Shown piece by piece: positions 1 to 51,441 of a stretch of DNA of 51,441 nt (the first letter of the stretch is position 1; each line of letters begins with the position of its first letter). The stretch comes from a virus, in IMG/VR virus record IMGVR_UViG_3300022074_000068, positions 1 to 51,441 of that record; one strand, given 5' to 3'. The translations under genes were made by a program, and so were the position numbers. The notes under the pieces were generated by a model, which was not told the DNA's origin, made no database searches, and worked only from the letters and a program-made list of their open reading frames with translations.

Positions 1-1
1 A

Positions 2-298
2 AGAAACGGACTTGCAACCCCCGGTACACTTGCAGGCTTTAGTTGCTACAAGTCTACTGCATTAAATAGTACAGCAGGTACTGACCAAGTAACATTATCA
101 GGTGTCGCTACAGACGCTTCTGAAAATATTATTATGGCAGGACATATTTCTGCTGCGGCTACAGCGTCTCACATCGCTAAGACCGAAGTGGTACGTTCAA
201 CTGAATCATTCTCTGATGTTGTTAGAGGGTTACACGTTTTTGGAAGAAAAGTCCTTAGACCTGAAGCTCTTGTACGTGGCATCATAGACTTTGCTTAA
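2..298 (+). CDS. Major capsid protein, C-terminal part (partial)
   Basis: The frame is open from base 2 to a TAA at 296-298, giving 98 residues with no start in the window, so this is the 3' end of a longer gene. The tail contains an FGRKVLRPEAL segment and ends in IIDFA. The capsid assignment rests on position: the gene that runs off the right edge looks like a scaffold, and the next gene here is a small probable capsid accessory followed by a terminator. That is the usual scaffold-coat-decoration order. I did not recognise a fold from this fragment alone. Confidence 0.7.
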   Translation, partial: RNGLATPGTLAGFSCYKSTALNSTAGTDQVTLSGVATDASENIIMAGHISAAATASHIAKTEVVRSTESFSDVVRGLHVFGRKVLRPEALVRGIIDFA

Positions 299-313
299 TA
301 GGGAGGATTAACT

Positions 314-787
314 ATGGCTACAATAGATAGAACTCCTAATGGAGGAACTGCAGGTCATCCGGGTAATGTCGCAAGACCTTACGTGGTGACATCTAAAGTT
401 CATGACACTGCAGATGGTGGTGCAGGAGGAGACGTCATTCAATTGATTGATGTTCCTGCTGATACTATGATCGTTGCAGGTGTTCTTGAAGTTTTAGAAG
501 CTAGAGGTAACACAGACATCACTTTAGATGTGGGTATTACAGGTGGCGATGTGGACTGTTTTGTTGACGGTTCAGTATTGGCTGCAGGTTTTACACCTTT
601 TCTAGAAGCTGCTGTGGGTGCTTCAGGTGCTAATGCTAGAGTATTAACTTCAGCAGACACAATCGATGCGTTAATCATCGATGGTGGATCAACAGGTGAA
701 AGTGCTGCCAGATTTAGAATACACGTTGTTCTAGCTGACATCTCTGCAAACCCTGTCGAAACTGCTACAGTTTCTACTGGAACATAA
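314..787 (+). CDS. Putative capsid decoration/accessory protein
   Basis: A 157-residue protein rich in Gly, Ala, Val, Thr and Asp with almost no Lys. The pattern suggests an all-beta structural protein, with alternating hydrophobic stretches such as VIQLIDV, TMIVAGV and RFRIHVV. It follows the probable capsid gene by 15 bp with a strong ribosome site (GGGAGGA) and is followed by a terminator hairpin, so it likely shares the abundant coat transcript. A decoration or head-stabilising role is inferred from position and composition; no specific family was recognised. Confidence 0.6.
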   Translation: MATIDRTPNGGTAGHPGNVARPYVVTSKVHDTADGGAGGDVIQLIDVPADTMIVAGVLEVLEARGNTDITLDVGITGGDVDCFVDGSVLAAGFTPFLEAAVGASGANARVLTSADTIDALIIDGGSTGESAARFRIHVVLADISANPVETATVSTGT

Positions 788-796
788 AACTATTAT

Positions 797-829
797 AGGA
801 GAGCAGGGCAACTTGCTCTCTTATCTTTT
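797..829 (+). terminator. Rho-independent terminator after the capsid genes
   Basis: GAGAGCA (799-805) pairs perfectly with TGCTCTC (814-820) around an 8-nt loop and is followed by a T-rich tail (821-829). It lies 10 bp after the stop of the decoration-like gene and would close the capsid transcript. Confidence 0.8.
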
Positions 830-863
830 AAGGGGGTAAATGTCATATATGCGAGGGTAACAT

Positions 864-1541
864 ATGTCATACCTAATAAGTAACATACCACACTTTAAGT
901 GTTGGGTACGAAAAGAATTTACACATAACCACCAAATGTATCACGGTGAATATTTACACGCACTAGCAATAGCCGTGAACACAGTGCCAGACAGATGTCT
1001 TAGCTTTCAGGTTGTATTTACAGGATGTGAAAGTGATGACGATGAGAACGAACAAAACGTACACGGTGGTGCAATGTGGGCAAGGATGCCGATAACAGCA
1101 CTCGTTGCTGATATACCGTACGAAGAGTGGCCGCAGAAAATGCCAACGCATTTGGCTCAACCGTGGGATTGCAGTTCACATCATCATTCGGTAATGAAGT
1201 TAGATAGAGTTAGTTCTTCTCCGTGGATTTGCAAGATAGACGGAGAGTTTCACAAAGGACAATATCTGTTTACTGTAGACTACACAGAAAGTGACATAGC
1301 AGATGATCCTGCACAACATAAACAAAGTCACGTACTACAGTTAATAGACGCAGGAGATTGGACAGGTAACATCGTTGCCCTACCAAACAACAGAGTCAGA
1401 GCAACAAGTCCTGCACTCTGGGAGACTGGCGAAGGACCTCCAGACTTTAGACCTAGCCAGTATATACACAATGCAGAGATTCACGAAACTTATCTTGATC
1501 CTGCAATAACGTTTGATAACTTATATTCGGAGAATGACTAA
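864..1541 (+). CDS. Conserved marine-phage protein of unknown function
   Basis: A 225-residue protein with conserved-looking blocks (HGGAMWARMP, QPWDCSSHHHSV, SSPW, FTVDY, QSHVLQL, NNRVRATSPALWETGEG). I remember very similar proteins as hypothetical proteins in marine podoviruses, which makes this a real and widely shared gene. There is no signal peptide or membrane segment. Several His and Cys residues (DCSSHHHS; other Cys near the N-terminus) could bind metal, but this is speculation. It starts after a GAGGG site, behind the capsid terminator, and its TAA overlaps the next ATG (TAATG), so translation is coupled. Confidence 0.75.
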   Translation: MSYLISNIPHFKCWVRKEFTHNHQMYHGEYLHALAIAVNTVPDRCLSFQVVFTGCESDDDENEQNVHGGAMWARMPITALVADIPYEEWPQKMPTHLAQPWDCSSHHHSVMKLDRVSSSPWICKIDGEFHKGQYLFTVDYTESDIADDPAQHKQSHVLQLIDAGDWTGNIVALPNNRVRATSPALWETGEGPPDFRPSQYIHNAEIHETYLDPAITFDNLYSEND

Positions 1542-1759
1542 TGATGGGCAAGAAGAAAATGATGATGGGTGGTGGCAAAGCTAAAAAGATGATGAAAGGT
1601 GGCGGCAAAACCAAAAAGTACATGGCTAAAGGTGGAGCTATGGGTGGCATGAAAAAACCAACTATGATGTCAAAAGGTGGCAAAGCAGGTGGTAAGATGA
1701 CTTTAGCTTCTGTAAGATCTGCTGCTAAGAAAATGGGATACAAGCTAGTAAAGGCTTAG
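1541..1759 (+). CDS. Met/Gly/Lys-rich low-complexity small protein
   Basis: A 72-residue, extremely basic protein built from repeats of the type K-M-M-(M)-G-G-G-K and K-G-G-K, ending in a short helix-like segment (SVRSAAKKMGYKL). It has no acidic residues and many Met. The start overlaps the previous stop (TAATG). A second Met/Gly/Lys-rich protein lies at 24361. A virion-associated nucleic-acid-binding role would fit the charge, but nothing in the sequence proves it. Confidence 0.65.
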   Translation: MMGKKKMMMGGGKAKKMMKGGGKTKKYMAKGGAMGGMKKPTMMSKGGKAGGKMTLASVRSAAKKMGYKLVKA

Positions 1760-1762
1760 TCA

Positions 1763-2053
1763 ATGACCAAGAAACGTGGGAGCATGAAAGGGTACACCAT
1801 CAAGAGTGGTGACAAACGACCCACCAAGTCTGGTGCAGGGATGACCAAGAAAGGTGTTGCAAAATACCGTAAAGAGAATCCCGGAAGTAAGCTCAAGACT
1901 GCTGTAACAGGCAAGGTCAAACCCGGAAGTAAAGACGCAAAGAGACGTAAGTCCTTTTGTGCTAGATCTGCAGGGCAAATGAAAAAGTTCCCCAAAGCTG
2001 CTAAGAATCCAAATAGCAGATTACGACAAGCAAGGAGACGATGGAAGTGTTAA
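1763..2053 (+). CDS. Small basic phage protein (SFCARS motif)
   Basis: A 96-residue, Lys/Arg-rich protein. It contains GMTKKGVAKYRKENPGSKLK, a KRRKSFCARSAG block and a C-terminal RQARRRWKC. This combination recurs in small basic proteins of many phages, whose function I do not know. The two Cys (in SFCARS and the last residue) are typical of that group. It sits in a run of short basic genes between the capsid and lysis genes, 3 bp after the preceding stop. Confidence 0.7.
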   Translation: MTKKRGSMKGYTIKSGDKRPTKSGAGMTKKGVAKYRKENPGSKLKTAVTGKVKPGSKDAKRRKSFCARSAGQMKKFPKAAKNPNSRLRQARRRWKC

Positions 2054-2063
2054 GGAGACACAC

Positions 2064-2507
2064 ATGACAAAGCAGTATATGAAAGAGAGATCTGGAAAGG
2101 ATAGTAATGTAGAGTTCCAATCTGGTGCAACTAAAGTTACAAAACCAAAACTACGACCTAAAAGTATAAAAGAACCAGACTTTAGAGGAGTAGATAAACT
2201 CTATTCTAATCCACCAAGAAAACCTATGATGTCAGAGCAGAAAAAAGCTACTACGTACACAGGAAGAGTATACAATCCTGAACCTAAACCAAAAGCACCT
2301 AAGAAAAATTTACCTCTTAGTGGTAAGAAAAAAAGAATGGATAAAGGTAGATCTAGGCTAAATCCTTTTATAACTTATGATGATAAGAAAAAGAAAGCTA
2401 AACCCCCTCTCAAATTTAAGTCTCCTGCAGGTAATGAGGGTGGATCAGACGCACTGTACAGAGTGCCACAATTAAGTAGAAACAAAAAGAAAAAATTAAA
2501 AACATAG
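2064..2507 (+). CDS. Basic Pro/Lys-rich protein, unknown function
   Basis: A 147-residue protein dominated by Lys, Pro and Ser and likely disordered. It has a YSNPPRKPM motif near residue 49 that is almost repeated (YSNQPRKPM) at the N-terminus of the protein at 3876. This suggests a shared recognition tag or common origin. Ribosome site AAGGAGA lies upstream of the ATG. Not recognised beyond this; probably part of the same virion-associated basic cluster. Confidence 0.6.
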   Translation: MTKQYMKERSGKDSNVEFQSGATKVTKPKLRPKSIKEPDFRGVDKLYSNPPRKPMMSEQKKATTYTGRVYNPEPKPKAPKKNLPLSGKKKRMDKGRSRLNPFITYDDKKKKAKPPLKFKSPAGNEGGSDALYRVPQLSRNKKKKLKT

Positions 2508-2515
2508 GATATCAA

Positions 2516-2623
2516 ATGTTAACTGAAATTAATTTTATATTGTTTAAGTTTTTTAATAAAATTAGTAATAATTTTTACAGACGCTATGTAAATATGCTAC
2601 ACAAGTCTCAAGGGAGAATCTAG
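2516..2623 (+). CDS. Possible 35-aa basic/hydrophobic miniprotein
   Basis: A short ORF with a hydrophobic N-terminal half (NFILFKFFNKI) and a basic tail (YRRYVNMLHKSQGRI). Its TAG overlaps the GTG of the holin-like gene (TAGTG), the same coupling seen for its neighbours. Without it, 2508-2622 would be an unexplained gap. It may be a membrane-associated lysis accessory. The ribosome site before the ATG is weak (GGATATCAA), so this call is tentative. Confidence 0.45.
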   Translation: MLTEINFILFKFFNKISNNFYRRYVNMLHKSQGRI

Positions 2624-3015
2624 TGTTATCGGCTCTTATAGGACCTATTAGTAGTCTCGCAGGCACTTGGTTTGAAAACAAACTTGCAAAGACAAAGGCA
2701 GACGGACAGGCTAAAGTTGCAGAAGCTAAAGCTCGTGCGACTGTTGCAGAAAAGGTTGCAACAGGTCAGGTTGCATGGGAAGGCAAGATGGCTGATGCTA
2801 CAGTGGATTCTTGGAAAGACGAGTTTGCGTTAGTTGTGCTACTTGCTCCTGCCATACTTGTGTTCATCCCCGGAATGAGAGACTATGTAAAAGAAGGGTT
2901 TGAGATACTAGCAACGTTACCTGAATGGTATCAATACTTATTATATATAGCAATTTCTGCATCGTTTGGTATCAAAGGTGTAGGTCAAGCAGCAAAGATG
3001 TTAAGGAAAAAATAA
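2623..3015 (+). CDS. Holin-like membrane protein (3-TM phage holin type)
   Basis: A 130-residue protein with a short hydrophobic N-terminus, an Ala/Lys amphipathic middle, a WKDEF motif at 64-68 leading into a hydrophobic helix (about 68-86), and a second helix (about 101-121) before a basic tail. The WKDEF-helix-FIPG pattern matches the three-helix holin family of GTA-like elements and phages, which make inner-membrane lesions at lysis. The GTG start is preceded by AGGGAG at good spacing. A lysozyme gene follows about 1.5 kb downstream. TAATG links it to the next gene. Confidence 0.7.
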   Translation: MLSALIGPISSLAGTWFENKLAKTKADGQAKVAEAKARATVAEKVATGQVAWEGKMADATVDSWKDEFALVVLLAPAILVFIPGMRDYVKEGFEILATLPEWYQYLLYIAISASFGIKGVGQAAKMLRKK

Positions 3016-3422
3016 TGGAAGAGCAGTACAGAGATTATTTTGGAAATCCCATAACCAAAAAAAAATATAAAGAACAAATGGATTATAAGAAAAAAGCAAT
3101 TAAAAAACGTAAAGAAGAAGAAAGAAAAAGATTACAAAAAAAATTTCATGATGATGGACCTGATGGTGGTCAAAAATTAAGAAACGTAATTAAAAGAGAC
3201 GAAAGAAAAAAAGCTTACGATAGAAGTGGTAAAGTTATTAAATATAAAAAAGATGAATACAAAGCTAAAATAAAAAATTACGCTCAACCTAGAAGTAGTG
3301 ATATGAGTATGGAACAATTGCTTGAAAGTTTAAAAAAACAAGAACAAAAATTACAAAAAAAAGAAGATAGAGAAACAAAACTATTTGGTAGACCTAAGAA
3401 AAAAGGAGAACTAGGAATATGA
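3015..3422 (+). CDS. Highly charged Lys-rich protein, unknown
   Basis: 135 residues when started at the ATG that overlaps the holin stop (TAATG) and follows AAGGAA. An upstream in-frame ATG at 2925 lies inside the holin gene and is less likely. The protein is mostly Lys, Glu, Arg and Gln, with predicted long helices (KKKAIKKRKEEERKRLQKK and MEQLLESLKKQEQKLQKKE), so a coiled coil is likely. No family recognised. It belongs to the basic-protein cluster. Confidence 0.6.
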   Translation: MEEQYRDYFGNPITKKKYKEQMDYKKKAIKKRKEEERKRLQKKFHDDGPDGGQKLRNVIKRDERKKAYDRSGKVIKYKKDEYKAKIKNYAQPRSSDMSMEQLLESLKKQEQKLQKKEDRETKLFGRPKKKGELGI

Positions 3423-3616
3423 AAACTTATTATAATAGTGGATCTGGCATGTCAGGTGGTGGAAAAGCAAAAAAGAAGAGTGGCTCTAAGCCAAAAAATC
3501 CATCATTATACGCTAGAGTAAAAGCAGAAGCAAAGCGTAAGTTCAAGGTTTACCCAAGTGCATATGCAAACGCATGGCTTGTGCGTACATACAAGAAACG
3601 TGGTGGCACTTACTAA
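3419..3616 (+). CDS. Small basic protein with YKKRGGTY C-terminus
   Basis: A 65-residue protein: a Gly/Ser/Lys-rich leader, then a helical segment (LYARVKAEAKRKFKVYPSAY) and a C-terminal LVRTYKKRGGTY. I recognise this ending (A-x-L-V-x-Y-K-K-R-G-G-x-Y) from short proteins found in many phages, function unknown. The start overlaps the previous stop by 4 bp (ATGA) and its own stop overlaps the next start (TAATG), so it is translated in a coupled chain. Confidence 0.7.
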   Translation: MKTYYNSGSGMSGGGKAKKKSGSKPKNPSLYARVKAEAKRKFKVYPSAYANAWLVRTYKKRGGTY

Positions 3617-3879
3617 TGAGTCTAACCAAGTGGTTTAAAGAGGATTGGCGTGATGTCAAGACTGGCAAGAAATGTGGTCGGTCTGGCAAAGAAAAGAAAA
3701 CACGACCCTATCCTGCATGTAGACCCAAAGCCGTTGCAGGTAAGATAAGCAAAAAAGAAGCAAGTAAGAAAACAGGACCTAAAGCAGTGAAGTGGTCTGT
3801 TACTGCATCAGGTAGACGAAGAAAGAAAGCTGCAGAGGGTGGTAGAATACATAGAGGTAGAAAGGTAGAGATTGCATGA
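3616..3879 (+). CDS. Small basic protein (W-KCGR-C pattern), unknown
   Basis: 87 residues from the ATG in TAATG. The open frame extends upstream to 3574, but that part only reads the previous gene out of frame. Features are WFKEDWRDVKTGKKCGRSGK, then YPACRPK and a Lys/Arg-rich tail. The two Cys lie about 29 residues apart. Short basic proteins with a W-D-KCGR ... YP-C-P pattern are common in marine phages and, to my knowledge, uncharacterised. Its stop overlaps the next start (ATGA). Confidence 0.7.
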   Translation: MSLTKWFKEDWRDVKTGKKCGRSGKEKKTRPYPACRPKAVAGKISKKEASKKTGPKAVKWSVTASGRRRKKAAEGGRIHRGRKVEIA

Positions 3880-4502
3880 ATGATAAAAAATATTCTAATC
3901 AACCTAGAAAACCCATGTTCACTGGCGAAGAATTAGCAAGAGCTATAAAATCAGCACCAACTTTTTCAAAACAAAGACCTCCAATTCAAAGACGTAAAAA
4001 ATCAAAAATTAGTGGTCGTCTAGATATTAAAGCTAAAAACAAAACAACAAAAGAATCTTTAACACCATACTCTGATGTTCCTGATTTTCGTATAGATACA
4101 GAAGTTAAAGAAAAACTACGACAAATACAGGGTGATGTTAGTTTTGATCTAAGACCTTTACGTTTAACAGGATTTGGTGCTAGAACAAAAGTGACAGGCA
4201 CTGCAAAAGAAAAAGGCACTTATAAAGGAGTGCCAACTGGAACTTATGAAGAGACATGGAAAAGTATAGAAAATAATATAGGTGGTGCTTTAGGTTATCA
4301 AATAAATGAAAACAATAGAATTGGTGTACAGTTAAGCAAAAGATTTTTTGAAAATCAAAAAGGTAGTGATAATCAAATTACATTAGATTACAATGTATCA
4401 GACATAGGAAATGGTAATCTTAATGTTAGTTTAACAGGAATAGATCCTATGAGTGGTAAAAAAACAAAAGCAATGAATTTACAATACAGAGTGGATTTTT
4501 AA
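3876..4502 (+). CDS. Two-part protein: basic tail plus beta-rich C-terminus
   Basis: A 208-residue protein. Residues 1-60 are basic and probably disordered and include YSNQPRKPM, nearly the same motif as in the gene at 2064. From about residue 85 the sequence alternates polar and hydrophobic residues in strand-length runs (IGVQLSKRFF, NQITLDYNV, NLNVSLTGI) and ends in MNLQYRVDF. The final aromatic Phe with hydrophobics at -3, -5 and -7 resembles the C-terminal beta-signal of outer-membrane beta-barrels. No signal peptide is present, so secretion is not indicated. Function unknown. Confidence 0.6.
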   Translation: MNDKKYSNQPRKPMFTGEELARAIKSAPTFSKQRPPIQRRKKSKISGRLDIKAKNKTTKESLTPYSDVPDFRIDTEVKEKLRQIQGDVSFDLRPLRLTGFGARTKVTGTAKEKGTYKGVPTGTYEETWKSIENNIGGALGYQINENNRIGVQLSKRFFENQKGSDNQITLDYNVSDIGNGNLNVSLTGIDPMSGKKTKAMNLQYRVDF

Positions 4503-4503
4503 A

Positions 4504-4998
4504 ATGAAGTATGACGCAGATGAATTTGTAGAAATGGTTGCCAAGCATGAAGGTGTGGTGCTTGAACCGTATAGAGACATCTTAGGTATAAGCACAATCG
4601 GCATAGGTAGAAACTTAGAAGATGGTGGCATCACAGATGTTGAGTTAAATTACATAGGTAAGACACTTGAAGATATACTTGAACAGGGTCTTACACGAGA
4701 AGAAGCATATTATCTGTGTCGAAACGATATAAGCAATGTAGAAAAAGAATTACTCGAAAGAAAACCTGTTGTAAATCAACTTGATTCTGTACGACAGATG
4801 TGCCTTGTAGATATGGGATTTAATATGGGTGTTCCTCGTCTTATGAAATTTGTTAAGATGTGGGGAGCTATAGAGGTGGGTGATTTCTACGAAGCAAGCG
4901 AGCAGATGCTTGACTCACGTTGGGCAACTCAGGTTGGAAAACGCAGCGAGGGTTTAGCAGAGATGATGAAGTTGGGGTATGAGTTTTATGGCAGGTAA
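4504..4998 (+). CDS. Endolysin, T4-type lysozyme (GH24)
   Basis: A 164-residue muramidase that cleaves the glycan of host peptidoglycan at lysis. Glu16 (KHEG), Asp25 (PYRD) and Thr31 (IST-IGIG) have exactly the spacing of the T4 lysozyme catalytic triad (E11, D20, T26), followed by the Gly-rich turn of the family. A helical C-terminal lobe contains DMGFNMG and a final SEGL...YEFYG helix. Its size matches T4 lysozyme (164 aa). There is no signal peptide, so it depends on a holin, in line with the holin-like gene at 2623. Confidence 0.93.
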   Translation: MKYDADEFVEMVAKHEGVVLEPYRDILGISTIGIGRNLEDGGITDVELNYIGKTLEDILEQGLTREEAYYLCRNDISNVEKELLERKPVVNQLDSVRQMCLVDMGFNMGVPRLMKFVKMWGAIEVGDFYEASEQMLDSRWATQVGKRSEGLAEMMKLGYEFYGR

Positions 4999-5131
4999 AA
5001 AACGATGCGAGACTTGCGAATGTTACGACTGCGATTGCGAAGAATGTTCATGCGATTGTCATCACAATGATAGAGTTTCTCCTGATCTTCATGATCGACA
5101 CGAGAGTGATAAACCAAACACAGAGATTTGA
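4979..5131 (+). CDS. Cys-rich miniprotein (8 Cys), possible metal binder
   Basis: A 50-residue ORF (or 47 residues from the ATG at 4988) overlapping the lysozyme end and, in another frame, the next small gene. Residues 10-29 read as a chain of C-x-C and C-x2-C steps, eight Cys followed by two His, separated mostly by Asp/Glu. The tail is hydrophilic. Such density of Cys is unlikely by chance in an AT-rich genome and looks like a zinc- or metallothionein-like cluster. There is no clear ribosome site, and 65 bp are shared with the gene at 5067, so expression is not certain. Confidence 0.55.
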   Translation: MSFMAGKKRCETCECYDCDCEECSCDCHHNDRVSPDLHDRHESDKPNTEI

Positions 5132-5243
5132 CAACATTGACACGTGTCTTTACTTTGCAGAACGTTTAACTAAACAATCAACAATACCATATAAGGATGG
5201 CAATAGAAAAATAACGGCTTATTGTAAGCCAGTAAACAAGTAA
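5067..5243 (+). CDS. Small secreted/membrane-anchored protein, 2 Cys
   Basis: A 58-residue protein with a hydrophobic N-terminus (MIEFLLIFMI) and then a polar domain with Cys27 in DTCLYFAERL and a second Cys in ITAYCKP. The pair could form a disulfide outside the cytoplasm. I remember similar small proteins in marine phages, which favours this frame over the overlapping Cys-rich frame, although both could be expressed. Placement right after the lysozyme suggests a lysis accessory (spanin-like position), but the protein is too short and lacks a lipobox, so I do not call it a spanin. Confidence 0.6.
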   Translation: MIEFLLIFMIDTRVINQTQRFDNIDTCLYFAERLTKQSTIPYKDGNRKITAYCKPVNK

Positions 5244-5253
5244 GGGGAATACT

Positions 5254-5679
5254 ATGTTAGCAGAACTTGCAGCGGCAAACGCTGCTTTTTCGGTGATCAA
5301 ACAATTTGTATCCAACGGAAAAGAACTTTCAGGTTGTGCTAAACAGATTAGTGATTTTGTATTTGCAAAAGAACAAATAGAAAAGAAAGCAAGTAGCAAA
5401 CAAGGTGCAAGTGGTGATTTAGAAGAGTTCATGGCTCTTGAGCAAATAAAAGAAAAAGAAGAAGAACTCAAGAAAATCATGATATATTTAGGTAGACCGG
5501 GATTGTGGCAAGATTGGCAAGCCTTTCAAGGTGAAGCACGTAAGTCTAGACGCTACGCAGAAAAGGTAAAAGCGAAAAGACGTGAAGAGATATTTGAATA
5601 TATTACGTATACCATAGTATTTCTTATGATAATAGGCTTTGTTTGTTTACTAGCTCTTGTATATATAAACCATAAATAG
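5254..5679 (+). CDS. Tail-anchored membrane protein, conserved in marine phages
   Basis: A 141-residue protein: an N-terminal helix (LAELAAANAAFSVIKQFVSNG), a charged coiled-coil region (about 55-75, LEEFMALEQIKEKEEELKK), a MIYLGRPGLWQDWQAF motif, a basic stretch and one C-terminal transmembrane helix (about 115-138). I recognise the IYLGRPG-LW and ANAAF-VIKQ-VSNG motifs from hypothetical proteins of marine podoviruses. The soluble-domain-plus-C-terminal-helix layout near the lysis genes could indicate a lysis-timing or virion-membrane role. Function unknown. Ribosome site AAGGGGA. Confidence 0.7.
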   Translation: MLAELAAANAAFSVIKQFVSNGKELSGCAKQISDFVFAKEQIEKKASSKQGASGDLEEFMALEQIKEKEEELKKIMIYLGRPGLWQDWQAFQGEARKSRRYAEKVKAKRREEIFEYITYTIVFLMIIGFVCLLALVYINHK

Positions 5680-5680
5680 A

Positions 5681-5709
5681 TTGACATTTAGGCAGTCTAT
5701 CTGTATAAT
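5681..5709 (+). promoter_or_regulatory. Perfect-consensus sigma70 promoter
   Basis: TTGACA (5681-5686), a 17-bp spacer and TATAAT (5704-5709) match the housekeeping consensus exactly. The site sits in the 48-bp gap before the gene at 5728, starting 2 bp after the previous stop, and points into the tail and fibre genes. Transcription would start near 5716. Confidence 0.88.
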
Positions 5710-5727
5710 CCTAAAAAGGAGTACCCC

Positions 5728-5937
5728 ATGAAGAAATTAGCCGCACAAGCATTAGCTTTTCAATATCAACTACAAATTGAAAACGCACAAGCCGTATTAA
5801 ACAACAGTAACGCTGCGTTAAATTTAATTGATCAATCTTTGAACGATATCATAACTGCCAATGAAAAACTAAAAACATTAAATACTATGATGTCTAGTGC
5901 TATCAAAGAAATAAAAGAAGAAGAAAAAGCTTCATAG
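5728..5937 (+). CDS. Small helical protein, unknown
   Basis: A 69-residue protein, entirely helix-like (QALAFQYQLQIENAQAVLNN..., then LIDQSLNDIITANEKLKTLN) with a Lys/Glu tail. It may form a coiled coil. It is the first gene behind the consensus promoter at 5681 and has a strong ribosome site (AAAAGGAGT). Its TAG overlaps the GTG of the next gene. No family recognised. Confidence 0.65.
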   Translation: MKKLAAQALAFQYQLQIENAQAVLNNSNAALNLIDQSLNDIITANEKLKTLNTMMSSAIKEIKEEEKAS

Positions 5938-6227
5938 TGACTAAGAAAAAAGACCCTAAAGTAGGCACAGGTAAGAAACCTAAAGGTAGTGACAGACGTT
6001 TATACACGGATGAGAATCCTAAAGATACGGTTAGAATCAAATTTGCTACTCCGTCTGATGCCAGAGCAACGGTTGCGAAAGTTAAAAGAATCAATAAACC
6101 GTATGCGAGAAAGATACAAATTCTTACAGTCATGGAACAACGTGCAAAAGTAATGGGTAAAACGGAAGTTGTTGCAATAGCAAAGCGAGCCAAAGAGCAA
6201 TTAAAGAAGGCACGTAAAAGTGGGTAA
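5937..6227 (+). CDS. Conserved basic marine-phage protein
   Basis: A 96-residue, strongly basic protein with a disordered N-terminus (KKPKGSDRRLYTDENPKDTV-IKFAT) and a helical C-terminal part (ARATVAKVKRINKPYARKIQ, then MEQRAKVMGKTEVVAIAKRA). I have seen the RRLYTDENPKDTV-IKFAT block in hypothetical proteins of marine podoviruses. It uses a GTG start overlapping the preceding TAG. Function unknown; position directly upstream of the tail-tube genes suggests a virion or assembly role. Confidence 0.75.
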   Translation: MTKKKDPKVGTGKKPKGSDRRLYTDENPKDTVRIKFATPSDARATVAKVKRINKPYARKIQILTVMEQRAKVMGKTEVVAIAKRAKEQLKKARKSG

Positions 6228-6481
6228 CTACAGAATAATTAAATTAAAAAAAAAATTTACGTTTACTAATACCTGTTGATACCAAACCTTACAAACTACT
6301 GACTCCTGAAGAAGTAGTGGATATCAACAAAAAGCTAAATAGTCCGTTACGCAAAGCTCAAAAAAGACGACACTATTTAGAAATTAAAAAAGTTCAAGAG
6401 AAACTTAAACATGGCAAGCAGTTATCTAGTATTAATCAACAACGTACTAAGAGATCTAAACGAAGTAGAACTAACAAGTAG
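6220..6481 (+). pseudogene. Small basic gene interrupted by +1 shift at an A10 run
   Basis: Frame 1 begins at a GTG (6220), reads VGNYRIIKLKKK, and stops at 6277. Just after the run of ten A (6246-6255), the next frame opens and reads a coherent protein (LLIPVDTKPYKLLTPEEVVDINKKLNSP..., ending in a basic tail) to a TAG at 6479-6481. One A fewer would fuse the two. This can be a homopolymer sequencing or assembly error, a real mutation, or slippage at the A-run. The 3' end overlaps the next gene by 71 bp. Without this gene 6228-6410 would be empty. Confidence 0.55.
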
Positions 6482-7097
6482 TAACTTTAGTTCATCACGT
6501 GGTGTACAAACTGCAGTAAAAGACTACGTTAATCGTGGAATAGATGACATAATAAATGCAGATACCGAATGGCCCTTCACAGTTATTAACAAAAGTTTTA
6601 CGACTACTGCAGGCACACGTCTTTATACTAGATCTGCACTAAGCACAACAAACACAAAAACAGTAGACTTCGACAGTTTTACATTTCTTGAAGCTGCAGA
6701 TAAAAAAGAAATTACACTTGAGTATATAACTTACAGTGAGTATCTCGACAACTATCACGAAAGAGATACAGATCCAACAGGCAACTCACGAGCCATACCT
6801 GTCTATGTTTATGAAGATCCTGAAAACAATATAGGTTTGTCTCCTGTTCCTGACAAAGCAACATATACTGTAAAATACTACTACTATGCTACACACACGG
6901 CACTAAGTGCGTCAACCGATACATCTTCTATACCAACTCGCTTTGAAAACGTAATAATAGAAAGAGCAAAGTATTATGCGTATACTTTGCGTGGTGATGT
7001 ACAAAATGCACAACTTGCACAGATGCAATTTGATAAGTCAATCAAGCGTATGCGTGTCGAGTTAATTAACAAACAATTATACATGAGAGCCGTCTAA
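6411..7097 (+). CDS. Head-to-tail adaptor / tail tubular protein A (T7 gp11-like)
   Basis: A 228-residue protein with the typical plan of podovirus adaptor proteins: an N-terminal helical part (LINNVLRDLNEVEL, then a long helix with VKDYVNRGIDDI-NADTEWPF), a central beta region (ITLEYITYSEYLDNY) and a C-terminal helix bundle (ENVIIERAKYYAYTLRGD-QNAQLAQMQFDKSIKRM). Such proteins form the dodecameric ring that links portal to tail nozzle. It is followed with a 1-bp overlap by the nozzle gene, as in T7 (gp11-gp12). Confidence 0.85.
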   Translation: MASSYLVLINNVLRDLNEVELTSSNFSSSRGVQTAVKDYVNRGIDDIINADTEWPFTVINKSFTTTAGTRLYTRSALSTTNTKTVDFDSFTFLEAADKKEITLEYITYSEYLDNYHERDTDPTGNSRAIPVYVYEDPENNIGLSPVPDKATYTVKYYYYATHTALSASTDTSSIPTRFENVIIERAKYYAYTLRGDVQNAQLAQMQFDKSIKRMRVELINKQLYMRAV

Positions 7098-8623
7098 TGC
7101 CAGAGTTGAGTCAGACAGGTGCGTTTCCATTTGTATGTGAAGGTGGGTTAGTTCTTAACCAATCTACATTTATAATGAAACCCGGTCAAGCTCTTGAACT
7201 TCTTAACTTTGAGCCTGACATCGAAGGTGGCTATCGAAGGATAAATGGTTTTAGCAAATATGTAACTGCCGTTGTACCACAGACAAGTTCAGCAGATGAA
7301 GAAATACTTATGACTGCAACGTTCGGATCAAGTGTTGTTGCTGCACGTGGAGAGAAGATATTTACAGCTACTCCCGGTGGGTCAAGTTGGACAGAACGAG
7401 ATACAGGTCGTACCAATGCAAGTCGATACTCTTTTGAAAGATTTAACTTTGATGGGAACGACAAATTAATAGTTGTCGATCAAACAAACGCACCTACTGT
7501 ATTTAACTCTTCATTTAGTGCAACAGATGTAAGTGAAAGTGCAGTAGCAGGTTCTAAGTTTGTGGTTGCATTTAAGAATCATATGTTCTATGCAGGCAAA
7601 TCTACCACACCTCAAGAAGTTATATTCAGCCAACCGTTTGATGAGGATGCGTTTAGTAGTGGGTCTGGTGCAGGTAGTATAAAAGTTGACGACACTGTGA
7701 CAGGACTTAAAACATTCCGTGACAGTTTGTTTATATTTTGCGAAAACAGAATATTCCAAGTAACAGGTTCATCCCTATCTGATTTTGCAGTAAAACCTGT
7801 AACAAGAAACATAGGGTGCATAAACGGATCAACTATTCAAGAATTTGCAGGTGACCTTATATTCTTAGGTCCTGATGGATTACGTACCATCGCAGGTACT
7901 GCAAGAATTGGTGACGTTGAATTGGGAACAATAAGTTCTAACGTGCAAAGTTTGTTTGATGCAAACTTGTCTGACGCATCTAATTTTACATCTCTTGTTA
8001 TACCTGACAAAACACAGTACAGAATATTCTTTACAAAGAGTGGTTTAGCAGAGTCAAAAACAAAAGGTGTTATTTGTGTTCTTAGAGGTCAGCAGTTTGA
8101 GTTTTCGGAGATGCAAGGTATAAAACCCACTGCCACAGATACATTTGTATCAGCAGGAGATGTTATAGCTATACACGGAGCAGATGACGGATTCATATAC
8201 AGGCAAGAGTCAGGTAATGATTTTGATGGAACTGCCATACTAGGAAGATATCGTAGTCCAGATCTTACAATGAATGACCCCGGAATACGTAAAAATATGC
8301 AACGAGTTATTATTAACTATGCACCTGAATCGTCTATCGATGCAGATTTATTTGTTAGATATGATTATGAAAGTAAAGATGCCGCACGACCTGCAGCTTA
8401 CGCTTTAGATTCAACTGATGTTCAAGCTATATACGGAACATCTACATACGGAGCAACATCATCTGTTCCGGGAACATACGGTGGTCCTTCACAACCATTA
8501 GTTCGACAGCCTGTAGAAGGATCAGGTTTTGCTGTAGCCGTTAGAGTTAACGATGGTGGAACATCAGCACCTTATTCACTAAAAGGATTTCAATTAGAAT
8601 ATCAACTGGGAGCAAGAAGATAA
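7097..8623 (+). CDS. Tail nozzle / tail tubular protein B (T7 gp12-like)
   Basis: A 508-residue, beta-rich protein. Its N-terminus (FPFVCEGGLVLNQSTFIMKPGQALELLNFEPDIEGGYRRINGF) is characteristic of podovirus tail nozzle or stabilisation proteins of marine phages. Repeated beta-propeller-like strands follow (FKNHMFYAGKS, FRDSLFIFCENRIFQVTG, GPDGLRTIAG). It should close the distal end of the short tail after the adaptor ring. The start overlaps the adaptor stop, and the fibre gene begins on the next base after its stop. Confidence 0.85.
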   Translation: MPELSQTGAFPFVCEGGLVLNQSTFIMKPGQALELLNFEPDIEGGYRRINGFSKYVTAVVPQTSSADEEILMTATFGSSVVAARGEKIFTATPGGSSWTERDTGRTNASRYSFERFNFDGNDKLIVVDQTNAPTVFNSSFSATDVSESAVAGSKFVVAFKNHMFYAGKSTTPQEVIFSQPFDEDAFSSGSGAGSIKVDDTVTGLKTFRDSLFIFCENRIFQVTGSSLSDFAVKPVTRNIGCINGSTIQEFAGDLIFLGPDGLRTIAGTARIGDVELGTISSNVQSLFDANLSDASNFTSLVIPDKTQYRIFFTKSGLAESKTKGVICVLRGQQFEFSEMQGIKPTATDTFVSAGDVIAIHGADDGFIYRQESGNDFDGTAILGRYRSPDLTMNDPGIRKNMQRVIINYAPESSIDADLFVRYDYESKDAARPAAYALDSTDVQAIYGTSTYGATSSVPGTYGGPSQPLVRQPVEGSGFAVAVRVNDGGTSAPYSLKGFQLEYQLGARR

Positions 8624-10450
8624 ATGGGAGCAACCTATACAAGACAATCTTCTTACACTGACGGAGATGTAATAACTGCGGCTCAAACCAACAATGAGTT
8701 TGATCAGTTATTAGCAGCCTTTCAAGCATCGACTGGACACACTCACGATGGCACAGCCAACGAGGGTGGACCTATTACAAAGCTATTAGGCAACACGCTT
8801 ACGTTCGGTGCAGGAACTGCAGGCACAGATATAACAATTACATTTGATGGCGAAACATCAGATGGTGTCCTTAAATGGATGGAAGATGAGGATTATTTTG
8901 AGTTTAGTGACGACATACTTATTGCTTCTACAGAGAAGTTGCAATTCAGAGATACAGCAATATACATCAATTCGAGTGCCGATGGACAACTCGACATCAT
9001 CGCAGACACAGAAGTACAAATAGCAGCCACTACCATAGATATAAATGGTAACGTAGATATATCAGGCACACTGACAATAGGTGGTGCAGGCATATCTGAA
9101 GCAGAGCTTGAAATACTTGATGGTGCTACTGTAACAACTACAGAGATAAACATACTTGATGGTGACACAAGTGCATCATCAGTAACGGTAGCAGATGCAG
9201 ATAGAGTTGTACTCAACGATAATGGTACAATGAAACAGGTGGCAGTCACTGATTTATCTGCTTACTTTGACGATGAAATAACTGCAATGCCTAATCTTGT
9301 AACTACTGCGGCCACGACTGTTGGTGCGTTAAACTCTGGTAGCATTACGAGTGGCTTTGGTACGATTGATACAGGCTCATCCACAATCACAACTACAGGT
9401 TTAATTACAGGTGGTTCACTAGATATAGACGATGTTGTTATAAACGGAACAACTATTGGACACACAGATGACACAGATTTACTAACACTCACTAGTGGTG
9501 TGGTTACTGTAGCAGGTGAAGTATCCATGACTACACTTGATATCGGTGGAACGAATGTAACTTCTACTGCTGCAGAACTTAACATACTTGATGGTGTGAC
9601 ATCCACTGCAACAGAATTAAATATCATGGATGGTAATACTTCAGCATCATCAACTACGCTTGCAGATGCAGACAGAGTTGTAGTCAACGATGCAGGCACA
9701 ATGAAGCAAGTTGCCTTAACTGACTTTGAGACTTATTTTGAATCTGCACTAGATACATTATCAAATGTAACAACAGTAGGTGCATTAAACTCTGGTAGCA
9801 TTACGAGTGGTTTTGGTGCTATAGACAACGGCTCATCAGCCATAACAACTACAGGCACAGTCACATATGGTAGTTTATCAGACGGTAGTATAACTATCAC
9901 AGCATTTGTTGACGAAGATAACATGGCATCCAACAGTGCTACTCTTGTACCAACACAACAGTCTGTAAAAGCTTACGTTGATACACAGTTAACTGCAGAA
10001 GATTTAGATTTCCAAGCTGACAGTGGTGGTGCGTTAAGCATTGACTTAGATAGTGAAACCTTAACATTTACAGGTGGCACAGGTATTGATACGAGTGGCA
10101 GTGGTAATGCTGTTACTTTTGCAATAGATTCTACTGTGGCTACGTTAGCAGGTACACAAACATTTACAAATAAAACATTAACATCGCCAAAGATAAATGA
10201 AGATGTAGCAGTTACATCCACTGCAACAGAATTAAATATACTCGATGGAGTAACTTCGACTACAACAGAACTAAACATCATGGATGGTAATACATCTGCT
10301 TCTTCTACCACATTAGTAGATGCAGACAGAGTGGTAACAAACGACAACGGAACAATGAAGCAAGTTGCTTTATCTGATGTTAAAACATATTTAAGTAGTG
10401 CAGGATTTACAACGGATGATCCAACTGCACTTGCAATAGCGTTAGGATAA
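8624..10450 (+). CDS. Tail fibre/trunk protein with repeated modules
   Basis: A 608-residue protein with a conserved tail-attachment-like N-terminus (ATYTRQSSYTDGDVITAAQTNNEFDQLLAAF) and then low-complexity Thr/Asp/Gly/Ser repeats. A module of about 55 residues, E-L-N-I-L-D-G ... DADRVV-ND-GTMKQVA-TD, occurs three times (from about residues 159, 313 and 532). A GALNSGSITSGFG module occurs twice. The pattern fits a trimeric beta-structured fibre shaft. It lacks an S74 domain, unlike the three fibres downstream, and may be the stem or adaptor fibre to which they attach. Confidence 0.75.
   Translation: MGATYTRQSSYTDGDVITAAQTNNEFDQLLAAFQASTGHTHDGTANEGGPITKLLGNTLTFGAGTAGTDITITFDGETSDGVLKWMEDEDYFEFSDDILIASTEKLQFRDTAIYINSSADGQLDIIADTEVQIAATTIDINGNVDISGTLTIGGAGISEAELEILDGATVTTTEINILDGDTSASSVTVADADRVVLNDNGTMKQVAVTDLSAYFDDEITAMPNLVTTAATTVGALNSGSITSGFGTIDTGSSTITTTGLITGGSLDIDDVVINGTTIGHTDDTDLLTLTSGVVTVAGEVSMTTLDIGGTNVTSTAAELNILDGVTSTATELNIMDGNTSASSTTLADADRVVVNDAGTMKQVALTDFETYFESALDTLSNVTTVGALNSGSITSGFGAIDNGSSAITTTGTVTYGSLSDGSITITAFVDEDNMASNSATLVPTQQSVKAYVDTQLTAEDLDFQADSGGALSIDLDSETLTFTGGTGIDTSGSGNAVTFAIDSTVATLAGTQTFTNKTLTSPKINEDVAVTSTATELNILDGVTSTTTELNIMDGNTSASSTTLVDADRVVTNDNGTMKQVALSDVKTYLSSAGFTTDDPTALAIALG
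9331..9810 (+). repeat. 24-bp perfect direct repeat inside fibre gene
   Basis: Bases 9331-9354 and 9787-9810 are identical over 24 bp, and the flanks remain similar. The repeat encodes the NSGSITSG part of the GALNSGSITSGFG module. It is in frame (456 bp apart, 152 codons), so recombination between the copies would delete or duplicate one shaft module without breaking the gene. Confidence 0.9.
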
Positions 10451-10454
10451 TAAC

Positions 10455-10811
10455 ATGGCAAATACATTTAAATTAACAACAAGGGATGTTGCACCTGCAA
10501 GTGCAGGAACTTTTGAAGAGATATATGATTGTCCAGACAACACCACTGCTGTTGTTATAGGACTGACACTCGCAAATGTTCACACAGCACAAGTTACGGC
10601 TTCTGTTAAACTAGTAAGTACAACAAACCAATCAGGCTCAACACAGAATACTACAGCACATCTTATAAAAGACGTACCTATACCTGTAGGTTCATCTGTA
10701 GAGATTATGTCAGGTAACAAGATTGTTTTAAATGCTGATGACAGAGTATCTGTAGACTGTTCTGTAGCAGATAAAGTTTCAGTAGCAATGAGTTATATGG
10801 AGATTACATAA
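10455..10811 (+). CDS. Small beta-sandwich-like virion protein
   Basis: A 118-residue protein with regular beta alternation (TAVVIGLTLANV, QVTASVKLVST, VSVAMSYMEI) and few charged residues. Similar short proteins are common beside tail fibre genes in marine phages; I do not know a demonstrated function. It lies between the repeat fibre and the first S74 fibre with gaps of 4 bp and 1 bp, so it is very likely a tail component. Confidence 0.65.
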   Translation: MANTFKLTTRDVAPASAGTFEEIYDCPDNTTAVVIGLTLANVHTAQVTASVKLVSTTNQSGSTQNTTAHLIKDVPIPVGSSVEIMSGNKIVLNADDRVSVDCSVADKVSVAMSYMEIT

Positions 10812-10812
10812 T

Positions 10813-11970
10813 ATGCCATACATAGGAAAGAAACCTGAAAATATAATTGCAACTGCCATTGATTCAACCACAGGTACGTTTAGTGGTGATGTAACGTCAG
10901 CAGGAACAGTTAATGTTACAGGAGACACTGCAGCAGGTGACGATGCAGCAATAGGATTTACAAGTGCTGAAGGTTTGATACTTACAGGACAAGGGTCTAC
11001 CTCTGATATAACTGTTAAGAACGATGCAGATGCTACTGTGTTTACTGTGCCAACTGGTACGGATGATATACTGTTTCCTGACAATGCAAAGGTAATGTTT
11101 GGTGCAGGTCCTGATTTAAGAATATTTCATGATGGTTCAAATTCCTATATAGAAGAGAATGGAACTGGGGATTTAATTGTACAAACCAATGGTGCTAATT
11201 TCTTAGTAGAGAATACTGATGGTGATGATATGATTAAAGCTATATCTGATGGTGCAGTAGAAATTTCTCACAATAATGTTAAAACGTTTGAAACAACTTC
11301 AACTGGTATAGATATAACTGGAAATCAATCAAATTTTACAGCTAGTTCTGTAAATGCACCATCAGGTGGAAATGGAATTATAGACTTAGTTTGTGCTACT
11401 GCTCGGAGTAGTGGCTTTGGACCTTATATAGGTTTTAGAGTTCCTAATTCTACTGGTAGTACAACTACTGAAGATATGGGAGTAATAGGATTTGTAGCTC
11501 CAGACTCTACTGATGGGTCAAGAAAAGCAGACTTTATTGTAAACACACGAAATACTTCTTTTTCTGAAAAGTTTAGAATTGCAGCTAATGGAGATATAAC
11601 TGCCACAGATACAAGTATTGGCTCAAACTCTGATTCAAGATTAAAAAAAGATATTACTGATTATACATATGATTTAACAAAATTTAAATCTTATGATGTT
11701 AAAAAGTTTAATTGGAAACACCCAGAACTTCATATGGATAAAACAAATCAAATAGGATTTTTAGCTCAAGATTTGCAAAACATAGATACACAATGGGTAT
11801 CTCAAGTTCCTCTTACTCCACTAGACGAAGATGGAAACACACACATAGAAGCACAATATTTAGACGAAGATTTAATGGCATTGACATCTAAACTTGGTGA
11901 AAAAGATGCAATGTATATATCTGTAATACAACAGTTAATAGCACGTATTGAAGCATTGGAGAACGCATAA
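10813..11970 (+). CDS. Tail fibre with S74 intramolecular chaperone (first of three)
   Basis: A 385-residue protein: an N-terminal attachment-like segment (MPYIGKKPENIIATA), beta-rich shaft repeats, and from about residue 272 an S74 chaperone/autoprotease domain starting SDSRLKKDI, followed by FNWKHPE, IGFLAQDLQ and a C-terminal coiled coil (ISVIQQLIARIEALENA). In this family the domain trimerises the fibre and then cuts itself off in front of the Ser of the SD-x-RLK motif. The shaft would contact the host receptor. Its stop overlaps the next start (TAATG). Confidence 0.88.
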   Translation: MPYIGKKPENIIATAIDSTTGTFSGDVTSAGTVNVTGDTAAGDDAAIGFTSAEGLILTGQGSTSDITVKNDADATVFTVPTGTDDILFPDNAKVMFGAGPDLRIFHDGSNSYIEENGTGDLIVQTNGANFLVENTDGDDMIKAISDGAVEISHNNVKTFETTSTGIDITGNQSNFTASSVNAPSGGNGIIDLVCATARSSGFGPYIGFRVPNSTGSTTTEDMGVIGFVAPDSTDGSRKADFIVNTRNTSFSEKFRIAANGDITATDTSIGSNSDSRLKKDITDYTYDLTKFKSYDVKKFNWKHPELHMDKTNQIGFLAQDLQNIDTQWVSQVPLTPLDEDGNTHIEAQYLDEDLMALTSKLGEKDAMYISVIQQLIARIEALENA

Positions 11971-13421
11971 TGGCATACTTAGGAGTATCTCCATCTAACG
12001 GAGTACGACAGAAACATACATACACTGCTACTGCATCCCAAACATCATTCAGTGGTGCAGGTGCAGAGAATATCACGTTAAGCTACAAAGACAGTAACTA
12101 CGTTGATGTGTACCAAAATGGTGTGAAGCTAAGTGAAGCTGACTACACAGCTACTACAGGCACGACTGTTGTACTCGCTACAGGTGCTACTGTAAGTGAC
12201 ATGATTGAAGTTGTAGTCTACGATGTATTCTCGGTAGCAGACACTGTAAGTAAAGCAGATGGTGGTACATTTGATGGCAATGTTACGATGGGTGGTACTC
12301 TTGATGTAACAGGTAATGGCACAGTAGGTGGTACATTAGGTATCACAGGTGCAGTTACAGCCAATGCAGGTGTTAATATAGATAACATAACTATAGATGG
12401 CACAGAGATTGACTTATCAAGTGGTAATTTAACGATAGATGTAGCAGGTCAATTAGTAATAAATTCAGATTCTGGTCAAGTAGTATTACAAGATGACACA
12501 GTTAATTGGGGTAATCTTCAAAACTCATCAGGTGATTTTGTTATTGAATCATTAGGTGCAGACAAGGATATAATATTTAAAGGTCTTGATGGTTCTTCTA
12601 CTATTGAAGCTGCACGATTTGATATGTCTGGTGCAGGTTCTTTATTAGTAGGAAAAGCAAATACAACTGCAGGTGTTACTGGTATAGAGCTAGAAACAAG
12701 TGGAACGATAGTTTCTACAAGAGATGGCAATACTAATATATTTCTTAATAGAACATCAAGTGCTGGAAATCTTATAGAATTTAGAAAAGATAACACTGCT
12801 GTAGGCACTATTTCTACAGACTTTGACACTATAGCAATTACTGGTAATGCAACCACAGCTTCACATACTAGTGGTCTTGCTTTTGTGTCAAGTTCTTCGG
12901 CACAAAGAATTGTCCCTTGTCAACAAGGTACTAGCATTGCTGATGATACTATGAATTTAGGTGGTAGTGGTCAAAGATTTGATGATATTCATGCAAGTAA
13001 TGGAACAATACAAACTTCAGACAGAAATGAAAAACAAGATATAGAAGAACTTAATGATGCAGAAAAACGAGTTGCTGTAGTTGCTAAAGGTCTAATGAGA
13101 AAGTTTAGATGGAAGTCTAAAGTAGAAATTAAAGGTGATAATGCAAGAACTCATTTTGGTATTATAGCACAAGACTTAGAAGATGCTTTTAAAGCAGAGG
13201 GTTTAGATGCAACTAAGTATGCAATGTTTTGTTCTGATACTTGGTGGGAAAAAGAAATAACTGTAGATGCAGTAGAAGCTGATGAAGAAAAAGGTATAGA
13301 AGCAAAAGATGCTTATACACGCAGAGATGTCAGGGAAGAAGCTACTGAAGGCTACACAGAAAAAACAAGATTAGGTGTAAGATATAGTGAATTATTAGCC
13401 TTTATCATATCGGCTATATAG
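11970..13421 (+). CDS. Tail fibre with S74-type chaperone (second of three)
   Basis: A 483-residue protein. The N-terminus (about residues 1-85, SPSNGVRQKHTYTATASQTSFSG..., YVDVYQNGVKLSEADY) is a beta domain often found at the start of phage fibre proteins. Gly/Thr-rich shaft repeats follow (GTLDVTGNGTVGGTLGITG). From about residue 349 there is a variant chaperone domain, TSDRNEKQDI, with MRKFRWKS and HFGIIAQDLEDAF. The motif SDRxEKxDI is the other common S74 form. The 14-nt gap after its stop carries GGGAGC before the next fibre. Confidence 0.85.
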   Translation: MAYLGVSPSNGVRQKHTYTATASQTSFSGAGAENITLSYKDSNYVDVYQNGVKLSEADYTATTGTTVVLATGATVSDMIEVVVYDVFSVADTVSKADGGTFDGNVTMGGTLDVTGNGTVGGTLGITGAVTANAGVNIDNITIDGTEIDLSSGNLTIDVAGQLVINSDSGQVVLQDDTVNWGNLQNSSGDFVIESLGADKDIIFKGLDGSSTIEAARFDMSGAGSLLVGKANTTAGVTGIELETSGTIVSTRDGNTNIFLNRTSSAGNLIEFRKDNTAVGTISTDFDTIAITGNATTASHTSGLAFVSSSSAQRIVPCQQGTSIADDTMNLGGSGQRFDDIHASNGTIQTSDRNEKQDIEELNDAEKRVAVVAKGLMRKFRWKSKVEIKGDNARTHFGIIAQDLEDAFKAEGLDATKYAMFCSDTWWEKEITVDAVEADEEKGIEAKDAYTRRDVREEATEGYTEKTRLGVRYSELLAFIISAI

Positions 13422-13431
13422 GGAGCAAACA

Positions 13432-14685
13432 ATGACAAGAGCAAGTGATACAGCAAAACTGATAGGAGCAGGTGCTACCATATTAGATGGTACAACTATA
13501 AGTACTGCTGATAATACAGACCAACTTACACTTACATCTACTGATGCAGATGCTAGTGAAGGACCAAATCTTGTATTTTATAGAAACTCTAGTTCTCCTG
13601 CAGATGGTGATGATTTATCTACTATAGATTTTATAGGCAGAAATGATAACTCTCAAAATGTAACTTATGGACAAATAAAAACAGTTCTTCTTGATGCTTC
13701 TGACGGAACTGAAGATGCAAGGTTAGAGTTCTATCGTATGATAGGTGGTGTTTCTTCACCAGATTTACAATTAAATTCTGAAGGTGTTGTCATAAATGAA
13801 GGGTCAAACGACATAGACTTTCGTGTTGAATCAAATGGCAATGCTAATATGTTGTTTGTTGATGGTGGTAACAATCAAGTTGGTATAGGCACTAACAGTC
13901 CTACTGGCACACTTACTGTATCTGGTGGCTCAATACATCTTAGCAATAATGGTGAAGCTGTTGTATTTGGCACTGGCACAAACACAAACAATGCAGTTTT
14001 TGGTAATGCTACTTCTAATTTTGTAGCAATAATGACTGCTGGGTCGGAACGTACAAGAGTTAATGCAGATGGTCATTTTTATGTAAATACTAGTGGAGTA
14101 GAACCTAGTGCTTCACAAGTTGGAGTAAGAGTAAGTGGTACTCAAGGTCAAAACTTTTGGAAAAGTGCTAACTCTGGAACTAGTGGTTATGACCATCTTG
14201 TTTTTTTTAATGGCAATGGGTCAGTGGGAAGTATATTTACTAATGGCTCTGCAACAACTTACTCTACAAGTTCTGATTATCGTTTAAAAGAAAATGTAAC
14301 GTATGATTTTGACGCAACAACAAGACTAAAACAACTCAAACCATCTCGTTTTAATTTTAAAGCAGATGCAGATACTACAGTAGATGGTTTTCTTGCACAT
14401 GAGGTTTCAAGCATTGTGCCTGAAGCTATTAGTGGAACTAAAGATGGAACAGAAGATATAACTAATGTTGTTCTTAATGCAGATGGTATAGTCCTTAATA
14501 CAAACGTATCTGAAGAAGATTGGACAATAGGTAAATCTGATGGAACATATGCAAATAATACATCTTGGGTTGCTAGTAAAACTGTACCAAAATATCAAGG
14601 CATAGACCAAAGCAAACTTGTACCTCTACTAGTAAAAACTATACAAGAATTAGAAGCAAGAATAACAGCACTAGAGAACGCATAA
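13432..14685 (+). CDS. Tail fibre with S74 chaperone (third of three)
   Basis: A 417-residue protein with a different N-terminus (MTRASDTAKLIGAGATILDG) and a shaft with SADNTDQLTLTSTDAD, NQVGIGTNSPTGTLTVSGG and similar repeats common in phage fibres. An S74 domain begins about residue 279 (SSDYRLKENV), followed by FNFKADADTTVDGFLAHEV and a C-terminal coiled coil (LVKTIQELEARITALENA). The last seven residues (ALENA with preceding context) resemble the end of the first S74 fibre, so the two chaperone domains may be related. Confidence 0.87.
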   Translation: MTRASDTAKLIGAGATILDGTTISTADNTDQLTLTSTDADASEGPNLVFYRNSSSPADGDDLSTIDFIGRNDNSQNVTYGQIKTVLLDASDGTEDARLEFYRMIGGVSSPDLQLNSEGVVINEGSNDIDFRVESNGNANMLFVDGGNNQVGIGTNSPTGTLTVSGGSIHLSNNGEAVVFGTGTNTNNAVFGNATSNFVAIMTAGSERTRVNADGHFYVNTSGVEPSASQVGVRVSGTQGQNFWKSANSGTSGYDHLVFFNGNGSVGSIFTNGSATTYSTSSDYRLKENVTYDFDATTRLKQLKPSRFNFKADADTTVDGFLAHEVSSIVPEAISGTKDGTEDITNVVLNADGIVLNTNVSEEDWTIGKSDGTYANNTSWVASKTVPKYQGIDQSKLVPLLVKTIQELEARITALENA

Positions 14686-14686
14686 C

Positions 14687-14923
14687 ATGGACAGCATAGA
14701 CCCAATGTTATTTTGGAACATAATCCTGACTATGGTCGTTGTACCATTCGGTTGGGCATTTAACAAGATGTTCCAAGAGGTCAAACGCATACAGATACTC
14801 TTGAACAAGACACGAGAAGATTATGCACGTAAGGATGATGTGAAAGATGATATGCACAATCTTATGGATGCACTCAAAAGATTAGAAGATAAGTTGGATA
14901 AGATACTGATTGGAAATAGATAA
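14687..14923 (+). CDS. Small membrane protein with C-terminal coiled coil
   Basis: A 78-residue protein: an N-terminal transmembrane segment (about residues 8-26, FWNIILTMVVVPFGWAF) followed by a charged heptad-like helix (VKRIQILLNKTREDYARKDDV, then MDALKRLEDKLDKIL). The plan resembles small accessory lysis or injection-associated membrane proteins, but no family is recognised. It sits between fibre and internal virion genes with a 1-nt gap and TAATGG overlap, so it is transcribed late. Confidence 0.65.
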   Translation: MDSIDPMLFWNIILTMVVVPFGWAFNKMFQEVKRIQILLNKTREDYARKDDVKDDMHNLMDALKRLEDKLDKILIGNR

Positions 14924-16257
14924 TGGCAACAATAACTACAGACGATCAACTCAAACAAGAAATAGGTAAGCTTGCTAGTGGACAACAGGGGGTTATGCCT
15001 AAAGTTGAACCTGTACTGCCTACCGTAAAACAAGATGAGTTACAAACAACAACAGGAACAACCGTAACTGGTGATGTAGTTTCACCTGTTGCACCTACAA
15101 TAACTCCCATCACTCCTGCAAAACCTGTTGGTCAAGAAGGTATAGGACAGATAAGTTCCGTTGCAACGAATGTACCACAGATAGGTGAAGCAAAAGTTGC
15201 ACAGATATCAGATCCTAAAGCTGTTATATCTGACATACCACAAGGAACTGTTAGTCAGCAATCTATAGTTGATCCTGCACAAGCCGAACTAGATCAAAGA
15301 GCTACAGTAAAATTTCAACTCGGTAGTCTGTTTGAATCTCTTAAAGAGGGTGAAGATTTACCTGCATGGGCAACGCCTGCCGTTCGTAAAGTATCAGCAG
15401 TTATGCAGGCAAGAGGTCTGGGTGCATCAAGCATGGCTTCTGCGGCCATAACGCAAGCCGTCATGGAATCAGGTATTCCGATTGCAGTCCAAGATGCAAA
15501 CAAGTATGCGACTATACAATTACAAAACCTAAACAACGCACAACAGGGTGCTTTAGCTAATGCGGCCACATTCGCTGCGATGGATAAAGCAAACCTATCT
15601 GCACGATTACAGGGTGCTGTGACGAACGCACAGTCACTATTATCTGTAGATACAGCCAATCTATCTGCACAACAAAAGTCAAACGAACTTAGTTACAGTG
15701 CATTGACACAGGGTTTATTCAAAGACTCTGCAGAAGAAAATGCACGAAGAGAGTTCAATGCAAAGAATGAAACACAAGTACAAGAGTTCTTTGCAGAGCT
15801 TGGATCACAAGTCGAAACAGCCAATGCAAACAGAACTGCTGCAGTAGAACAGTTTAACGCAGGCGAAACAAATGCTATGAATCAATTTAATTCATCTATG
15901 AGAGATGCACGTGATAAGTTCAATGCCAATATGAAGTTTGCAATCGATCAGTCAAACACACAGTGGAGACGACAGATAAATACTGCAGATACAGCATTAC
16001 AAAATGAAACCAACAGAATAAATGTTCAGAATCAATATAATCTTACACAAACTGCATTGTCTCAGTTGTGGCAAAAATACAGAGATAATGCAGCTTGGAA
16101 CTTTCAAAAGTCAGAATCACAATTACAAAGACAACACGAGATAGGTGTTATGGCTATGGAATTTGCAAATACTAAAGAATTGTATGATAAAGAGATGAAA
16201 GACTCAATAGCTACAGGAGTTGGCAATTGGCTTGGAACGTGGATAAGAGAAGGTTAA
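14923..16257 (+). CDS. Putative internal virion protein (Ala/Gln/Asn-rich, helical)
   Basis: A 444-residue protein. Residues 1-110 are Thr/Pro/Val-rich and probably extended. From about 120 it is helical and rich in Ala, Gln and Asn (MQARGLGASSMASAAITQAV, NAATFAAMDKANLSARLQGA, NAMNQFNSSMRDARDKFNANMKFAIDQ), a composition seen in podovirus internal or ejection proteins located after the fibre genes. These proteins leave the head with the DNA and help build the conduit across the envelope. Assignment is by composition and place. Confidence 0.65.
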   Translation: MATITTDDQLKQEIGKLASGQQGVMPKVEPVLPTVKQDELQTTTGTTVTGDVVSPVAPTITPITPAKPVGQEGIGQISSVATNVPQIGEAKVAQISDPKAVISDIPQGTVSQQSIVDPAQAELDQRATVKFQLGSLFESLKEGEDLPAWATPAVRKVSAVMQARGLGASSMASAAITQAVMESGIPIAVQDANKYATIQLQNLNNAQQGALANAATFAAMDKANLSARLQGAVTNAQSLLSVDTANLSAQQKSNELSYSALTQGLFKDSAEENARREFNAKNETQVQEFFAELGSQVETANANRTAAVEQFNAGETNAMNQFNSSMRDARDKFNANMKFAIDQSNTQWRRQINTADTALQNETNRINVQNQYNLTQTALSQLWQKYRDNAAWNFQKSESQLQRQHEIGVMAMEFANTKELYDKEMKDSIATGVGNWLGTWIREG

Positions 16258-16269
16258 AGGAGTTTTAAT

Positions 16270-16842
16270 ATGGGTCTTTGGCAAGATTTAACAGGTTGGA
16301 TTGATCCTACAGTGAATTGGGTTGCAGAAGCACTAGATTATACTGCTGAAGCTAAAAGCACATTAGATGAGTATGGTGTTACAGTTCCGGGAGATCTTAT
16401 GACTGCAGGAGATTACCTAGTAGATGACATTAAAGATGTAGTTGGATTTGCAAAAAAAGGTTACAAAGTGTATAGTGAAGTAGCAGGTCTTTACGATAAA
16501 ACAACAGGCAAAAGAACAGATAAACAGTATTTTAGTCAACCATCATTTAGAAAGCAAGCTAGATCAGTTGGAGACTTAACATCTGGATCTAGAGCTTACA
16601 CACGAACAAGTCCTGCGACAGGTAATCCTGTAAATATAGGGTATGCCAATCCTGACGTTAGATCATATCTAACACAATTAGCACAAAGTTCGTATAATCA
16701 ACAAATGAATAATATGTTTTCAAGTTATCTTGTATCACCAACCAAAGTAACAGGACAAAAAACAATAGGTATAGGATCGACTACTGTTAAAGGCGTAGCA
16801 AAGAAAACAAAAACATCTAGAAAATCAAGAGGTTTAGAATAA
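16270..16842 (+). CDS. Putative virion protein, unknown
   Basis: A 190-residue protein beginning MGLWQDLTGWIDPTVNWVAEAL, an amphipathic, Trp-containing helix that could touch membrane. The middle is mixed, and the basic C-terminal tail reads KGVAKKTKTSRKSRG. There is a good ribosome site (AAAGGAG) and the stop overlaps the next ATG. Lying inside the internal protein block, it is probably a minor virion component; no family recognised. Confidence 0.6.
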   Translation: MGLWQDLTGWIDPTVNWVAEALDYTAEAKSTLDEYGVTVPGDLMTAGDYLVDDIKDVVGFAKKGYKVYSEVAGLYDKTTGKRTDKQYFSQPSFRKQARSVGDLTSGSRAYTRTSPATGNPVNIGYANPDVRSYLTQLAQSSYNQQMNNMFSSYLVSPTKVTGQKTIGIGSTTVKGVAKKTKTSRKSRGLE

Positions 16843-17408
16843 TGATTGAGGGTATGAATGAAGAGATGCAACCCATGAGAGGTTCAGTAGAAGCAAAAGA
16901 TGAATTTGCTGTAGCACCTCCCGGTCATTCTCTTACCACAGATAACACACGATGGTCGTGGGGTAATCCACCTGTAGATGTAGATCCAGAGATAGTTTTA
17001 ACTAGAGCTATAAGTTCACTCAAAAAACCAAAAGTGCGTAACGAGATGATAAAACTACTTATTGGTGGCGTGTCAGTAGAAACTATGGTTGAGGGTTATA
17101 TACTGCAAGGTTTTCATGATGGTAGATTTACACCTGATGTTGGATTACTCATAAAACCTGCTTTAGCTACCGTTGTAGCAGGAATGGCAGAAGAAGATGG
17201 AGTGCCGTACCGTATGTTTGAAAATAAAGATGCAGGTGAAGAAGATACAATGGATGATAAAACATTCTTTAAGATGATTAAAACAAACAACCCACGTATG
17301 TTTGCATTTATAAAAGAAAATGTAAATCAGTCTATACGTGAAGGTAACAAACCTCTTGAAGAAAACTTTTTAAACGCAGAATTAAAAACGGAAGAAGATG
17401 AACAATGA
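16842..17408 (+). CDS. Conserved marine-phage virion-block protein
   Basis: A 188-residue acidic protein with APPGHSLTTDN-RW-WG-PP near the N-terminus and a helical core (EIVLTRAISSLKKPKVRNEMIKLLIGGVSVETMVEGYILQGF, then DVGLLIKPALATVVAGMAEEDG). I recognise this layout from hypothetical proteins of marine podoviruses and myoviruses, always near structural genes. The last codons overlap the next start by 4 bp (ATGA). Role unknown. Confidence 0.72.
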   Translation: MIEGMNEEMQPMRGSVEAKDEFAVAPPGHSLTTDNTRWSWGNPPVDVDPEIVLTRAISSLKKPKVRNEMIKLLIGGVSVETMVEGYILQGFHDGRFTPDVGLLIKPALATVVAGMAEEDGVPYRMFENKDAGEEDTMDDKTFFKMIKTNNPRMFAFIKENVNQSIREGNKPLEENFLNAELKTEEDEQ

Positions 17409-19669
17409 GTATCGGTTTAGGATTCATAAAAGGTTTAGTTGGTGGTTTTACACAAAATATAGCACAAGAGCAACAAGCACGTGGTGCTGACGATCAACGA
17501 ATTGCTGATGTAGAAAACTTGATATTACAAGCGTCTTTAGATCCTAAAAAAAGAGTTCCTGAAGAAGTAGGAGCTATGTTAAAAAAAGCAAAATCAGATA
17601 TTAGTCAAAGAGGTGGTATTGATCTTTTTGGTAGAGCAGGACCTAGATTAAAACTTGATATGGATAACATAGCAAAGAGTTTAAGTGACATTGATCCTAG
17701 TGACGATGATCAAAAGTTTTTACAATTTGGCAGAGTTAAAATACCTGTTAGTGCAAAATATCAAACAGGAACAGGTAAAGCTTCGTTTATAAATGATTCT
17801 AAACTTGCATTAGATGCAGTACAAAATTATTATTTAAACAATCCTGCATTTTTAACAAGAGACAAAGCTTATTTTGATCAAACTCCTGTTGTAGGCACTG
17901 CTTTTAAAAACTTCTTACAAGCTCAAGGAGAGAATTTTTCTTTAGGATCTGCTAGTGCTGTCAACCCAGATGAGGGTGATAAATATGTAAGTGTGCCATC
18001 TCCGTTTCATCAACATCCATTTATAAGAGATAGTTTTATGTTGAGTATGAACCCAATACTTAAAGAATCTAGTATAGCCTACAACAGTGCTATGAAAAAA
18101 TTAAATGAATCTAAGATGACAGAATCAAGTTTTGAAAATACAGTTTTATTGCCATTTGCAGAATCTGAAGATGATAAAAGTTTGGTATTTTATCCATACA
18201 AATTTGGTGATAAAACAACTGTTCCAATACTAGAAAAGATAGCAGACATAAATAACTTTCCTACAATAGGTGAGTACTTATATAACTATAGAAAAAATGC
18301 ACAAATAGATTTACCCATAGTCACAGACGATCTTAGTCCGACTGGTGCTACTTTGTTTCCAAAGACAACATTTCAACAGTTTTTTCCTAGAGTTATGCAC
18401 GCAGTTGAGTTATATAAATTAAATGCGTGGAAAAAACCTATAAATCAAACAACCGATGATGTTATAAAAATTGTAGGTTATATGAATAGTTCAAGCAATT
18501 TTGATCAATCAGATCCTGCTGAAAAAATAAAAGCATTGGCTATGGTTCAAACTATAGATCCTGCAGATTTACTTTCTCAACAATATGCTAAATTTTCAAC
18601 TTACGATTTTAAAGATGACGATATAAGTGATGCAAGAAATAAAGTCTTTAAAAGATATACAGATGTTAGTATAGAGGATTTTCAAAAAAGATTTAAAGCA
18701 AACAGTGATGTTGTACTAAAACTTGATAGTTTTGTTAAAAATGAATTAAAGGAAGATACAAGTGCAGGAGGTATCACAAGAGGTATAAAGAAAGTGTTAG
18801 GAGGTATAACAGCACCTAGTGGTCAGTTTCAACAAGTTTTTGATTTCTTTACTGGTGGTGCAGGTAACTTATCAGGAGGAGATTTAAAAAAGGGAACTAC
18901 TTTTCAAACTTTAAAAGCAATAGTTGAAAAAGTAAAAAGTAAAGGTGGCTTAGAAAGTGAATTAGCATTTATCCAACAAAACGAAGCTCTTATGATAGTT
19001 TTAGCAGCCAATATGGCAAGAGCATTAGATCCTGCAGGTAGATTATCTAACCAAGATTTTGAAGTTCAATTGACTAGATTAGGTGCATCAAAATGGTTCG
19101 GAACTAAGAAAGGAAGTTTAGCTGCACTAGAATCTGTTGTAGATGAGTTTAACACAGAGTACGGTAAAATTAAAATGATTGATACGGTGCTTATAAACTC
19201 TAGTAGAGGATTTAACAAAGATCAATTGCAAGTATTATCTGCAAACAGATTGTTTAATAGTATTCAACAGACATCATTAGTTCAACAAACTATTTTAGGT
19301 GAGACTGACGAAATTCAATTTGTAGAAGATGAAACGGTTGTGTCTAAAAACCTTGTAGGTCCTAACGGATTGCCAATAACTTATAAAGTAGACGTTAACG
19401 GTAACGACTATTATTTTGAAAACGGTGTTCAAATTTCTAAAGAACAAATAAAATCTGTAAGTCAAACAATTACTAATACAAACGTTGAAGTAAAACCAAA
19501 CACGCAAGAAGTAAAACCAAAAAATGAAGTACAAGTTGATCAAAAACAAACTTTAAAAATTAATATGAAAGATATAACAGGTGGTAACAATGTTGATGGA
19601 TTTACAATAAAAGGATTAGACTACAAAGTAAAACAATTACCAAACGGTGAATTTATTAGAGTTGATTAA
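17405..19669 (+). CDS. Large putative internal virion/ejection protein
   Basis: A 754-residue protein starting with a hydrophobic Gly-rich segment (SIGLGFIKGLVGGFTQNIAQEQQ), then mostly helical. Near residue 455-500 there is a Gly-rich stretch (GGITRGIKKVLGGITAPSGQF and FFTGGAGNLSGG). The C-terminus is beta-like (YKVDVNGNDYYFENGVQISKEQ) with a Lys/Val/Asn linker. No catalytic motif was found. Size, location between the fibre genes and the 1,565-aa protein, and Gly-rich amphipathic pieces fit an ejection-core component analogous to T7 gp15 in role, not by visible homology. Confidence 0.6.
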   Translation: MSIGLGFIKGLVGGFTQNIAQEQQARGADDQRIADVENLILQASLDPKKRVPEEVGAMLKKAKSDISQRGGIDLFGRAGPRLKLDMDNIAKSLSDIDPSDDDQKFLQFGRVKIPVSAKYQTGTGKASFINDSKLALDAVQNYYLNNPAFLTRDKAYFDQTPVVGTAFKNFLQAQGENFSLGSASAVNPDEGDKYVSVPSPFHQHPFIRDSFMLSMNPILKESSIAYNSAMKKLNESKMTESSFENTVLLPFAESEDDKSLVFYPYKFGDKTTVPILEKIADINNFPTIGEYLYNYRKNAQIDLPIVTDDLSPTGATLFPKTTFQQFFPRVMHAVELYKLNAWKKPINQTTDDVIKIVGYMNSSSNFDQSDPAEKIKALAMVQTIDPADLLSQQYAKFSTYDFKDDDISDARNKVFKRYTDVSIEDFQKRFKANSDVVLKLDSFVKNELKEDTSAGGITRGIKKVLGGITAPSGQFQQVFDFFTGGAGNLSGGDLKKGTTFQTLKAIVEKVKSKGGLESELAFIQQNEALMIVLAANMARALDPAGRLSNQDFEVQLTRLGASKWFGTKKGSLAALESVVDEFNTEYGKIKMIDTVLINSSRGFNKDQLQVLSANRLFNSIQQTSLVQQTILGETDEIQFVEDETVVSKNLVGPNGLPITYKVDVNGNDYYFENGVQISKEQIKSVSQTITNTNVEVKPNTQEVKPKNEVQVDQKQTLKINMKDITGGNNVDGFTIKGLDYKVKQLPNGEFIRVD

Positions 19670-19679
19670 AGGTATGTAA

Positions 19680-22600
19680 ATGGCAGAAGTGCAAACACAA
19701 ATAAAAGACGATACCGAAGAAGATAAAGTTGAAGAAAACAAAGTTGTGAAAGACAATGTAGAAGAGAACAAAGTCATCACTCCTTCTGTTAATGATAATT
19801 CAACTATGGATATTGTTGTCAATCCTACAGCTAATTTAGGCGATCCTAAAATAAAAAAAATTGTTAAAGAGGATATAGTCACACAAGGAGAAGAGGGCAA
19901 GATAACCTATGATAAGATTATTTCAGGAGAAGTAGATCAAATAGGTGGTCAAAAAATAGACTTTGTTACAAAGACATTAGCACAAGAAGGTCATGTTCCC
20001 TCTATTATAAAAATAGAAAAGTTAGCAAAGGATGCTCCTAAACCAACTGACGTTAAGATAGGTGGTATTAGGAAAGGCGAAGTCATGTCTTTCACAGGAT
20101 TATCCGAAGATCAAGTTACAGACTTAACCCAGTATGCAACAGGTAGATTAAGAGTTCTTAATGCTTTACAAGCAGAAAATCCTCAAACTGGCGAATCTCG
20201 TGTTCAAGATAAAAGAATACAACAGTTGCTCGTTGATTATTATAGCACTGGTCAATTCTACACAGAAATAGCTAAAAGATTAGCAGAGTCTGGTAGAGGT
20301 TTAACTTTGACACCTGTCCTTGCAAACATGGCGTATCATCTTGTGGGTGCTGCCACGGATGCAGTAGATTTACCTGACAATGCACAAAGACTTTTTGGAT
20401 TTACAGTTGAAGATGAGACATTTGCTGACTCGTGGAACAAACGATCTCCTGCAATGGCAGAGTTTTATCAACAGTATAAGGCAATGATTGAAGAAGATCT
20501 AGGAGCGTCTGGATTAACAACAGCTTCTGCAATGAATGATGATCTAAAAAAGATATACGTAGAGGTGTATGGTCAAGAAGAGTACGATAAAAGATATAAA
20601 ATAACAAATCCTGTAACAGGTAAAAAAGTAGAACTTCCTATAATAAGTGAAGAGCTAGGTCAAGATCTTTTAAAAATAGCGTTTGATGAATTACCTATAG
20701 AGCAACGTGTAGCTACAATGATATTAGAAAATGTAGGTATAGGTGGTATTATAGCTAAAGCAAGATTGTACAATGGTAAGTTTGATCTTAAAAAAGCTCA
20801 AGATCTAAGAAAAAATGAGCCAGAAGAATATGGTGGTTTAACTAATATTCAAATCCTAAGAAAGTCAAATATAAAAAATGCGTCAAATGGATTTACTAAA
20901 GCTTGGTACAAAACAACAGCTAACATAGGCAGACGATTTAAAATGAGAGGTGCTGTTGATTCAGCACAACATAATTTGGATAGAGACAATGCTGTTCGTT
21001 TACTAGATAAACAGATAGGAGATGTTCAAAAAGAATTAAATGGATCAAAATTAGATACGTTTAATAAAAACAGACTTCTTAATAAGTTAGAAAATTTAGA
21101 AACACAAAGAACTAAATTTGTTTTTCCCTTTCCTCGTAAAACATTTATGACTGGTGTATTTAAAGATGAATTAGTTATAGGACTCGGACAAGGAGCAGGA
21201 TATGAAATTAGTAGATTTTATGGCTTTAATACAGATGCAGGTGAAGTAATAGGTGCTTTGTCTACGGCAACAGGAGTTCCACAATTTTTAATTAAAAAAT
21301 CACTTGTAGGAAAATACGCACCTTTAACACTTGCAAATAATTGGACTGGAGGTGCATTAACAAACTTTGCATCAACTATAGAGATGTTACCTTTTATAAA
21401 GAAAGGTACATTTATTGATCGCAGATTTGAAACTCTAGAGGATGAACTTGGCGTTCCGTTAACAATAGAGCAAAAAGTAGCTGTAGAAGAAACATCAAGA
21501 ATTATAAAAAACTTGAATCCTGAACAAAGAGAGATGATATGGAACTCAATAAATGAGTATCAACGAGTAAGAGATAGAATTGTAAATTCTTTTAAAGATC
21601 CTGAAAAAAGAAAAGAAGCTAGAAGATTGTTTCAATTAAGTTTTGCTCACATATCAGGATTAGCACCATTACAAGCCTTACAAGCAAAAGCTTCAGGTAA
21701 ATTAAGTGCAACAGGTAGAAACCTTGAAGATGCTATAGGGTATCAATTACAAGCAGAAAATACAGTTGCTGCGGCCACAGCTGCAATAAATAATCTTAGA
21801 AGAATGGTAAGAGATGACTTAACTGTTGATACTGAAGATAGAGAAGTTTTAACAACGTTTGTAGAAAACTTTCAAAAAGCATCAGACAATTATACTTTAA
21901 TGGTCAACGAAAATAAAATAGACTATATGAAGCAACTTCAAGAATTAAAAAATAATATAATAAAAGATCCAACTAAAAGTTTACCTTCCAACTTAATATC
22001 ATCACTGGCAGAGATGGAAGTAAAAATAACTGCAGGTGCAGCTAACAATCTTGAGAAAAAACGTGATATATATATTGAAACAACTAAAGATGTATTTAAA
22101 CAACTAAATCTTAGAGGTAAAAATTTACAACTTCTAAGGGGTACACCTGAATACAAATTTCAATTAGGTAAATACATAGAGGAAGTATACGATGCTCGTG
22201 ACGAAAGTATTTATCTTCAAAGTAAACTTTTGTATCAACCCATAGATGCTGATGGTGATCTCATTAATATATCAAATGTAGTTGCAGACTTAATGGGTAG
22301 AGAAAAAAGGTTATCTGGAAAAGAATTAAAACAATTTTTTTCAGCAGAAGGAGATTTATTCAGAAGTAGATCTGGTAGATATCTTAGACAATCCATGAAC
22401 TCTATGGCAAAAAGAAATCTTAAAAAAGAATTAGGTTTAGAAGATGATGATTTTACTCAACTACAAGCGTACCATGCTAATCCTGAACTATTGAAAGGTG
22501 CTGACAAAGAGGACTATTTAGTAGATCCTAGTCCGTTAAACATAGCTTTTTTATACATGCAAAAGTCAAAAGGAGATGCAGAAAAAGCTAGATTTTCACC

Positions 22601-24377
22601 ATTCAAAGGCACGGTATCTGAAGTTGAGGATTTAAGACGACACCTTGTAAATTTAAGTATGCGAACTAAAGAATCAAATCCTAGTTTAAGTAAACAGTAC
22701 GGTGATCTCGCAGAAACGGTCAACTCTTCTTTGATGGCAGATTCAAGAGCAGAAGATATACTTAACGCACGTAAGGGATATAAAAAATTAAATTTTGATC
22801 CAGTAAGAAAAGGTGGCATAGGTCAAAAATTAGATACAGCTAGAAATAATCAACCTGCTAAAGAATTTGTTGCAGAAAACGAGTATAAATATCAATACGT
22901 AACAGGGTTTCAACCAGAAAACTTTCATGATGGATTTGGCAAAAACATGGAAAAAATCCTAAAGAAAGACGATCCTACTGCAGTAACTGCTTTGATGAAA
23001 GAAAAAAGGGAGTTGGTAGAATTTTGGACTGCAGACTCATCTGTGCCTAGAGTTTTTGATTTGACAACAGAAGAGGGAAGAGAAAAGTTAGCTACTGTTT
23101 CTAGTTTGGTATCGGCAAGTATATATGAACATTGGGGAACAGCTAGAGATGCAGTTTTAGAAAAATTGCGTAGACAACAAAGAGCAGGTATATCTGTAGG
23201 TCCTGAAGATTATGATTTTACTAGTGCTGAACGAATACAACAACTACAAAATCTTCTTACAGTGCAAGTGAAAACAGCACCCACCAAAGTTGGCACTCGT
23301 GGAATGGAAATCCCCGGAGAAATACAAACTGTCAAATTAGTTGATCTATCTCAAATAGTTAATGAAGAAAAAGAATTACTTAACTTACTTGATGTCAGTT
23401 CAAGAGCTAGAAAAGAACTAAAAGATTTAACAGACGAATTAAACGACACAACAAGTTTGTTAAATGAACGTGCAGCAGCAAAGTTTAAAATACAAGATAA
23501 AGGAAGTAAGGAGCTTGAAAAAGTAGCTAATATAAGAGACTCTGAACAGTTTTACAAAATGTATGTAGAACAAGGATCTCCTAGCATGATAGCAACTTTA
23601 CGAGAAAATTATATTACTTCTAGAATTTATGATGGTAAAGTTACACGTGAAGAAGCTCTAGCAGAATTTAAACAAGGCATGGTATTTCATATAACAGAAG
23701 GTCTTTTAAAAAGAGCAGGGAAACAAAGATCAGAAAATACATTGACAGGTATAGATGGATTACCTTTTCAACTTACAGAGTTTACAAATGCAGGTCAATT
23801 AGCTACAGATCTTACTGATACTAACACACAAAAAATATTGAGTGTTATTGGCTTTGAGGATAAACACATTCAACATCTCGAAGATTTAGGTAGGTTCTTT
23901 GAATATGCTCAAGGTTCTAGTTTAGCTAGATACGATGTCTACGGTGGTGTTAGATCAATATCGCCCAATGAATTAATAAGTCGTGCATTTAATTTAGCTA
24001 GAGGTATGGTAAGTCCTACATATGTTGCAGGAGAATTTAGTGCAAGAATACTAATATCTAAGCAACAAGAACTAATAGCTCTTGCAGCTCAAAGTAAAGA
24101 AGCTGCGAGGATACTTGGTGATGTGTTGCAAAATCCAACAGCAGTAGTTGCTAATGATATAAAGACATTAGCTGTTCTCTTAAAAGAATTTGCTGCTACA
24201 AAGCTACTACAACTTGGAGCAAAAGCACCATCTTACTTACCTGCTAGTGATCTACAAGCTGCCTATTTAGAAACTCAAGGAGTTGATTTTAGTTCAGTTC
24301 TTGAAGATCCCAAACGTAAAAAACAACCATTAGAAAAACTATATGAAGAGGAAAAAGTTAATGAAAATGTACAATAA
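19680..24377 (+). CDS. Giant putative internal virion/ejection protein (1565 aa)
   Basis: The largest gene in the window. Residues 1-60 are acidic and probably disordered. The rest is helical, Lys/Glu/Gln-rich with long coiled-coil-like runs. A Gly-rich, hydrophobic patch near residues 498-545 (LVIGLGQGAGYEISRFYG and STATGVPQFLIKK) could insert into membrane. I find no lytic transglycosylase or protease motif. It ends the virion block and occupies the place of the biggest ejection protein in T7-like phages (gp16), which motivates the call. Function unproven. Confidence 0.6.
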   Translation: MAEVQTQIKDDTEEDKVEENKVVKDNVEENKVITPSVNDNSTMDIVVNPTANLGDPKIKKIVKEDIVTQGEEGKITYDKIISGEVDQIGGQKIDFVTKTLAQEGHVPSIIKIEKLAKDAPKPTDVKIGGIRKGEVMSFTGLSEDQVTDLTQYATGRLRVLNALQAENPQTGESRVQDKRIQQLLVDYYSTGQFYTEIAKRLAESGRGLTLTPVLANMAYHLVGAATDAVDLPDNAQRLFGFTVEDETFADSWNKRSPAMAEFYQQYKAMIEEDLGASGLTTASAMNDDLKKIYVEVYGQEEYDKRYKITNPVTGKKVELPIISEELGQDLLKIAFDELPIEQRVATMILENVGIGGIIAKARLYNGKFDLKKAQDLRKNEPEEYGGLTNIQILRKSNIKNASNGFTKAWYKTTANIGRRFKMRGAVDSAQHNLDRDNAVRLLDKQIGDVQKELNGSKLDTFNKNRLLNKLENLETQRTKFVFPFPRKTFMTGVFKDELVIGLGQGAGYEISRFYGFNTDAGEVIGALSTATGVPQFLIKKSLVGKYAPLTLANNWTGGALTNFASTIEMLPFIKKGTFIDRRFETLEDELGVPLTIEQKVAVEETSRIIKNLNPEQREMIWNSINEYQRVRDRIVNSFKDPEKRKEARRLFQLSFAHISGLAPLQALQAKASGKLSATGRNLEDAIGYQLQAENTVAAATAAINNLRRMVRDDLTVDTEDREVLTTFVENFQKASDNYTLMVNENKIDYMKQLQELKNNIIKDPTKSLPSNLISSLAEMEVKITAGAANNLEKKRDIYIETTKDVFKQLNLRGKNLQLLRGTPEYKFQLGKYIEEVYDARDESIYLQSKLLYQPIDADGDLINISNVVADLMGREKRLSGKELKQFFSAEGDLFRSRSGRYLRQSMNSMAKRNLKKELGLEDDDFTQLQAYHANPELLKGADKEDYLVDPSPLNIAFLYMQKSKGDAEKARFSPFKGTVSEVEDLRRHLVNLSMRTKESNPSLSKQYGDLAETVNSSLMADSRAEDILNARKGYKKLNFDPVRKGGIGQKLDTARNNQPAKEFVAENEYKYQYVTGFQPENFHDGFGKNMEKILKKDDPTAVTALMKEKRELVEFWTADSSVPRVFDLTTEEGREKLATVSSLVSASIYEHWGTARDAVLEKLRRQQRAGISVGPEDYDFTSAERIQQLQNLLTVQVKTAPTKVGTRGMEIPGEIQTVKLVDLSQIVNEEKELLNLLDVSSRARKELKDLTDELNDTTSLLNERAAAKFKIQDKGSKELEKVANIRDSEQFYKMYVEQGSPSMIATLRENYITSRIYDGKVTREEALAEFKQGMVFHITEGLLKRAGKQRSENTLTGIDGLPFQLTEFTNAGQLATDLTDTNTQKILSVIGFEDKHIQHLEDLGRFFEYAQGSSLARYDVYGGVRSISPNELISRAFNLARGMVSPTYVAGEFSARILISKQQELIALAAQSKEAARILGDVLQNPTAVVANDIKTLAVLLKEFAATKLLQLGAKAPSYLPASDLQAAYLETQGVDFSSVLEDPKRKKQPLEKLYEEEKVNENVQ

Positions 24378-24693
24378 CGGACAACGCCCACAAAAAATGT
24401 ATGGTGGTGGTATGGCTATGAGAAAACCTATGATGATGGGTGGACTTGCTGAAAAGAACAGAAGCCAAAATACCATGACACCTAAAGCAACAGACTCAAT
24501 GGGTATGATGACCCAACAGAAGAAGTTTGGTATGGGTTACAATCTTGGTGGTGCGATTAAAAAGTTTGAAAATAAAAGTAGTGGTGGTAAGCTTACAGGC
24601 AAGAAAAAAGAGTTGGCAGCAATGTATGGCAATCCAAATGAGATAACACGTGGTGACATAATTACTGCGGCCAAAAAGAAAAAGAAATCTTAA
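24361..24693 (+). CDS. Met/Gly/Lys-rich small protein, end of virion block
   Basis: 110 residues from the ATG at 24361, which follows AGAGGA at 8-9 bp. The open frame extends to 24343 but without a better start. The protein is rich in Met, Gly and Lys (MYGGGMAMRKPMMMGG, MGMMTQQKKFGMGYNLGGA) and ends in KKKKKS, much like the protein at 1541. It overlaps the end of the giant gene by 17 bp, and its stop overlaps by 4 bp with the stop of the convergent minus-strand gene. Role unknown. Confidence 0.7.
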   Translation: MKMYNNGQRPQKMYGGGMAMRKPMMMGGLAEKNRSQNTMTPKATDSMGMMTQQKKFGMGYNLGGAIKKFENKSSGGKLTGKKKELAAMYGNPNEITRGDIITAAKKKKKS

Positions 24694-24911
24694 ATATAGT
24701 TTCGTGAACCACTCATTATATCATCAGCACTCTTCCTCAAGTACCGAAGCAGTGATGCAACCTGACTTGTGCCACTATACATAGGCAACCCAGTATTCAA
24801 TTCTCGTTCGAGATCGTCAGGGGTAACTGCTTCGTAGTTCATCTCCACATTCCCCTCTTTATTTAAAAATACTTCTAATGAAAATAGTTTAGCTTTAGTT
24901 TTTGATATCAT
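24690..24911 (-). CDS. Small protein, last gene of the leftward operon
   Basis: A 73-residue protein with a beta-like start (AKLFSLEVFLNKEGNVEMNYEAV) and a helical end (TSQVASLLRYLRKSADDIMSGS). It overlaps the upstream nuclease gene by 17 bp and ends convergently with the plus-strand gene, sharing 4 bp. No family recognised. There is no hairpin between the convergent genes, so transcripts from both sides may run into each other here. Confidence 0.6.
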   Translation of the reverse strand: MISKTKAKLFSLEVFLNKEGNVEMNYEAVTPDDLERELNTGLPMYSGTSQVASLLRYLRKSADDIMSGSRNYI

Positions 24912-25380
24912 GGCAAGGACTCAATTGACTTATCTGTAGGTTATAACAATCAGCCTTGAATGTATAGCCGTTGTTATAATCAATATCCCCTTTTCTGTAT
25001 AGGGTGGCTTCTTTGTAAAAGCTCTGTTTGGATATGCCACCAAGAATCCAAGCTTTAGTTAAATCTGTAAGTATGCGAACAAACACATACGCATCACAAT
25101 CTTGTTTAGTTCCATGCAACGCTACAGAACAATCATAAAAAGGTTTAGGCTTAGAGTTACAACGCTTGGTCTTAACATCTATTCTCATCCCATCCTTCAC
25201 AAGATCGTAATCGTATGTATTCATCTGCTCTGCTTCAATACTATCAGCAACAATTATCTCACCTATCGCACCTACAACGTTGCTAGTGCCACCTGTAATA
25301 CTTCCCTGCAATATGCCCACAGTAGAAGCTTTTTCCCTCGCACGGTTCATATAATCGTCATTGATCGGTATCTCTATCAT
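24895..25380 (-). CDS. PD-(D/E)XK nuclease-like protein
   Basis: A 161-residue protein with the core of a restriction-endonuclease fold: a helix with Glu41 (VVGAIGEIIV), Asp59 in YDYDL, then Asp68 and Lys70 in RIDVKTKR, matching the pattern E...D...(D/E)xK with a Gly-containing turn between. The remaining part (VALHGTKQDCDAYVFVRI) gives the following core strands. Possible roles are host DNA degradation or processing of phage DNA ends; the sequence does not say which. It starts on the last base of the ribonucleotide reductase stop. Confidence 0.7.
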   Translation of the reverse strand: MIEIPINDDYMNRAREKASTVGILQGSITGGTSNVVGAIGEIIVADSIEAEQMNTYDYDLVKDGMRIDVKTKRCNSKPKPFYDCSVALHGTKQDCDAYVFVRILTDLTKAWILGGISKQSFYKEATLYRKGDIDYNNGYTFKADCYNLQISQLSPCHDIKN

Positions 25381-27308
25381 TAGCTTGAACTCAAGTCCAC
25401 GACTTCACAGGCATCTGCTGTACAGGCTAACTCACGAGATCCACTTGTATTATCTTCCTTTTCATACATAGAGAACTTAGTCCAGTCGAGTGACGATGGT
25501 ACACGCCCATTCCATTCGAGATATTCATCTGCATCTATGTCCTGATAAGGAGCTTGTTGGTAGGTGTGATCAGAGAATGGTAAGAATGATACCCCTGATG
25601 CAATATCAAAGTTCTCATACAACCATGCACCCACTTCCATCCATTCACTTTCTTTTACAGAAATAGTAACAGACGGCTTGTGTTCACACCAATAAAGTGC
25701 ATAGACTTTCCATAACTCTAGTTGTTCTATTGCACTCATCTCTGTCCTAGTGATAGCACCACTAGGGGATTTCATTGGAAACGAAAAGACAGTAACACTA
25801 TCAGGTTTTGTGATATCAGGTTCGTAAGGTATGTTTTCTTCTTTCATGAATTGTGTAAGTGGATCTTTGTTATCACCACGTACAGTTCTTACATAAAAAG
25901 GATTGTGTCTAGCGTGTATACCTGACGCTGAATCAGTCAGTTGCGATACAGTACCACTTGGCTTTACACATGTAATAGCCGTACTTCTTGGTATGCCAAT
26001 CTTCTGTGCATACTCTTTGTTTGTATCTACTGCAACTTGTTTCATTTCCTGTAACCAAACCTTTGAATCTGTCTGTCTAGCCAACACATAATTATCCATG
26101 ATACCAGTTAATGAAACACCTAACAAGCGTTCTTCTTCAGTATTTGTTTTCCATATCTTTCGTAAGTATTTTAAATCTGTAAGAGTAGATTGAAATGTAC
26201 CCAAGATAGTTGCAATCCTTACTTTGGATCGTAAGCTTATCAAGTCATCACCCTCACGAACTACAACTTCAGATAGATTACAGAACTGGTACGGTCTAAG
26301 TATAATCTCACTACATGGATTAGTACCCCACATATGCCCTGTCTGTCGTCTACCATTCTTAGCAACTTGATCATCTGCAGCCTTACGGTTGAACATACCA
26401 CGTTCACCTGACTTAGACTCATACAAGGCTAACCATTCTCTCATGTAAGTTTCCATACTTGGCTTACCTTTATATGCTACAGAGTTGTTAGCTAAAGATC
26501 GTTGTCCTTCGTTTTCCCACCATTGACCTGTCTTAGCGTGAGCCATTTGATCATCATTCAGGTTAGATAGACTGATCAATGCAGATCGTCTCACTCCACC
26601 TACAACAACAACCTCACCAACTTTGCACATGATATCGTGACACTCGATAGGAAATAGTTTTCTACCTTTTGCTTCTTTGAACTTATCTATTGTAAACTTA
26701 AATAAGTTGACCAACGGATCAGGTCCTGATGCTCTACCACCCATAACTTTTAGTCTTGCACCTGCAGGTCTAACATTAGATATATCCCAAGACGGTATCA
26801 TCCCTGAATAGAGCAATGCAACAAGTTCACGAAATGACTTTGCCCATCCTGCTTTGCTATCTTCTACAATAATAACAACGTCAGAGTCTTGCATGTTTTC
26901 GCTGATGATAGGTAGCTTGTCTACATTCTCACGTTCAACACTAAATCCCACACCTGTACCACACATAAGTATGTACATCGCTTCATCGAAAGATCGTGGA
27001 CTATCCACAGGTAAATAGCTACAGTTGTAACCACACACGTTATCTCTTTTCAATGCCTGTCCTGCAGTCATCAAAGCTCTCATAGACGGCATAACACTAA
27101 GGTTGGTTATGTATTCTTCTATGGCTTGTTTATCTACCTTATCTATCTTGTAGTTGTGCTTTTCAAGTAAAGCTTCTTCCATAAAGTTTATGTATCTTGA
27201 AACTGTTTCACCCCAGTTTTCTCTTCTTCCTTCTTCATCAAGCCAACGAGCATATCGTGATTTGTGGATGAACTCTTGGTATGATGTTGGTAACATATTA
27301 GACGACAT
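25380..27308 (-). CDS. nrdJ: Class II (B12-dependent) ribonucleotide reductase, monomeric type
   Basis: A 642-residue enzyme that makes deoxyribonucleotides for phage replication using adenosylcobalamin. The finger-loop NPCSEI lies at 330-335 with the thiyl-radical Cys332, Asn330 and Glu334. Cys343 (QFCNL) is 11 residues further, as in the Lactobacillus RTPR pair C408/C419. Cys96 (YNCSY) is the likely partner. The C-terminal shuttle pair is Cys629/Cys634 (ACTADAC), again with the RTPR spacing. No intein or truncation was seen. It is independent of oxygen and of a small subunit, and it needs cobalamin from the host. Confidence 0.93.
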   Translation of the reverse strand: MSSNMLPTSYQEFIHKSRYARWLDEEGRRENWGETVSRYINFMEEALLEKHNYKIDKVDKQAIEEYITNLSVMPSMRALMTAGQALKRDNVCGYNCSYLPVDSPRSFDEAMYILMCGTGVGFSVERENVDKLPIISENMQDSDVVIIVEDSKAGWAKSFRELVALLYSGMIPSWDISNVRPAGARLKVMGGRASGPDPLVNLFKFTIDKFKEAKGRKLFPIECHDIMCKVGEVVVVGGVRRSALISLSNLNDDQMAHAKTGQWWENEGQRSLANNSVAYKGKPSMETYMREWLALYESKSGERGMFNRKAADDQVAKNGRRQTGHMWGTNPCSEIILRPYQFCNLSEVVVREGDDLISLRSKVRIATILGTFQSTLTDLKYLRKIWKTNTEEERLLGVSLTGIMDNYVLARQTDSKVWLQEMKQVAVDTNKEYAQKIGIPRSTAITCVKPSGTVSQLTDSASGIHARHNPFYVRTVRGDNKDPLTQFMKEENIPYEPDITKPDSVTVFSFPMKSPSGAITRTEMSAIEQLELWKVYALYWCEHKPSVTISVKESEWMEVGAWLYENFDIASGVSFLPFSDHTYQQAPYQDIDADEYLEWNGRVPSSLDWTKFSMYEKEDNTSGSRELACTADACEVVDLSSS

Positions 27309-27312
27309 TCTT

Positions 27313-27600
27313 TTACCCCTTTTTTATTTCTATTAGTTTATTTAAATACCATCGTGCTTTTTCTAAATCCTCTACACCATTCTTGTATGGGTATCTGCAT
27401 AAATACTTCATAATATTTCCTTGTAGATAAAATTCAAAACCATCTCCAGTTACAGAACCTATCATATCTATAGTTTCTATACTGGTTGCATTGTAGTGTG
27501 GTGGATGGTCAACCATACTACTCATCTCTATATTATCAGACTGCATATGTGCCTGTTCTTCTTTCATCTTTTTCCTCATGTACTCTATATGCCTTAACAT
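27313..27600 (-). CDS. DUF3310 protein (T7 gp1.7 nucleotide-kinase-like)
   Basis: A 95-residue protein. From residue 30 it has the DUF3310 signature: DHPPHYN, IETIDMI, FEFYLQGNIMKYLCRYPYKNGVEDLEKARWYLNKLI. T7 gp1.7 of this family phosphorylates dTMP and dGMP. Placement directly upstream of the ribonucleotide reductase (4-bp gap) fits nucleotide supply. The first about 29 residues are a charged extension and several internal Met are possible starts. The ATG at 27600 overlaps the preceding stop (TAATG), which is why I keep it. Confidence 0.85.
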   Translation of the reverse strand: MLRHIEYMRKKMKEEQAHMQSDNIEMSSMVDHPPHYNATSIETIDMIGSVTGDGFEFYLQGNIMKYLCRYPYKNGVEDLEKARWYLNKLIEIKKG

Positions 27601-27947
27601 TATTCTTTACCAAAATCAACTTTAATTACATTATCTTTGTATTTTATTGTTTTACCTTCTTCATCAAGCACTTCACCAAACATTCGTTTAGATACATAGT
27701 TGTATGCAAGTTCTGATGTACCAAAGTTAAATACTTCTTCGCTCTTACCCATAAGTAATCCAACAAGACCCTCATGTATTATTGATCCTACAGAGTGATC
27801 GATCTCAGACTTATATTCTTTCTCTGTCGTATCATAAGCACTCATCTTGAATTTATCATCACCAACATCCGTAAGTATAATATAGTAGTGACCCTTTTGT
27901 AAATTCATTTTCTTTGCAAATTCTATTGCATCTTTTTCACTTTCCAT
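27600..27947 (-). CDS. Hypothetical protein in replication operon
   Basis: 115 residues when started at ATG 27947, which lies 11 bp inside the end of the endonuclease I gene. The open frame reaches 28016, but that portion is more likely an out-of-frame reading of the upstream gene. Alternating segments (YYIILTDVGDDKFKMSAYDTTEKEY, then HEGLVGLLMGK) suggest a small alpha/beta fold. A gene function could not be recognised. Confidence 0.6.
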   Translation of the reverse strand: MESEKDAIEFAKKMNLQKGHYYIILTDVGDDKFKMSAYDTTEKEYKSEIDHSVGSIIHEGLVGLLMGKSEEVFNFGTSELAYNYVSKRMFGEVLDEEGKTIKYKDNVIKVDFGKE

Positions 27948-28311
27948 TTTTGTACCACTCCACAGGTATTGACTTCTCTGCCCATCTGTAATCGTGCTTG
28001 TTGCACCAATCAGCATAGGTTGTTTTACTACCCTTGTATATTTTGTTACGTGCGTTCATAAAAACAAAACGTATATCCAAATCTTTGTGTTGTTGTTTTA
28101 CCAAAGCCATCTTCACTCTATCTGCCTTATCAAAATGTCCTTTTGCTTCTACATAAATACCACTCTCGACTATATAGAAATCAGGAGTGTACGTTCTTGG
28201 CTTGGGTATGTAAAGAAACTTCTTTGATTCATACTCAAACTTAACTTTGTTTTGAGCCAAACCTTTTGCAAGATGCAACTCAAAGCGTGATCTGTATTTC
28301 ATTCTGTTCAT
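27937..28311 (-). CDS. Endonuclease I, Holliday junction resolvase (T7 gp3-like)
   Basis: 124 residues from the ATG at 28311, which overlaps the upstream stop as ATGA. The longer open frame to 28425 reads the neighbour out of frame. Motifs in order: RSRFE with Glu11, YTPDFYI with Asp44, and GIYVEAKG with Glu55 and Lys57, matching T7 endonuclease I E20, D55, E65, K67. FVFMNARNKIYKGSKTTYADWC follows, also typical. The enzyme resolves branched replication intermediates before packaging and degrades host DNA in T7. Confidence 0.92.
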   Translation of the reverse strand: MNRMKYRSRFELHLAKGLAQNKVKFEYESKKFLYIPKPRTYTPDFYIVESGIYVEAKGHFDKADRVKMALVKQQHKDLDIRFVFMNARNKIYKGSKTTYADWCNKHDYRWAEKSIPVEWYKNGK

Positions 28312-28694
28312 ATGTTCTTTTTCAACCCTAAAGACTGCAGTCGTTTTTTTACATATCCTGCCAGTTTGGGGGATTGTTTTTCTAGTATAAGAAGTTCTTC
28401 TGTTAATCCAAGTATCGGAAGGCATATTACTTTACCCTGACTGCTGACGTAGTTTATTGTTTGAAATTGATTTTCTATTTTTACTATATCTCTTTTTTCT
28501 GTGTGGGAGGTGAGAGTTCCGTTGTCTGAAAAGTTTTCACGAAGAGTAAGGGGAATACCTCTTTCATGTTGACGTAAATGAACAACGTCTCTCCCACCAC
28601 CTGTCTCCACATGGGAGTCTATATAAACGTGGTACAAGTCCTCGTTTAATCCTAAAAGATCTATATGAAATTGATGGACATAAATAATTGCCAT
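28308..28694 (-). CDS. Hypothetical protein, unknown
   Basis: A 128-residue protein with a beta-rich N-terminal half (AIIYVHQFHIDLLGL, LYHVYIDSHVETGGGRDVVHLR) and a C-terminal charged helix (ELLILEKQSPKLAGYVKKRLQSLG). A GGGRDVVHLRQHERGIPLTLREN stretch looks like a functional loop, but I do not recognise a family. It starts with a TAATG overlap on the Cas4-like nuclease stop and ends with an ATGA overlap on endonuclease I, so it is translated in the recombination/repair chain. Confidence 0.6.
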   Translation of the reverse strand: MAIIYVHQFHIDLLGLNEDLYHVYIDSHVETGGGRDVVHLRQHERGIPLTLRENFSDNGTLTSHTEKRDIVKIENQFQTINYVSSQGKVICLPILGLTEELLILEKQSPKLAGYVKKRLQSLGLKKNI

Positions 28695-29584
28695 TACAGT
28701 GACTTCCTCTTCAATCTAGAATACCAAACTTGAGGTGGCTGTTTAGCTTTCGATGTTATCTTATCGTGTACTACTGCATCTTTCCAACAGTGTGCTTTGT
28801 ATCCACACATAGTACACGGTTTAGGTAGCAATTTGTTTCCTGTCCTGATTTCTTGACCATCTTGTTTGTACACCTCAAATACATCTTTGAATGGTACTTT
28901 GAACTCAAGTGATTCATCTGTCAATACTTTAATTCGTTCTTTGGCATCTGCCATATATTCTTTTCTATCGTTTGCTTGCCAATCAGGTGCTTCAACTACA
29001 GCTACTTCACCACTTGATTTGTTTATCACAATCCAACCACCAAACGGTAATCCTGTTGCTTCTCCATACAGATGCCCTTGCATGATGTAGCCAAATGGGT
29101 CATCCTCTTTTATTTTTTCGTATCCACCGTAACCTGTATACTTAAACTTGTATGCCCACTCACTTGCAGACTTTATATCCCAAACCTTATCTTGTCCAAA
29201 CTCATCACGTATAATCAAATCTAACGTGCCACTTACATCTGTACCATCTATGTTTAGACTGACGGCTTTCTGTTTGTCTATGATATCAACACCTGCCTGT
29301 TCTAACACAAGCACGGCTATTGCTTCTACAATATCACCAAACAAAAACCTGAATAACATATTGTATTGTATCTCTTGTTGTATGCCTTTCTTCTCAAGAA
29401 GTTGTTGACACACAGGTCTACCAAGACCTGACATTCTAATCTTGTAATGTCTTTCTTTATTTAACTGTTTACTGACAGCTTCTTCGCAAGACTTAGTAAA
29501 GTCTAAAACGGCTTCAGGGGGAAGGTCAACTTCCCCCCTACTTGCACGTTCCATATAGTCTTGTATTTTAAACAGGAGTAGCAT
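28694..29584 (-). CDS. RecB/Cas4-like PD-(D/E)XK exonuclease with Fe-S Cys
   Basis: A 296-residue protein. Nuclease core: FGDIVEAI (Glu87), SGTLDLII (Asp122) and VWDIKSA (Asp136, Lys138), then GYIMQGHLYG, the QxxxY-type motif seen in RecB-family nucleases. Cys59 and a C-terminal triplet Cys257, Cys260, Cys266 (CTMCGYKAHC) have the arrangement that holds a 4Fe-4S cluster in Cas4/AddB proteins. It probably replaces the T7 gp6 5'-3' exonuclease for DNA degradation or recombination. The start is not secure (ATG at 29584 overlaps the upstream gene by 17 bp; next Met is residue 11). Confidence 0.82.
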   Translation of the reverse strand: MLLLFKIQDYMERASRGEVDLPPEAVLDFTKSCEEAVSKQLNKERHYKIRMSGLGRPVCQQLLEKKGIQQEIQYNMLFRFLFGDIVEAIAVLVLEQAGVDIIDKQKAVSLNIDGTDVSGTLDLIIRDEFGQDKVWDIKSASEWAYKFKYTGYGGYEKIKEDDPFGYIMQGHLYGEATGLPFGGWIVINKSSGEVAVVEAPDWQANDRKEYMADAKERIKVLTDESLEFKVPFKDVFEVYKQDGQEIRTGNKLLPKPCTMCGYKAHCWKDAVVHDKITSKAKQPPQVWYSRLKRKSL

Positions 29585-30422
29585 TGAAATCGTCTGCCAA
29601 GCTTTCTTCTCCGACCACTACCTGTAGCTTTGCAGATTCTCTGTTCTGCTCTAACACATACTGATTGGCTGCCTTGACTGTATCGGCAAACTTTTTCATT
29701 AACTCCTTATCTTCTGTAGATATATCAGTTTCACTTTGAAGAGTTGGAACAGGTGTCCAATAGGTAACCGATCCCTTCTTCTGTCTAGCCGTAGCCATAT
29801 TGATCCAACATTTCTGCATAATCTTTTTCTGTTTGGTTAGGCTTTCAATAAAATTCTTCATGGGTACAAACCCTGACTTCTTGAAGTAAGCTACAACAGG
29901 ATGTCTATCTATAGCCACTTTGTCTTTATTACCTTTGACGAAATCGCCTGAGATAATACAGTACAACACTTGGTTACAGACTGCCAATCGTGATCTTAAC
30001 TTGACTGGATCATCATCTTTGAGTTGCTCTTCTTCTGCTACAGATAAACGACCACATTTGTTGCCACCCTCTGTATCAGGAAAGTCACCTGACATGGTTG
30101 GTTTCTGTACAGACTTACAAGAAAACGTTCCTTGCTCCTGATCAAACACACTCCATTCATAGGTTCGTAGTATTGGTCTAATTTTAACTGTCTTGGCGTA
30201 GACCATTTCGCCCTCGTACATCATTTTCCAATCGCCACGAGTTAGGGAGACACCATCTTCGGTTTCCATATCGTAGTTGATGTTTAATCTTGAGAGTCCT
30301 TGACTTGATTTTTGTGAAGGTGTTTGACCTGTCAATGCCATCAAAGATTCTATGTCGTCAGTACTAAAAGAATTAACAATGTTATCAATTTCAGTACTCA
30401 TACTAGTTTGTAAGTTTTCCAA
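29568..30422 (-). CDS. Putative ssDNA-binding/replication accessory protein
   Basis: A 284-residue protein. The start is uncertain: a TTG at 30422 follows AAAAGGA at good spacing, while an ATG at 30401 lacks a ribosome site. It has a helical N-terminus (STDDIESLMALTG), a beta-rich middle (YAKTVKIRPILRTYEWSVFD, RSRLAVCNQVLYCIISGDFV) and an acidic end (VGEESLADDFNA). T7-like phages encode an acidic-tailed SSB in this operon position, between polymerase and exonuclease. No other SSB candidate exists in the window. The role is inferred from place and tail, not from recognised homology. Confidence 0.5.
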   Translation of the reverse strand: MENLQTSMSTEIDNIVNSFSTDDIESLMALTGQTPSQKSSQGLSRLNINYDMETEDGVSLTRGDWKMMYEGEMVYAKTVKIRPILRTYEWSVFDQEQGTFSCKSVQKPTMSGDFPDTEGGNKCGRLSVAEEEQLKDDDPVKLRSRLAVCNQVLYCIISGDFVKGNKDKVAIDRHPVVAYFKKSGFVPMKNFIESLTKQKKIMQKCWINMATARQKKGSVTYWTPVPTLQSETDISTEDKELMKKFADTVKAANQYVLEQNRESAKLQVVVGEESLADDFNATPV

Positions 30423-30467
30423 TTTAAATATCCTTTTCTATTTATTTAAGGTTAACGTAATCAGAGG

Positions 30468-31997
30468 TTACAGATCTACTTCAGATAAGTCAAGCCAATT
30501 CTTTCCTATTTTTAATTCGATGCCTACAGGCATATCGTATTCTATGCCATACCTACGTTTCGTCTCACTTGGCAAACACAACATTGCTTCAGATAATACA
30601 TCAATACACTGTTGCTTTTCATTCGGATGAACATCAAGAACAATAGAATCGTGTACTGTGTTGCAAATAACCGACTGCATTTTTAGTTCTCTCATCTGTC
30701 TATCTAGCTCCACCAACGCAATAGGCAATAGATCAGCCGTAGCGAACCCCTGAACAGGGTAATTACAAATAGCAGTACGATTGGTAGCTGTACCCCATTC
30801 TGTCCATCTAGCGTCAGGAAAACAGTATTCTCTTCCTGACGGTAATTTTATAATTTTTGTAGTCACAGCCTGCTTCTCAAGTTCTTTGTGCCACTCACTT
30901 ACCTGTTCATACTTCTCTTTAAATCTTCTGTAGTACGCTTGCTGACTTTGTGTACCACTGACACCACCGTACAATGGTTTGAATGTGTGTGCTTTTGCTT
31001 CCTGTCTAGAGCAGCCGATGATAGATGCAGTATAGCTGTGAACATCTGTGCCTTTCTTTACATCATCATATACCTGATTATCTTTAGAAAGAAAGCCTGC
31101 CACCCTGAACTCCAACTGTGAGTAATCACCCTCAAGTATGAAGCCATCATCAAATCTACTTTCGACAACCTTACGTATGGCAAACGTAGAACCACGTGGC
31201 ATGTTTTGAAAGTTAGGATTACGACTAGACAACCTACCTGTTGCTGTTACACATTGCATAAACTCAGGATGAATAAAATTGTAGTCATCCACATTGTTTT
31301 TCATACCCTCTACAAAGGTAGACAGATAGGTACGCAAAGCATTGTATCGAACATAAGCTTCACAAAACTCACGTGCATCACCACTTAGTTCAGATAGCCT
31401 ATCTTCTAGGGTTACCTTGTCTGTCTTGAAACCTGCTGATGCTGTATCTCTTGGTGTACGAGGTATGATTTTAAAACCTGCTACCTCGCCTGTAGATGTA
31501 TAGACTACACCTTTACCCTCACAAACTTTACATATTCGTTTAGCTTTACCAACACTACCGTCTTTCTTGAGAGGTGTTATCCTACCTGATCCACGACAAG
31601 TTTCACATTGACGACCGATTGTTTTGTAAACTATGTCAGTCATACGCCTGACGTACTGTACAAAGTCTTTGTTCTTCATACGTGTACGCATCTTAGGTTT
31701 GATTGTATTGCCACGCATCTCATGTCCAAGATTAAATGTAAGCGACCAAAGAGATTTGTCTTTTACTTTTCGTGAGTAAAGCAACACACTCTTGTCATCA
31801 GGACTTGCAAGATTGATAGGAGTATCTCCCATTGCGTTCTTGGCTAGTCTGTTCAGCTTAGTTTCCAACATGGTCATCTCATCCATGTACTGCTTTTCAA
31901 TATCTTCTAAGGTATCTGTGTTTATCTTTAGTCCGTTGTGTTCTATCCTAGATAGCGTGTTCGTCATCTCGAACGACAGTTTCAGTGTTTGTTTCAT
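30468..31997 (-). CDS. DNA polymerase (PolA family) with half DnaJ zinc finger
   Basis: A 509-residue polymerase lacking the exonuclease domain, which is a separate gene upstream. Motif A is EGDYSQLEFR (Asp291); motif B is RQEAKAHTFKPLYGG, with Arg331, Lys335, Phe339 (equivalent to E. coli Phe762) and Tyr343; motif C is VHDSIVLD (His449, Asp450). Between the N-terminal helix and the palm sit C131-x2-C134-x-G-x-G and C156-x2-C159-x-G-x-G: one zinc site, half of a DnaJ Cys-rich domain. Such an insertion is known from HMO-2011. The ATG has GAGGAA at 5-6 bp. Confidence 0.93.
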   Translation of the reverse strand: MKQTLKLSFEMTNTLSRIEHNGLKINTDTLEDIEKQYMDEMTMLETKLNRLAKNAMGDTPINLASPDDKSVLLYSRKVKDKSLWSLTFNLGHEMRGNTIKPKMRTRMKNKDFVQYVRRMTDIVYKTIGRQCETCRGSGRITPLKKDGSVGKAKRICKVCEGKGVVYTSTGEVAGFKIIPRTPRDTASAGFKTDKVTLEDRLSELSGDAREFCEAYVRYNALRTYLSTFVEGMKNNVDDYNFIHPEFMQCVTATGRLSSRNPNFQNMPRGSTFAIRKVVESRFDDGFILEGDYSQLEFRVAGFLSKDNQVYDDVKKGTDVHSYTASIIGCSRQEAKAHTFKPLYGGVSGTQSQQAYYRRFKEKYEQVSEWHKELEKQAVTTKIIKLPSGREYCFPDARWTEWGTATNRTAICNYPVQGFATADLLPIALVELDRQMRELKMQSVICNTVHDSIVLDVHPNEKQQCIDVLSEAMLCLPSETKRRYGIEYDMPVGIELKIGKNWLDLSEVDL

Positions 31998-32544
31998 ATA
32001 ATTCCTCGAATGTTAAGCCAAAGGCTTCTAGTTGTTTTAATGCAACCTGTTCAGTTGCGACTACATCGGCAATGCCGTATTCTTCTACTATCTCTGCAGG
32101 TATGTCATAGAATGTCTTACCATCTTTGAGATACGGTTTAACCAAGTCTACTTCTTTTTGAGTAACATCGTATCGTTTTGCAAGAGACTCAAGTGATAAA
32201 GACCAACGCCTACCTTTTGATCTTAGGTATTCTGCTACCATAGTATCATACAGAACACCATCAAAAGTAAAACCACATGATCGCAGCCATGTTATGTCAA
32301 ACTTTATATTTTGTCCAACAAGAACATCTGCTCTGTCTAAATCTTTTTGTATCAAGTTTACAATATCTGACTCATAATTGTACTCGTTGTCTTTGTGATA
32401 GAAAAACTTGTAGTTAACGTGATCGTTTAACAACCACTTCCAACCCACTGATACTAATCGGTTATTGAAGTAGGGTAGTGCAGTAGTGCCACCCCCCTCT
32501 TTGTCTTGGTGTGTAGTTTCTACATCTAAAGTTAACACGTTCAT
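31948..32544 (-). CDS. DnaQ-like 3'-5' exonuclease, split proofreading subunit
   Basis: 198 residues from ATG 32544, the A of the helicase stop (TAATG); GGGGG lies about 12 bp upstream. DEDDy motifs: LTLDVETT (Exo I, Asp and Glu), GQNIKFDITWL (Exo II Asp) and YGIADVVATEQ (Exo III Tyr and Asp). This is the proofreading domain that normally forms the N-terminal half of PolA-type phage polymerases. It ends 50 bp inside the polymerase gene in another frame, so here the two functions are on separate chains that probably assemble. Confidence 0.9.
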   Translation of the reverse strand: MNVLTLDVETTHQDKEGGGTTALPYFNNRLVSVGWKWLLNDHVNYKFFYHKDNEYNYESDIVNLIQKDLDRADVLVGQNIKFDITWLRSCGFTFDGVLYDTMVAEYLRSKGRRWSLSLESLAKRYDVTQKEVDLVKPYLKDGKTFYDIPAEIVEEYGIADVVATEQVALKQLEAFGLTFEELYETNTETVVRDDEHAI

Positions 32545-33770
32545 TAATAATATATCCCCCTTGAAATATCTATTTGAGCATTGATCATACCATGCCACCC
32601 ATTGATCTTGTTCTTAGATATACAGATGTGTCGCACTATGTTATCTATCTCACTTGATCCTGTCTTGCCTATACCTATAATGATGTCAGCTTCACCTGCC
32701 TTACCTGTCTTGGAATTGTCAAGCATAGCATAGTCAATAAACTGTCTGTCGTGTGCATCGTAACTTGCTTGGCTTACTGCCCACACAAGACACAGATTTC
32801 GTTTAGCTATCTCTCTTGCAGACACATAAGTTTCCTTCAAACGTTCATCTCCACGATTGTACTCACCACGTATTCTAAATTTGTCTAGCTGATCACAAAA
32901 CATGACATCAGGTTTGTTCAGCTTGGCATACTCATCTACCTCTTCTACAGATGTACCTACCGAATCCATAATAGTCAGATACGGTTCTATCTCTGTCTTG
33001 TATCTATCAAGGAGACTAAACCTCTGTGCTACCATATCTTCCTTTGTCAGTTCAAAGTATGATTGAATGATACGTAACTTGATTCGCTTGGCAGGTTCTT
33101 CGTTTGCCCAATACACAACCTGAAACCCTTGACGTATGTACGATGATGCAAGAAAGCAACAGAACGTTGTCTTACCCACTTCAGGTCTTGCAAACAAGAT
33201 ACCTAAGTTGCCACGATCTAAACCTTTGATGTTCTCATTTATTAAGTTGAATGTGAATGGGAAATCATTGTCACCTGCTTCTTCAGATAACAGTTCGTTC
33301 AGATCTTTGTCAACAATGGTGTAGGTGGTCTTGTCACCTATCCTGCCATCATCTACACTTTCGATGAGTTTCTTTAACTCACCAAACTCATCACTGTCAC
33401 CAGTGAATATGTCTAATGCTTTCTCTCCTATCTGCCTTGCTTTGTCTCGCAGCCACAGGTTATTTACAATGTCAGTGTGTAACTCATCGCTTTCTTTTGG
33501 TGCAACGAGTTGTACAATCATATCCTGTACACGATTCCTAGCTGAATCAGGCATGGCAGGATTACGGTCATTAAATATTGTGGACAGTTCAGGAACAGAC
33601 AGACTACGGTCATACTTGGTATGTGAATAGACTATCGTATCAAATATATCTTTGAGTTCATTGTCGAACATAGTCCGATCAATTTTATTTTTTACTTTAT
33701 TGAAGAAATCAATATTGAGACAAAAACCTATTACTTGTCTGTCAATTGATATAACGCCTGATGAAGTCAT
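32544..33770 (-). CDS. Replicative DNA helicase, DnaB/T7 gp4 C-terminal type
   Basis: A 408-residue ring helicase. The N-terminal 140 residues are helical, DnaB-N-like (VIGFCLNIDFFNKV..., DELHTDIVNNLWLRDK). The RecA-like motor has Walker A ARPEVGKTT (Lys200, Thr201), YWANEEP (catalytic Glu region near 224) and Walker B PDVMFCDQLD (Asp293), followed by VWAVSQASYDA (motif H3-like Gln). It unwinds DNA ahead of the polymerase. The ATG lies 29 bp inside the primase gene behind a strong AAGGGGA site, so primase and helicase, fused in T7 gp4, are separate here. Confidence 0.92.
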   Translation of the reverse strand: MTSSGVISIDRQVIGFCLNIDFFNKVKNKIDRTMFDNELKDIFDTIVYSHTKYDRSLSVPELSTIFNDRNPAMPDSARNRVQDMIVQLVAPKESDELHTDIVNNLWLRDKARQIGEKALDIFTGDSDEFGELKKLIESVDDGRIGDKTTYTIVDKDLNELLSEEAGDNDFPFTFNLINENIKGLDRGNLGILFARPEVGKTTFCCFLASSYIRQGFQVVYWANEEPAKRIKLRIIQSYFELTKEDMVAQRFSLLDRYKTEIEPYLTIMDSVGTSVEEVDEYAKLNKPDVMFCDQLDKFRIRGEYNRGDERLKETYVSAREIAKRNLCLVWAVSQASYDAHDRQFIDYAMLDNSKTGKAGEADIIIGIGKTGSSEIDNIVRHICISKNKINGWHGMINAQIDISRGIYY

Positions 33771-34524
33771 TTCTTTCCCCTTTTTCCATATCTTTTAAAT
33801 CCTTGTTCAAAACAATTAACTTAGTTGGAACATAGTTCCGTAACTTTCTTATCATCATGTATGCCTTAGACGTTGCATCTTTGTCAAGAGCTACATAAAC
33901 TTTCTTGAATTTTTTTATCACGTTGATGTGTTCATCTAACAATGTCGTACCCATCAATCCTATTCCTGATGCAATGTTACTAACACAGCAAGCACTAGGA
34001 CAATCTTCGACAATAATTCCACAAAATCCGTTTCCAGATAAAAAAGGATATCTGCTATTTCCATATCTTCTCCATTTTGGTTTACTTCCATTCAAACTTC
34101 TACCTGTACCATCTATTGTCTTTCCATCTTTCTTGACTAGGTACACTACTCTATCTTGTTGAAAGTCATATCGTATGTCAGCCAATCCATTTAGGTAAGC
34201 ATCGTACGATCCTACTTTCTTTACATACGCTTCTGCTTCTTTACTTCGTGAAAGCGAAACAAACGTATCAGGAATAACAAACTCTGTATCATCTACTTTC
34301 TTTTCAACACGTTCTTTAAATGCAACCTTTGAGTTCTCTTTAGTGAGTTGCACTCCTGTAGATCCCTTAGTGTGACAGTCAGCATGAAAGCAATACCATA
34401 GTCTTTCAAATCCTGTATCAGTTACACTAAAGGTGTTACTCCTATGACAAACAGGGCAATCACCCCTAAAACGCCCATAAGATACAACATGTAAATTTCC
34501 CACATAATTCTTTATCCATTCCAT
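33742..34524 (-). CDS. DNA primase (Zn-finger plus TOPRIM, T7 gp4 N-terminal type)
   Basis: 260 residues from ATG 34524. A TTG at 34545 would add seven residues but has no ribosome site. The zinc-binding domain has Cys23 and Cys26 (CPVC), Cys45 (WYCFH) and Cys50 or His51 (DCH). The TOPRIM core has a Glu in GIIVEDCPSACCVSNIASG and a D-x-D in VYVALDKDATSKA. It makes RNA primers for the lagging strand and is coupled to the helicase by a 29-bp overlap. First gene of the leftward operon. Confidence 0.9.
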   Translation of the reverse strand: MEWIKNYVGNLHVVSYGRFRGDCPVCHRSNTFSVTDTGFERLWYCFHADCHTKGSTGVQLTKENSKVAFKERVEKKVDDTEFVIPDTFVSLSRSKEAEAYVKKVGSYDAYLNGLADIRYDFQQDRVVYLVKKDGKTIDGTGRSLNGSKPKWRRYGNSRYPFLSGNGFCGIIVEDCPSACCVSNIASGIGLMGTTLLDEHINVIKKFKKVYVALDKDATSKAYMMIRKLRNYVPTKLIVLNKDLKDMEKGERNDFIRRYIN

Positions 34525-34531
34525 TTCCAAA

Positions 34532-34560
34532 CCATTACTACGCAATAAACTTTATGTCAA
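34532..34560 (-). promoter_or_regulatory. Candidate leftward promoter of the replication operon
   Basis: On the minus strand a perfect TTGACA (34560-34555) lies upstream of the primase start. With a 17-bp spacer the -10 would be TAATGG (34537-34532), which is a poor match, so an activator or a different -10 may be used. The -35 is inside the left arm of an inverted repeat. Confidence 0.45.
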
Positions 34561-34582
34561 ATAAAAAAATAATTTGACGTAA
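34552..34582. promoter_or_regulatory. Inverted repeat between divergent operons, candidate operator
   Basis: Arms TTATGTCAAAT (34552-34562) and ATTTGACGTAA (34572-34582) are reverse complements with one mismatch in 11, separated by 9 A/T bases. Each arm contains the -35 element of one of the two divergent promoters (TTGACA leftward, TTGACG rightward). Binding of a dimeric protein here could silence or switch both operons. Confidence 0.65.
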
Positions 34583-34602
34583 TTTTAAATACGTGGTATG
34601 TG
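34574..34602 (+). promoter_or_regulatory. Candidate rightward early promoter
   Basis: TTGACG (34574-34579), 17-bp spacer, TATGTG (34597-34602). The -35 is a 5/6 match and the -10 is weak (TAT plus three mismatches). The predicted start near 34609 lies upstream of the ATG at 34631, which argues against the open-frame start at 34598. Confidence 0.5.
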
Positions 34603-34630
34603 TGTGAAACCCTTTGGGAGAACACACACT

Positions 34631-34897
34631 ATGACACATTCAGTAACTAAAACGAAACAAAAATACGTACTTAAAAGCTACGTAGATGAGGAAGGATTTG
34701 ATGCAGACGGCATAGGCGACTATACGTATGTCGCTGAAAGATACCAAAGCTTCGATTCAAAAGAAGAGATACTATCCTATCTACAAAAGAACATTAGATA
34801 TGACTACAAAAATGTCAAACCTAATTTTAGTACAATAAAAGAATATTGTGATACATTTGAATTTGAATTGTTTGAAAGGGCAGAAAAGTATGACTAG
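34631..34897 (+). CDS. Small early protein, unknown
   Basis: 88 residues from ATG 34631, preceded by GGGAG at about 10 bp. An in-frame ATG at 34598 overlaps the -10 element and is unlikely. The protein is acidic/aromatic (YVDEEGFDADGIGDYTYVAERYQSF, then SKEEILSYLQKNIRYDYKNVK) and possibly a small alpha/beta fold. It is the first gene of the rightward early block, a position often used for host-takeover proteins. It overlaps the next gene by 8 bp. Confidence 0.6.
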   Translation: MTHSVTKTKQKYVLKSYVDEEGFDADGIGDYTYVAERYQSFDSKEEILSYLQKNIRYDYKNVKPNFSTIKEYCDTFEFELFERAEKYD

Positions 34898-35117
34898 ACC
34901 AAACAAGATATTTCAAGATACAACATCTTACAATTTAAAGATAGAAAAAAAAGATTACGAAGAACTAAAAAAGTACTCGACAAAAGAATCGGATACGTTT
35001 AACATGCAAGTAAGCATTGCAGATTTAATTCGTACATCTGTAAAATTATATTTAGAGGATTTACGTAAGCTATATGGAAAAGAAACAAACAAAGACAAGT
35101 GTGCAACAGAGAAGTGA
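34890..35117 (+). CDS. Ribbon-helix-helix-like candidate regulator
   Basis: 75 residues from ATG 34890 behind AAAGGG; the open frame reaches back to 34848 without a better start. A strand-like YNLKIEKKDYEEL is followed by helix-turn-helix-like text ending VSIADLIRTSVKLYLEDLRK. This matches the ribbon-helix-helix pattern, a basic strand followed by two helices with S-x-x-x-L-I-R-x-S-x-x-x-Y-L. Such dimers bind palindromic operators, and an inverted repeat lies about 0.3 kb upstream in its own promoter. Autoregulation of the divergent promoters is inferred. Confidence 0.55.
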   Translation: MTRPNKIFQDTTSYNLKIEKKDYEELKKYSTKESDTFNMQVSIADLIRTSVKLYLEDLRKLYGKETNKDKCATEK

Positions 35118-35346
35118 CGGTATGTGGATTGTCGATGCAAAGTTGTCAGCAGTACGTATAGGATTACAAGACAAGGAATTTGTCAAACGTGGACACAATA
35201 CAGATTACAGATTATGGGTAACCTGTTTTGTAGCCAAGACAAAAAATGCTTGTGTTGATTGGCTAAGAGACAATATGGCTATGCTAGATAAGCGAAGTCA
35301 GAAGTACTCTGTTAATGTCAGGCAACATAAGGAAAGCACTAACTAA
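35074..35346 (+). CDS. Small early protein, unknown
   Basis: 90 residues from ATG 35074; a later ATG at 35122 (MWIVDAKLSAVRIGL) is also possible and would reduce the 44-bp overlap with the previous gene. Mixed alpha/beta sequence with two Cys (TCFVAKTKNACVDWLRDNMAML) and a basic tail. Its 3' end lies in an inverted repeat and is followed by a strong terminator, so it closes the first early transcript. No family recognised. Confidence 0.55.
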   Translation: MEKKQTKTSVQQRSDGMWIVDAKLSAVRIGLQDKEFVKRGHNTDYRLWVTCFVAKTKNACVDWLRDNMAMLDKRSQKYSVNVRQHKESTN

Positions 35347-35373
35347 CTTTTCCTTTCATAAGTTGGTGCTTTC
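35332..35373 (+). repeat. Inverted repeat spanning a stop codon, mutually exclusive hairpins
   Basis: GAAAGCACTAAC (35332-35343) pairs with GTTGGTGCTTTC (35362-35373) with one G-U pair. The loop contains a CTTTTCCTT segment that can instead pair with AAGGAAAG at the start of the left arm. Two exclusive folds just before the terminator at 35401 are therefore possible. Confidence 0.6.
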
Positions 35374-35400
35374 AAGCTCATAATTTCTCCTTACGTTGAA

Positions 35401-35438
35401 GAGGGGAGCAACCCAAAAAGTTGCTCCTCTTTTTTTTT
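35401..35438 (+). terminator. Strong Rho-independent terminator
   Basis: The stem pairs GAGGGGAGCAAC with GTTGCTCCTC (one bulged G), loop CCCAAAAA, followed by a run of eight or more T (35429-35438). It separates the first early transcript from the next one. Confidence 0.9.
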
Positions 35439-35439
35439 G

Positions 35440-35469
35440 TTGACAAGTGTTTTTAGTTAGTTGTATAAG
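35440..35469 (+). promoter_or_regulatory. Sigma70-like early promoter
   Basis: TTGACA (35440-35445), 18-bp spacer, TATAAG (35464-35469), directly behind the terminator. The -10 region is embedded in a GTTAGTTGTATAAG element that recurs imperfectly at 41805 and 42034. It should drive the genes from 35505 onward. Confidence 0.8.
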
Positions 35470-35504
35470 TTTCCCTGACACTAATTTAATCGAAAGGAAA
35501 TATC

Positions 35505-35738
35505 ATGTCAAAGAAAACAGAATGGGAAATAGAGAGAGATAAGCAAGTCGCTTTACGAACAAAGGCTATGAAGTCTCTTACTCCTGAACAATTACAGACA
35601 CTTGAAAAAGTTCACATAACATTAGATACAGTTTTGCATAACATAAGAGAGATAGACGATATCTATTTGACAGATATAAAAGAGTTAGATATTTGTATGT
35701 GGCAATTAAAGAATCAATTTAATTTGGGGAAAGACTAA
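35505..35738 (+). CDS. Small helical early protein, unknown
   Basis: A 77-residue, charged and fully helix-like protein (EWEIERDKQVALRTKAMKSLTPEQLQTLEKV, then a helix with LHNIREIDDIYLTDIKELDI). It starts behind GAAAGGAAA, the recurring ribosome site of this block, and its TAA overlaps the next ATG. No family recognised. Confidence 0.65.
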   Translation: MSKKTEWEIERDKQVALRTKAMKSLTPEQLQTLEKVHITLDTVLHNIREIDDIYLTDIKELDICMWQLKNQFNLGKD

Positions 35739-35908
35739 TGGCTAAATCACAAGAATACAAATTAGGTTGGAGATACATAGTTTGGGTTGGTGGTTGTGAT
35801 GACTATTACAAAAGTCGTAAAGATGCACAACACGCTTATGATGGTTGGATTGCACAAGGTTATACAGATGTACAGATAGAAAGGATAGAGAAAGATGAAT
35901 TGGCTTAA
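35738..35908 (+). CDS. Small early protein (56 aa), unknown
   Basis: A 56-residue ORF beginning at the ATG of TAATG and ending 14 bp inside the methyltransferase gene. The sequence looks like a compact alpha/beta unit: LGWRYIVWVGGCDDYYKSRKDAQHAYDGWIAQGYTDVQIERI. The pattern of a strand, a hairpin with Gly-Gly-Cys-Asp, an Ala-rich helix and a strand with VQIERI resembles small phage domains of unknown function. Confidence 0.65.
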   Translation: MAKSQEYKLGWRYIVWVGGCDDYYKSRKDAQHAYDGWIAQGYTDVQIERIEKDELA

Positions 35909-37028
35909 TTTATGTAGTGGTGGCGAGATAGGTCGTCAGTCTGTAAAAGAGTTGGGGTTACCTGTAACTAATTGGCTTAGTTCGGAGATAGATAAGTTTG
36001 CTATCAAAGTAGCTCAAGATAATCATGATGACATAACTCATTTAGGCGACATAAAAAATCTAGTGAAGTGTTTGGATTGGAACAAATTTCCTAAAATAGA
36101 TGTTATTCTATGTGGATCACCTTGTCAGGGATTTTCTGTGGCAGGCAAAGGGTTAAACTTTGAACACCCTCAATCGAAGTTGTTCTTTGATTTTGTCAAG
36201 ATATATAAATACCACTACAATCGTAATCCAAAATTAAAATTGTTATTTGAAAATGTACGTATGAAAAAAGAATGGCAAGACATTATCCTAAATACATTAC
36301 AAGAGATCAATCCTAATTTAAAACTTTATATGATCAATTCATCTATTGTATCTGCACAGAACAGACTACGTATGTACATAACAGATTTTGAGTTCGACAT
36401 ACCTGAAGATAGAAATGTCAAACTTCGTGACATAATAGAGTGTGGTTGTGTAGATAGGGAAAAGTCTTATTGTTTAGATGCAAACTATTGGAAAGGTGGT
36501 AACTTAAAAATGTATTTTGAGAAGTCACGCAGACAGTTGGTATTTGGAGATGGTTGCAAACAGGTTGGGATAGCTGATCTGAATGGACATGACATACTAA
36601 AGCGTGTCTATTCTGTAGAGGGTAAAGCTCCTACGCTGAACAGTTGTAATGGTGGCAATCGTGAACCTAAGATACTTTGTAATTCTGCATCAATCACAGG
36701 TCGTAGACTAGACAGACAAGGTATACGTAAGGATAACGATCTAACTGTTCCAATTACCCAAACCTTAGAAGTATCTGATTCAGGTAAGTCACGGTGCTTA
36801 TCTACATTGACTAAAGATACAGTTGTGTCGCCTTTGCCAAAAGGTAGGTATCCTGATGCTTATGGAGAAAATGCTTTACATTGGAGAAAGTTGACTGTAA
36901 AGGAATGTTGTAGGTTGCAAACGTTACCTGATGATTACTGTAAGTCAGTTAGTAATAGTCAAGGCTACAAGATACTTGGGAACGGTTGGACTAACGAAGT
37001 CATTAAGTTTATTTTGAAAGGAAAATAG
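35895..37028 (+). CDS. DNA (cytosine-5) methyltransferase
   Basis: A 377-residue AdoMet-dependent enzyme. Motif IV is GSPCQGFS with catalytic Cys77; motif VI is LLFENV (Glu119); motif VIII is VSAQNRLRMYI (Gln155-Asn-Arg). A target-recognition region lies between about 190 and 320. The C-terminal motifs include LTVKECCRLQTLPDDY (IX) and LGNGWTNEVIKF (X). Motif I is diverged (LNLCSGGEIGRQSV). The likely role is to methylate phage DNA against host restriction. No cognate endonuclease lies beside it, so it is an orphan enzyme. The recognition site cannot be read from sequence. Confidence 0.92.
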   Translation: MNWLNLCSGGEIGRQSVKELGLPVTNWLSSEIDKFAIKVAQDNHDDITHLGDIKNLVKCLDWNKFPKIDVILCGSPCQGFSVAGKGLNFEHPQSKLFFDFVKIYKYHYNRNPKLKLLFENVRMKKEWQDIILNTLQEINPNLKLYMINSSIVSAQNRLRMYITDFEFDIPEDRNVKLRDIIECGCVDREKSYCLDANYWKGGNLKMYFEKSRRQLVFGDGCKQVGIADLNGHDILKRVYSVEGKAPTLNSCNGGNREPKILCNSASITGRRLDRQGIRKDNDLTVPITQTLEVSDSGKSRCLSTLTKDTVVSPLPKGRYPDAYGENALHWRKLTVKECCRLQTLPDDYCKSVSNSQGYKILGNGWTNEVIKFILKGK

Positions 37029-37029
37029 T

Positions 37030-37182
37030 ATGACAGATAAAAAGAAAGATACAAAAAAGTATCACGATTGGGTGTACATGGCAGATGATCAAATAAACCA
37101 TGTATTAAAGTATGTTATCATTTTAGTATTTGCTTGTGGTGGTATAGCTATTATAAGTGATTTAATTAAACGATTTATATAG
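37030..37182 (+). CDS. Small single-helix membrane protein (50 aa)
   Basis: An ORF 1 bp after the methyltransferase stop with GAAAGGAAAA as ribosome site. Residues 1-27 are hydrophilic (DKKKDTKKYHDWVYMADDQINHVL) and about 28-45 form a transmembrane helix (YVIILVFACGGIAIISDLI). It could be an inner-membrane early protein such as a superinfection or host-interference factor; this is inference. Confidence 0.6.
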   Translation: MTDKKKDTKKYHDWVYMADDQINHVLKYVIILVFACGGIAIISDLIKRFI

Positions 37183-37192
37183 GGGAAAGTTA

Positions 37193-37924
37193 ATGTACGA
37201 AAGTCAAGTAAATAGAGTAAGTCAATTAATTCATGATCTACATGAAGAGATAGATGAGGTAAGAAAACAAAACGTTGGCTTACGAAATGCAAACGAGATA
37301 TATAGTAAACAAAATATTGATCTACGTAAAAACCAAGATCAAGATGATCTGAATAGACAGATTACAGAACTCAAGAAAGAGAATATCAAACTTGTAGCTC
37401 AATTAGAAAATGATGAACACAACGTTGGGCATCTAGATGAGAAGATGAAAAGGCTAGACTATTTAGAAAAGATATTCTCTGAAAACAGGTATGTGTTTAG
37501 CGATATACCTAACACACCTGAAAACATGAAGATGGTGAAGTTGATGAAGAAACATATCAACAAAAGAAAATACACTATGCGTTGGCGTGGTCAGTATCTT
37601 ATTGATGGAGAGGATTGGAGAAAGTATACAGATGGACAACCTTTGTCAAAGTCCAAATGTATTCGTGTCTACATAGATAACAAACCTTACCAAATAGATA
37701 ACGTTGAAGGATTCAATGCAAACGAAGTCGATACAATCATAGATGCTCTGAACTGTTGGGAGAATGAACTATCTAGCGATCACTACAAGAGTGACACAGT
37801 AACACAGTTGCTTAACTATTTTGAATCCATGCGACTACACCTTGAGAACTCTGCTTCGAAACCTATTAAGGATAACGTCAACATTGTTATTCCAAAGGGA
37901 GACAAACAATGTCACACCAAATGA
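37193..37924 (+). CDS. Coiled-coil early protein, unknown
   Basis: A 243-residue protein. Residues 1-95 form a long coiled coil (VNRVSQLIHDLHEEIDEVRKQN, LNRQITELKKENIKLVAQLEND). The C-terminal part is mixed, with RKYTMRWRGQYLIDGEDWRKYTDG and IRVYIDNKPYQIDNVEGF, beta-like. The start has AGGGGAAAG 3-4 bp upstream. The next gene begins within its last 16 bp. No family recognised. Confidence 0.62.
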   Translation: MYESQVNRVSQLIHDLHEEIDEVRKQNVGLRNANEIYSKQNIDLRKNQDQDDLNRQITELKKENIKLVAQLENDEHNVGHLDEKMKRLDYLEKIFSENRYVFSDIPNTPENMKMVKLMKKHINKRKYTMRWRGQYLIDGEDWRKYTDGQPLSKSKCIRVYIDNKPYQIDNVEGFNANEVDTIIDALNCWENELSSDHYKSDTVTQLLNYFESMRLHLENSASKPIKDNVNIVIPKGDKQCHTK

Positions 37925-38103
37925 ATGACAAAGTGTTCGACTTTATAAACGATAGATGGCTTGAAATGAGTGTCGAGGATTTTAAAGATTGGCTCAAAAC
38001 TCATAGGGATACAGATATGGTTGCAAAAGTTGTCCACGATAATCTAGATAGTTTAGAGGAGAAATGGAAACAGGAGAAACTTGACAGTTATCCATATGTT
38101 TGA
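37909..38103 (+). CDS. Small acidic helical protein, unknown
   Basis: A 64-residue protein, helical and acidic with many Trp and Asp (FINDRWLEMSVEDFKDWLKTHRD, LDSLEEKWKQEKLDSYPYV). Ribosome site GGGAGA. It overlaps the preceding gene by 16 bp. Function unknown. Small acidic early proteins sometimes bind host enzymes, but nothing here shows a target. Confidence 0.58.
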   Translation: MSHQMNDKVFDFINDRWLEMSVEDFKDWLKTHRDTDMVAKVVHDNLDSLEEKWKQEKLDSYPYV

Positions 38104-38139
38104 TAACAATAATCTGAACAGACAAAGAAAGGAACACAG

Positions 38140-38727
38140 ATGTCTAACACAGATAGAGTAAGAGCTTATTACAATCTACACCGAAAGTGCTTTTCTGTAC
38201 AGGATTACAAAACAGGATTGGTAATCGAACACACTAACAAGTTGTGCTTTACCAACGCTATGTTTGTCGTCAGGAAGTCAGGCAACGAAAGGGTAAAGAA
38301 AGAGGGCAGAAAGAATGTCCATGCTTTTGTAAATGGAATACGCAATGACAAATGGAATGACACTAACCATTTGAAAGTTAGAGAACGTGTCGCTAATTTT
38401 TTCAGGGTAAAGTATGATCCTCATACAATGGATTACTTTCACTACAAAAGAATTAATGATTGGCTACCAATCGATAGACATTGGATAGGTAACGTTTGGC
38501 TATTTATGGAGGGAGATCGCCCAAGAGTTGTAGCCAACATAGACAGATTAGATGACACTAAAATCTATGACATTGACAAACCAAGCGACACTAAAAAAGA
38601 ACCTATCTATGTAATTAAAGATGAAACTTGTATTAAAAGGCTTTACGAGGGTGGTGGATTTTCAATGGAATTTTTAAGAAAAAAGCAAAAGCAAATAAAT
38701 AATAAAAAGAAATTATTTACAATCTAA
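38140..38727 (+). CDS. Conserved phage protein (NLHRKCFSV-QD motif)
   Basis: A 195-residue protein. The first 65 residues (VRAYYNLHRKCFSVQDYKTGLVIEHTNKL..., VVRKSGNERVKKEGRKNVHAFVNG) form a domain I recognise from many marine phage genomes, function unknown. The remainder, with RVANFFRVKYDPHTMDYFHYKRI and a KIYDID-rich stretch, is less familiar and ends in a Lys-rich tail. Ribosome site AGAAAGGAA. Confidence 0.68.
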   Translation: MSNTDRVRAYYNLHRKCFSVQDYKTGLVIEHTNKLCFTNAMFVVRKSGNERVKKEGRKNVHAFVNGIRNDKWNDTNHLKVRERVANFFRVKYDPHTMDYFHYKRINDWLPIDRHWIGNVWLFMEGDRPRVVANIDRLDDTKIYDIDKPSDTKKEPIYVIKDETCIKRLYEGGGFSMEFLRKKQKQINNKKKLFTI

Positions 38728-38736
38728 TCTAGATAG

Positions 38737-38765
38737 TTTACAAATTAACTACGTTCAATTTTAAT
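38737..38765 (+). promoter_or_regulatory. Sigma70-like promoter upstream of the DUF932 gene
   Basis: TTTACA (38737-38742), 17-bp spacer, TTTAAT (38760-38765): 5/6 matches in both boxes. It lies in the 57-bp gap before the gene at 38785, with no terminator in front. Confidence 0.55.
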
Positions 38766-38784
38766 TTAACTGAAAGGAAATAAA

Positions 38785-39795
38785 ATGAACTATATAGCTA
38801 ATGACTTCAATCATGAAGTAAAAACACATAGAGATTTTCAAGATGTAAGTTTCTATGAAGATAATTCTAAAATAACTAAAGTTGATCTTCAGGCTATGTT
38901 ACCTGTTCCAAATGACGATCCTGACTTTGGCGTAGTAACAACGCCTGAAGATTTAAAAGGTTATTTTGGTTTGTACAATTCTAGTCTAGATAAGTTATTA
39001 AATACACGCCCTGTATCTAATACTTATCAGCTTGTACCTCATCATGAATTGTTTAATGAACAAGCTAAAATACTTGGTCAATCTGATTTACCTTTAGAAA
39101 ATATAACTGTAAAAGATCAGCTTTATAAAGATGGATTACAAGCTCATCGAACTATATTTTTTCATGATCTAGAAACTACCGTATCCAATAATAAAGATAA
39201 GGTTTTATCTAGAATTGATATCTTTAACAGTTGTGATATGTCTTGGTCGTTCCAAGTTTTCTCAGGTGCGTACCGTGATCTATGTAGAAATACTTTAGTT
39301 TTTGGTGGACAAAAAGCGTATCATCAACAAGCCAAACATACTAGGAATTTATCGACTACGGCTTTAATGACTAAGGCAAGTATTGGTTTGGAATTTTGGA
39401 ATAACCAAAAAGAAACTATGTTAAATTGGAGAGCAAAAGATATGTCGCCTGAACAGTTTGGCAACATTCTTAAACAGACTATTTGTAAAAAGAAAAGTAA
39501 ATCTGCTGAACTTAATTTAACTAATCCAATTAATGAAACTAAGATGAATTATTTATTGGATAGGTTCGAAAAAGAAACACCTGATTTGGGAAAAACTATG
39601 TGGGCAGGCTATAATGCTTTAACACATTGGGCAACTCATACTGACGAAACTATCGAAAAAGAAATCGATAATAAGTTAGTCAAAATTAGATCAGGTAAAT
39701 CAACGGCAGATGTTCCAAGCGTTCAAAGAACACGCAATGACGAAGTAAGACAAGTTATTGAATGTGAGCATTGGAAAGAGTTAGAGTTAGCTTAA
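38785..39795 (+). CDS. DUF932 family protein
   Basis: A 336-residue protein with the DUF932 pattern: an early beta/alpha part (VSFYEDNSKITKVDLQAMLPVP), HRTIFFHDLETTVSNNKDKVLSRIDIFNSCDMSWSFQVFSGAYRDLCRNTLVFGG and then a KHTRNLST segment, where C-R-N-T-L-V followed by K-H-T is typical. This family occurs in phages and plasmids and is sometimes linked to anti-restriction or replication, but its biochemical role is not known to me. Strong ribosome site GAAAGGAAA. Its TAA overlaps the next start. Confidence 0.8.
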   Translation: MNYIANDFNHEVKTHRDFQDVSFYEDNSKITKVDLQAMLPVPNDDPDFGVVTTPEDLKGYFGLYNSSLDKLLNTRPVSNTYQLVPHHELFNEQAKILGQSDLPLENITVKDQLYKDGLQAHRTIFFHDLETTVSNNKDKVLSRIDIFNSCDMSWSFQVFSGAYRDLCRNTLVFGGQKAYHQQAKHTRNLSTTALMTKASIGLEFWNNQKETMLNWRAKDMSPEQFGNILKQTICKKKSKSAELNLTNPINETKMNYLLDRFEKETPDLGKTMWAGYNALTHWATHTDETIEKEIDNKLVKIRSGKSTADVPSVQRTRNDEVRQVIECEHWKELELA

Positions 39796-39887
39796 TGAAT
39801 GGTGGCTTAGAACTCGCTTATATCTTATACAGAATAGTTGTGGTTATACTATTCTGTTTAATTATTTACGCAATTATTCAATGGTAA
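39795..39887 (+). CDS. 30-aa single-helix membrane miniprotein
   Basis: A tiny ORF in TAATG coupling with the DUF932 gene: a short polar start (NGGLELA) followed by one hydrophobic helix (YILYRIVVVILFCLIIYAIIQ) and a final Trp. It fills the otherwise empty 92 bp up to the next gene. Its purely hydrophobic composition suggests a real transmembrane peptide; expression is inferred from the coupling. Confidence 0.5.
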   Translation: MNGGLELAYILYRIVVVILFCLIIYAIIQW

Positions 39888-39902
39888 ATGAAAGGAAATC
39901 TT

Positions 39903-40139
39903 ATGAAAGATAACCATATAGACAAAACCAAACTACACGTTTGTGTTATTTGTGCTGAAACAATTAAACCGAAATTGTTGGGTTTGGATAATGATGGTAA
40001 CAAACATTATTGGTATGATGGCAATAATGCTGAACCTGTTGCTAACGGTAAATGTTGTGACAATTGTAACGCCACAGTTGTAATTCCACAAAGGTTTACT
40101 GATTTACAAATGTCAATTATTGAAAGGAAAATGATATGA
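39903..40139 (+). CDS. Small zinc-ribbon-like protein
   Basis: 78 residues from ATG 39903 behind GAAAGGAAA; an ATG at 39888 overlaps the ribosome site itself and is rejected. CVIC (about residues 14-17) and KCCDNC (about 51-56) form a C-x2-C ... C-x2-C metal site on a short beta scaffold (HYWYDGNNAEPV in between). Role unknown, perhaps nucleic-acid or protein binding. Its stop overlaps the next start by 4 bp. Confidence 0.65.
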   Translation: MKDNHIDKTKLHVCVICAETIKPKLLGLDNDGNKHYWYDGNNAEPVANGKCCDNCNATVVIPQRFTDLQMSIIERKMI

Positions 40140-40486
40140 AAACATTGACAGACATTGATACACAAATAGACGCTTTAAAAGAAGTGTCTAGTAATGCTTT
40201 ACTTAAACACGGTTTTAGTAGATCAAGACAAAGAATATTTGACTTATCAAAATCACTTGACCAAACATGGCAAGACTATAAAGCGATACATGGCAAAACA
40301 TATTACAAGGAACTTACGCTATTTGTAATTACACGTTCTGCAATTGGCTTACGCTATAAAACAATTGTAAAACGGTCAGGTTTAAACGGTGTAGTTGTTC
40401 ATGATTGTTTAACTGATTTATTAAATGAAAAGTTAATCTATAAAAAAATAGTTGATGATAAGCTTATCTATCGTGCAAAAAAATAA
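40136..40486 (+). CDS. Winged-helix-like small protein
   Basis: A 116-residue protein, helical with a C-terminal segment (LRYKTIVKRSGLNGVVVHDCLTDLLNEKLIYKKIVDDKLIYRA) that fits a winged helix-turn-helix: helix, turn with SGLNGVVVHDCLTDLL as the recognition helix region, then a two-strand wing. A DNA-binding role, perhaps as a regulator of the early block, is inferred. It is followed by a terminator. Confidence 0.55.
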   Translation: MKTLTDIDTQIDALKEVSSNALLKHGFSRSRQRIFDLSKSLDQTWQDYKAIHGKTYYKELTLFVITRSAIGLRYKTIVKRSGLNGVVVHDCLTDLLNEKLIYKKIVDDKLIYRAKK

Positions 40487-40519
40487 CTTGCATTAAATAA
40501 AAAAATAAATTTATAATTA

Positions 40520-40550
40520 GGCTAGGTTAGGAATTAACTTAGCCTTTTTT
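40520..40550 (+). terminator. Rho-independent terminator in the early block
   Basis: GGCTAGGTT (40520-40528) pairs with AACTTAGCC (40536-40544), one G-U, loop of 7, followed by six T. A TATAAT at 40512-40517 with a weak TTGCAT 18 bp upstream sits immediately in front of it, so a promoter may overlap this terminator. Confidence 0.8.
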
Positions 40551-40573
40551 ATGTTTAGAAAGGATTTCTTCCA

Positions 40574-40936
40574 ATGGAAACAAAAACATATTTAATTAAA
40601 ACTAAGTTTGATTATTCAACAAATGAACTTGTAAATGTTGACGGTAATAATTTAACTATTGAATTTAAAATTATGGATAAATATACCATGATTGAAATAA
40701 TAGGAAGATTAAAAGACCGAACGGTTGAAGAATTTAAACATCAAATAATTTGTAATAAAAATCAAAATATTCAGGTGTTAACAAATCGTAATGATCAGGT
40801 TGAAAAAGAAAACGAACCTATTAATGAAAATGTTGATAGAGTACATTTTGATCAGGTATTTAAAAACGATTATCAATTAGGCTTGCACGGTCAATTAGAT
40901 TTAGAAGATTTAATTAATGAAAAGGTGAAACAATGA
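40574..40936 (+). CDS. Small acidic protein, unknown
   Basis: A 120-residue protein with beta-type segments at the start (TYLIKTKFDYSTNELVNVDGNNLTIEFKI) followed by charged, Asn-rich text and an acidic helix at the end (LDLEDLINEKVKQ). It is the first gene after the terminator at 40520. The ribosome site GAAAGGA is further away than usual (about 10 bp). Not recognised. Confidence 0.58.
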   Translation: METKTYLIKTKFDYSTNELVNVDGNNLTIEFKIMDKYTMIEIIGRLKDRTVEEFKHQIICNKNQNIQVLTNRNDQVEKENEPINENVDRVHFDQVFKNDYQLGLHGQLDLEDLINEKVKQ

Positions 40937-41058
40937 AATACTTTTTAAAAGAACTGTTAGAGCTTGTTAAATGGCTTTCCGTTGGGTTTGTTTGTGCTTA
41001 TGCTCTTGCAAGTTATCACGGTTTGGATACAAGCTTTAGTAATCTAATAGGTGCTTAA
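40933..41058 (+). CDS. 41-aa membrane miniprotein
   Basis: A short ORF overlapping the previous stop by 4 bp (ATGA). An amphipathic basic helix (KYFLKELLELVKW) runs into a transmembrane helix (LSVGFVCAYALASY) and a short polar end. Coupled translation and a clear membrane segment support it; function unknown. Confidence 0.52.
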   Translation: MKYFLKELLELVKWLSVGFVCAYALASYHGLDTSFSNLIGA

Positions 41059-41059
41059 T

Positions 41060-41242
41060 ATGGCTTATTATTTTGAATGTGAAACTTGCAATACTAAAGA
41101 GTATTTTAATTATGTAATGCAATCTGAGTATTACGGCTTAAAGACTCCCAAAGCAAAAAAACAATCATATGAAACCGTTATTTGTAAATCTTGCATATCT
41201 AAAAAGGTAAGGTTAAAAGGTAACTATATTATAATTAAATGA
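41060..41242 (+). CDS. Small zinc-ribbon protein (60 aa)
   Basis: Starts at ATG 41060, 1 bp after the preceding stop; a GTG at 41051 is possible but less likely. Two CxxC knuckles, CETC (about residues 6-9) and CKSC (about 44-47), with aromatic residues around them, indicate a zinc ribbon. It is the second zinc-ribbon miniprotein in this block. Its stop precedes the next GAAAGGAAA site, which overlaps its last codons. Confidence 0.62.
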   Translation: MAYYFECETCNTKEYFNYVMQSEYYGLKTPKAKKQSYETVICKSCISKKVRLKGNYIIIK

Positions 41243-41253
41243 AAGGAAATAAA

Positions 41254-41643
41254 ATGAACTATCCATCAAGTATAAACAGTAATGTTAGAGCAAATAAAAC
41301 TATGTTTAGTAGTAATTTAACTCTTGAAGATATACCTCATAGAGATCATAAGTTAAGAAATATCGCAAAGGTTGAGAATTGCAAAAGCACTAGATCAGGT
41401 AAAGCAATAGCAAATCAATTTATTATTACTTTACAAAATGGTATTAAGATATTTCAATCTTATGATACTATTATTGCAATAAAAGCAAATGGTGAGACTT
41501 ACCTTGATTATGAATGTTGGAACTATTCAAATACTACTTCAAGATATCGTAAAGAGTTTCTTGGTGAAGATACTAGAACAACAAAAAATAAAATAGATCA
41601 AGGTAAATATATACTTGAATATTTAAATAAAAAGCTTTATTAA
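41254..41643 (+). CDS. Conserved phage protein (NG-F-SY-T-IA motif)
   Basis: 129 residues from ATG 41254 behind GAAAGGAAA; the ATG at 41239 overlaps that site and is rejected. The core FIITLQNGIKIFQSYDTIIAIKANGETYLDYECWNYSNTTSRYRKEFLGE is a beta-rich domain I recognise from many marine phages as a protein of unknown function. The N-terminus is Asn/Ser-rich. It is the last gene before a terminator and the long non-coding region. Confidence 0.7.
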   Translation: MNYPSSINSNVRANKTMFSSNLTLEDIPHRDHKLRNIAKVENCKSTRSGKAIANQFIITLQNGIKIFQSYDTIIAIKANGETYLDYECWNYSNTTSRYRKEFLGEDTRTTKNKIDQGKYILEYLNKKLY

Positions 41644-41661
41644 TAAAACTTCCTCCATGTT

Positions 41662-41695
41662 AAAGCACTTTAGATTAGTTTCTAAGGTGCTTTTT
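41662..41695 (+). terminator. Strong terminator closing the early block
   Basis: AAAGCACTTTAGA (41662-41674) pairs with TCTAAGGTGCTTT (41681-41693) with one G-U, loop of 6, then five T. It marks the left border of the non-coding region. Confidence 0.88.
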
Positions 41696-41804
41696 CATTT
41701 CATAGCCTGATATATCCTTAAATAATTGTTTTGTTTATGTATTCGCCTTAAACGGTGTTTGGCGTATTGCTCGCAATAGTGACAGTAAAAGGTATTAATC
41801 GAGG

Positions 41805-42051
41805 GTTAGTTATACAGTTAACTAAATGACAAAAAGAATTACATGGGCGTATGCGTGCGAAGTTAACCTTTTGTTGTTGTGGTGGGTGTTGTGGTGGGTG
41901 GTTTGTTAGCCTGTGGTATTGATTGGTTTTATCATTGATATGATCGTAAAGATTTCTGCCGTGTACGCACGCAAGAGCCACCCGGGGCCCCACCGTATTT
42001 GCATGCAATGTCGGCATATTTTTACTAGAATGAGTTAGTTGTACAGGTAAC
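41805..42051 (+). repeat. 18-bp imperfect direct repeat flanking the non-coding core
   Basis: 41805-41822 and 42034-42051 agree at 16 of 18 positions (GTTAGTT, A or G, TACAG, T or G, TAAC). Each copy begins with GTTA and ends with TAAC, so its outer ends are inverted. A third, weaker match (12 of 14) covers the -10 of the promoter at 35440. Confidence 0.7.
41877..41900 (+). repeat. Tandem 12-bp GT-rich repeat
   Basis: Two exact copies of TTGTGGTGGGTG (41877-41888 and 41889-41900) inside a G/T-only tract from about 41869 to 41906. Four or more GGG/GG runs could allow a G-quadruplex on the plus strand. Confidence 0.8.
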
Positions 42052-42054
42052 GGT

Positions 42055-42121
42055 GCATCCCTTTGGGATAGCGTATTGGGAAGGAGGGGATATAGTGTAT
42101 TTCCCCGGAGGTTCTACTCCG
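42055..42121 (+). ncRNA. Three consecutive hairpins, candidate structured RNA or packaging site
   Basis: Hairpin 1 is GCATCCC/GGGATaGC with a TTT loop (42055-42072). Hairpin 2 is GGGGA/TCCCC (42086-42106). Hairpin 3 is CGGAG/CTCCG with loop GTTCTA (42106-42121). They lie upstream of the promoter at 42168, so they are transcribed only by read-through or act as DNA. tRNA cloverleaf geometry is not met. Confidence 0.45.
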
Positions 42122-42167
42122 ATTGTACTGACCTATTCCTGTTCTGTCAATAAAATAATTATTTTTC

Positions 42168-42196
42168 TTGACGTATTCGTGCAAAGTTCTTATTAT
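42168..42196 (+). promoter_or_regulatory. Sigma70-like promoter of the terminase operon
   Basis: TTGACG (42168-42173), 17-bp spacer, TATTAT (42191-42196): 5/6 matches in both boxes. A TGTCAA (42145-42150) upstream forms an inverted pair with the -35, as at the divergent promoter at 34574 where TTGACGTA also occurs. Transcription should start near 42203 and give a leader of about 100 nt before the gene at 42305. Confidence 0.78.
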
Positions 42197-42304
42197 AAAG
42201 GTAACAAAGTGTCATTTAAAGCACATACAACCAACAATTACCTGAAAAACAAGTGTAATAGGCTTTATTTGTTTGATTCTTTGTCAATTTAACGAAAGAA
42301 AGTA

Positions 42305-42526
42305 ATGTTTCAAGCATTTGTACTCATATGCCTTATAGGTATGCCCACTGAAAATAGATATTGTGAAGAATTAGCCGACACAAGAGGACCATACATGCTG
42401 CACGACAAGTGTCTTGCACGAGTATATGAGATAAAAGAGGAATTGCACCTCTACAAACCTAACATGCAAGCACGAGCATACCGTTGTGATGAATTTACTC
42501 CCCAAACAGAAAAGCAAAGCACGTGA
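42305..42526 (+). CDS. Small secreted/membrane-anchored protein, 3 Cys
   Basis: A 73-residue protein with a hydrophobic N-terminus (FQAFVLICLIGMP) and then a polar domain with Cys in RYCEELAD, HDKCLARV and YRCDEF. It resembles in plan the small protein at 5067. Similar short proteins occur next to terminase genes in marine phages. A periplasmic, disulfide-bonded role is inferred. Ribosome site GAAAGAAAG. Its 3' end overlaps the terminase small subunit by about 40 bp. Confidence 0.65.
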   Translation: MFQAFVLICLIGMPTENRYCEELADTRGPYMLHDKCLARVYEIKEELHLYKPNMQARAYRCDEFTPQTEKQST

Positions 42527-42896
42527 AATAAGTCCTCAACAGGAGCAATTTCTAGAAGTACTCTTTGAAAATGGTGGAAACGTAACTGATGCAGCCCTCA
42601 AAGCAGGATATGCAAAGGGATCAGTGACGTGGCTACGCACATCTTTAGCAGATGAGATCATAAACCGTACAAAGAACATACTATCTATGAACGCATTTAA
42701 GGCAGCTACACGTCTTGTAACTACTATAGACAACCCAATACCTGAAAGAGGGGATGACCTACGCTTCAGGGCGGCAGAATCGCTGTTAAACAGGGTAGGA
42801 CTGGGTAAACAGGAAACAACCAACGTAAATGTACAGGCAGTACACGGAATAGTTCTGTTGCCGCCTAAGAAAGACGTTGTAATCGATGGAAACTAA
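42489..42896 (+). CDS. Terminase small subunit
   Basis: 135 residues from ATG 42489 (a GTG lies one codon upstream). An N-terminal helix-turn-helix region (SPQQEQFLEVLFENGGNVTDAALKAGYAKGSVTWL) is followed by a helical part (NAFKAATRLVTTIDNPIPERGDDLRFRAAESLLNRVGLGKQE) and an extended C-terminus (GIVLLPPKKDVVIDGN). This layout is typical of DNA-recognising small terminase subunits. The gene overlaps the large subunit start by 11 bp. It may recognise a site in the non-coding region just upstream. Confidence 0.85.
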   Translation: MNLLPKQKSKAREISPQQEQFLEVLFENGGNVTDAALKAGYAKGSVTWLRTSLADEIINRTKNILSMNAFKAATRLVTTIDNPIPERGDDLRFRAAESLLNRVGLGKQETTNVNVQAVHGIVLLPPKKDVVIDGN

Positions 42897-44568
42897 GAAG
42901 CGTGGTCGCCCAAAGAAAGACCCTAACGCACCCAAACAAAGATACAACTATTCATCTGCAATCAAAGCTCGTAAACAGACACAACGTAGACTTACTGAAG
43001 CCAAAAAACGAGCAACAAAGATAACGAGACAAGCAGAAAGTAAAAGAAGATATGCCAGAAAACTCGAAGAAAAAATCACCAAAGTCGACAAAGCTCTCAA
43101 TCAAAAAGAGACTACTGTTATCGACAAAACGGATCTGCAACAGCTTCCAGACGTTGTTGAGCAACTGGTGGATGGGCGTGAAATTATTTTTCAGCCGAAT
43201 GAAGGACCTCAAGAAGAGTTTCTTTCCTCAAGTGAAAGAGACGTTCTTTACGGTGGTTCGGCAGGGGGTGGCAAAAGCTTTGCCTTACTTGCAGACCCCT
43301 TACGGTATTGCCATAATAGCAACCATCGTGGGCTTCTTCTTAGGCGTACTCTGGATGAGCTAACAGAACTTATTGACAAGTCACGTCAGCTATATCCCAA
43401 AGCTTTCCCCGGTGCAAAGTTCCGGGAGTCAAAGTCAACGTGGCACTTTCCATCAGGTGCAACAATATGGTTTACCTATCTTGACAAAGACAAAGACGTA
43501 ACAAGATTTCAGGGTCAGTCGTTTAACTGGATAGGCATAGATGAGATAACCCAATATCCCTCGCCTTATGTTTGGGATTATCTCCGTTCACGACTAAGGG
43601 CAACTGATCCTGAACTGCAAAAACATCTGTACATGCGTTGTACAGCAAACCCCGGAGGAGTCGGAGGTTGGTGGGTCAAGAAGATGTATATCGATCCATC
43701 TGAACACAACTCGACTTTTCCTGCAATAGACATCGAAACAGGCAAAGCTTTCTTGTGGCCGCAAGGACATGAAAAAGCAGGTGAGCCACTCTTCTATCGT
43801 AGGTTTATACCTGCACGTTTGACTGACAATCCATACTTGTTGGCTGACGGACAATACGAAGCGATGCTACGATCCCTACCTGAAGTTGAACGTAAGCGAC
43901 TTCTTGAAGGCGACTGGGAAGTAACGGAAGGTGCAGCCTTTCCTGAATTTAGTAGAAGTAAACATGTGGTCCCGAATTTTGACCTTCCACCGAATTTCCC
44001 CAGAATACGTGCCGCTGACTATGGGTATGCGAGTCCTTCTTGTGTCCTGTGGGGTGCTATTGACTGGGATAACAATATATGGGTTTATCGTGAACTGTAT
44101 GTAAAACAGTTGACAGCAGAGCAGTTAGCAGATAGAATACTACAAGTAGAACAAGAAGATCCGACCCCCCACTATACTGTACTTGACTCATCGTGTTGGA
44201 ACAAGACAGGCTTTGGTCCTTCCATAGCAGAGACAATGATGAGATGTGGAGTGCGTTGGATGCCATCGGACAGAAACCGACTTCAAGGCAAAATGGAAAT
44301 ACATCGTAGGCTTGCCGATGACCCACGAACAGATGAACCTAGATTACGAGTATTTCCGAACTGTGTCAACCTTATCAAACAACTATCAGGTATACCTCTT
44401 AGCAAAACAAATGCAGAGGATGTGGACACAAAGGCAGAAGATCACGCATACGATGCACTACGATATATGCTAATGACAAGGATGACAGGATATGTGTCGA
44501 TTCATAAAACGCTTGGTGGTATTAAGAATCAAGTCTATCAAATGCAAGACCAAACATTTGGGTATTAA
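42886..44568 (+). CDS. Terminase large subunit (ATPase/nuclease)
   Basis: A 560-residue packaging motor. Walker A is GGSAGGGKS (123-131); Walker B is WIGIDE (Asp219, catalytic Glu220); CTANPGG (about 252-258) is the coupling motif. In the nuclease domain Asp378 lies in RAADYG, another Asp in TVLDSS (about 436) and the last in DHAYDALRY (about 522). Compared with the usual start of this family near its ATPase domain, the first about 90 residues are an extra Lys/Arg-rich helical extension (KARKQTQRRLTEAKKRATKI). Confidence 0.95.
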   Translation: METKKRGRPKKDPNAPKQRYNYSSAIKARKQTQRRLTEAKKRATKITRQAESKRRYARKLEEKITKVDKALNQKETTVIDKTDLQQLPDVVEQLVDGREIIFQPNEGPQEEFLSSSERDVLYGGSAGGGKSFALLADPLRYCHNSNHRGLLLRRTLDELTELIDKSRQLYPKAFPGAKFRESKSTWHFPSGATIWFTYLDKDKDVTRFQGQSFNWIGIDEITQYPSPYVWDYLRSRLRATDPELQKHLYMRCTANPGGVGGWWVKKMYIDPSEHNSTFPAIDIETGKAFLWPQGHEKAGEPLFYRRFIPARLTDNPYLLADGQYEAMLRSLPEVERKRLLEGDWEVTEGAAFPEFSRSKHVVPNFDLPPNFPRIRAADYGYASPSCVLWGAIDWDNNIWVYRELYVKQLTAEQLADRILQVEQEDPTPHYTVLDSSCWNKTGFGPSIAETMMRCGVRWMPSDRNRLQGKMEIHRRLADDPRTDEPRLRVFPNCVNLIKQLSGIPLSKTNAEDVDTKAEDHAYDALRYMLMTRMTGYVSIHKTLGGIKNQVYQMQDQTFGY

Positions 44569-44571
44569 TAA

Positions 44572-46290
44572 ATGGCAGAAGATATAAAACTAGATAAAAA
44601 TCTCACTATCAATCAAGTTCTTCAGTTGACTGGGCGTGGTCAAACTGGAACGTTAAAACAAGCTATACAAAACGCAGGCTTGTCTCTTAATGATAAATTT
44701 TCTAGGATGCGTGAAACTGCGTTTTTAAAAAAATTAAATGAGGTGGGTGTTGAAGGTCATTTTACAGAATTAAATGCTGTAGAAAACTCTTTACGTGAGA
44801 TGTTTGATATAAGTGATGATGCAGGAGAGTTTCCACTAAAGAAAAAAACATTTGGTGCAAAAAGTAAATCAAGAAGTAAAACTTTAAACTTAAAAAAAGC
44901 AGACCAAGCACGTAAAGCTATAAAAGTTGAACTACCTTCTATAAAAGAAATAAATCAAAGTATACATACTGCAACTCAAAGACTAATAGCACAAGGAGAC
45001 ACTGCTACTAAAAAGCAAAAACTTAAAGACGCTACAAAATTTTATGAAGCTGCAGCTCTTCTTCAAATAAAACATCATAGTGGATTAAGAACAACAGAGA
45101 TAGTTAATTTAACAACTGGTAAACCTGCAGAAGGTGCTAAATACGGAACTGTGGTCAGAGGTTCAGACACTCTTGTTCAAATAAGTAATAAAGGTGATAG
45201 AACTAACTTTAGACTGTCATCTATGCCGATGGGTATACTACAAGATTTAGCAGAACGAAACGCATCTAACGATCTAAACAAATCTGCAAAATTATTTAAA
45301 ACAGGAAAAGGAACTCTTGAAAGCACAATAAACGAAGCTGTAAACGATGTGTTTAAACAAAATGAATTGATAATACGAGATCAAGACACAGGATTATCTA
45401 AAAAATTTACTGTTGGATTATTACGTAAAAATGTTTTTAGTGCCATAGACGATGAGTTTGGCACAGGTGTGGCTAACAGAGTACTAGGTCATTCTATCAA
45501 AGGAGATGTAGGATTAACTCACTACAAAGTAACAAGAACTTCACGAGCTAAACTTGATATTAATACTTTGGCTGCTGAAAGATTCAACAGCACATACTTA
45601 GCTGATATAGGACAGTCAAGTCCAAAAGCAGTTATGTCATCGTACAAGTTTGGAGAAAACTTCTTTCCAACTGAGCCTGTTGCAAAATTAGTAACACCTA
45701 GTCCAGTTGAAGAAGCAGCACAAAAAACAGGATTAAATTTAGAAACAAAGTCAGTTCAGGTAGGTGCTAACGTAGATAATCTTCTAAAAGATACTAACAA
45801 GAATATCGGACAGCTAGAAAAACAATTAGATAAGTTACAAGGACTTCAAACTCAAGTAGACGATTTAAAGAAAGATTCTAAAACAAAAAAAAGTTTATTA
45901 GAAACACCCTCATCTTCAGATGACATAAGCCAATCTATAAAAGATAAATTAGGAAAATTTGGTATTTTTCTTGGTAAGAAATTACCGTTGGTTGCTGCAG
46001 GTATTGTATATGCAGAACAAAAAGAAGCAGGTGCATCAACTGCAACAGCTTTAGGATACGCAGGTAGTGAGTTCCTTCCTGTATCAGCTTCTGATGTAGA
46101 CACGGCAGGTGCATTTGTAACAAAGGCACGTCAAGAGGGATTACCTGAAGCTATAGGTCTTGATACTGAAAAACAAAAACAAATGAATATCACAAGAAAA
46201 CAGAGATTAGCTGATAGAGTTAGACAAAACACATCAGTTACACCCCCCCTCGAAGAAGGGTTCATAAACCAAAACCAAATGGGAGAATAA
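44572..46290 (+). CDS. Tyrosine-recombinase-like protein with C-terminal hydrophobic domain
   Basis: A 572-residue protein between terminase and portal. Residues about 120-325 fit a tyrosine recombinase: core-binding-like helices, box I HHSGLRTTEIVNL (Arg173), ISNKGDR (Lys207), box II FTVGLLRKNVFSAI (Arg285, but Gly282 where His is expected), LGHSI (His307) and THYKV (Tyr318). Then come a coiled coil (about 390-425, LLKDTNKNIGQLEKQLDKLQGL) and a Gly/Ala-rich hydrophobic segment (about 463-510, KKLPLVAAGIVYAEQKEAGAS). It may be packaged or ejected. A non-catalytic derivative is also possible. Confidence 0.7.
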   Translation: MAEDIKLDKNLTINQVLQLTGRGQTGTLKQAIQNAGLSLNDKFSRMRETAFLKKLNEVGVEGHFTELNAVENSLREMFDISDDAGEFPLKKKTFGAKSKSRSKTLNLKKADQARKAIKVELPSIKEINQSIHTATQRLIAQGDTATKKQKLKDATKFYEAAALLQIKHHSGLRTTEIVNLTTGKPAEGAKYGTVVRGSDTLVQISNKGDRTNFRLSSMPMGILQDLAERNASNDLNKSAKLFKTGKGTLESTINEAVNDVFKQNELIIRDQDTGLSKKFTVGLLRKNVFSAIDDEFGTGVANRVLGHSIKGDVGLTHYKVTRTSRAKLDINTLAAERFNSTYLADIGQSSPKAVMSSYKFGENFFPTEPVAKLVTPSPVEEAAQKTGLNLETKSVQVGANVDNLLKDTNKNIGQLEKQLDKLQGLQTQVDDLKKDSKTKKSLLETPSSSDDISQSIKDKLGKFGIFLGKKLPLVAAGIVYAEQKEAGASTATALGYAGSEFLPVSASDVDTAGAFVTKARQEGLPEAIGLDTEKQKQMNITRKQRLADRVRQNTSVTPPLEEGFINQNQMGE

Positions 46291-46291
46291 A

Positions 46292-46510
46292 ATGGCAGAC
46301 AATCTTAATCAAGGTGCAGCCTATATAATGGGATCAGACAAAGTATCAGTTGATGATGCTCAAGGATCTAACAGCTTATATAGAGAAGGTCTTGAGTTTA
46401 CTATGGAAGTAAATCAAGATGCGTTGCAAGTTGACATGCCAAAGAAGCAAACAAAACCTACTGTTGAAGCTTCTTTATTTGCAATGGCTGACGACAAAAA
46501 CTACTTCTAA
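46292..46510 (+). CDS. Small acidic protein next to portal, unknown
   Basis: A 72-residue acidic protein (NQGAAYIMGSDKVSVDDAQGSNSLYREGLEF, ending SLFAMADDKNYF). It lies 1 bp after the recombinase-like gene and 15 bp before the portal, in a position often held by small head-assembly proteins. No family recognised. Few basic residues; probably partly unstructured. Confidence 0.6.
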   Translation: MADNLNQGAAYIMGSDKVSVDDAQGSNSLYREGLEFTMEVNQDALQVDMPKKQTKPTVEASLFAMADDKNYF

Positions 46511-46525
46511 ATTATAGGATAAATC

Positions 46526-48649
46526 ATGGCTGATGAGAGTTTTCTTCAACCTGATGACGATACCCCTGTATCTATTGAAAATCCACAAGATCAGATGCCC
46601 GGATTGGCAGGGTACGTTAAATCTAAGTTTGAAGATGCAGAGAACGGCAGACGTTCTCACGAACTAAAATGGTTACAGTCTTATAAAAACTTTAAAGGTA
46701 TTTACGATTCTACAACTCAGTATCGTGATTCCGAAAGATCAAAAGTATTTATCAAGATAACCAAAACTAAAGTTCTTGCTGCGTATGGACAAATAGTGGA
46801 TATACTATTTAGTAATAAAAAGTTTCCACTTGTTGTAGAACCTACTCCTATGCCTGAAGGCATCGAGGAGTTTGCTCACATGAAAACTCCATTAGATGAA
46901 GCTGAACAGCCAGTTGATCCGTTTGGCTTTGAAGGCGATGGTAGAGAGTTATCTCCCGGAGCCATGTCGGCTAGTGAACCACACAAGTTAGGAACATACG
47001 GTAAAGATTTTCCTGACATGTTGGCATCAGGACCTGCGAAGATGGGTGAGCCACAAGTTAAGCCTGCACAGAAGATGGCTATGAATATGGAGAAATGTAT
47101 TCATGATCAACTTATGGACAGTAACGCAGTCAACGTATTTCGTAAAGCTATATTTGAATCAGCACTACTTGGAACAGGCATAGTCAAAGGTCCGTTAAAC
47201 TTTTATAAACGTGTTCACAACTGGCAGATGAATCCTGACAGTGGACAAAAAGAATACAGTCCTTATGAAAAGATAATGCCACGTATTGAGTATGTATCTC
47301 TGTGGGATTTTCACCCTGATCCATCTGCAACAAGTATTGAAGATTGTGAATACGTAATACAAAGACATCGTATGAATCGCCAACAACTTCGTGGTCTGAT
47401 TAAACGACCATACTTTGATGCGTCAGCTATTGAAGAGTGTCTTGCAAAAGGACCTAACTACGAAGATAAATACTACGAAGATACCATACGTGAAGATGAT
47501 ACTGAACCTTACTATCAAGAAAACAGATACGAAGTTCTGGAGTATTGGGGTGTCATAGATAAAAAACTTGCAGATGAAGTTGGTATGGAAAATGCCAATG
47601 ATATGTCAGAGTTTGATCAGTTGCAAGTCAATGTATGGGTATGTGGTGGTATGGTAATTAGGTGTGTTGCAAATCCATTTACACCTGCACGATTACCTTT
47701 CCAAGCTTTTCCATTTGAGATAGATCCTTATCAAATATGGGGTGTCGGTGTTGCCGAGAATATGGAATACTCACAAAAGTTAATGAATGGTCACTATCGT
47801 ATGGCTATTGATAACTTAGCACTTGCAGGTAATCTTGTATTTGATGTAGACGAAGCAAGCTTAGTTCCCGGTCAAAACATGGATATATTCCCCGGTAAGA
47901 TATTTAGACGACAGTCAGGTGTAACAGGCACAGCAATCAACGGACTAAAGTTTCCAAACACTGCACCAGAAAACATACAGATGTATCAGATATCAAGACA
48001 ACTCGCTGATGAAGATACAGGTATACCATCTATACTACACGGACAAACAGGTGTAACAGGAACTGGTAGAACCGCTGCAGGACTATCCATGTTGATGGGT
48101 TCAGCAGGACTGGCAATGAAAACAGTTATAAAGAATATAGATGATCATTTACTAAAGCCACTAGGCGAATCTTTGTTTCAATGGAACATGCAGTTTAATG
48201 ATGATTTGGGGGAGATAAAAGGGGATCTAGAAATAAAACCTCGTGGGGTTGCAGCAGTTATGCAAAAAGAAGTGCGTACACAAAGATTAACTGCTTTGCT
48301 TCAAACCGTATCTAACCCAATGCTTGCACCTTTTATTAAGATACCTAACTTGATAAGAGAACTTGCAATAGCACAGGATATTGATCCTGATACGTTAGTC
48401 AATGATGCCAACGAAGCACAACTATACGCTGAAATGTTAAAAGGAATGATGGCTAATGTACAACAAGGAGCAGGCGAGGATGCTGTCGCCACTAATCAAC
48501 AGCAAGGAATGGGTCAACCTAGTGGAGTACCTCAACAACCTGAAGGAACTGACAGTCAAGGGTCTGGTAACGGCACAATCGGAGTCGGAGCTACGCCAAC
48601 TGCAGGGGAAACTGGCTTTACTGGAAATGCTCCTAGAGTTGAAGAATAA
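46526..48649 (+). CDS. Portal protein
   Basis: A 707-residue protein placed after the terminase genes. Family-like features: a GRRSHELKWLQSYKNFKGIYDS helix, SKVFIKITKTKVLAAYGQIVDILF, MAMNMEKCIHDQLMDSN, VSLWDFHPDPSATSIEDCEYVIQRHRM, YEVLEYWGVID and NGHYRMAIDNLALAGNLVF, an order typical of large podovirus portals. The dodecamer forms the DNA entry vertex and the adaptor binding site. The last about 60 residues (GMGQPSGVPQQPEGTDSQGSG) are low complexity, and the same DNA encodes another protein in a different frame. Confidence 0.9.
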   Translation: MADESFLQPDDDTPVSIENPQDQMPGLAGYVKSKFEDAENGRRSHELKWLQSYKNFKGIYDSTTQYRDSERSKVFIKITKTKVLAAYGQIVDILFSNKKFPLVVEPTPMPEGIEEFAHMKTPLDEAEQPVDPFGFEGDGRELSPGAMSASEPHKLGTYGKDFPDMLASGPAKMGEPQVKPAQKMAMNMEKCIHDQLMDSNAVNVFRKAIFESALLGTGIVKGPLNFYKRVHNWQMNPDSGQKEYSPYEKIMPRIEYVSLWDFHPDPSATSIEDCEYVIQRHRMNRQQLRGLIKRPYFDASAIEECLAKGPNYEDKYYEDTIREDDTEPYYQENRYEVLEYWGVIDKKLADEVGMENANDMSEFDQLQVNVWVCGGMVIRCVANPFTPARLPFQAFPFEIDPYQIWGVGVAENMEYSQKLMNGHYRMAIDNLALAGNLVFDVDEASLVPGQNMDIFPGKIFRRQSGVTGTAINGLKFPNTAPENIQMYQISRQLADEDTGIPSILHGQTGVTGTGRTAAGLSMLMGSAGLAMKTVIKNIDDHLLKPLGESLFQWNMQFNDDLGEIKGDLEIKPRGVAAVMQKEVRTQRLTALLQTVSNPMLAPFIKIPNLIRELAIAQDIDPDTLVNDANEAQLYAEMLKGMMANVQQGAGEDAVATNQQQGMGQPSGVPQQPEGTDSQGSGNGTIGVGATPTAGETGFTGNAPRVEE

Positions 48650-48677
48650 TCACGAAAGAATAAATAAGAATGTCTGA
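48480..48677 (+). CDS. Small helical protein overlapping the portal 3' end
   Basis: A 65-residue protein read in another frame of the portal gene for 170 bp and continuing 28 bp beyond its stop. The ATG at 48480 follows AGGAG at 9 bp; an in-frame ATG at 48456 adds eight residues. The sequence (SPLINSKEWVNLVEYLNNLKELTVKGLVTAQSESELRQLQGKLALLEMLLELK) is a compact helical domain that I remember as a separate small protein after portal genes in marine phages. This explains why the portal tail is low complexity: the second frame carries the constraint. Confidence 0.72.
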   Translation: MLSPLINSKEWVNLVEYLNNLKELTVKGLVTAQSESELRQLQGKLALLEMLLELKNNHERINKNV

Positions 48678-51153
48678 ATTTTTTGACTTTGCTTTAGATT
48701 TTGGTCTTACTTACTTTGAACCACCTTCAGAGAAGAAAGATGTATTGTCAAGGGAACGTTACAGCAAAGGCAATGTAGATTTCTACGAGCAAAGTTTAGA
48801 TGACACTTTAGGAACTGGTATTGATCTTAAATTTAGAGACGATGATGATGAAGATGATAAAGAAGATGATATAAATGTAAATGTTGTAGGCGATTCAGGA
48901 GAAGATCAATCAACTTTATCATTTTCTGAAATGGAATCTTCATTTGATAAAGATCAGATTAGTTCTTCAAATATATATGATATGAGTATAGGAACTTATG
49001 GAGATGCACTATCAAAAGCAGGGTTTGCTGATAAGACACCATTCAATGTTTTTGGAAAAGACATATATACAGCAGGTGTACCAAAGACAACAGCAGAAGC
49101 AAAGGAAGGACTTGAAAAATTTATATCTAAAGAGGGTCTAGTAAACAAAGCTGTTAAAACAGGAGCTAGAATGTTAGGTATGAATCCTATGATAACAGGT
49201 GTGACTATGGGTTTTGCAAACGGTAAAACAGTAGAAGATCCATTAGGCAATCCAAGTTTTAGACCTAATCATTTTGCATTAGGTGCTATTCACGATATAA
49301 ATATGTCTATACAGTACGACAATATAAGTGCCATACAAGCATCGTTGCGAGATCCAAAAAGTAACATGAGGGGGTTTGCACAATATATAAACGGTCAACT
49401 TGTATCACGGGCCCCGGGAGAGTTTGCGTATAGTGGCACTGGTGCGATAGGACTAGATCAAGAAACATTAAACAGAATAGATGCTTTGTCAAAGGGTATC
49501 GTTCCAAGCACGTACGATTACAAAACTGAAACTGGAATAGCAGGAACACCTACAGGAAAAGGTGGTATGTATGACAGCAATGGCATGTATCATAATGTTT
49601 ATGGAACATATGGTATGGGGCCTCGTTCAGCATCTGAAGCTTTAGGTAAAAGTTCAGGACTTGGAACTGAAAAGATAGAAGAAATATTAGCTGAAGTAAG
49701 AGCAGATAAAAATAAAAATTTAAATGCAGAAATAGCAAAGGCACAAGCTGCAAATTTTGAGGAAGCACAAAGAAAACAAAGAGAAGAAGTAGAAAGACAG
49801 ATACGAGAGAAAGAAGCTGATACAAGTATTCCAACTGGACCTGATGATTATGGTGTTACAGATGATATATATTCAGCCTTTCAAGATACAACTCCTCAAG
49901 TAGACTACAGTTCTTATTATGATAATAATGATAATGATGACAGTCCGGGGGGAGGAAGTAGTTCTGGTGGTGATTCATCAGATATGGGATTCTCTACACG
50001 GTATGGTGGACAGATTGGTAAAGGTATGCAAGAGGGAGGTCCTGCAGGATTTATAGGCGGCCCACCAGAAAACTATAGCGATCAAACAACCATTGCAGAT
50101 GACATACCTCTAGAAGTCAAAGACGGTACTTTTGTTATAAATGCTCCTGCTGTAGAATATGCAGGATCAGATGATATTAGCGAAATGTTAACAAAAGCGT
50201 ACGAAAAAGCAGGACAAGCTATTGACAAATCTGGACAAAGGACTACAATACCAAGTAAGGAACAGATTAATATAATGATCTCACGAGGTGAGGTCGTAGT
50301 TCCTCCCCAAATAGCAAAGATCATAGGGTACGATCGTTTAGAGAAAATAAACAATCGTGGTAAAAAAGAAGTTACCAGACGACAGAAGCAAGGTAATCAA
50401 GAAAAGCCACAAGCTAGACAAGCTAACGAAGGTGGTATAATAACTATAGATGACATAAAATATAAAGAACGTTATCCAACTGCTGACAAAGCCAGAGAAG
50501 AAACAGAAAAAATATTACGATCTATACCCCTAGCTGACGCACTATCAATTATGATGTATGAAGAAGCAAATGTTTTAGGTGATAAAGGTATGGAGGGCGT
50601 AGCTCACGTATTTATGAATAGAGCAGATGCTGAAGGTTACAAAGATTTTGGTAAATCTTTAATTAATGAACTTTTAAAACGAACGTATACTAAAAACAGA
50701 ATATTTCAATTTAATGCTCTTGAACCAACTAAATTTAGAAATACTTTAAAAGTATTTAAAAAGAATAAAAATAAATATTTGAGCATACGTAATATAGCAG
50801 AAGAAGTCATCGCAGGTGCTAGAGAGGATTTTACAAAGGGAGCTTTGTTTTTTAAAAATCCTAAAGACTCTACTGAAAAAGGTTTTGCAAAAAGAGTAGC
50901 TTCTGGTGAACTTACTGAAACAGATAGAAGCAAAAAAGTGGGTGGTATTTTTCAACATATATATTACAGACCTAAAGACTTTGGCTTTGTTATGCAAGAA
51001 CCCTTGCCTGACACAGCTTCTGCACCAAAAGGTTTTATAGAAATACCAGAACGTAAAAGTCAAAATAGATTAAGAATACCTGAATCAAAGGGTGGATCAT
51101 TTCTGTTTAGAGGAAGTGATTATGAAAGAGGTGGAGCAACACCTGCTTTCTAA
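48670..51153 (+). CDS. Large virion protein with C-terminal SleB-like cell-wall hydrolase
   Basis: An 827-residue protein. The N-terminal half is acidic and unfamiliar. Residues about 455-560 hold a segment common in marine phage proteins (GFIGGPPENYSDQTTIADDIPLEV, FVINAPAVEYAGSDDI, ISRGEVVVPPQIAKIIG). Residues about 610-760 resemble cell-wall hydrolase SleB/Hydrolase_2: LADALSIMMYEEAN (likely catalytic Glu632), MEGVAHVFMNRADAEGY, FQFNAL. As part of the head-tail block it may locally open peptidoglycan during DNA entry. It overlaps the nested gene by 8 bp. Confidence 0.7.
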   Translation: MSEFFDFALDFGLTYFEPPSEKKDVLSRERYSKGNVDFYEQSLDDTLGTGIDLKFRDDDDEDDKEDDINVNVVGDSGEDQSTLSFSEMESSFDKDQISSSNIYDMSIGTYGDALSKAGFADKTPFNVFGKDIYTAGVPKTTAEAKEGLEKFISKEGLVNKAVKTGARMLGMNPMITGVTMGFANGKTVEDPLGNPSFRPNHFALGAIHDINMSIQYDNISAIQASLRDPKSNMRGFAQYINGQLVSRAPGEFAYSGTGAIGLDQETLNRIDALSKGIVPSTYDYKTETGIAGTPTGKGGMYDSNGMYHNVYGTYGMGPRSASEALGKSSGLGTEKIEEILAEVRADKNKNLNAEIAKAQAANFEEAQRKQREEVERQIREKEADTSIPTGPDDYGVTDDIYSAFQDTTPQVDYSSYYDNNDNDDSPGGGSSSGGDSSDMGFSTRYGGQIGKGMQEGGPAGFIGGPPENYSDQTTIADDIPLEVKDGTFVINAPAVEYAGSDDISEMLTKAYEKAGQAIDKSGQRTTIPSKEQINIMISRGEVVVPPQIAKIIGYDRLEKINNRGKKEVTRRQKQGNQEKPQARQANEGGIITIDDIKYKERYPTADKAREETEKILRSIPLADALSIMMYEEANVLGDKGMEGVAHVFMNRADAEGYKDFGKSLINELLKRTYTKNRIFQFNALEPTKFRNTLKVFKKNKNKYLSIRNIAEEVIAGAREDFTKGALFFKNPKDSTEKGFAKRVASGELTETDRSKKVGGIFQHIYYRPKDFGFVMQEPLPDTASAPKGFIEIPERKSQNRLRIPESKGGSFLFRGSDYERGGATPAF

Positions 51154-51163
51154 AAAAGAATTA

Positions 51164-51226
51164 GTCAGCTACCCACACACGTGGCCCTGACAAACCGAAG
51201 CAGCTACCCACAGCCAGTGGCACTGC
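51164..51226 (+). ncRNA. Two tandem similar hairpins before the scaffold gene
   Basis: Unit 1 (51164-51191): GTCAG, CTAC, CCAC, loop ACAC, GTGG, CC, CTGAC. Unit 2 (51200-51226): GCAG, CTAC, CCAC, loop AGCCA, GTGG, CA, CTGC. Both are two-helix hairpins with the same internal loop, sharing CAGCTACCCACA and GTGGC-CTG. The outer helices differ in sequence but keep pairing (GTCAG/CTGAC versus GCAG/CTGC), which suggests RNA or DNA structure is selected. The scaffold ribosome site GAGG follows at 51233. Confidence 0.55.
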
Positions 51227-51245
51227 ATTAATGAGGTATAAAACT

Positions 51246-51441
51246 ATGGCAACACAAGTAAAGGGCGTAAGAGCCAACAAACCAAACGATTCATTTGGAG
51301 TAACAAACAACGACAATCTTTATCGTGGCAAATATCGTGAAGATGTTTACAAAGATGAAGAGGAACAAACAGAAGAAACTCAAGACCCCACACAAGTGGC
51401 TACTCAAGAGAAACCAAAACCTTCTGAAAATAGTTTTGCAG
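51246..51441 (+). CDS. Putative scaffold protein, N-terminal part (partial)
   Basis: An open frame of 65 codons running off the right edge: MATQVKGVRANKPNDSFGVTNNDNLYRGKYRED, then very acidic, Glu/Gln/Thr-rich text (YKDEEEQTEETQDPTQV). Acidic, helical proteins with disordered starts directly before the capsid gene are typical scaffolds, and the left edge of the window carries the capsid end. GAGG lies 9 bp upstream of the ATG. Assignment is by position and composition. Confidence 0.6.
   Translation, partial: MATQVKGVRANKPNDSFGVTNNDNLYRGKYREDVYKDEEEQTEETQDPTQVATQEKPKPSENSFA

Follow-up and report, generated by a model that had tools for sequence, protein, structure and literature searches.

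Here we describe a gene, located between the terminase large subunit and portal genes of an HMO-2011-like marine podovirus, which is assigned by computation to a family of tyrosine recombinases predicted to be catalytically complete. Dozens of highly divergent versions of the recombinase replace one another, even between phages that are otherwise almost the same. An established enzyme superfamily is here found in an unfamiliar setting, with unreported evolutionary behaviour; no description of a recombinase encoded between terL and portal was found in the open-access literature.

Gene layout and phage identity

The window (the whole stretch of DNA that was analysed, 51,441 nucleotides) carries the recombinase gene in its packaging and head block, as the initial annotation had placed it, with terL upstream and a 72-aa ORF followed by the portal gene downstream. 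The recombinase ORF starts 3 bp past the terL stop codon, on the strand common to terS, terL and portal. The genes referred to below are the following:

42486..42896, + strand: terminase small subunit (terS)
42886..44568, + strand: terminase large subunit (terL)
44572..46290, + strand: tyrosine recombinase gene, 572 aa, between terL and portal
46292..46510, + strand: conserved 72-aa ORF, separating the recombinase from the portal
46526..48649, + strand: portal protein of the SU10/HMO-2011 type, with an F-motif in its N-terminal MADESFLQP
48670..51153, + strand: 827-aa cell-wall-hydrolase protein, with GFI/SFL motifs at its C-terminus
16842..17408, + strand: 188-aa late protein with a C-terminal F-motif (ENFLN), preceding ORFs of 754 and 1565 aa

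The source phage is an HMO-2011-like marine podovirus. Its portal has 44-51% identity with the corresponding proteins of HMO-2011, pelagiphage and roseophage isolates, and its replicative DNA polymerase contains two CxxC motifs resembling those described for the DnaJ-like domain in the HMO-2011-type group (PMC9038755). The polymerase (30468-32598, − strand) is encoded by two overlapping ORFs, one comprising the exonuclease part (31948-32598) and the other the polymerase part with both CxxC motifs (30468-31997), reflecting either a split gene or a frameshift. A ferredoxin-like auxiliary gene is present at 864-1541.

The 188-, 754- and 1565-aa ORFs are consecutive (16842-17408, 17405-19669 and 19680-24377), and their size order resembles that of the T7 ejection proteins gp14-15-16. 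Distant homologues of the 188-aa ORF are present in roseophages and pelagiphages. The 754- and 1565-aa ORFs have no match in Pfam or PHROG, and the 754-aa ORF has none in cultured phages. The hydrolase is strongly mosaic among relatives (in G001, segments of 90% identity stand beside others of 49%). The 72-aa ORF, whose function is unassigned, is also kept in many phages of a sister clade in which the position between terL and portal (hereafter the slot) is empty.

The recombinase family and its catalytic core

Searched as a single sequence, the window recombinase gives no integrase match in Pfam, PHROG or the PDB, and tblastn against cultured phages gives no match. Relatives were therefore collected through the neighbouring genes. 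Scanning of IMG/VR with the portal and terL yielded 108 loci in which the slot is flanked by both genes (some of these loci share a contig), and all 108 hold a large slot ORF of 527-759 aa, amounting to 93 distinct proteins. Two scans seeded with the recombinase itself yielded 147 loci, 146 of which adjoin terL and/or portal (the other is truncated), and the family is therefore considered to be locked to the slot. In six reference relatives, cultured or circular, the slot contains no recombinase. In the sister clade (portal ∼62% identical) the slot is empty or contains other, small genes of 200-500 aa, many of which end in GGKVYS-type tails. The terL-portal gaps compared there include those of L156, L160 and L216: the slot is filled in L156 and empty in L216, the portals of the two being 100% identical.

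Alignment of the 93 same-slot homologues gives a mean column identity of 13%, with R173 and R285 as the only invariant columns. The residues corresponding to the tyrosine recombinase catalytic set are as follows:

45088..45090, + strand: Arg173, box I (invariant in 93/93; 177/178 in a wider set)
45190..45192, + strand: Lys207, the beta-hairpin Lys (72 of the 93 are K and 16 are gaps; in the wider set, 150 of 178 are K and 22 are gaps)
45424..45426, + strand: Arg285, box II (invariant in 93/93; 178/178 in the wider set)
45490..45492, + strand: His307 (H in 46 and R in 47 of the 93)
45523..45525, + strand: Tyr318, the presumed nucleophile (Tyr conserved downstream of H/R307)

These residues, and also Gly282, are found where the initial annotation had put them, and neither the two arginines nor the Tyr vary freely among homologues. 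A Tyr is located 9-21 residues after H/R307 in 93/93 proteins, compared with 45% of random 27-mers containing any Tyr, and it is present in 177 of the 178 proteins of the wider set. The sole exception for R173 and Tyr in this set is L228, a long member which is misaligned and whose motifs are canonical. The box II His (H-x-x-R), replaced by Gly in the window protein as noted earlier, is absent throughout the family, where position 282 is occupied by S, A, Y, K, G and others, with the canonical HNIRH seen in L228 only. Its loss is a family trait rather than a quirk of one copy. Substitutions of the box II His occur among accepted tyrosine recombinases, and hence are not counted as excluding membership.

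Structure prediction using AlphaFold2 with the family alignment gave a mean pLDDT of 79.8, and values exceeding 90 for most of the core. The protein can be divided into the following parts:

44572..44931, + strand: N-terminal helical region, residues 1-120, the presumed DNA-clamp part (AlphaFold2 helices at 13-77)
44932..45561, + strand: catalytic core region, residues 121-330 (PDB profile matches; Foldseek matches to lambda Int/Xer/Cre)
45562..45891, + strand: linker with a long helix/coiled coil, residues 331-440 (AlphaFold2 helix 397-439; swaps with the core)
45892..46287, + strand: C-terminal tail module, residues 441-572, with a hydrophobic Gly/Ala segment (swaps independently of the core)
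46258..46266, + strand: C-terminal F-motif GFI, residues 563-565 (of the form [GSN]F[ILMVA], common in tails)

In a Foldseek search of the PDB with this model, tyrosine recombinases fill almost all of the top 30 places (best E 6.5e-3; TMt of 0.62 for the lambda Int core), and a search of BFVD returns phage integrases, a nudivirus integrase and VLF-1. The subtype with Arg307, modelled separately (mean pLDDT 67), gives matches to Tn1549 Int and XerH with E values near 3e-6. When the PDB was searched with a profile of subfamily A2 (52 members), the matches included XerC-like 4a8e (5e-14), Tn1549 Int (3e-11) and XerD (7e-10); the profiles of subfamilies A5 and A6, too narrow on their own, find no PDB match by sequence. 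Both PF00589 (best 1.5e-5) and the PHROG integrase profile (best 6.9e-11) match 24 of the 52 members, though not the window protein alone. Protelomerases (TelN/TelA) were considered and rejected: no telomere-resolvase model is present among the best 25 of the 56 families listed for the 52 members, and TelA is a weak fold match (Foldseek E 0.09).

The conserved Arg/Arg/His-or-Arg/Tyr residues, the predicted fold and the PDB profile matches together lead us to conclude that the slot gene encodes a family of tyrosine recombinases with a complete predicted catalytic set; superfamily membership and conserved catalysis are established here by computation. The earlier description of the protein as tyrosine-recombinase-like, made from one sequence, is thus borne out by fold, profiles and residue conservation alike. 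The coiled coil also proposed for the C-terminal part corresponds to the AlphaFold2 helix at 397-439, while the proposed Gly/Ala segment (about 469-505) is modelled at low confidence.

The slot family shares with other tyrosine recombinases (PF00589; XerC/D, XerH, Tn1549 Int, lambda Int) the fold, the R-K-R-(H/R)-Y set and the box spacing. It differs from them in lacking the box II His, in having Arg in place of the third-position His in half of its members, in a C-terminal extension of ∼230 aa (containing the coiled coil, hydrophobic segment and F-motif), and in being encoded in a late packaging operon and hypervariable by cassette swap. The integrase of HMO-2011-type phages (CRP-3, HMO-2011) is likewise a tyrosine recombinase, from a related phage subfamily, but its gene is separate and shorter and precedes the replication module (PMC9038755, PMC6918029), whereas the slot gene lies between terL and portal. 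PF00589 recovers this int gene in the HMO-2011 record (302-aa frame).

Exchange of alleles and modules

Among 24 close relatives, terL is >94% identical in 196 pairs, and the recombinase core is <35% identical in 171 of these (median core identity 25%). Over all 4278 pairs of the 93 proteins, core identity shows no correlation with that of terL (Spearman 0.02). Some cores are also common to distant backbones, as in L006 and L018 (terL 80%, core 83% identical). At the DNA level, the window and its nearest relative L004 are 98% identical up to the start codon, ∼50% across the gene, and 95% from the stop codon; the swap starts at the start codon and can finish at the stop codon. Within types, the recombinase is under purifying selection, with a dN/dS of 0.04-0.26 for the N-terminal and core part.

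The N-terminus, core and linker co-vary (r of 0.84-0.91; N-terminus/core 0.91, linker/core 0.84), and the tail (residues 441-572) varies separately (r of about 0.2-0.3). For example, the cores of L006 and L084 are 100% identical with tails at 43%, and the cores of L004 and L005 are 28% identical with tails at 82%. The protein thus consists of two independently exchanged modules, an N-terminal/catalytic/linker module, presumed to determine DNA specificity, and the tail. The core/tail junctions compared have no common crossover sequence, which suggests that homologous recombination, and not the enzyme, accounts for the exchange. The two most striking features, the allele hypervariability and the independently shuffled tail, were not visible to the initial annotation.

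A pair of imperfect palindromes (GTTAsTTGTACArkTwAy, 41805-41822 and 42034-42051), ∼230 bp apart, is present in the long non-coding region upstream of terS, and the window contains seven matches to the palindrome at up to 3 mismatches, compared with 2.1 expected. The pair is conserved in close relatives and is the same whatever the recombinase type, and it was not detected in more distant relatives that also carry recombinases. The invariance across types and the non-detection in distant carriers make it unlikely to be the recombinase target. Possibly the palindromes are pac/TerS or regulator sites. No att or dif site co-varying with recombinase type was found upstream of terS.

Possible roles of the recombinase

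The three-residue motif [GSN]F[ILMVA], defined from the recombinase tails themselves, occurs within the last 45 residues of 81% of the 93 tails, compared with 9% in shuffles, and the same motif is present at the portal N-terminus (MADESFLQP and variants) in 87/93. So as not to pick examples, the scan was extended to the 51 protein families that occur in three or more of 7 phage genomes. A terminal F-motif was found in only four of these families (background 6%), namely the portal (N-terminus, 7/7), the 188-aa ORF (C-terminus, 6/7, and 15/16 homologues in a wider set), the hydrolase at 48670-51153 (3/5) and the recombinase (2/4, the set being small). From its sharing by the recombinase, portal and late proteins, we infer that the F-motif may serve as a common peptide for docking to a partner in the head or procapsid; the recombinase would then be located in or on the particle. 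The recombinase is probably head- or virion-associated, and the virion link proposed earlier gains indirect support, at the level of sequence, from the late operon position and from the C-terminal motif common to the portal N-terminus.

The reading which we tentatively favour is that of a late, probably head- or virion-associated active recombinase, obligatory in its phage lineage, with a DNA specificity under balancing selection. The active enzyme would be synthesized late, together with the packaging proteins, use its C-terminal Phe motif to dock at the procapsid or the region of the portal, and travel with the DNA into the next cell, where DNA would be cut and rejoined at a type-specific site via a 3'-phosphotyrosine intermediate. 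The alleles date far back, are stable within types and do not follow the phage phylogeny, a pattern of diversity suggesting that selection probably favours rare specificities. Rare specificities would be favoured, in all likelihood, because the enzyme acts on foreign DNA (the host replicon or a co-infecting relative) or distinguishes between such DNAs, or because it gives its own genome a private recombination site. It is conceivable, though rather unlikely, that the recombinase is a polymorphic effector delivered by the particle, with a swappable recombinase and a swappable head-docking tail, which targets specific DNA of rival phages, plasmids or host loci for attack or rearrangement under frequency-dependent selection, as in polymorphic toxin systems.

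The main rival explanation is a phage integrase relocated to the late operon, with alleles targeting different host attB sites and attP in or near the gene, so that a swap of the ORF is a swap of the site. The catalytic set is complete, integrase exchange is a known route to a new integration site, and replacement of the entire ORF would be in keeping with an int-attP cassette that is self-contained. Related phages of the HMO-2011 type carry int at another genomic location, and tRNA-Met is the integration site of CRP-3 (PMC6918029, PMC9038755). The late operon is an unusual position for int, however, and the terL-recombinase-portal order is never interrupted in the loci examined. The initial annotation had seen no repressor, excisionase or tRNA-like att core, and none is found here either: PHROG scans of the window ORFs, many of which carry no annotation, recognise no repressor or excisionase, and PF00589 finds no second integrase in the window. 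The tRNA T-arm motif is not enriched in the recombinase genes (22 genes, compared with 23-29 in codon shuffles), and no embedded site of synonymous constraint is consistent between pairs. Inverted repeats near the gene are limited to a terminator-like one and short palindromes, and short-pattern scans and the sparse host genomes revealed no attP-like site beside the gene or prophage joined to host DNA.

A scan of 84,980 GTDB genomes with terL, of limited sensitivity (few degenerate peptides, hosts sparsely sampled), gave no relative, and the portal gave three short MAG contigs only. These look like phage contigs binned into MAGs. The integrase role is kept as an unlikely but real candidate because the GTDB scans rest on few degenerate peptides and the phage has no assigned host; the earlier view that the enzyme is not a classical integrase is tentatively favoured.

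More doubtful is an assembly-stage resolvase or end-processing enzyme working with the terminase, comparable to baculovirus VLF-1. The location within the terS-terL-portal operon, the C-terminal motif common to the portal N-terminus, and the nudivirus VLF-1 and integrase returned by Foldseek are consistent with such a role. Hypervariability is, to our knowledge, not a known property of VLF-1. VLF-1 is a structural tyrosine recombinase needed for capsid production, and its Tyr mutant is non-infectious (PMC3649998). The likeness to baculovirus and nudivirus VLF-1 is nevertheless limited: VLF-1 is a structural component of the virion, whereas for the slot family virion association is probable, the viruses belong to an unrelated realm, and the structural similarity is weak. 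In addition, a housekeeping role leaves the dozens of swapped types on an unchanged terL unexplained, the window already encodes a Holliday-junction-type endonuclease (27937-28425), and related phages of the same portal family manage without the recombinase.

It is improbable that the slot is a variable-gene hotspot (of the moron or metaviromic-island kind) in which integrase genes accumulate by chance. The empty slot or unrelated genes in the sister clade, including the L216/L156 difference, fit a hotspot. In the window's clade, however, the gene is always present, always homologous, not found elsewhere and under purifying selection, and a random hotspot was rejected for this clade (slot filled in 108/108 loci, 146/147 in the same slot). 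Least probable is a non-catalytic DNA-binding regulator with a tyrosine recombinase fold, as described for the prophage regulator MrpR/YopR of SPbeta, another phage protein of this fold with an unusual role: MrpR and YopR are among the Foldseek matches, the box II His is missing and residue 307 is Arg in half the family, but the slot family retains both arginines and the Tyr throughout, across extreme divergence, and such retention would be unexpected if the fold were non-catalytic.

Returning to the favoured reading of a late, probably head- or virion-associated recombinase, we know of no phage that packages a site-specific recombinase; if virion-associated, the enzyme described here would be the first such case. 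The recombinase locus would then resemble a balanced polymorphism, in which marine phages with almost the same genome carry dozens of deep alleles, and would open a testable entry into the fate of phage DNA right after entry and the competition of co-infecting relatives. In addition, the family is a reservoir of recombinases, about 180 diverse proteins whose DNA specificities presumably differ. For the annotation of metagenomic phages, an 'integrase' match between terL and portal should not be taken as evidence of lysogeny.
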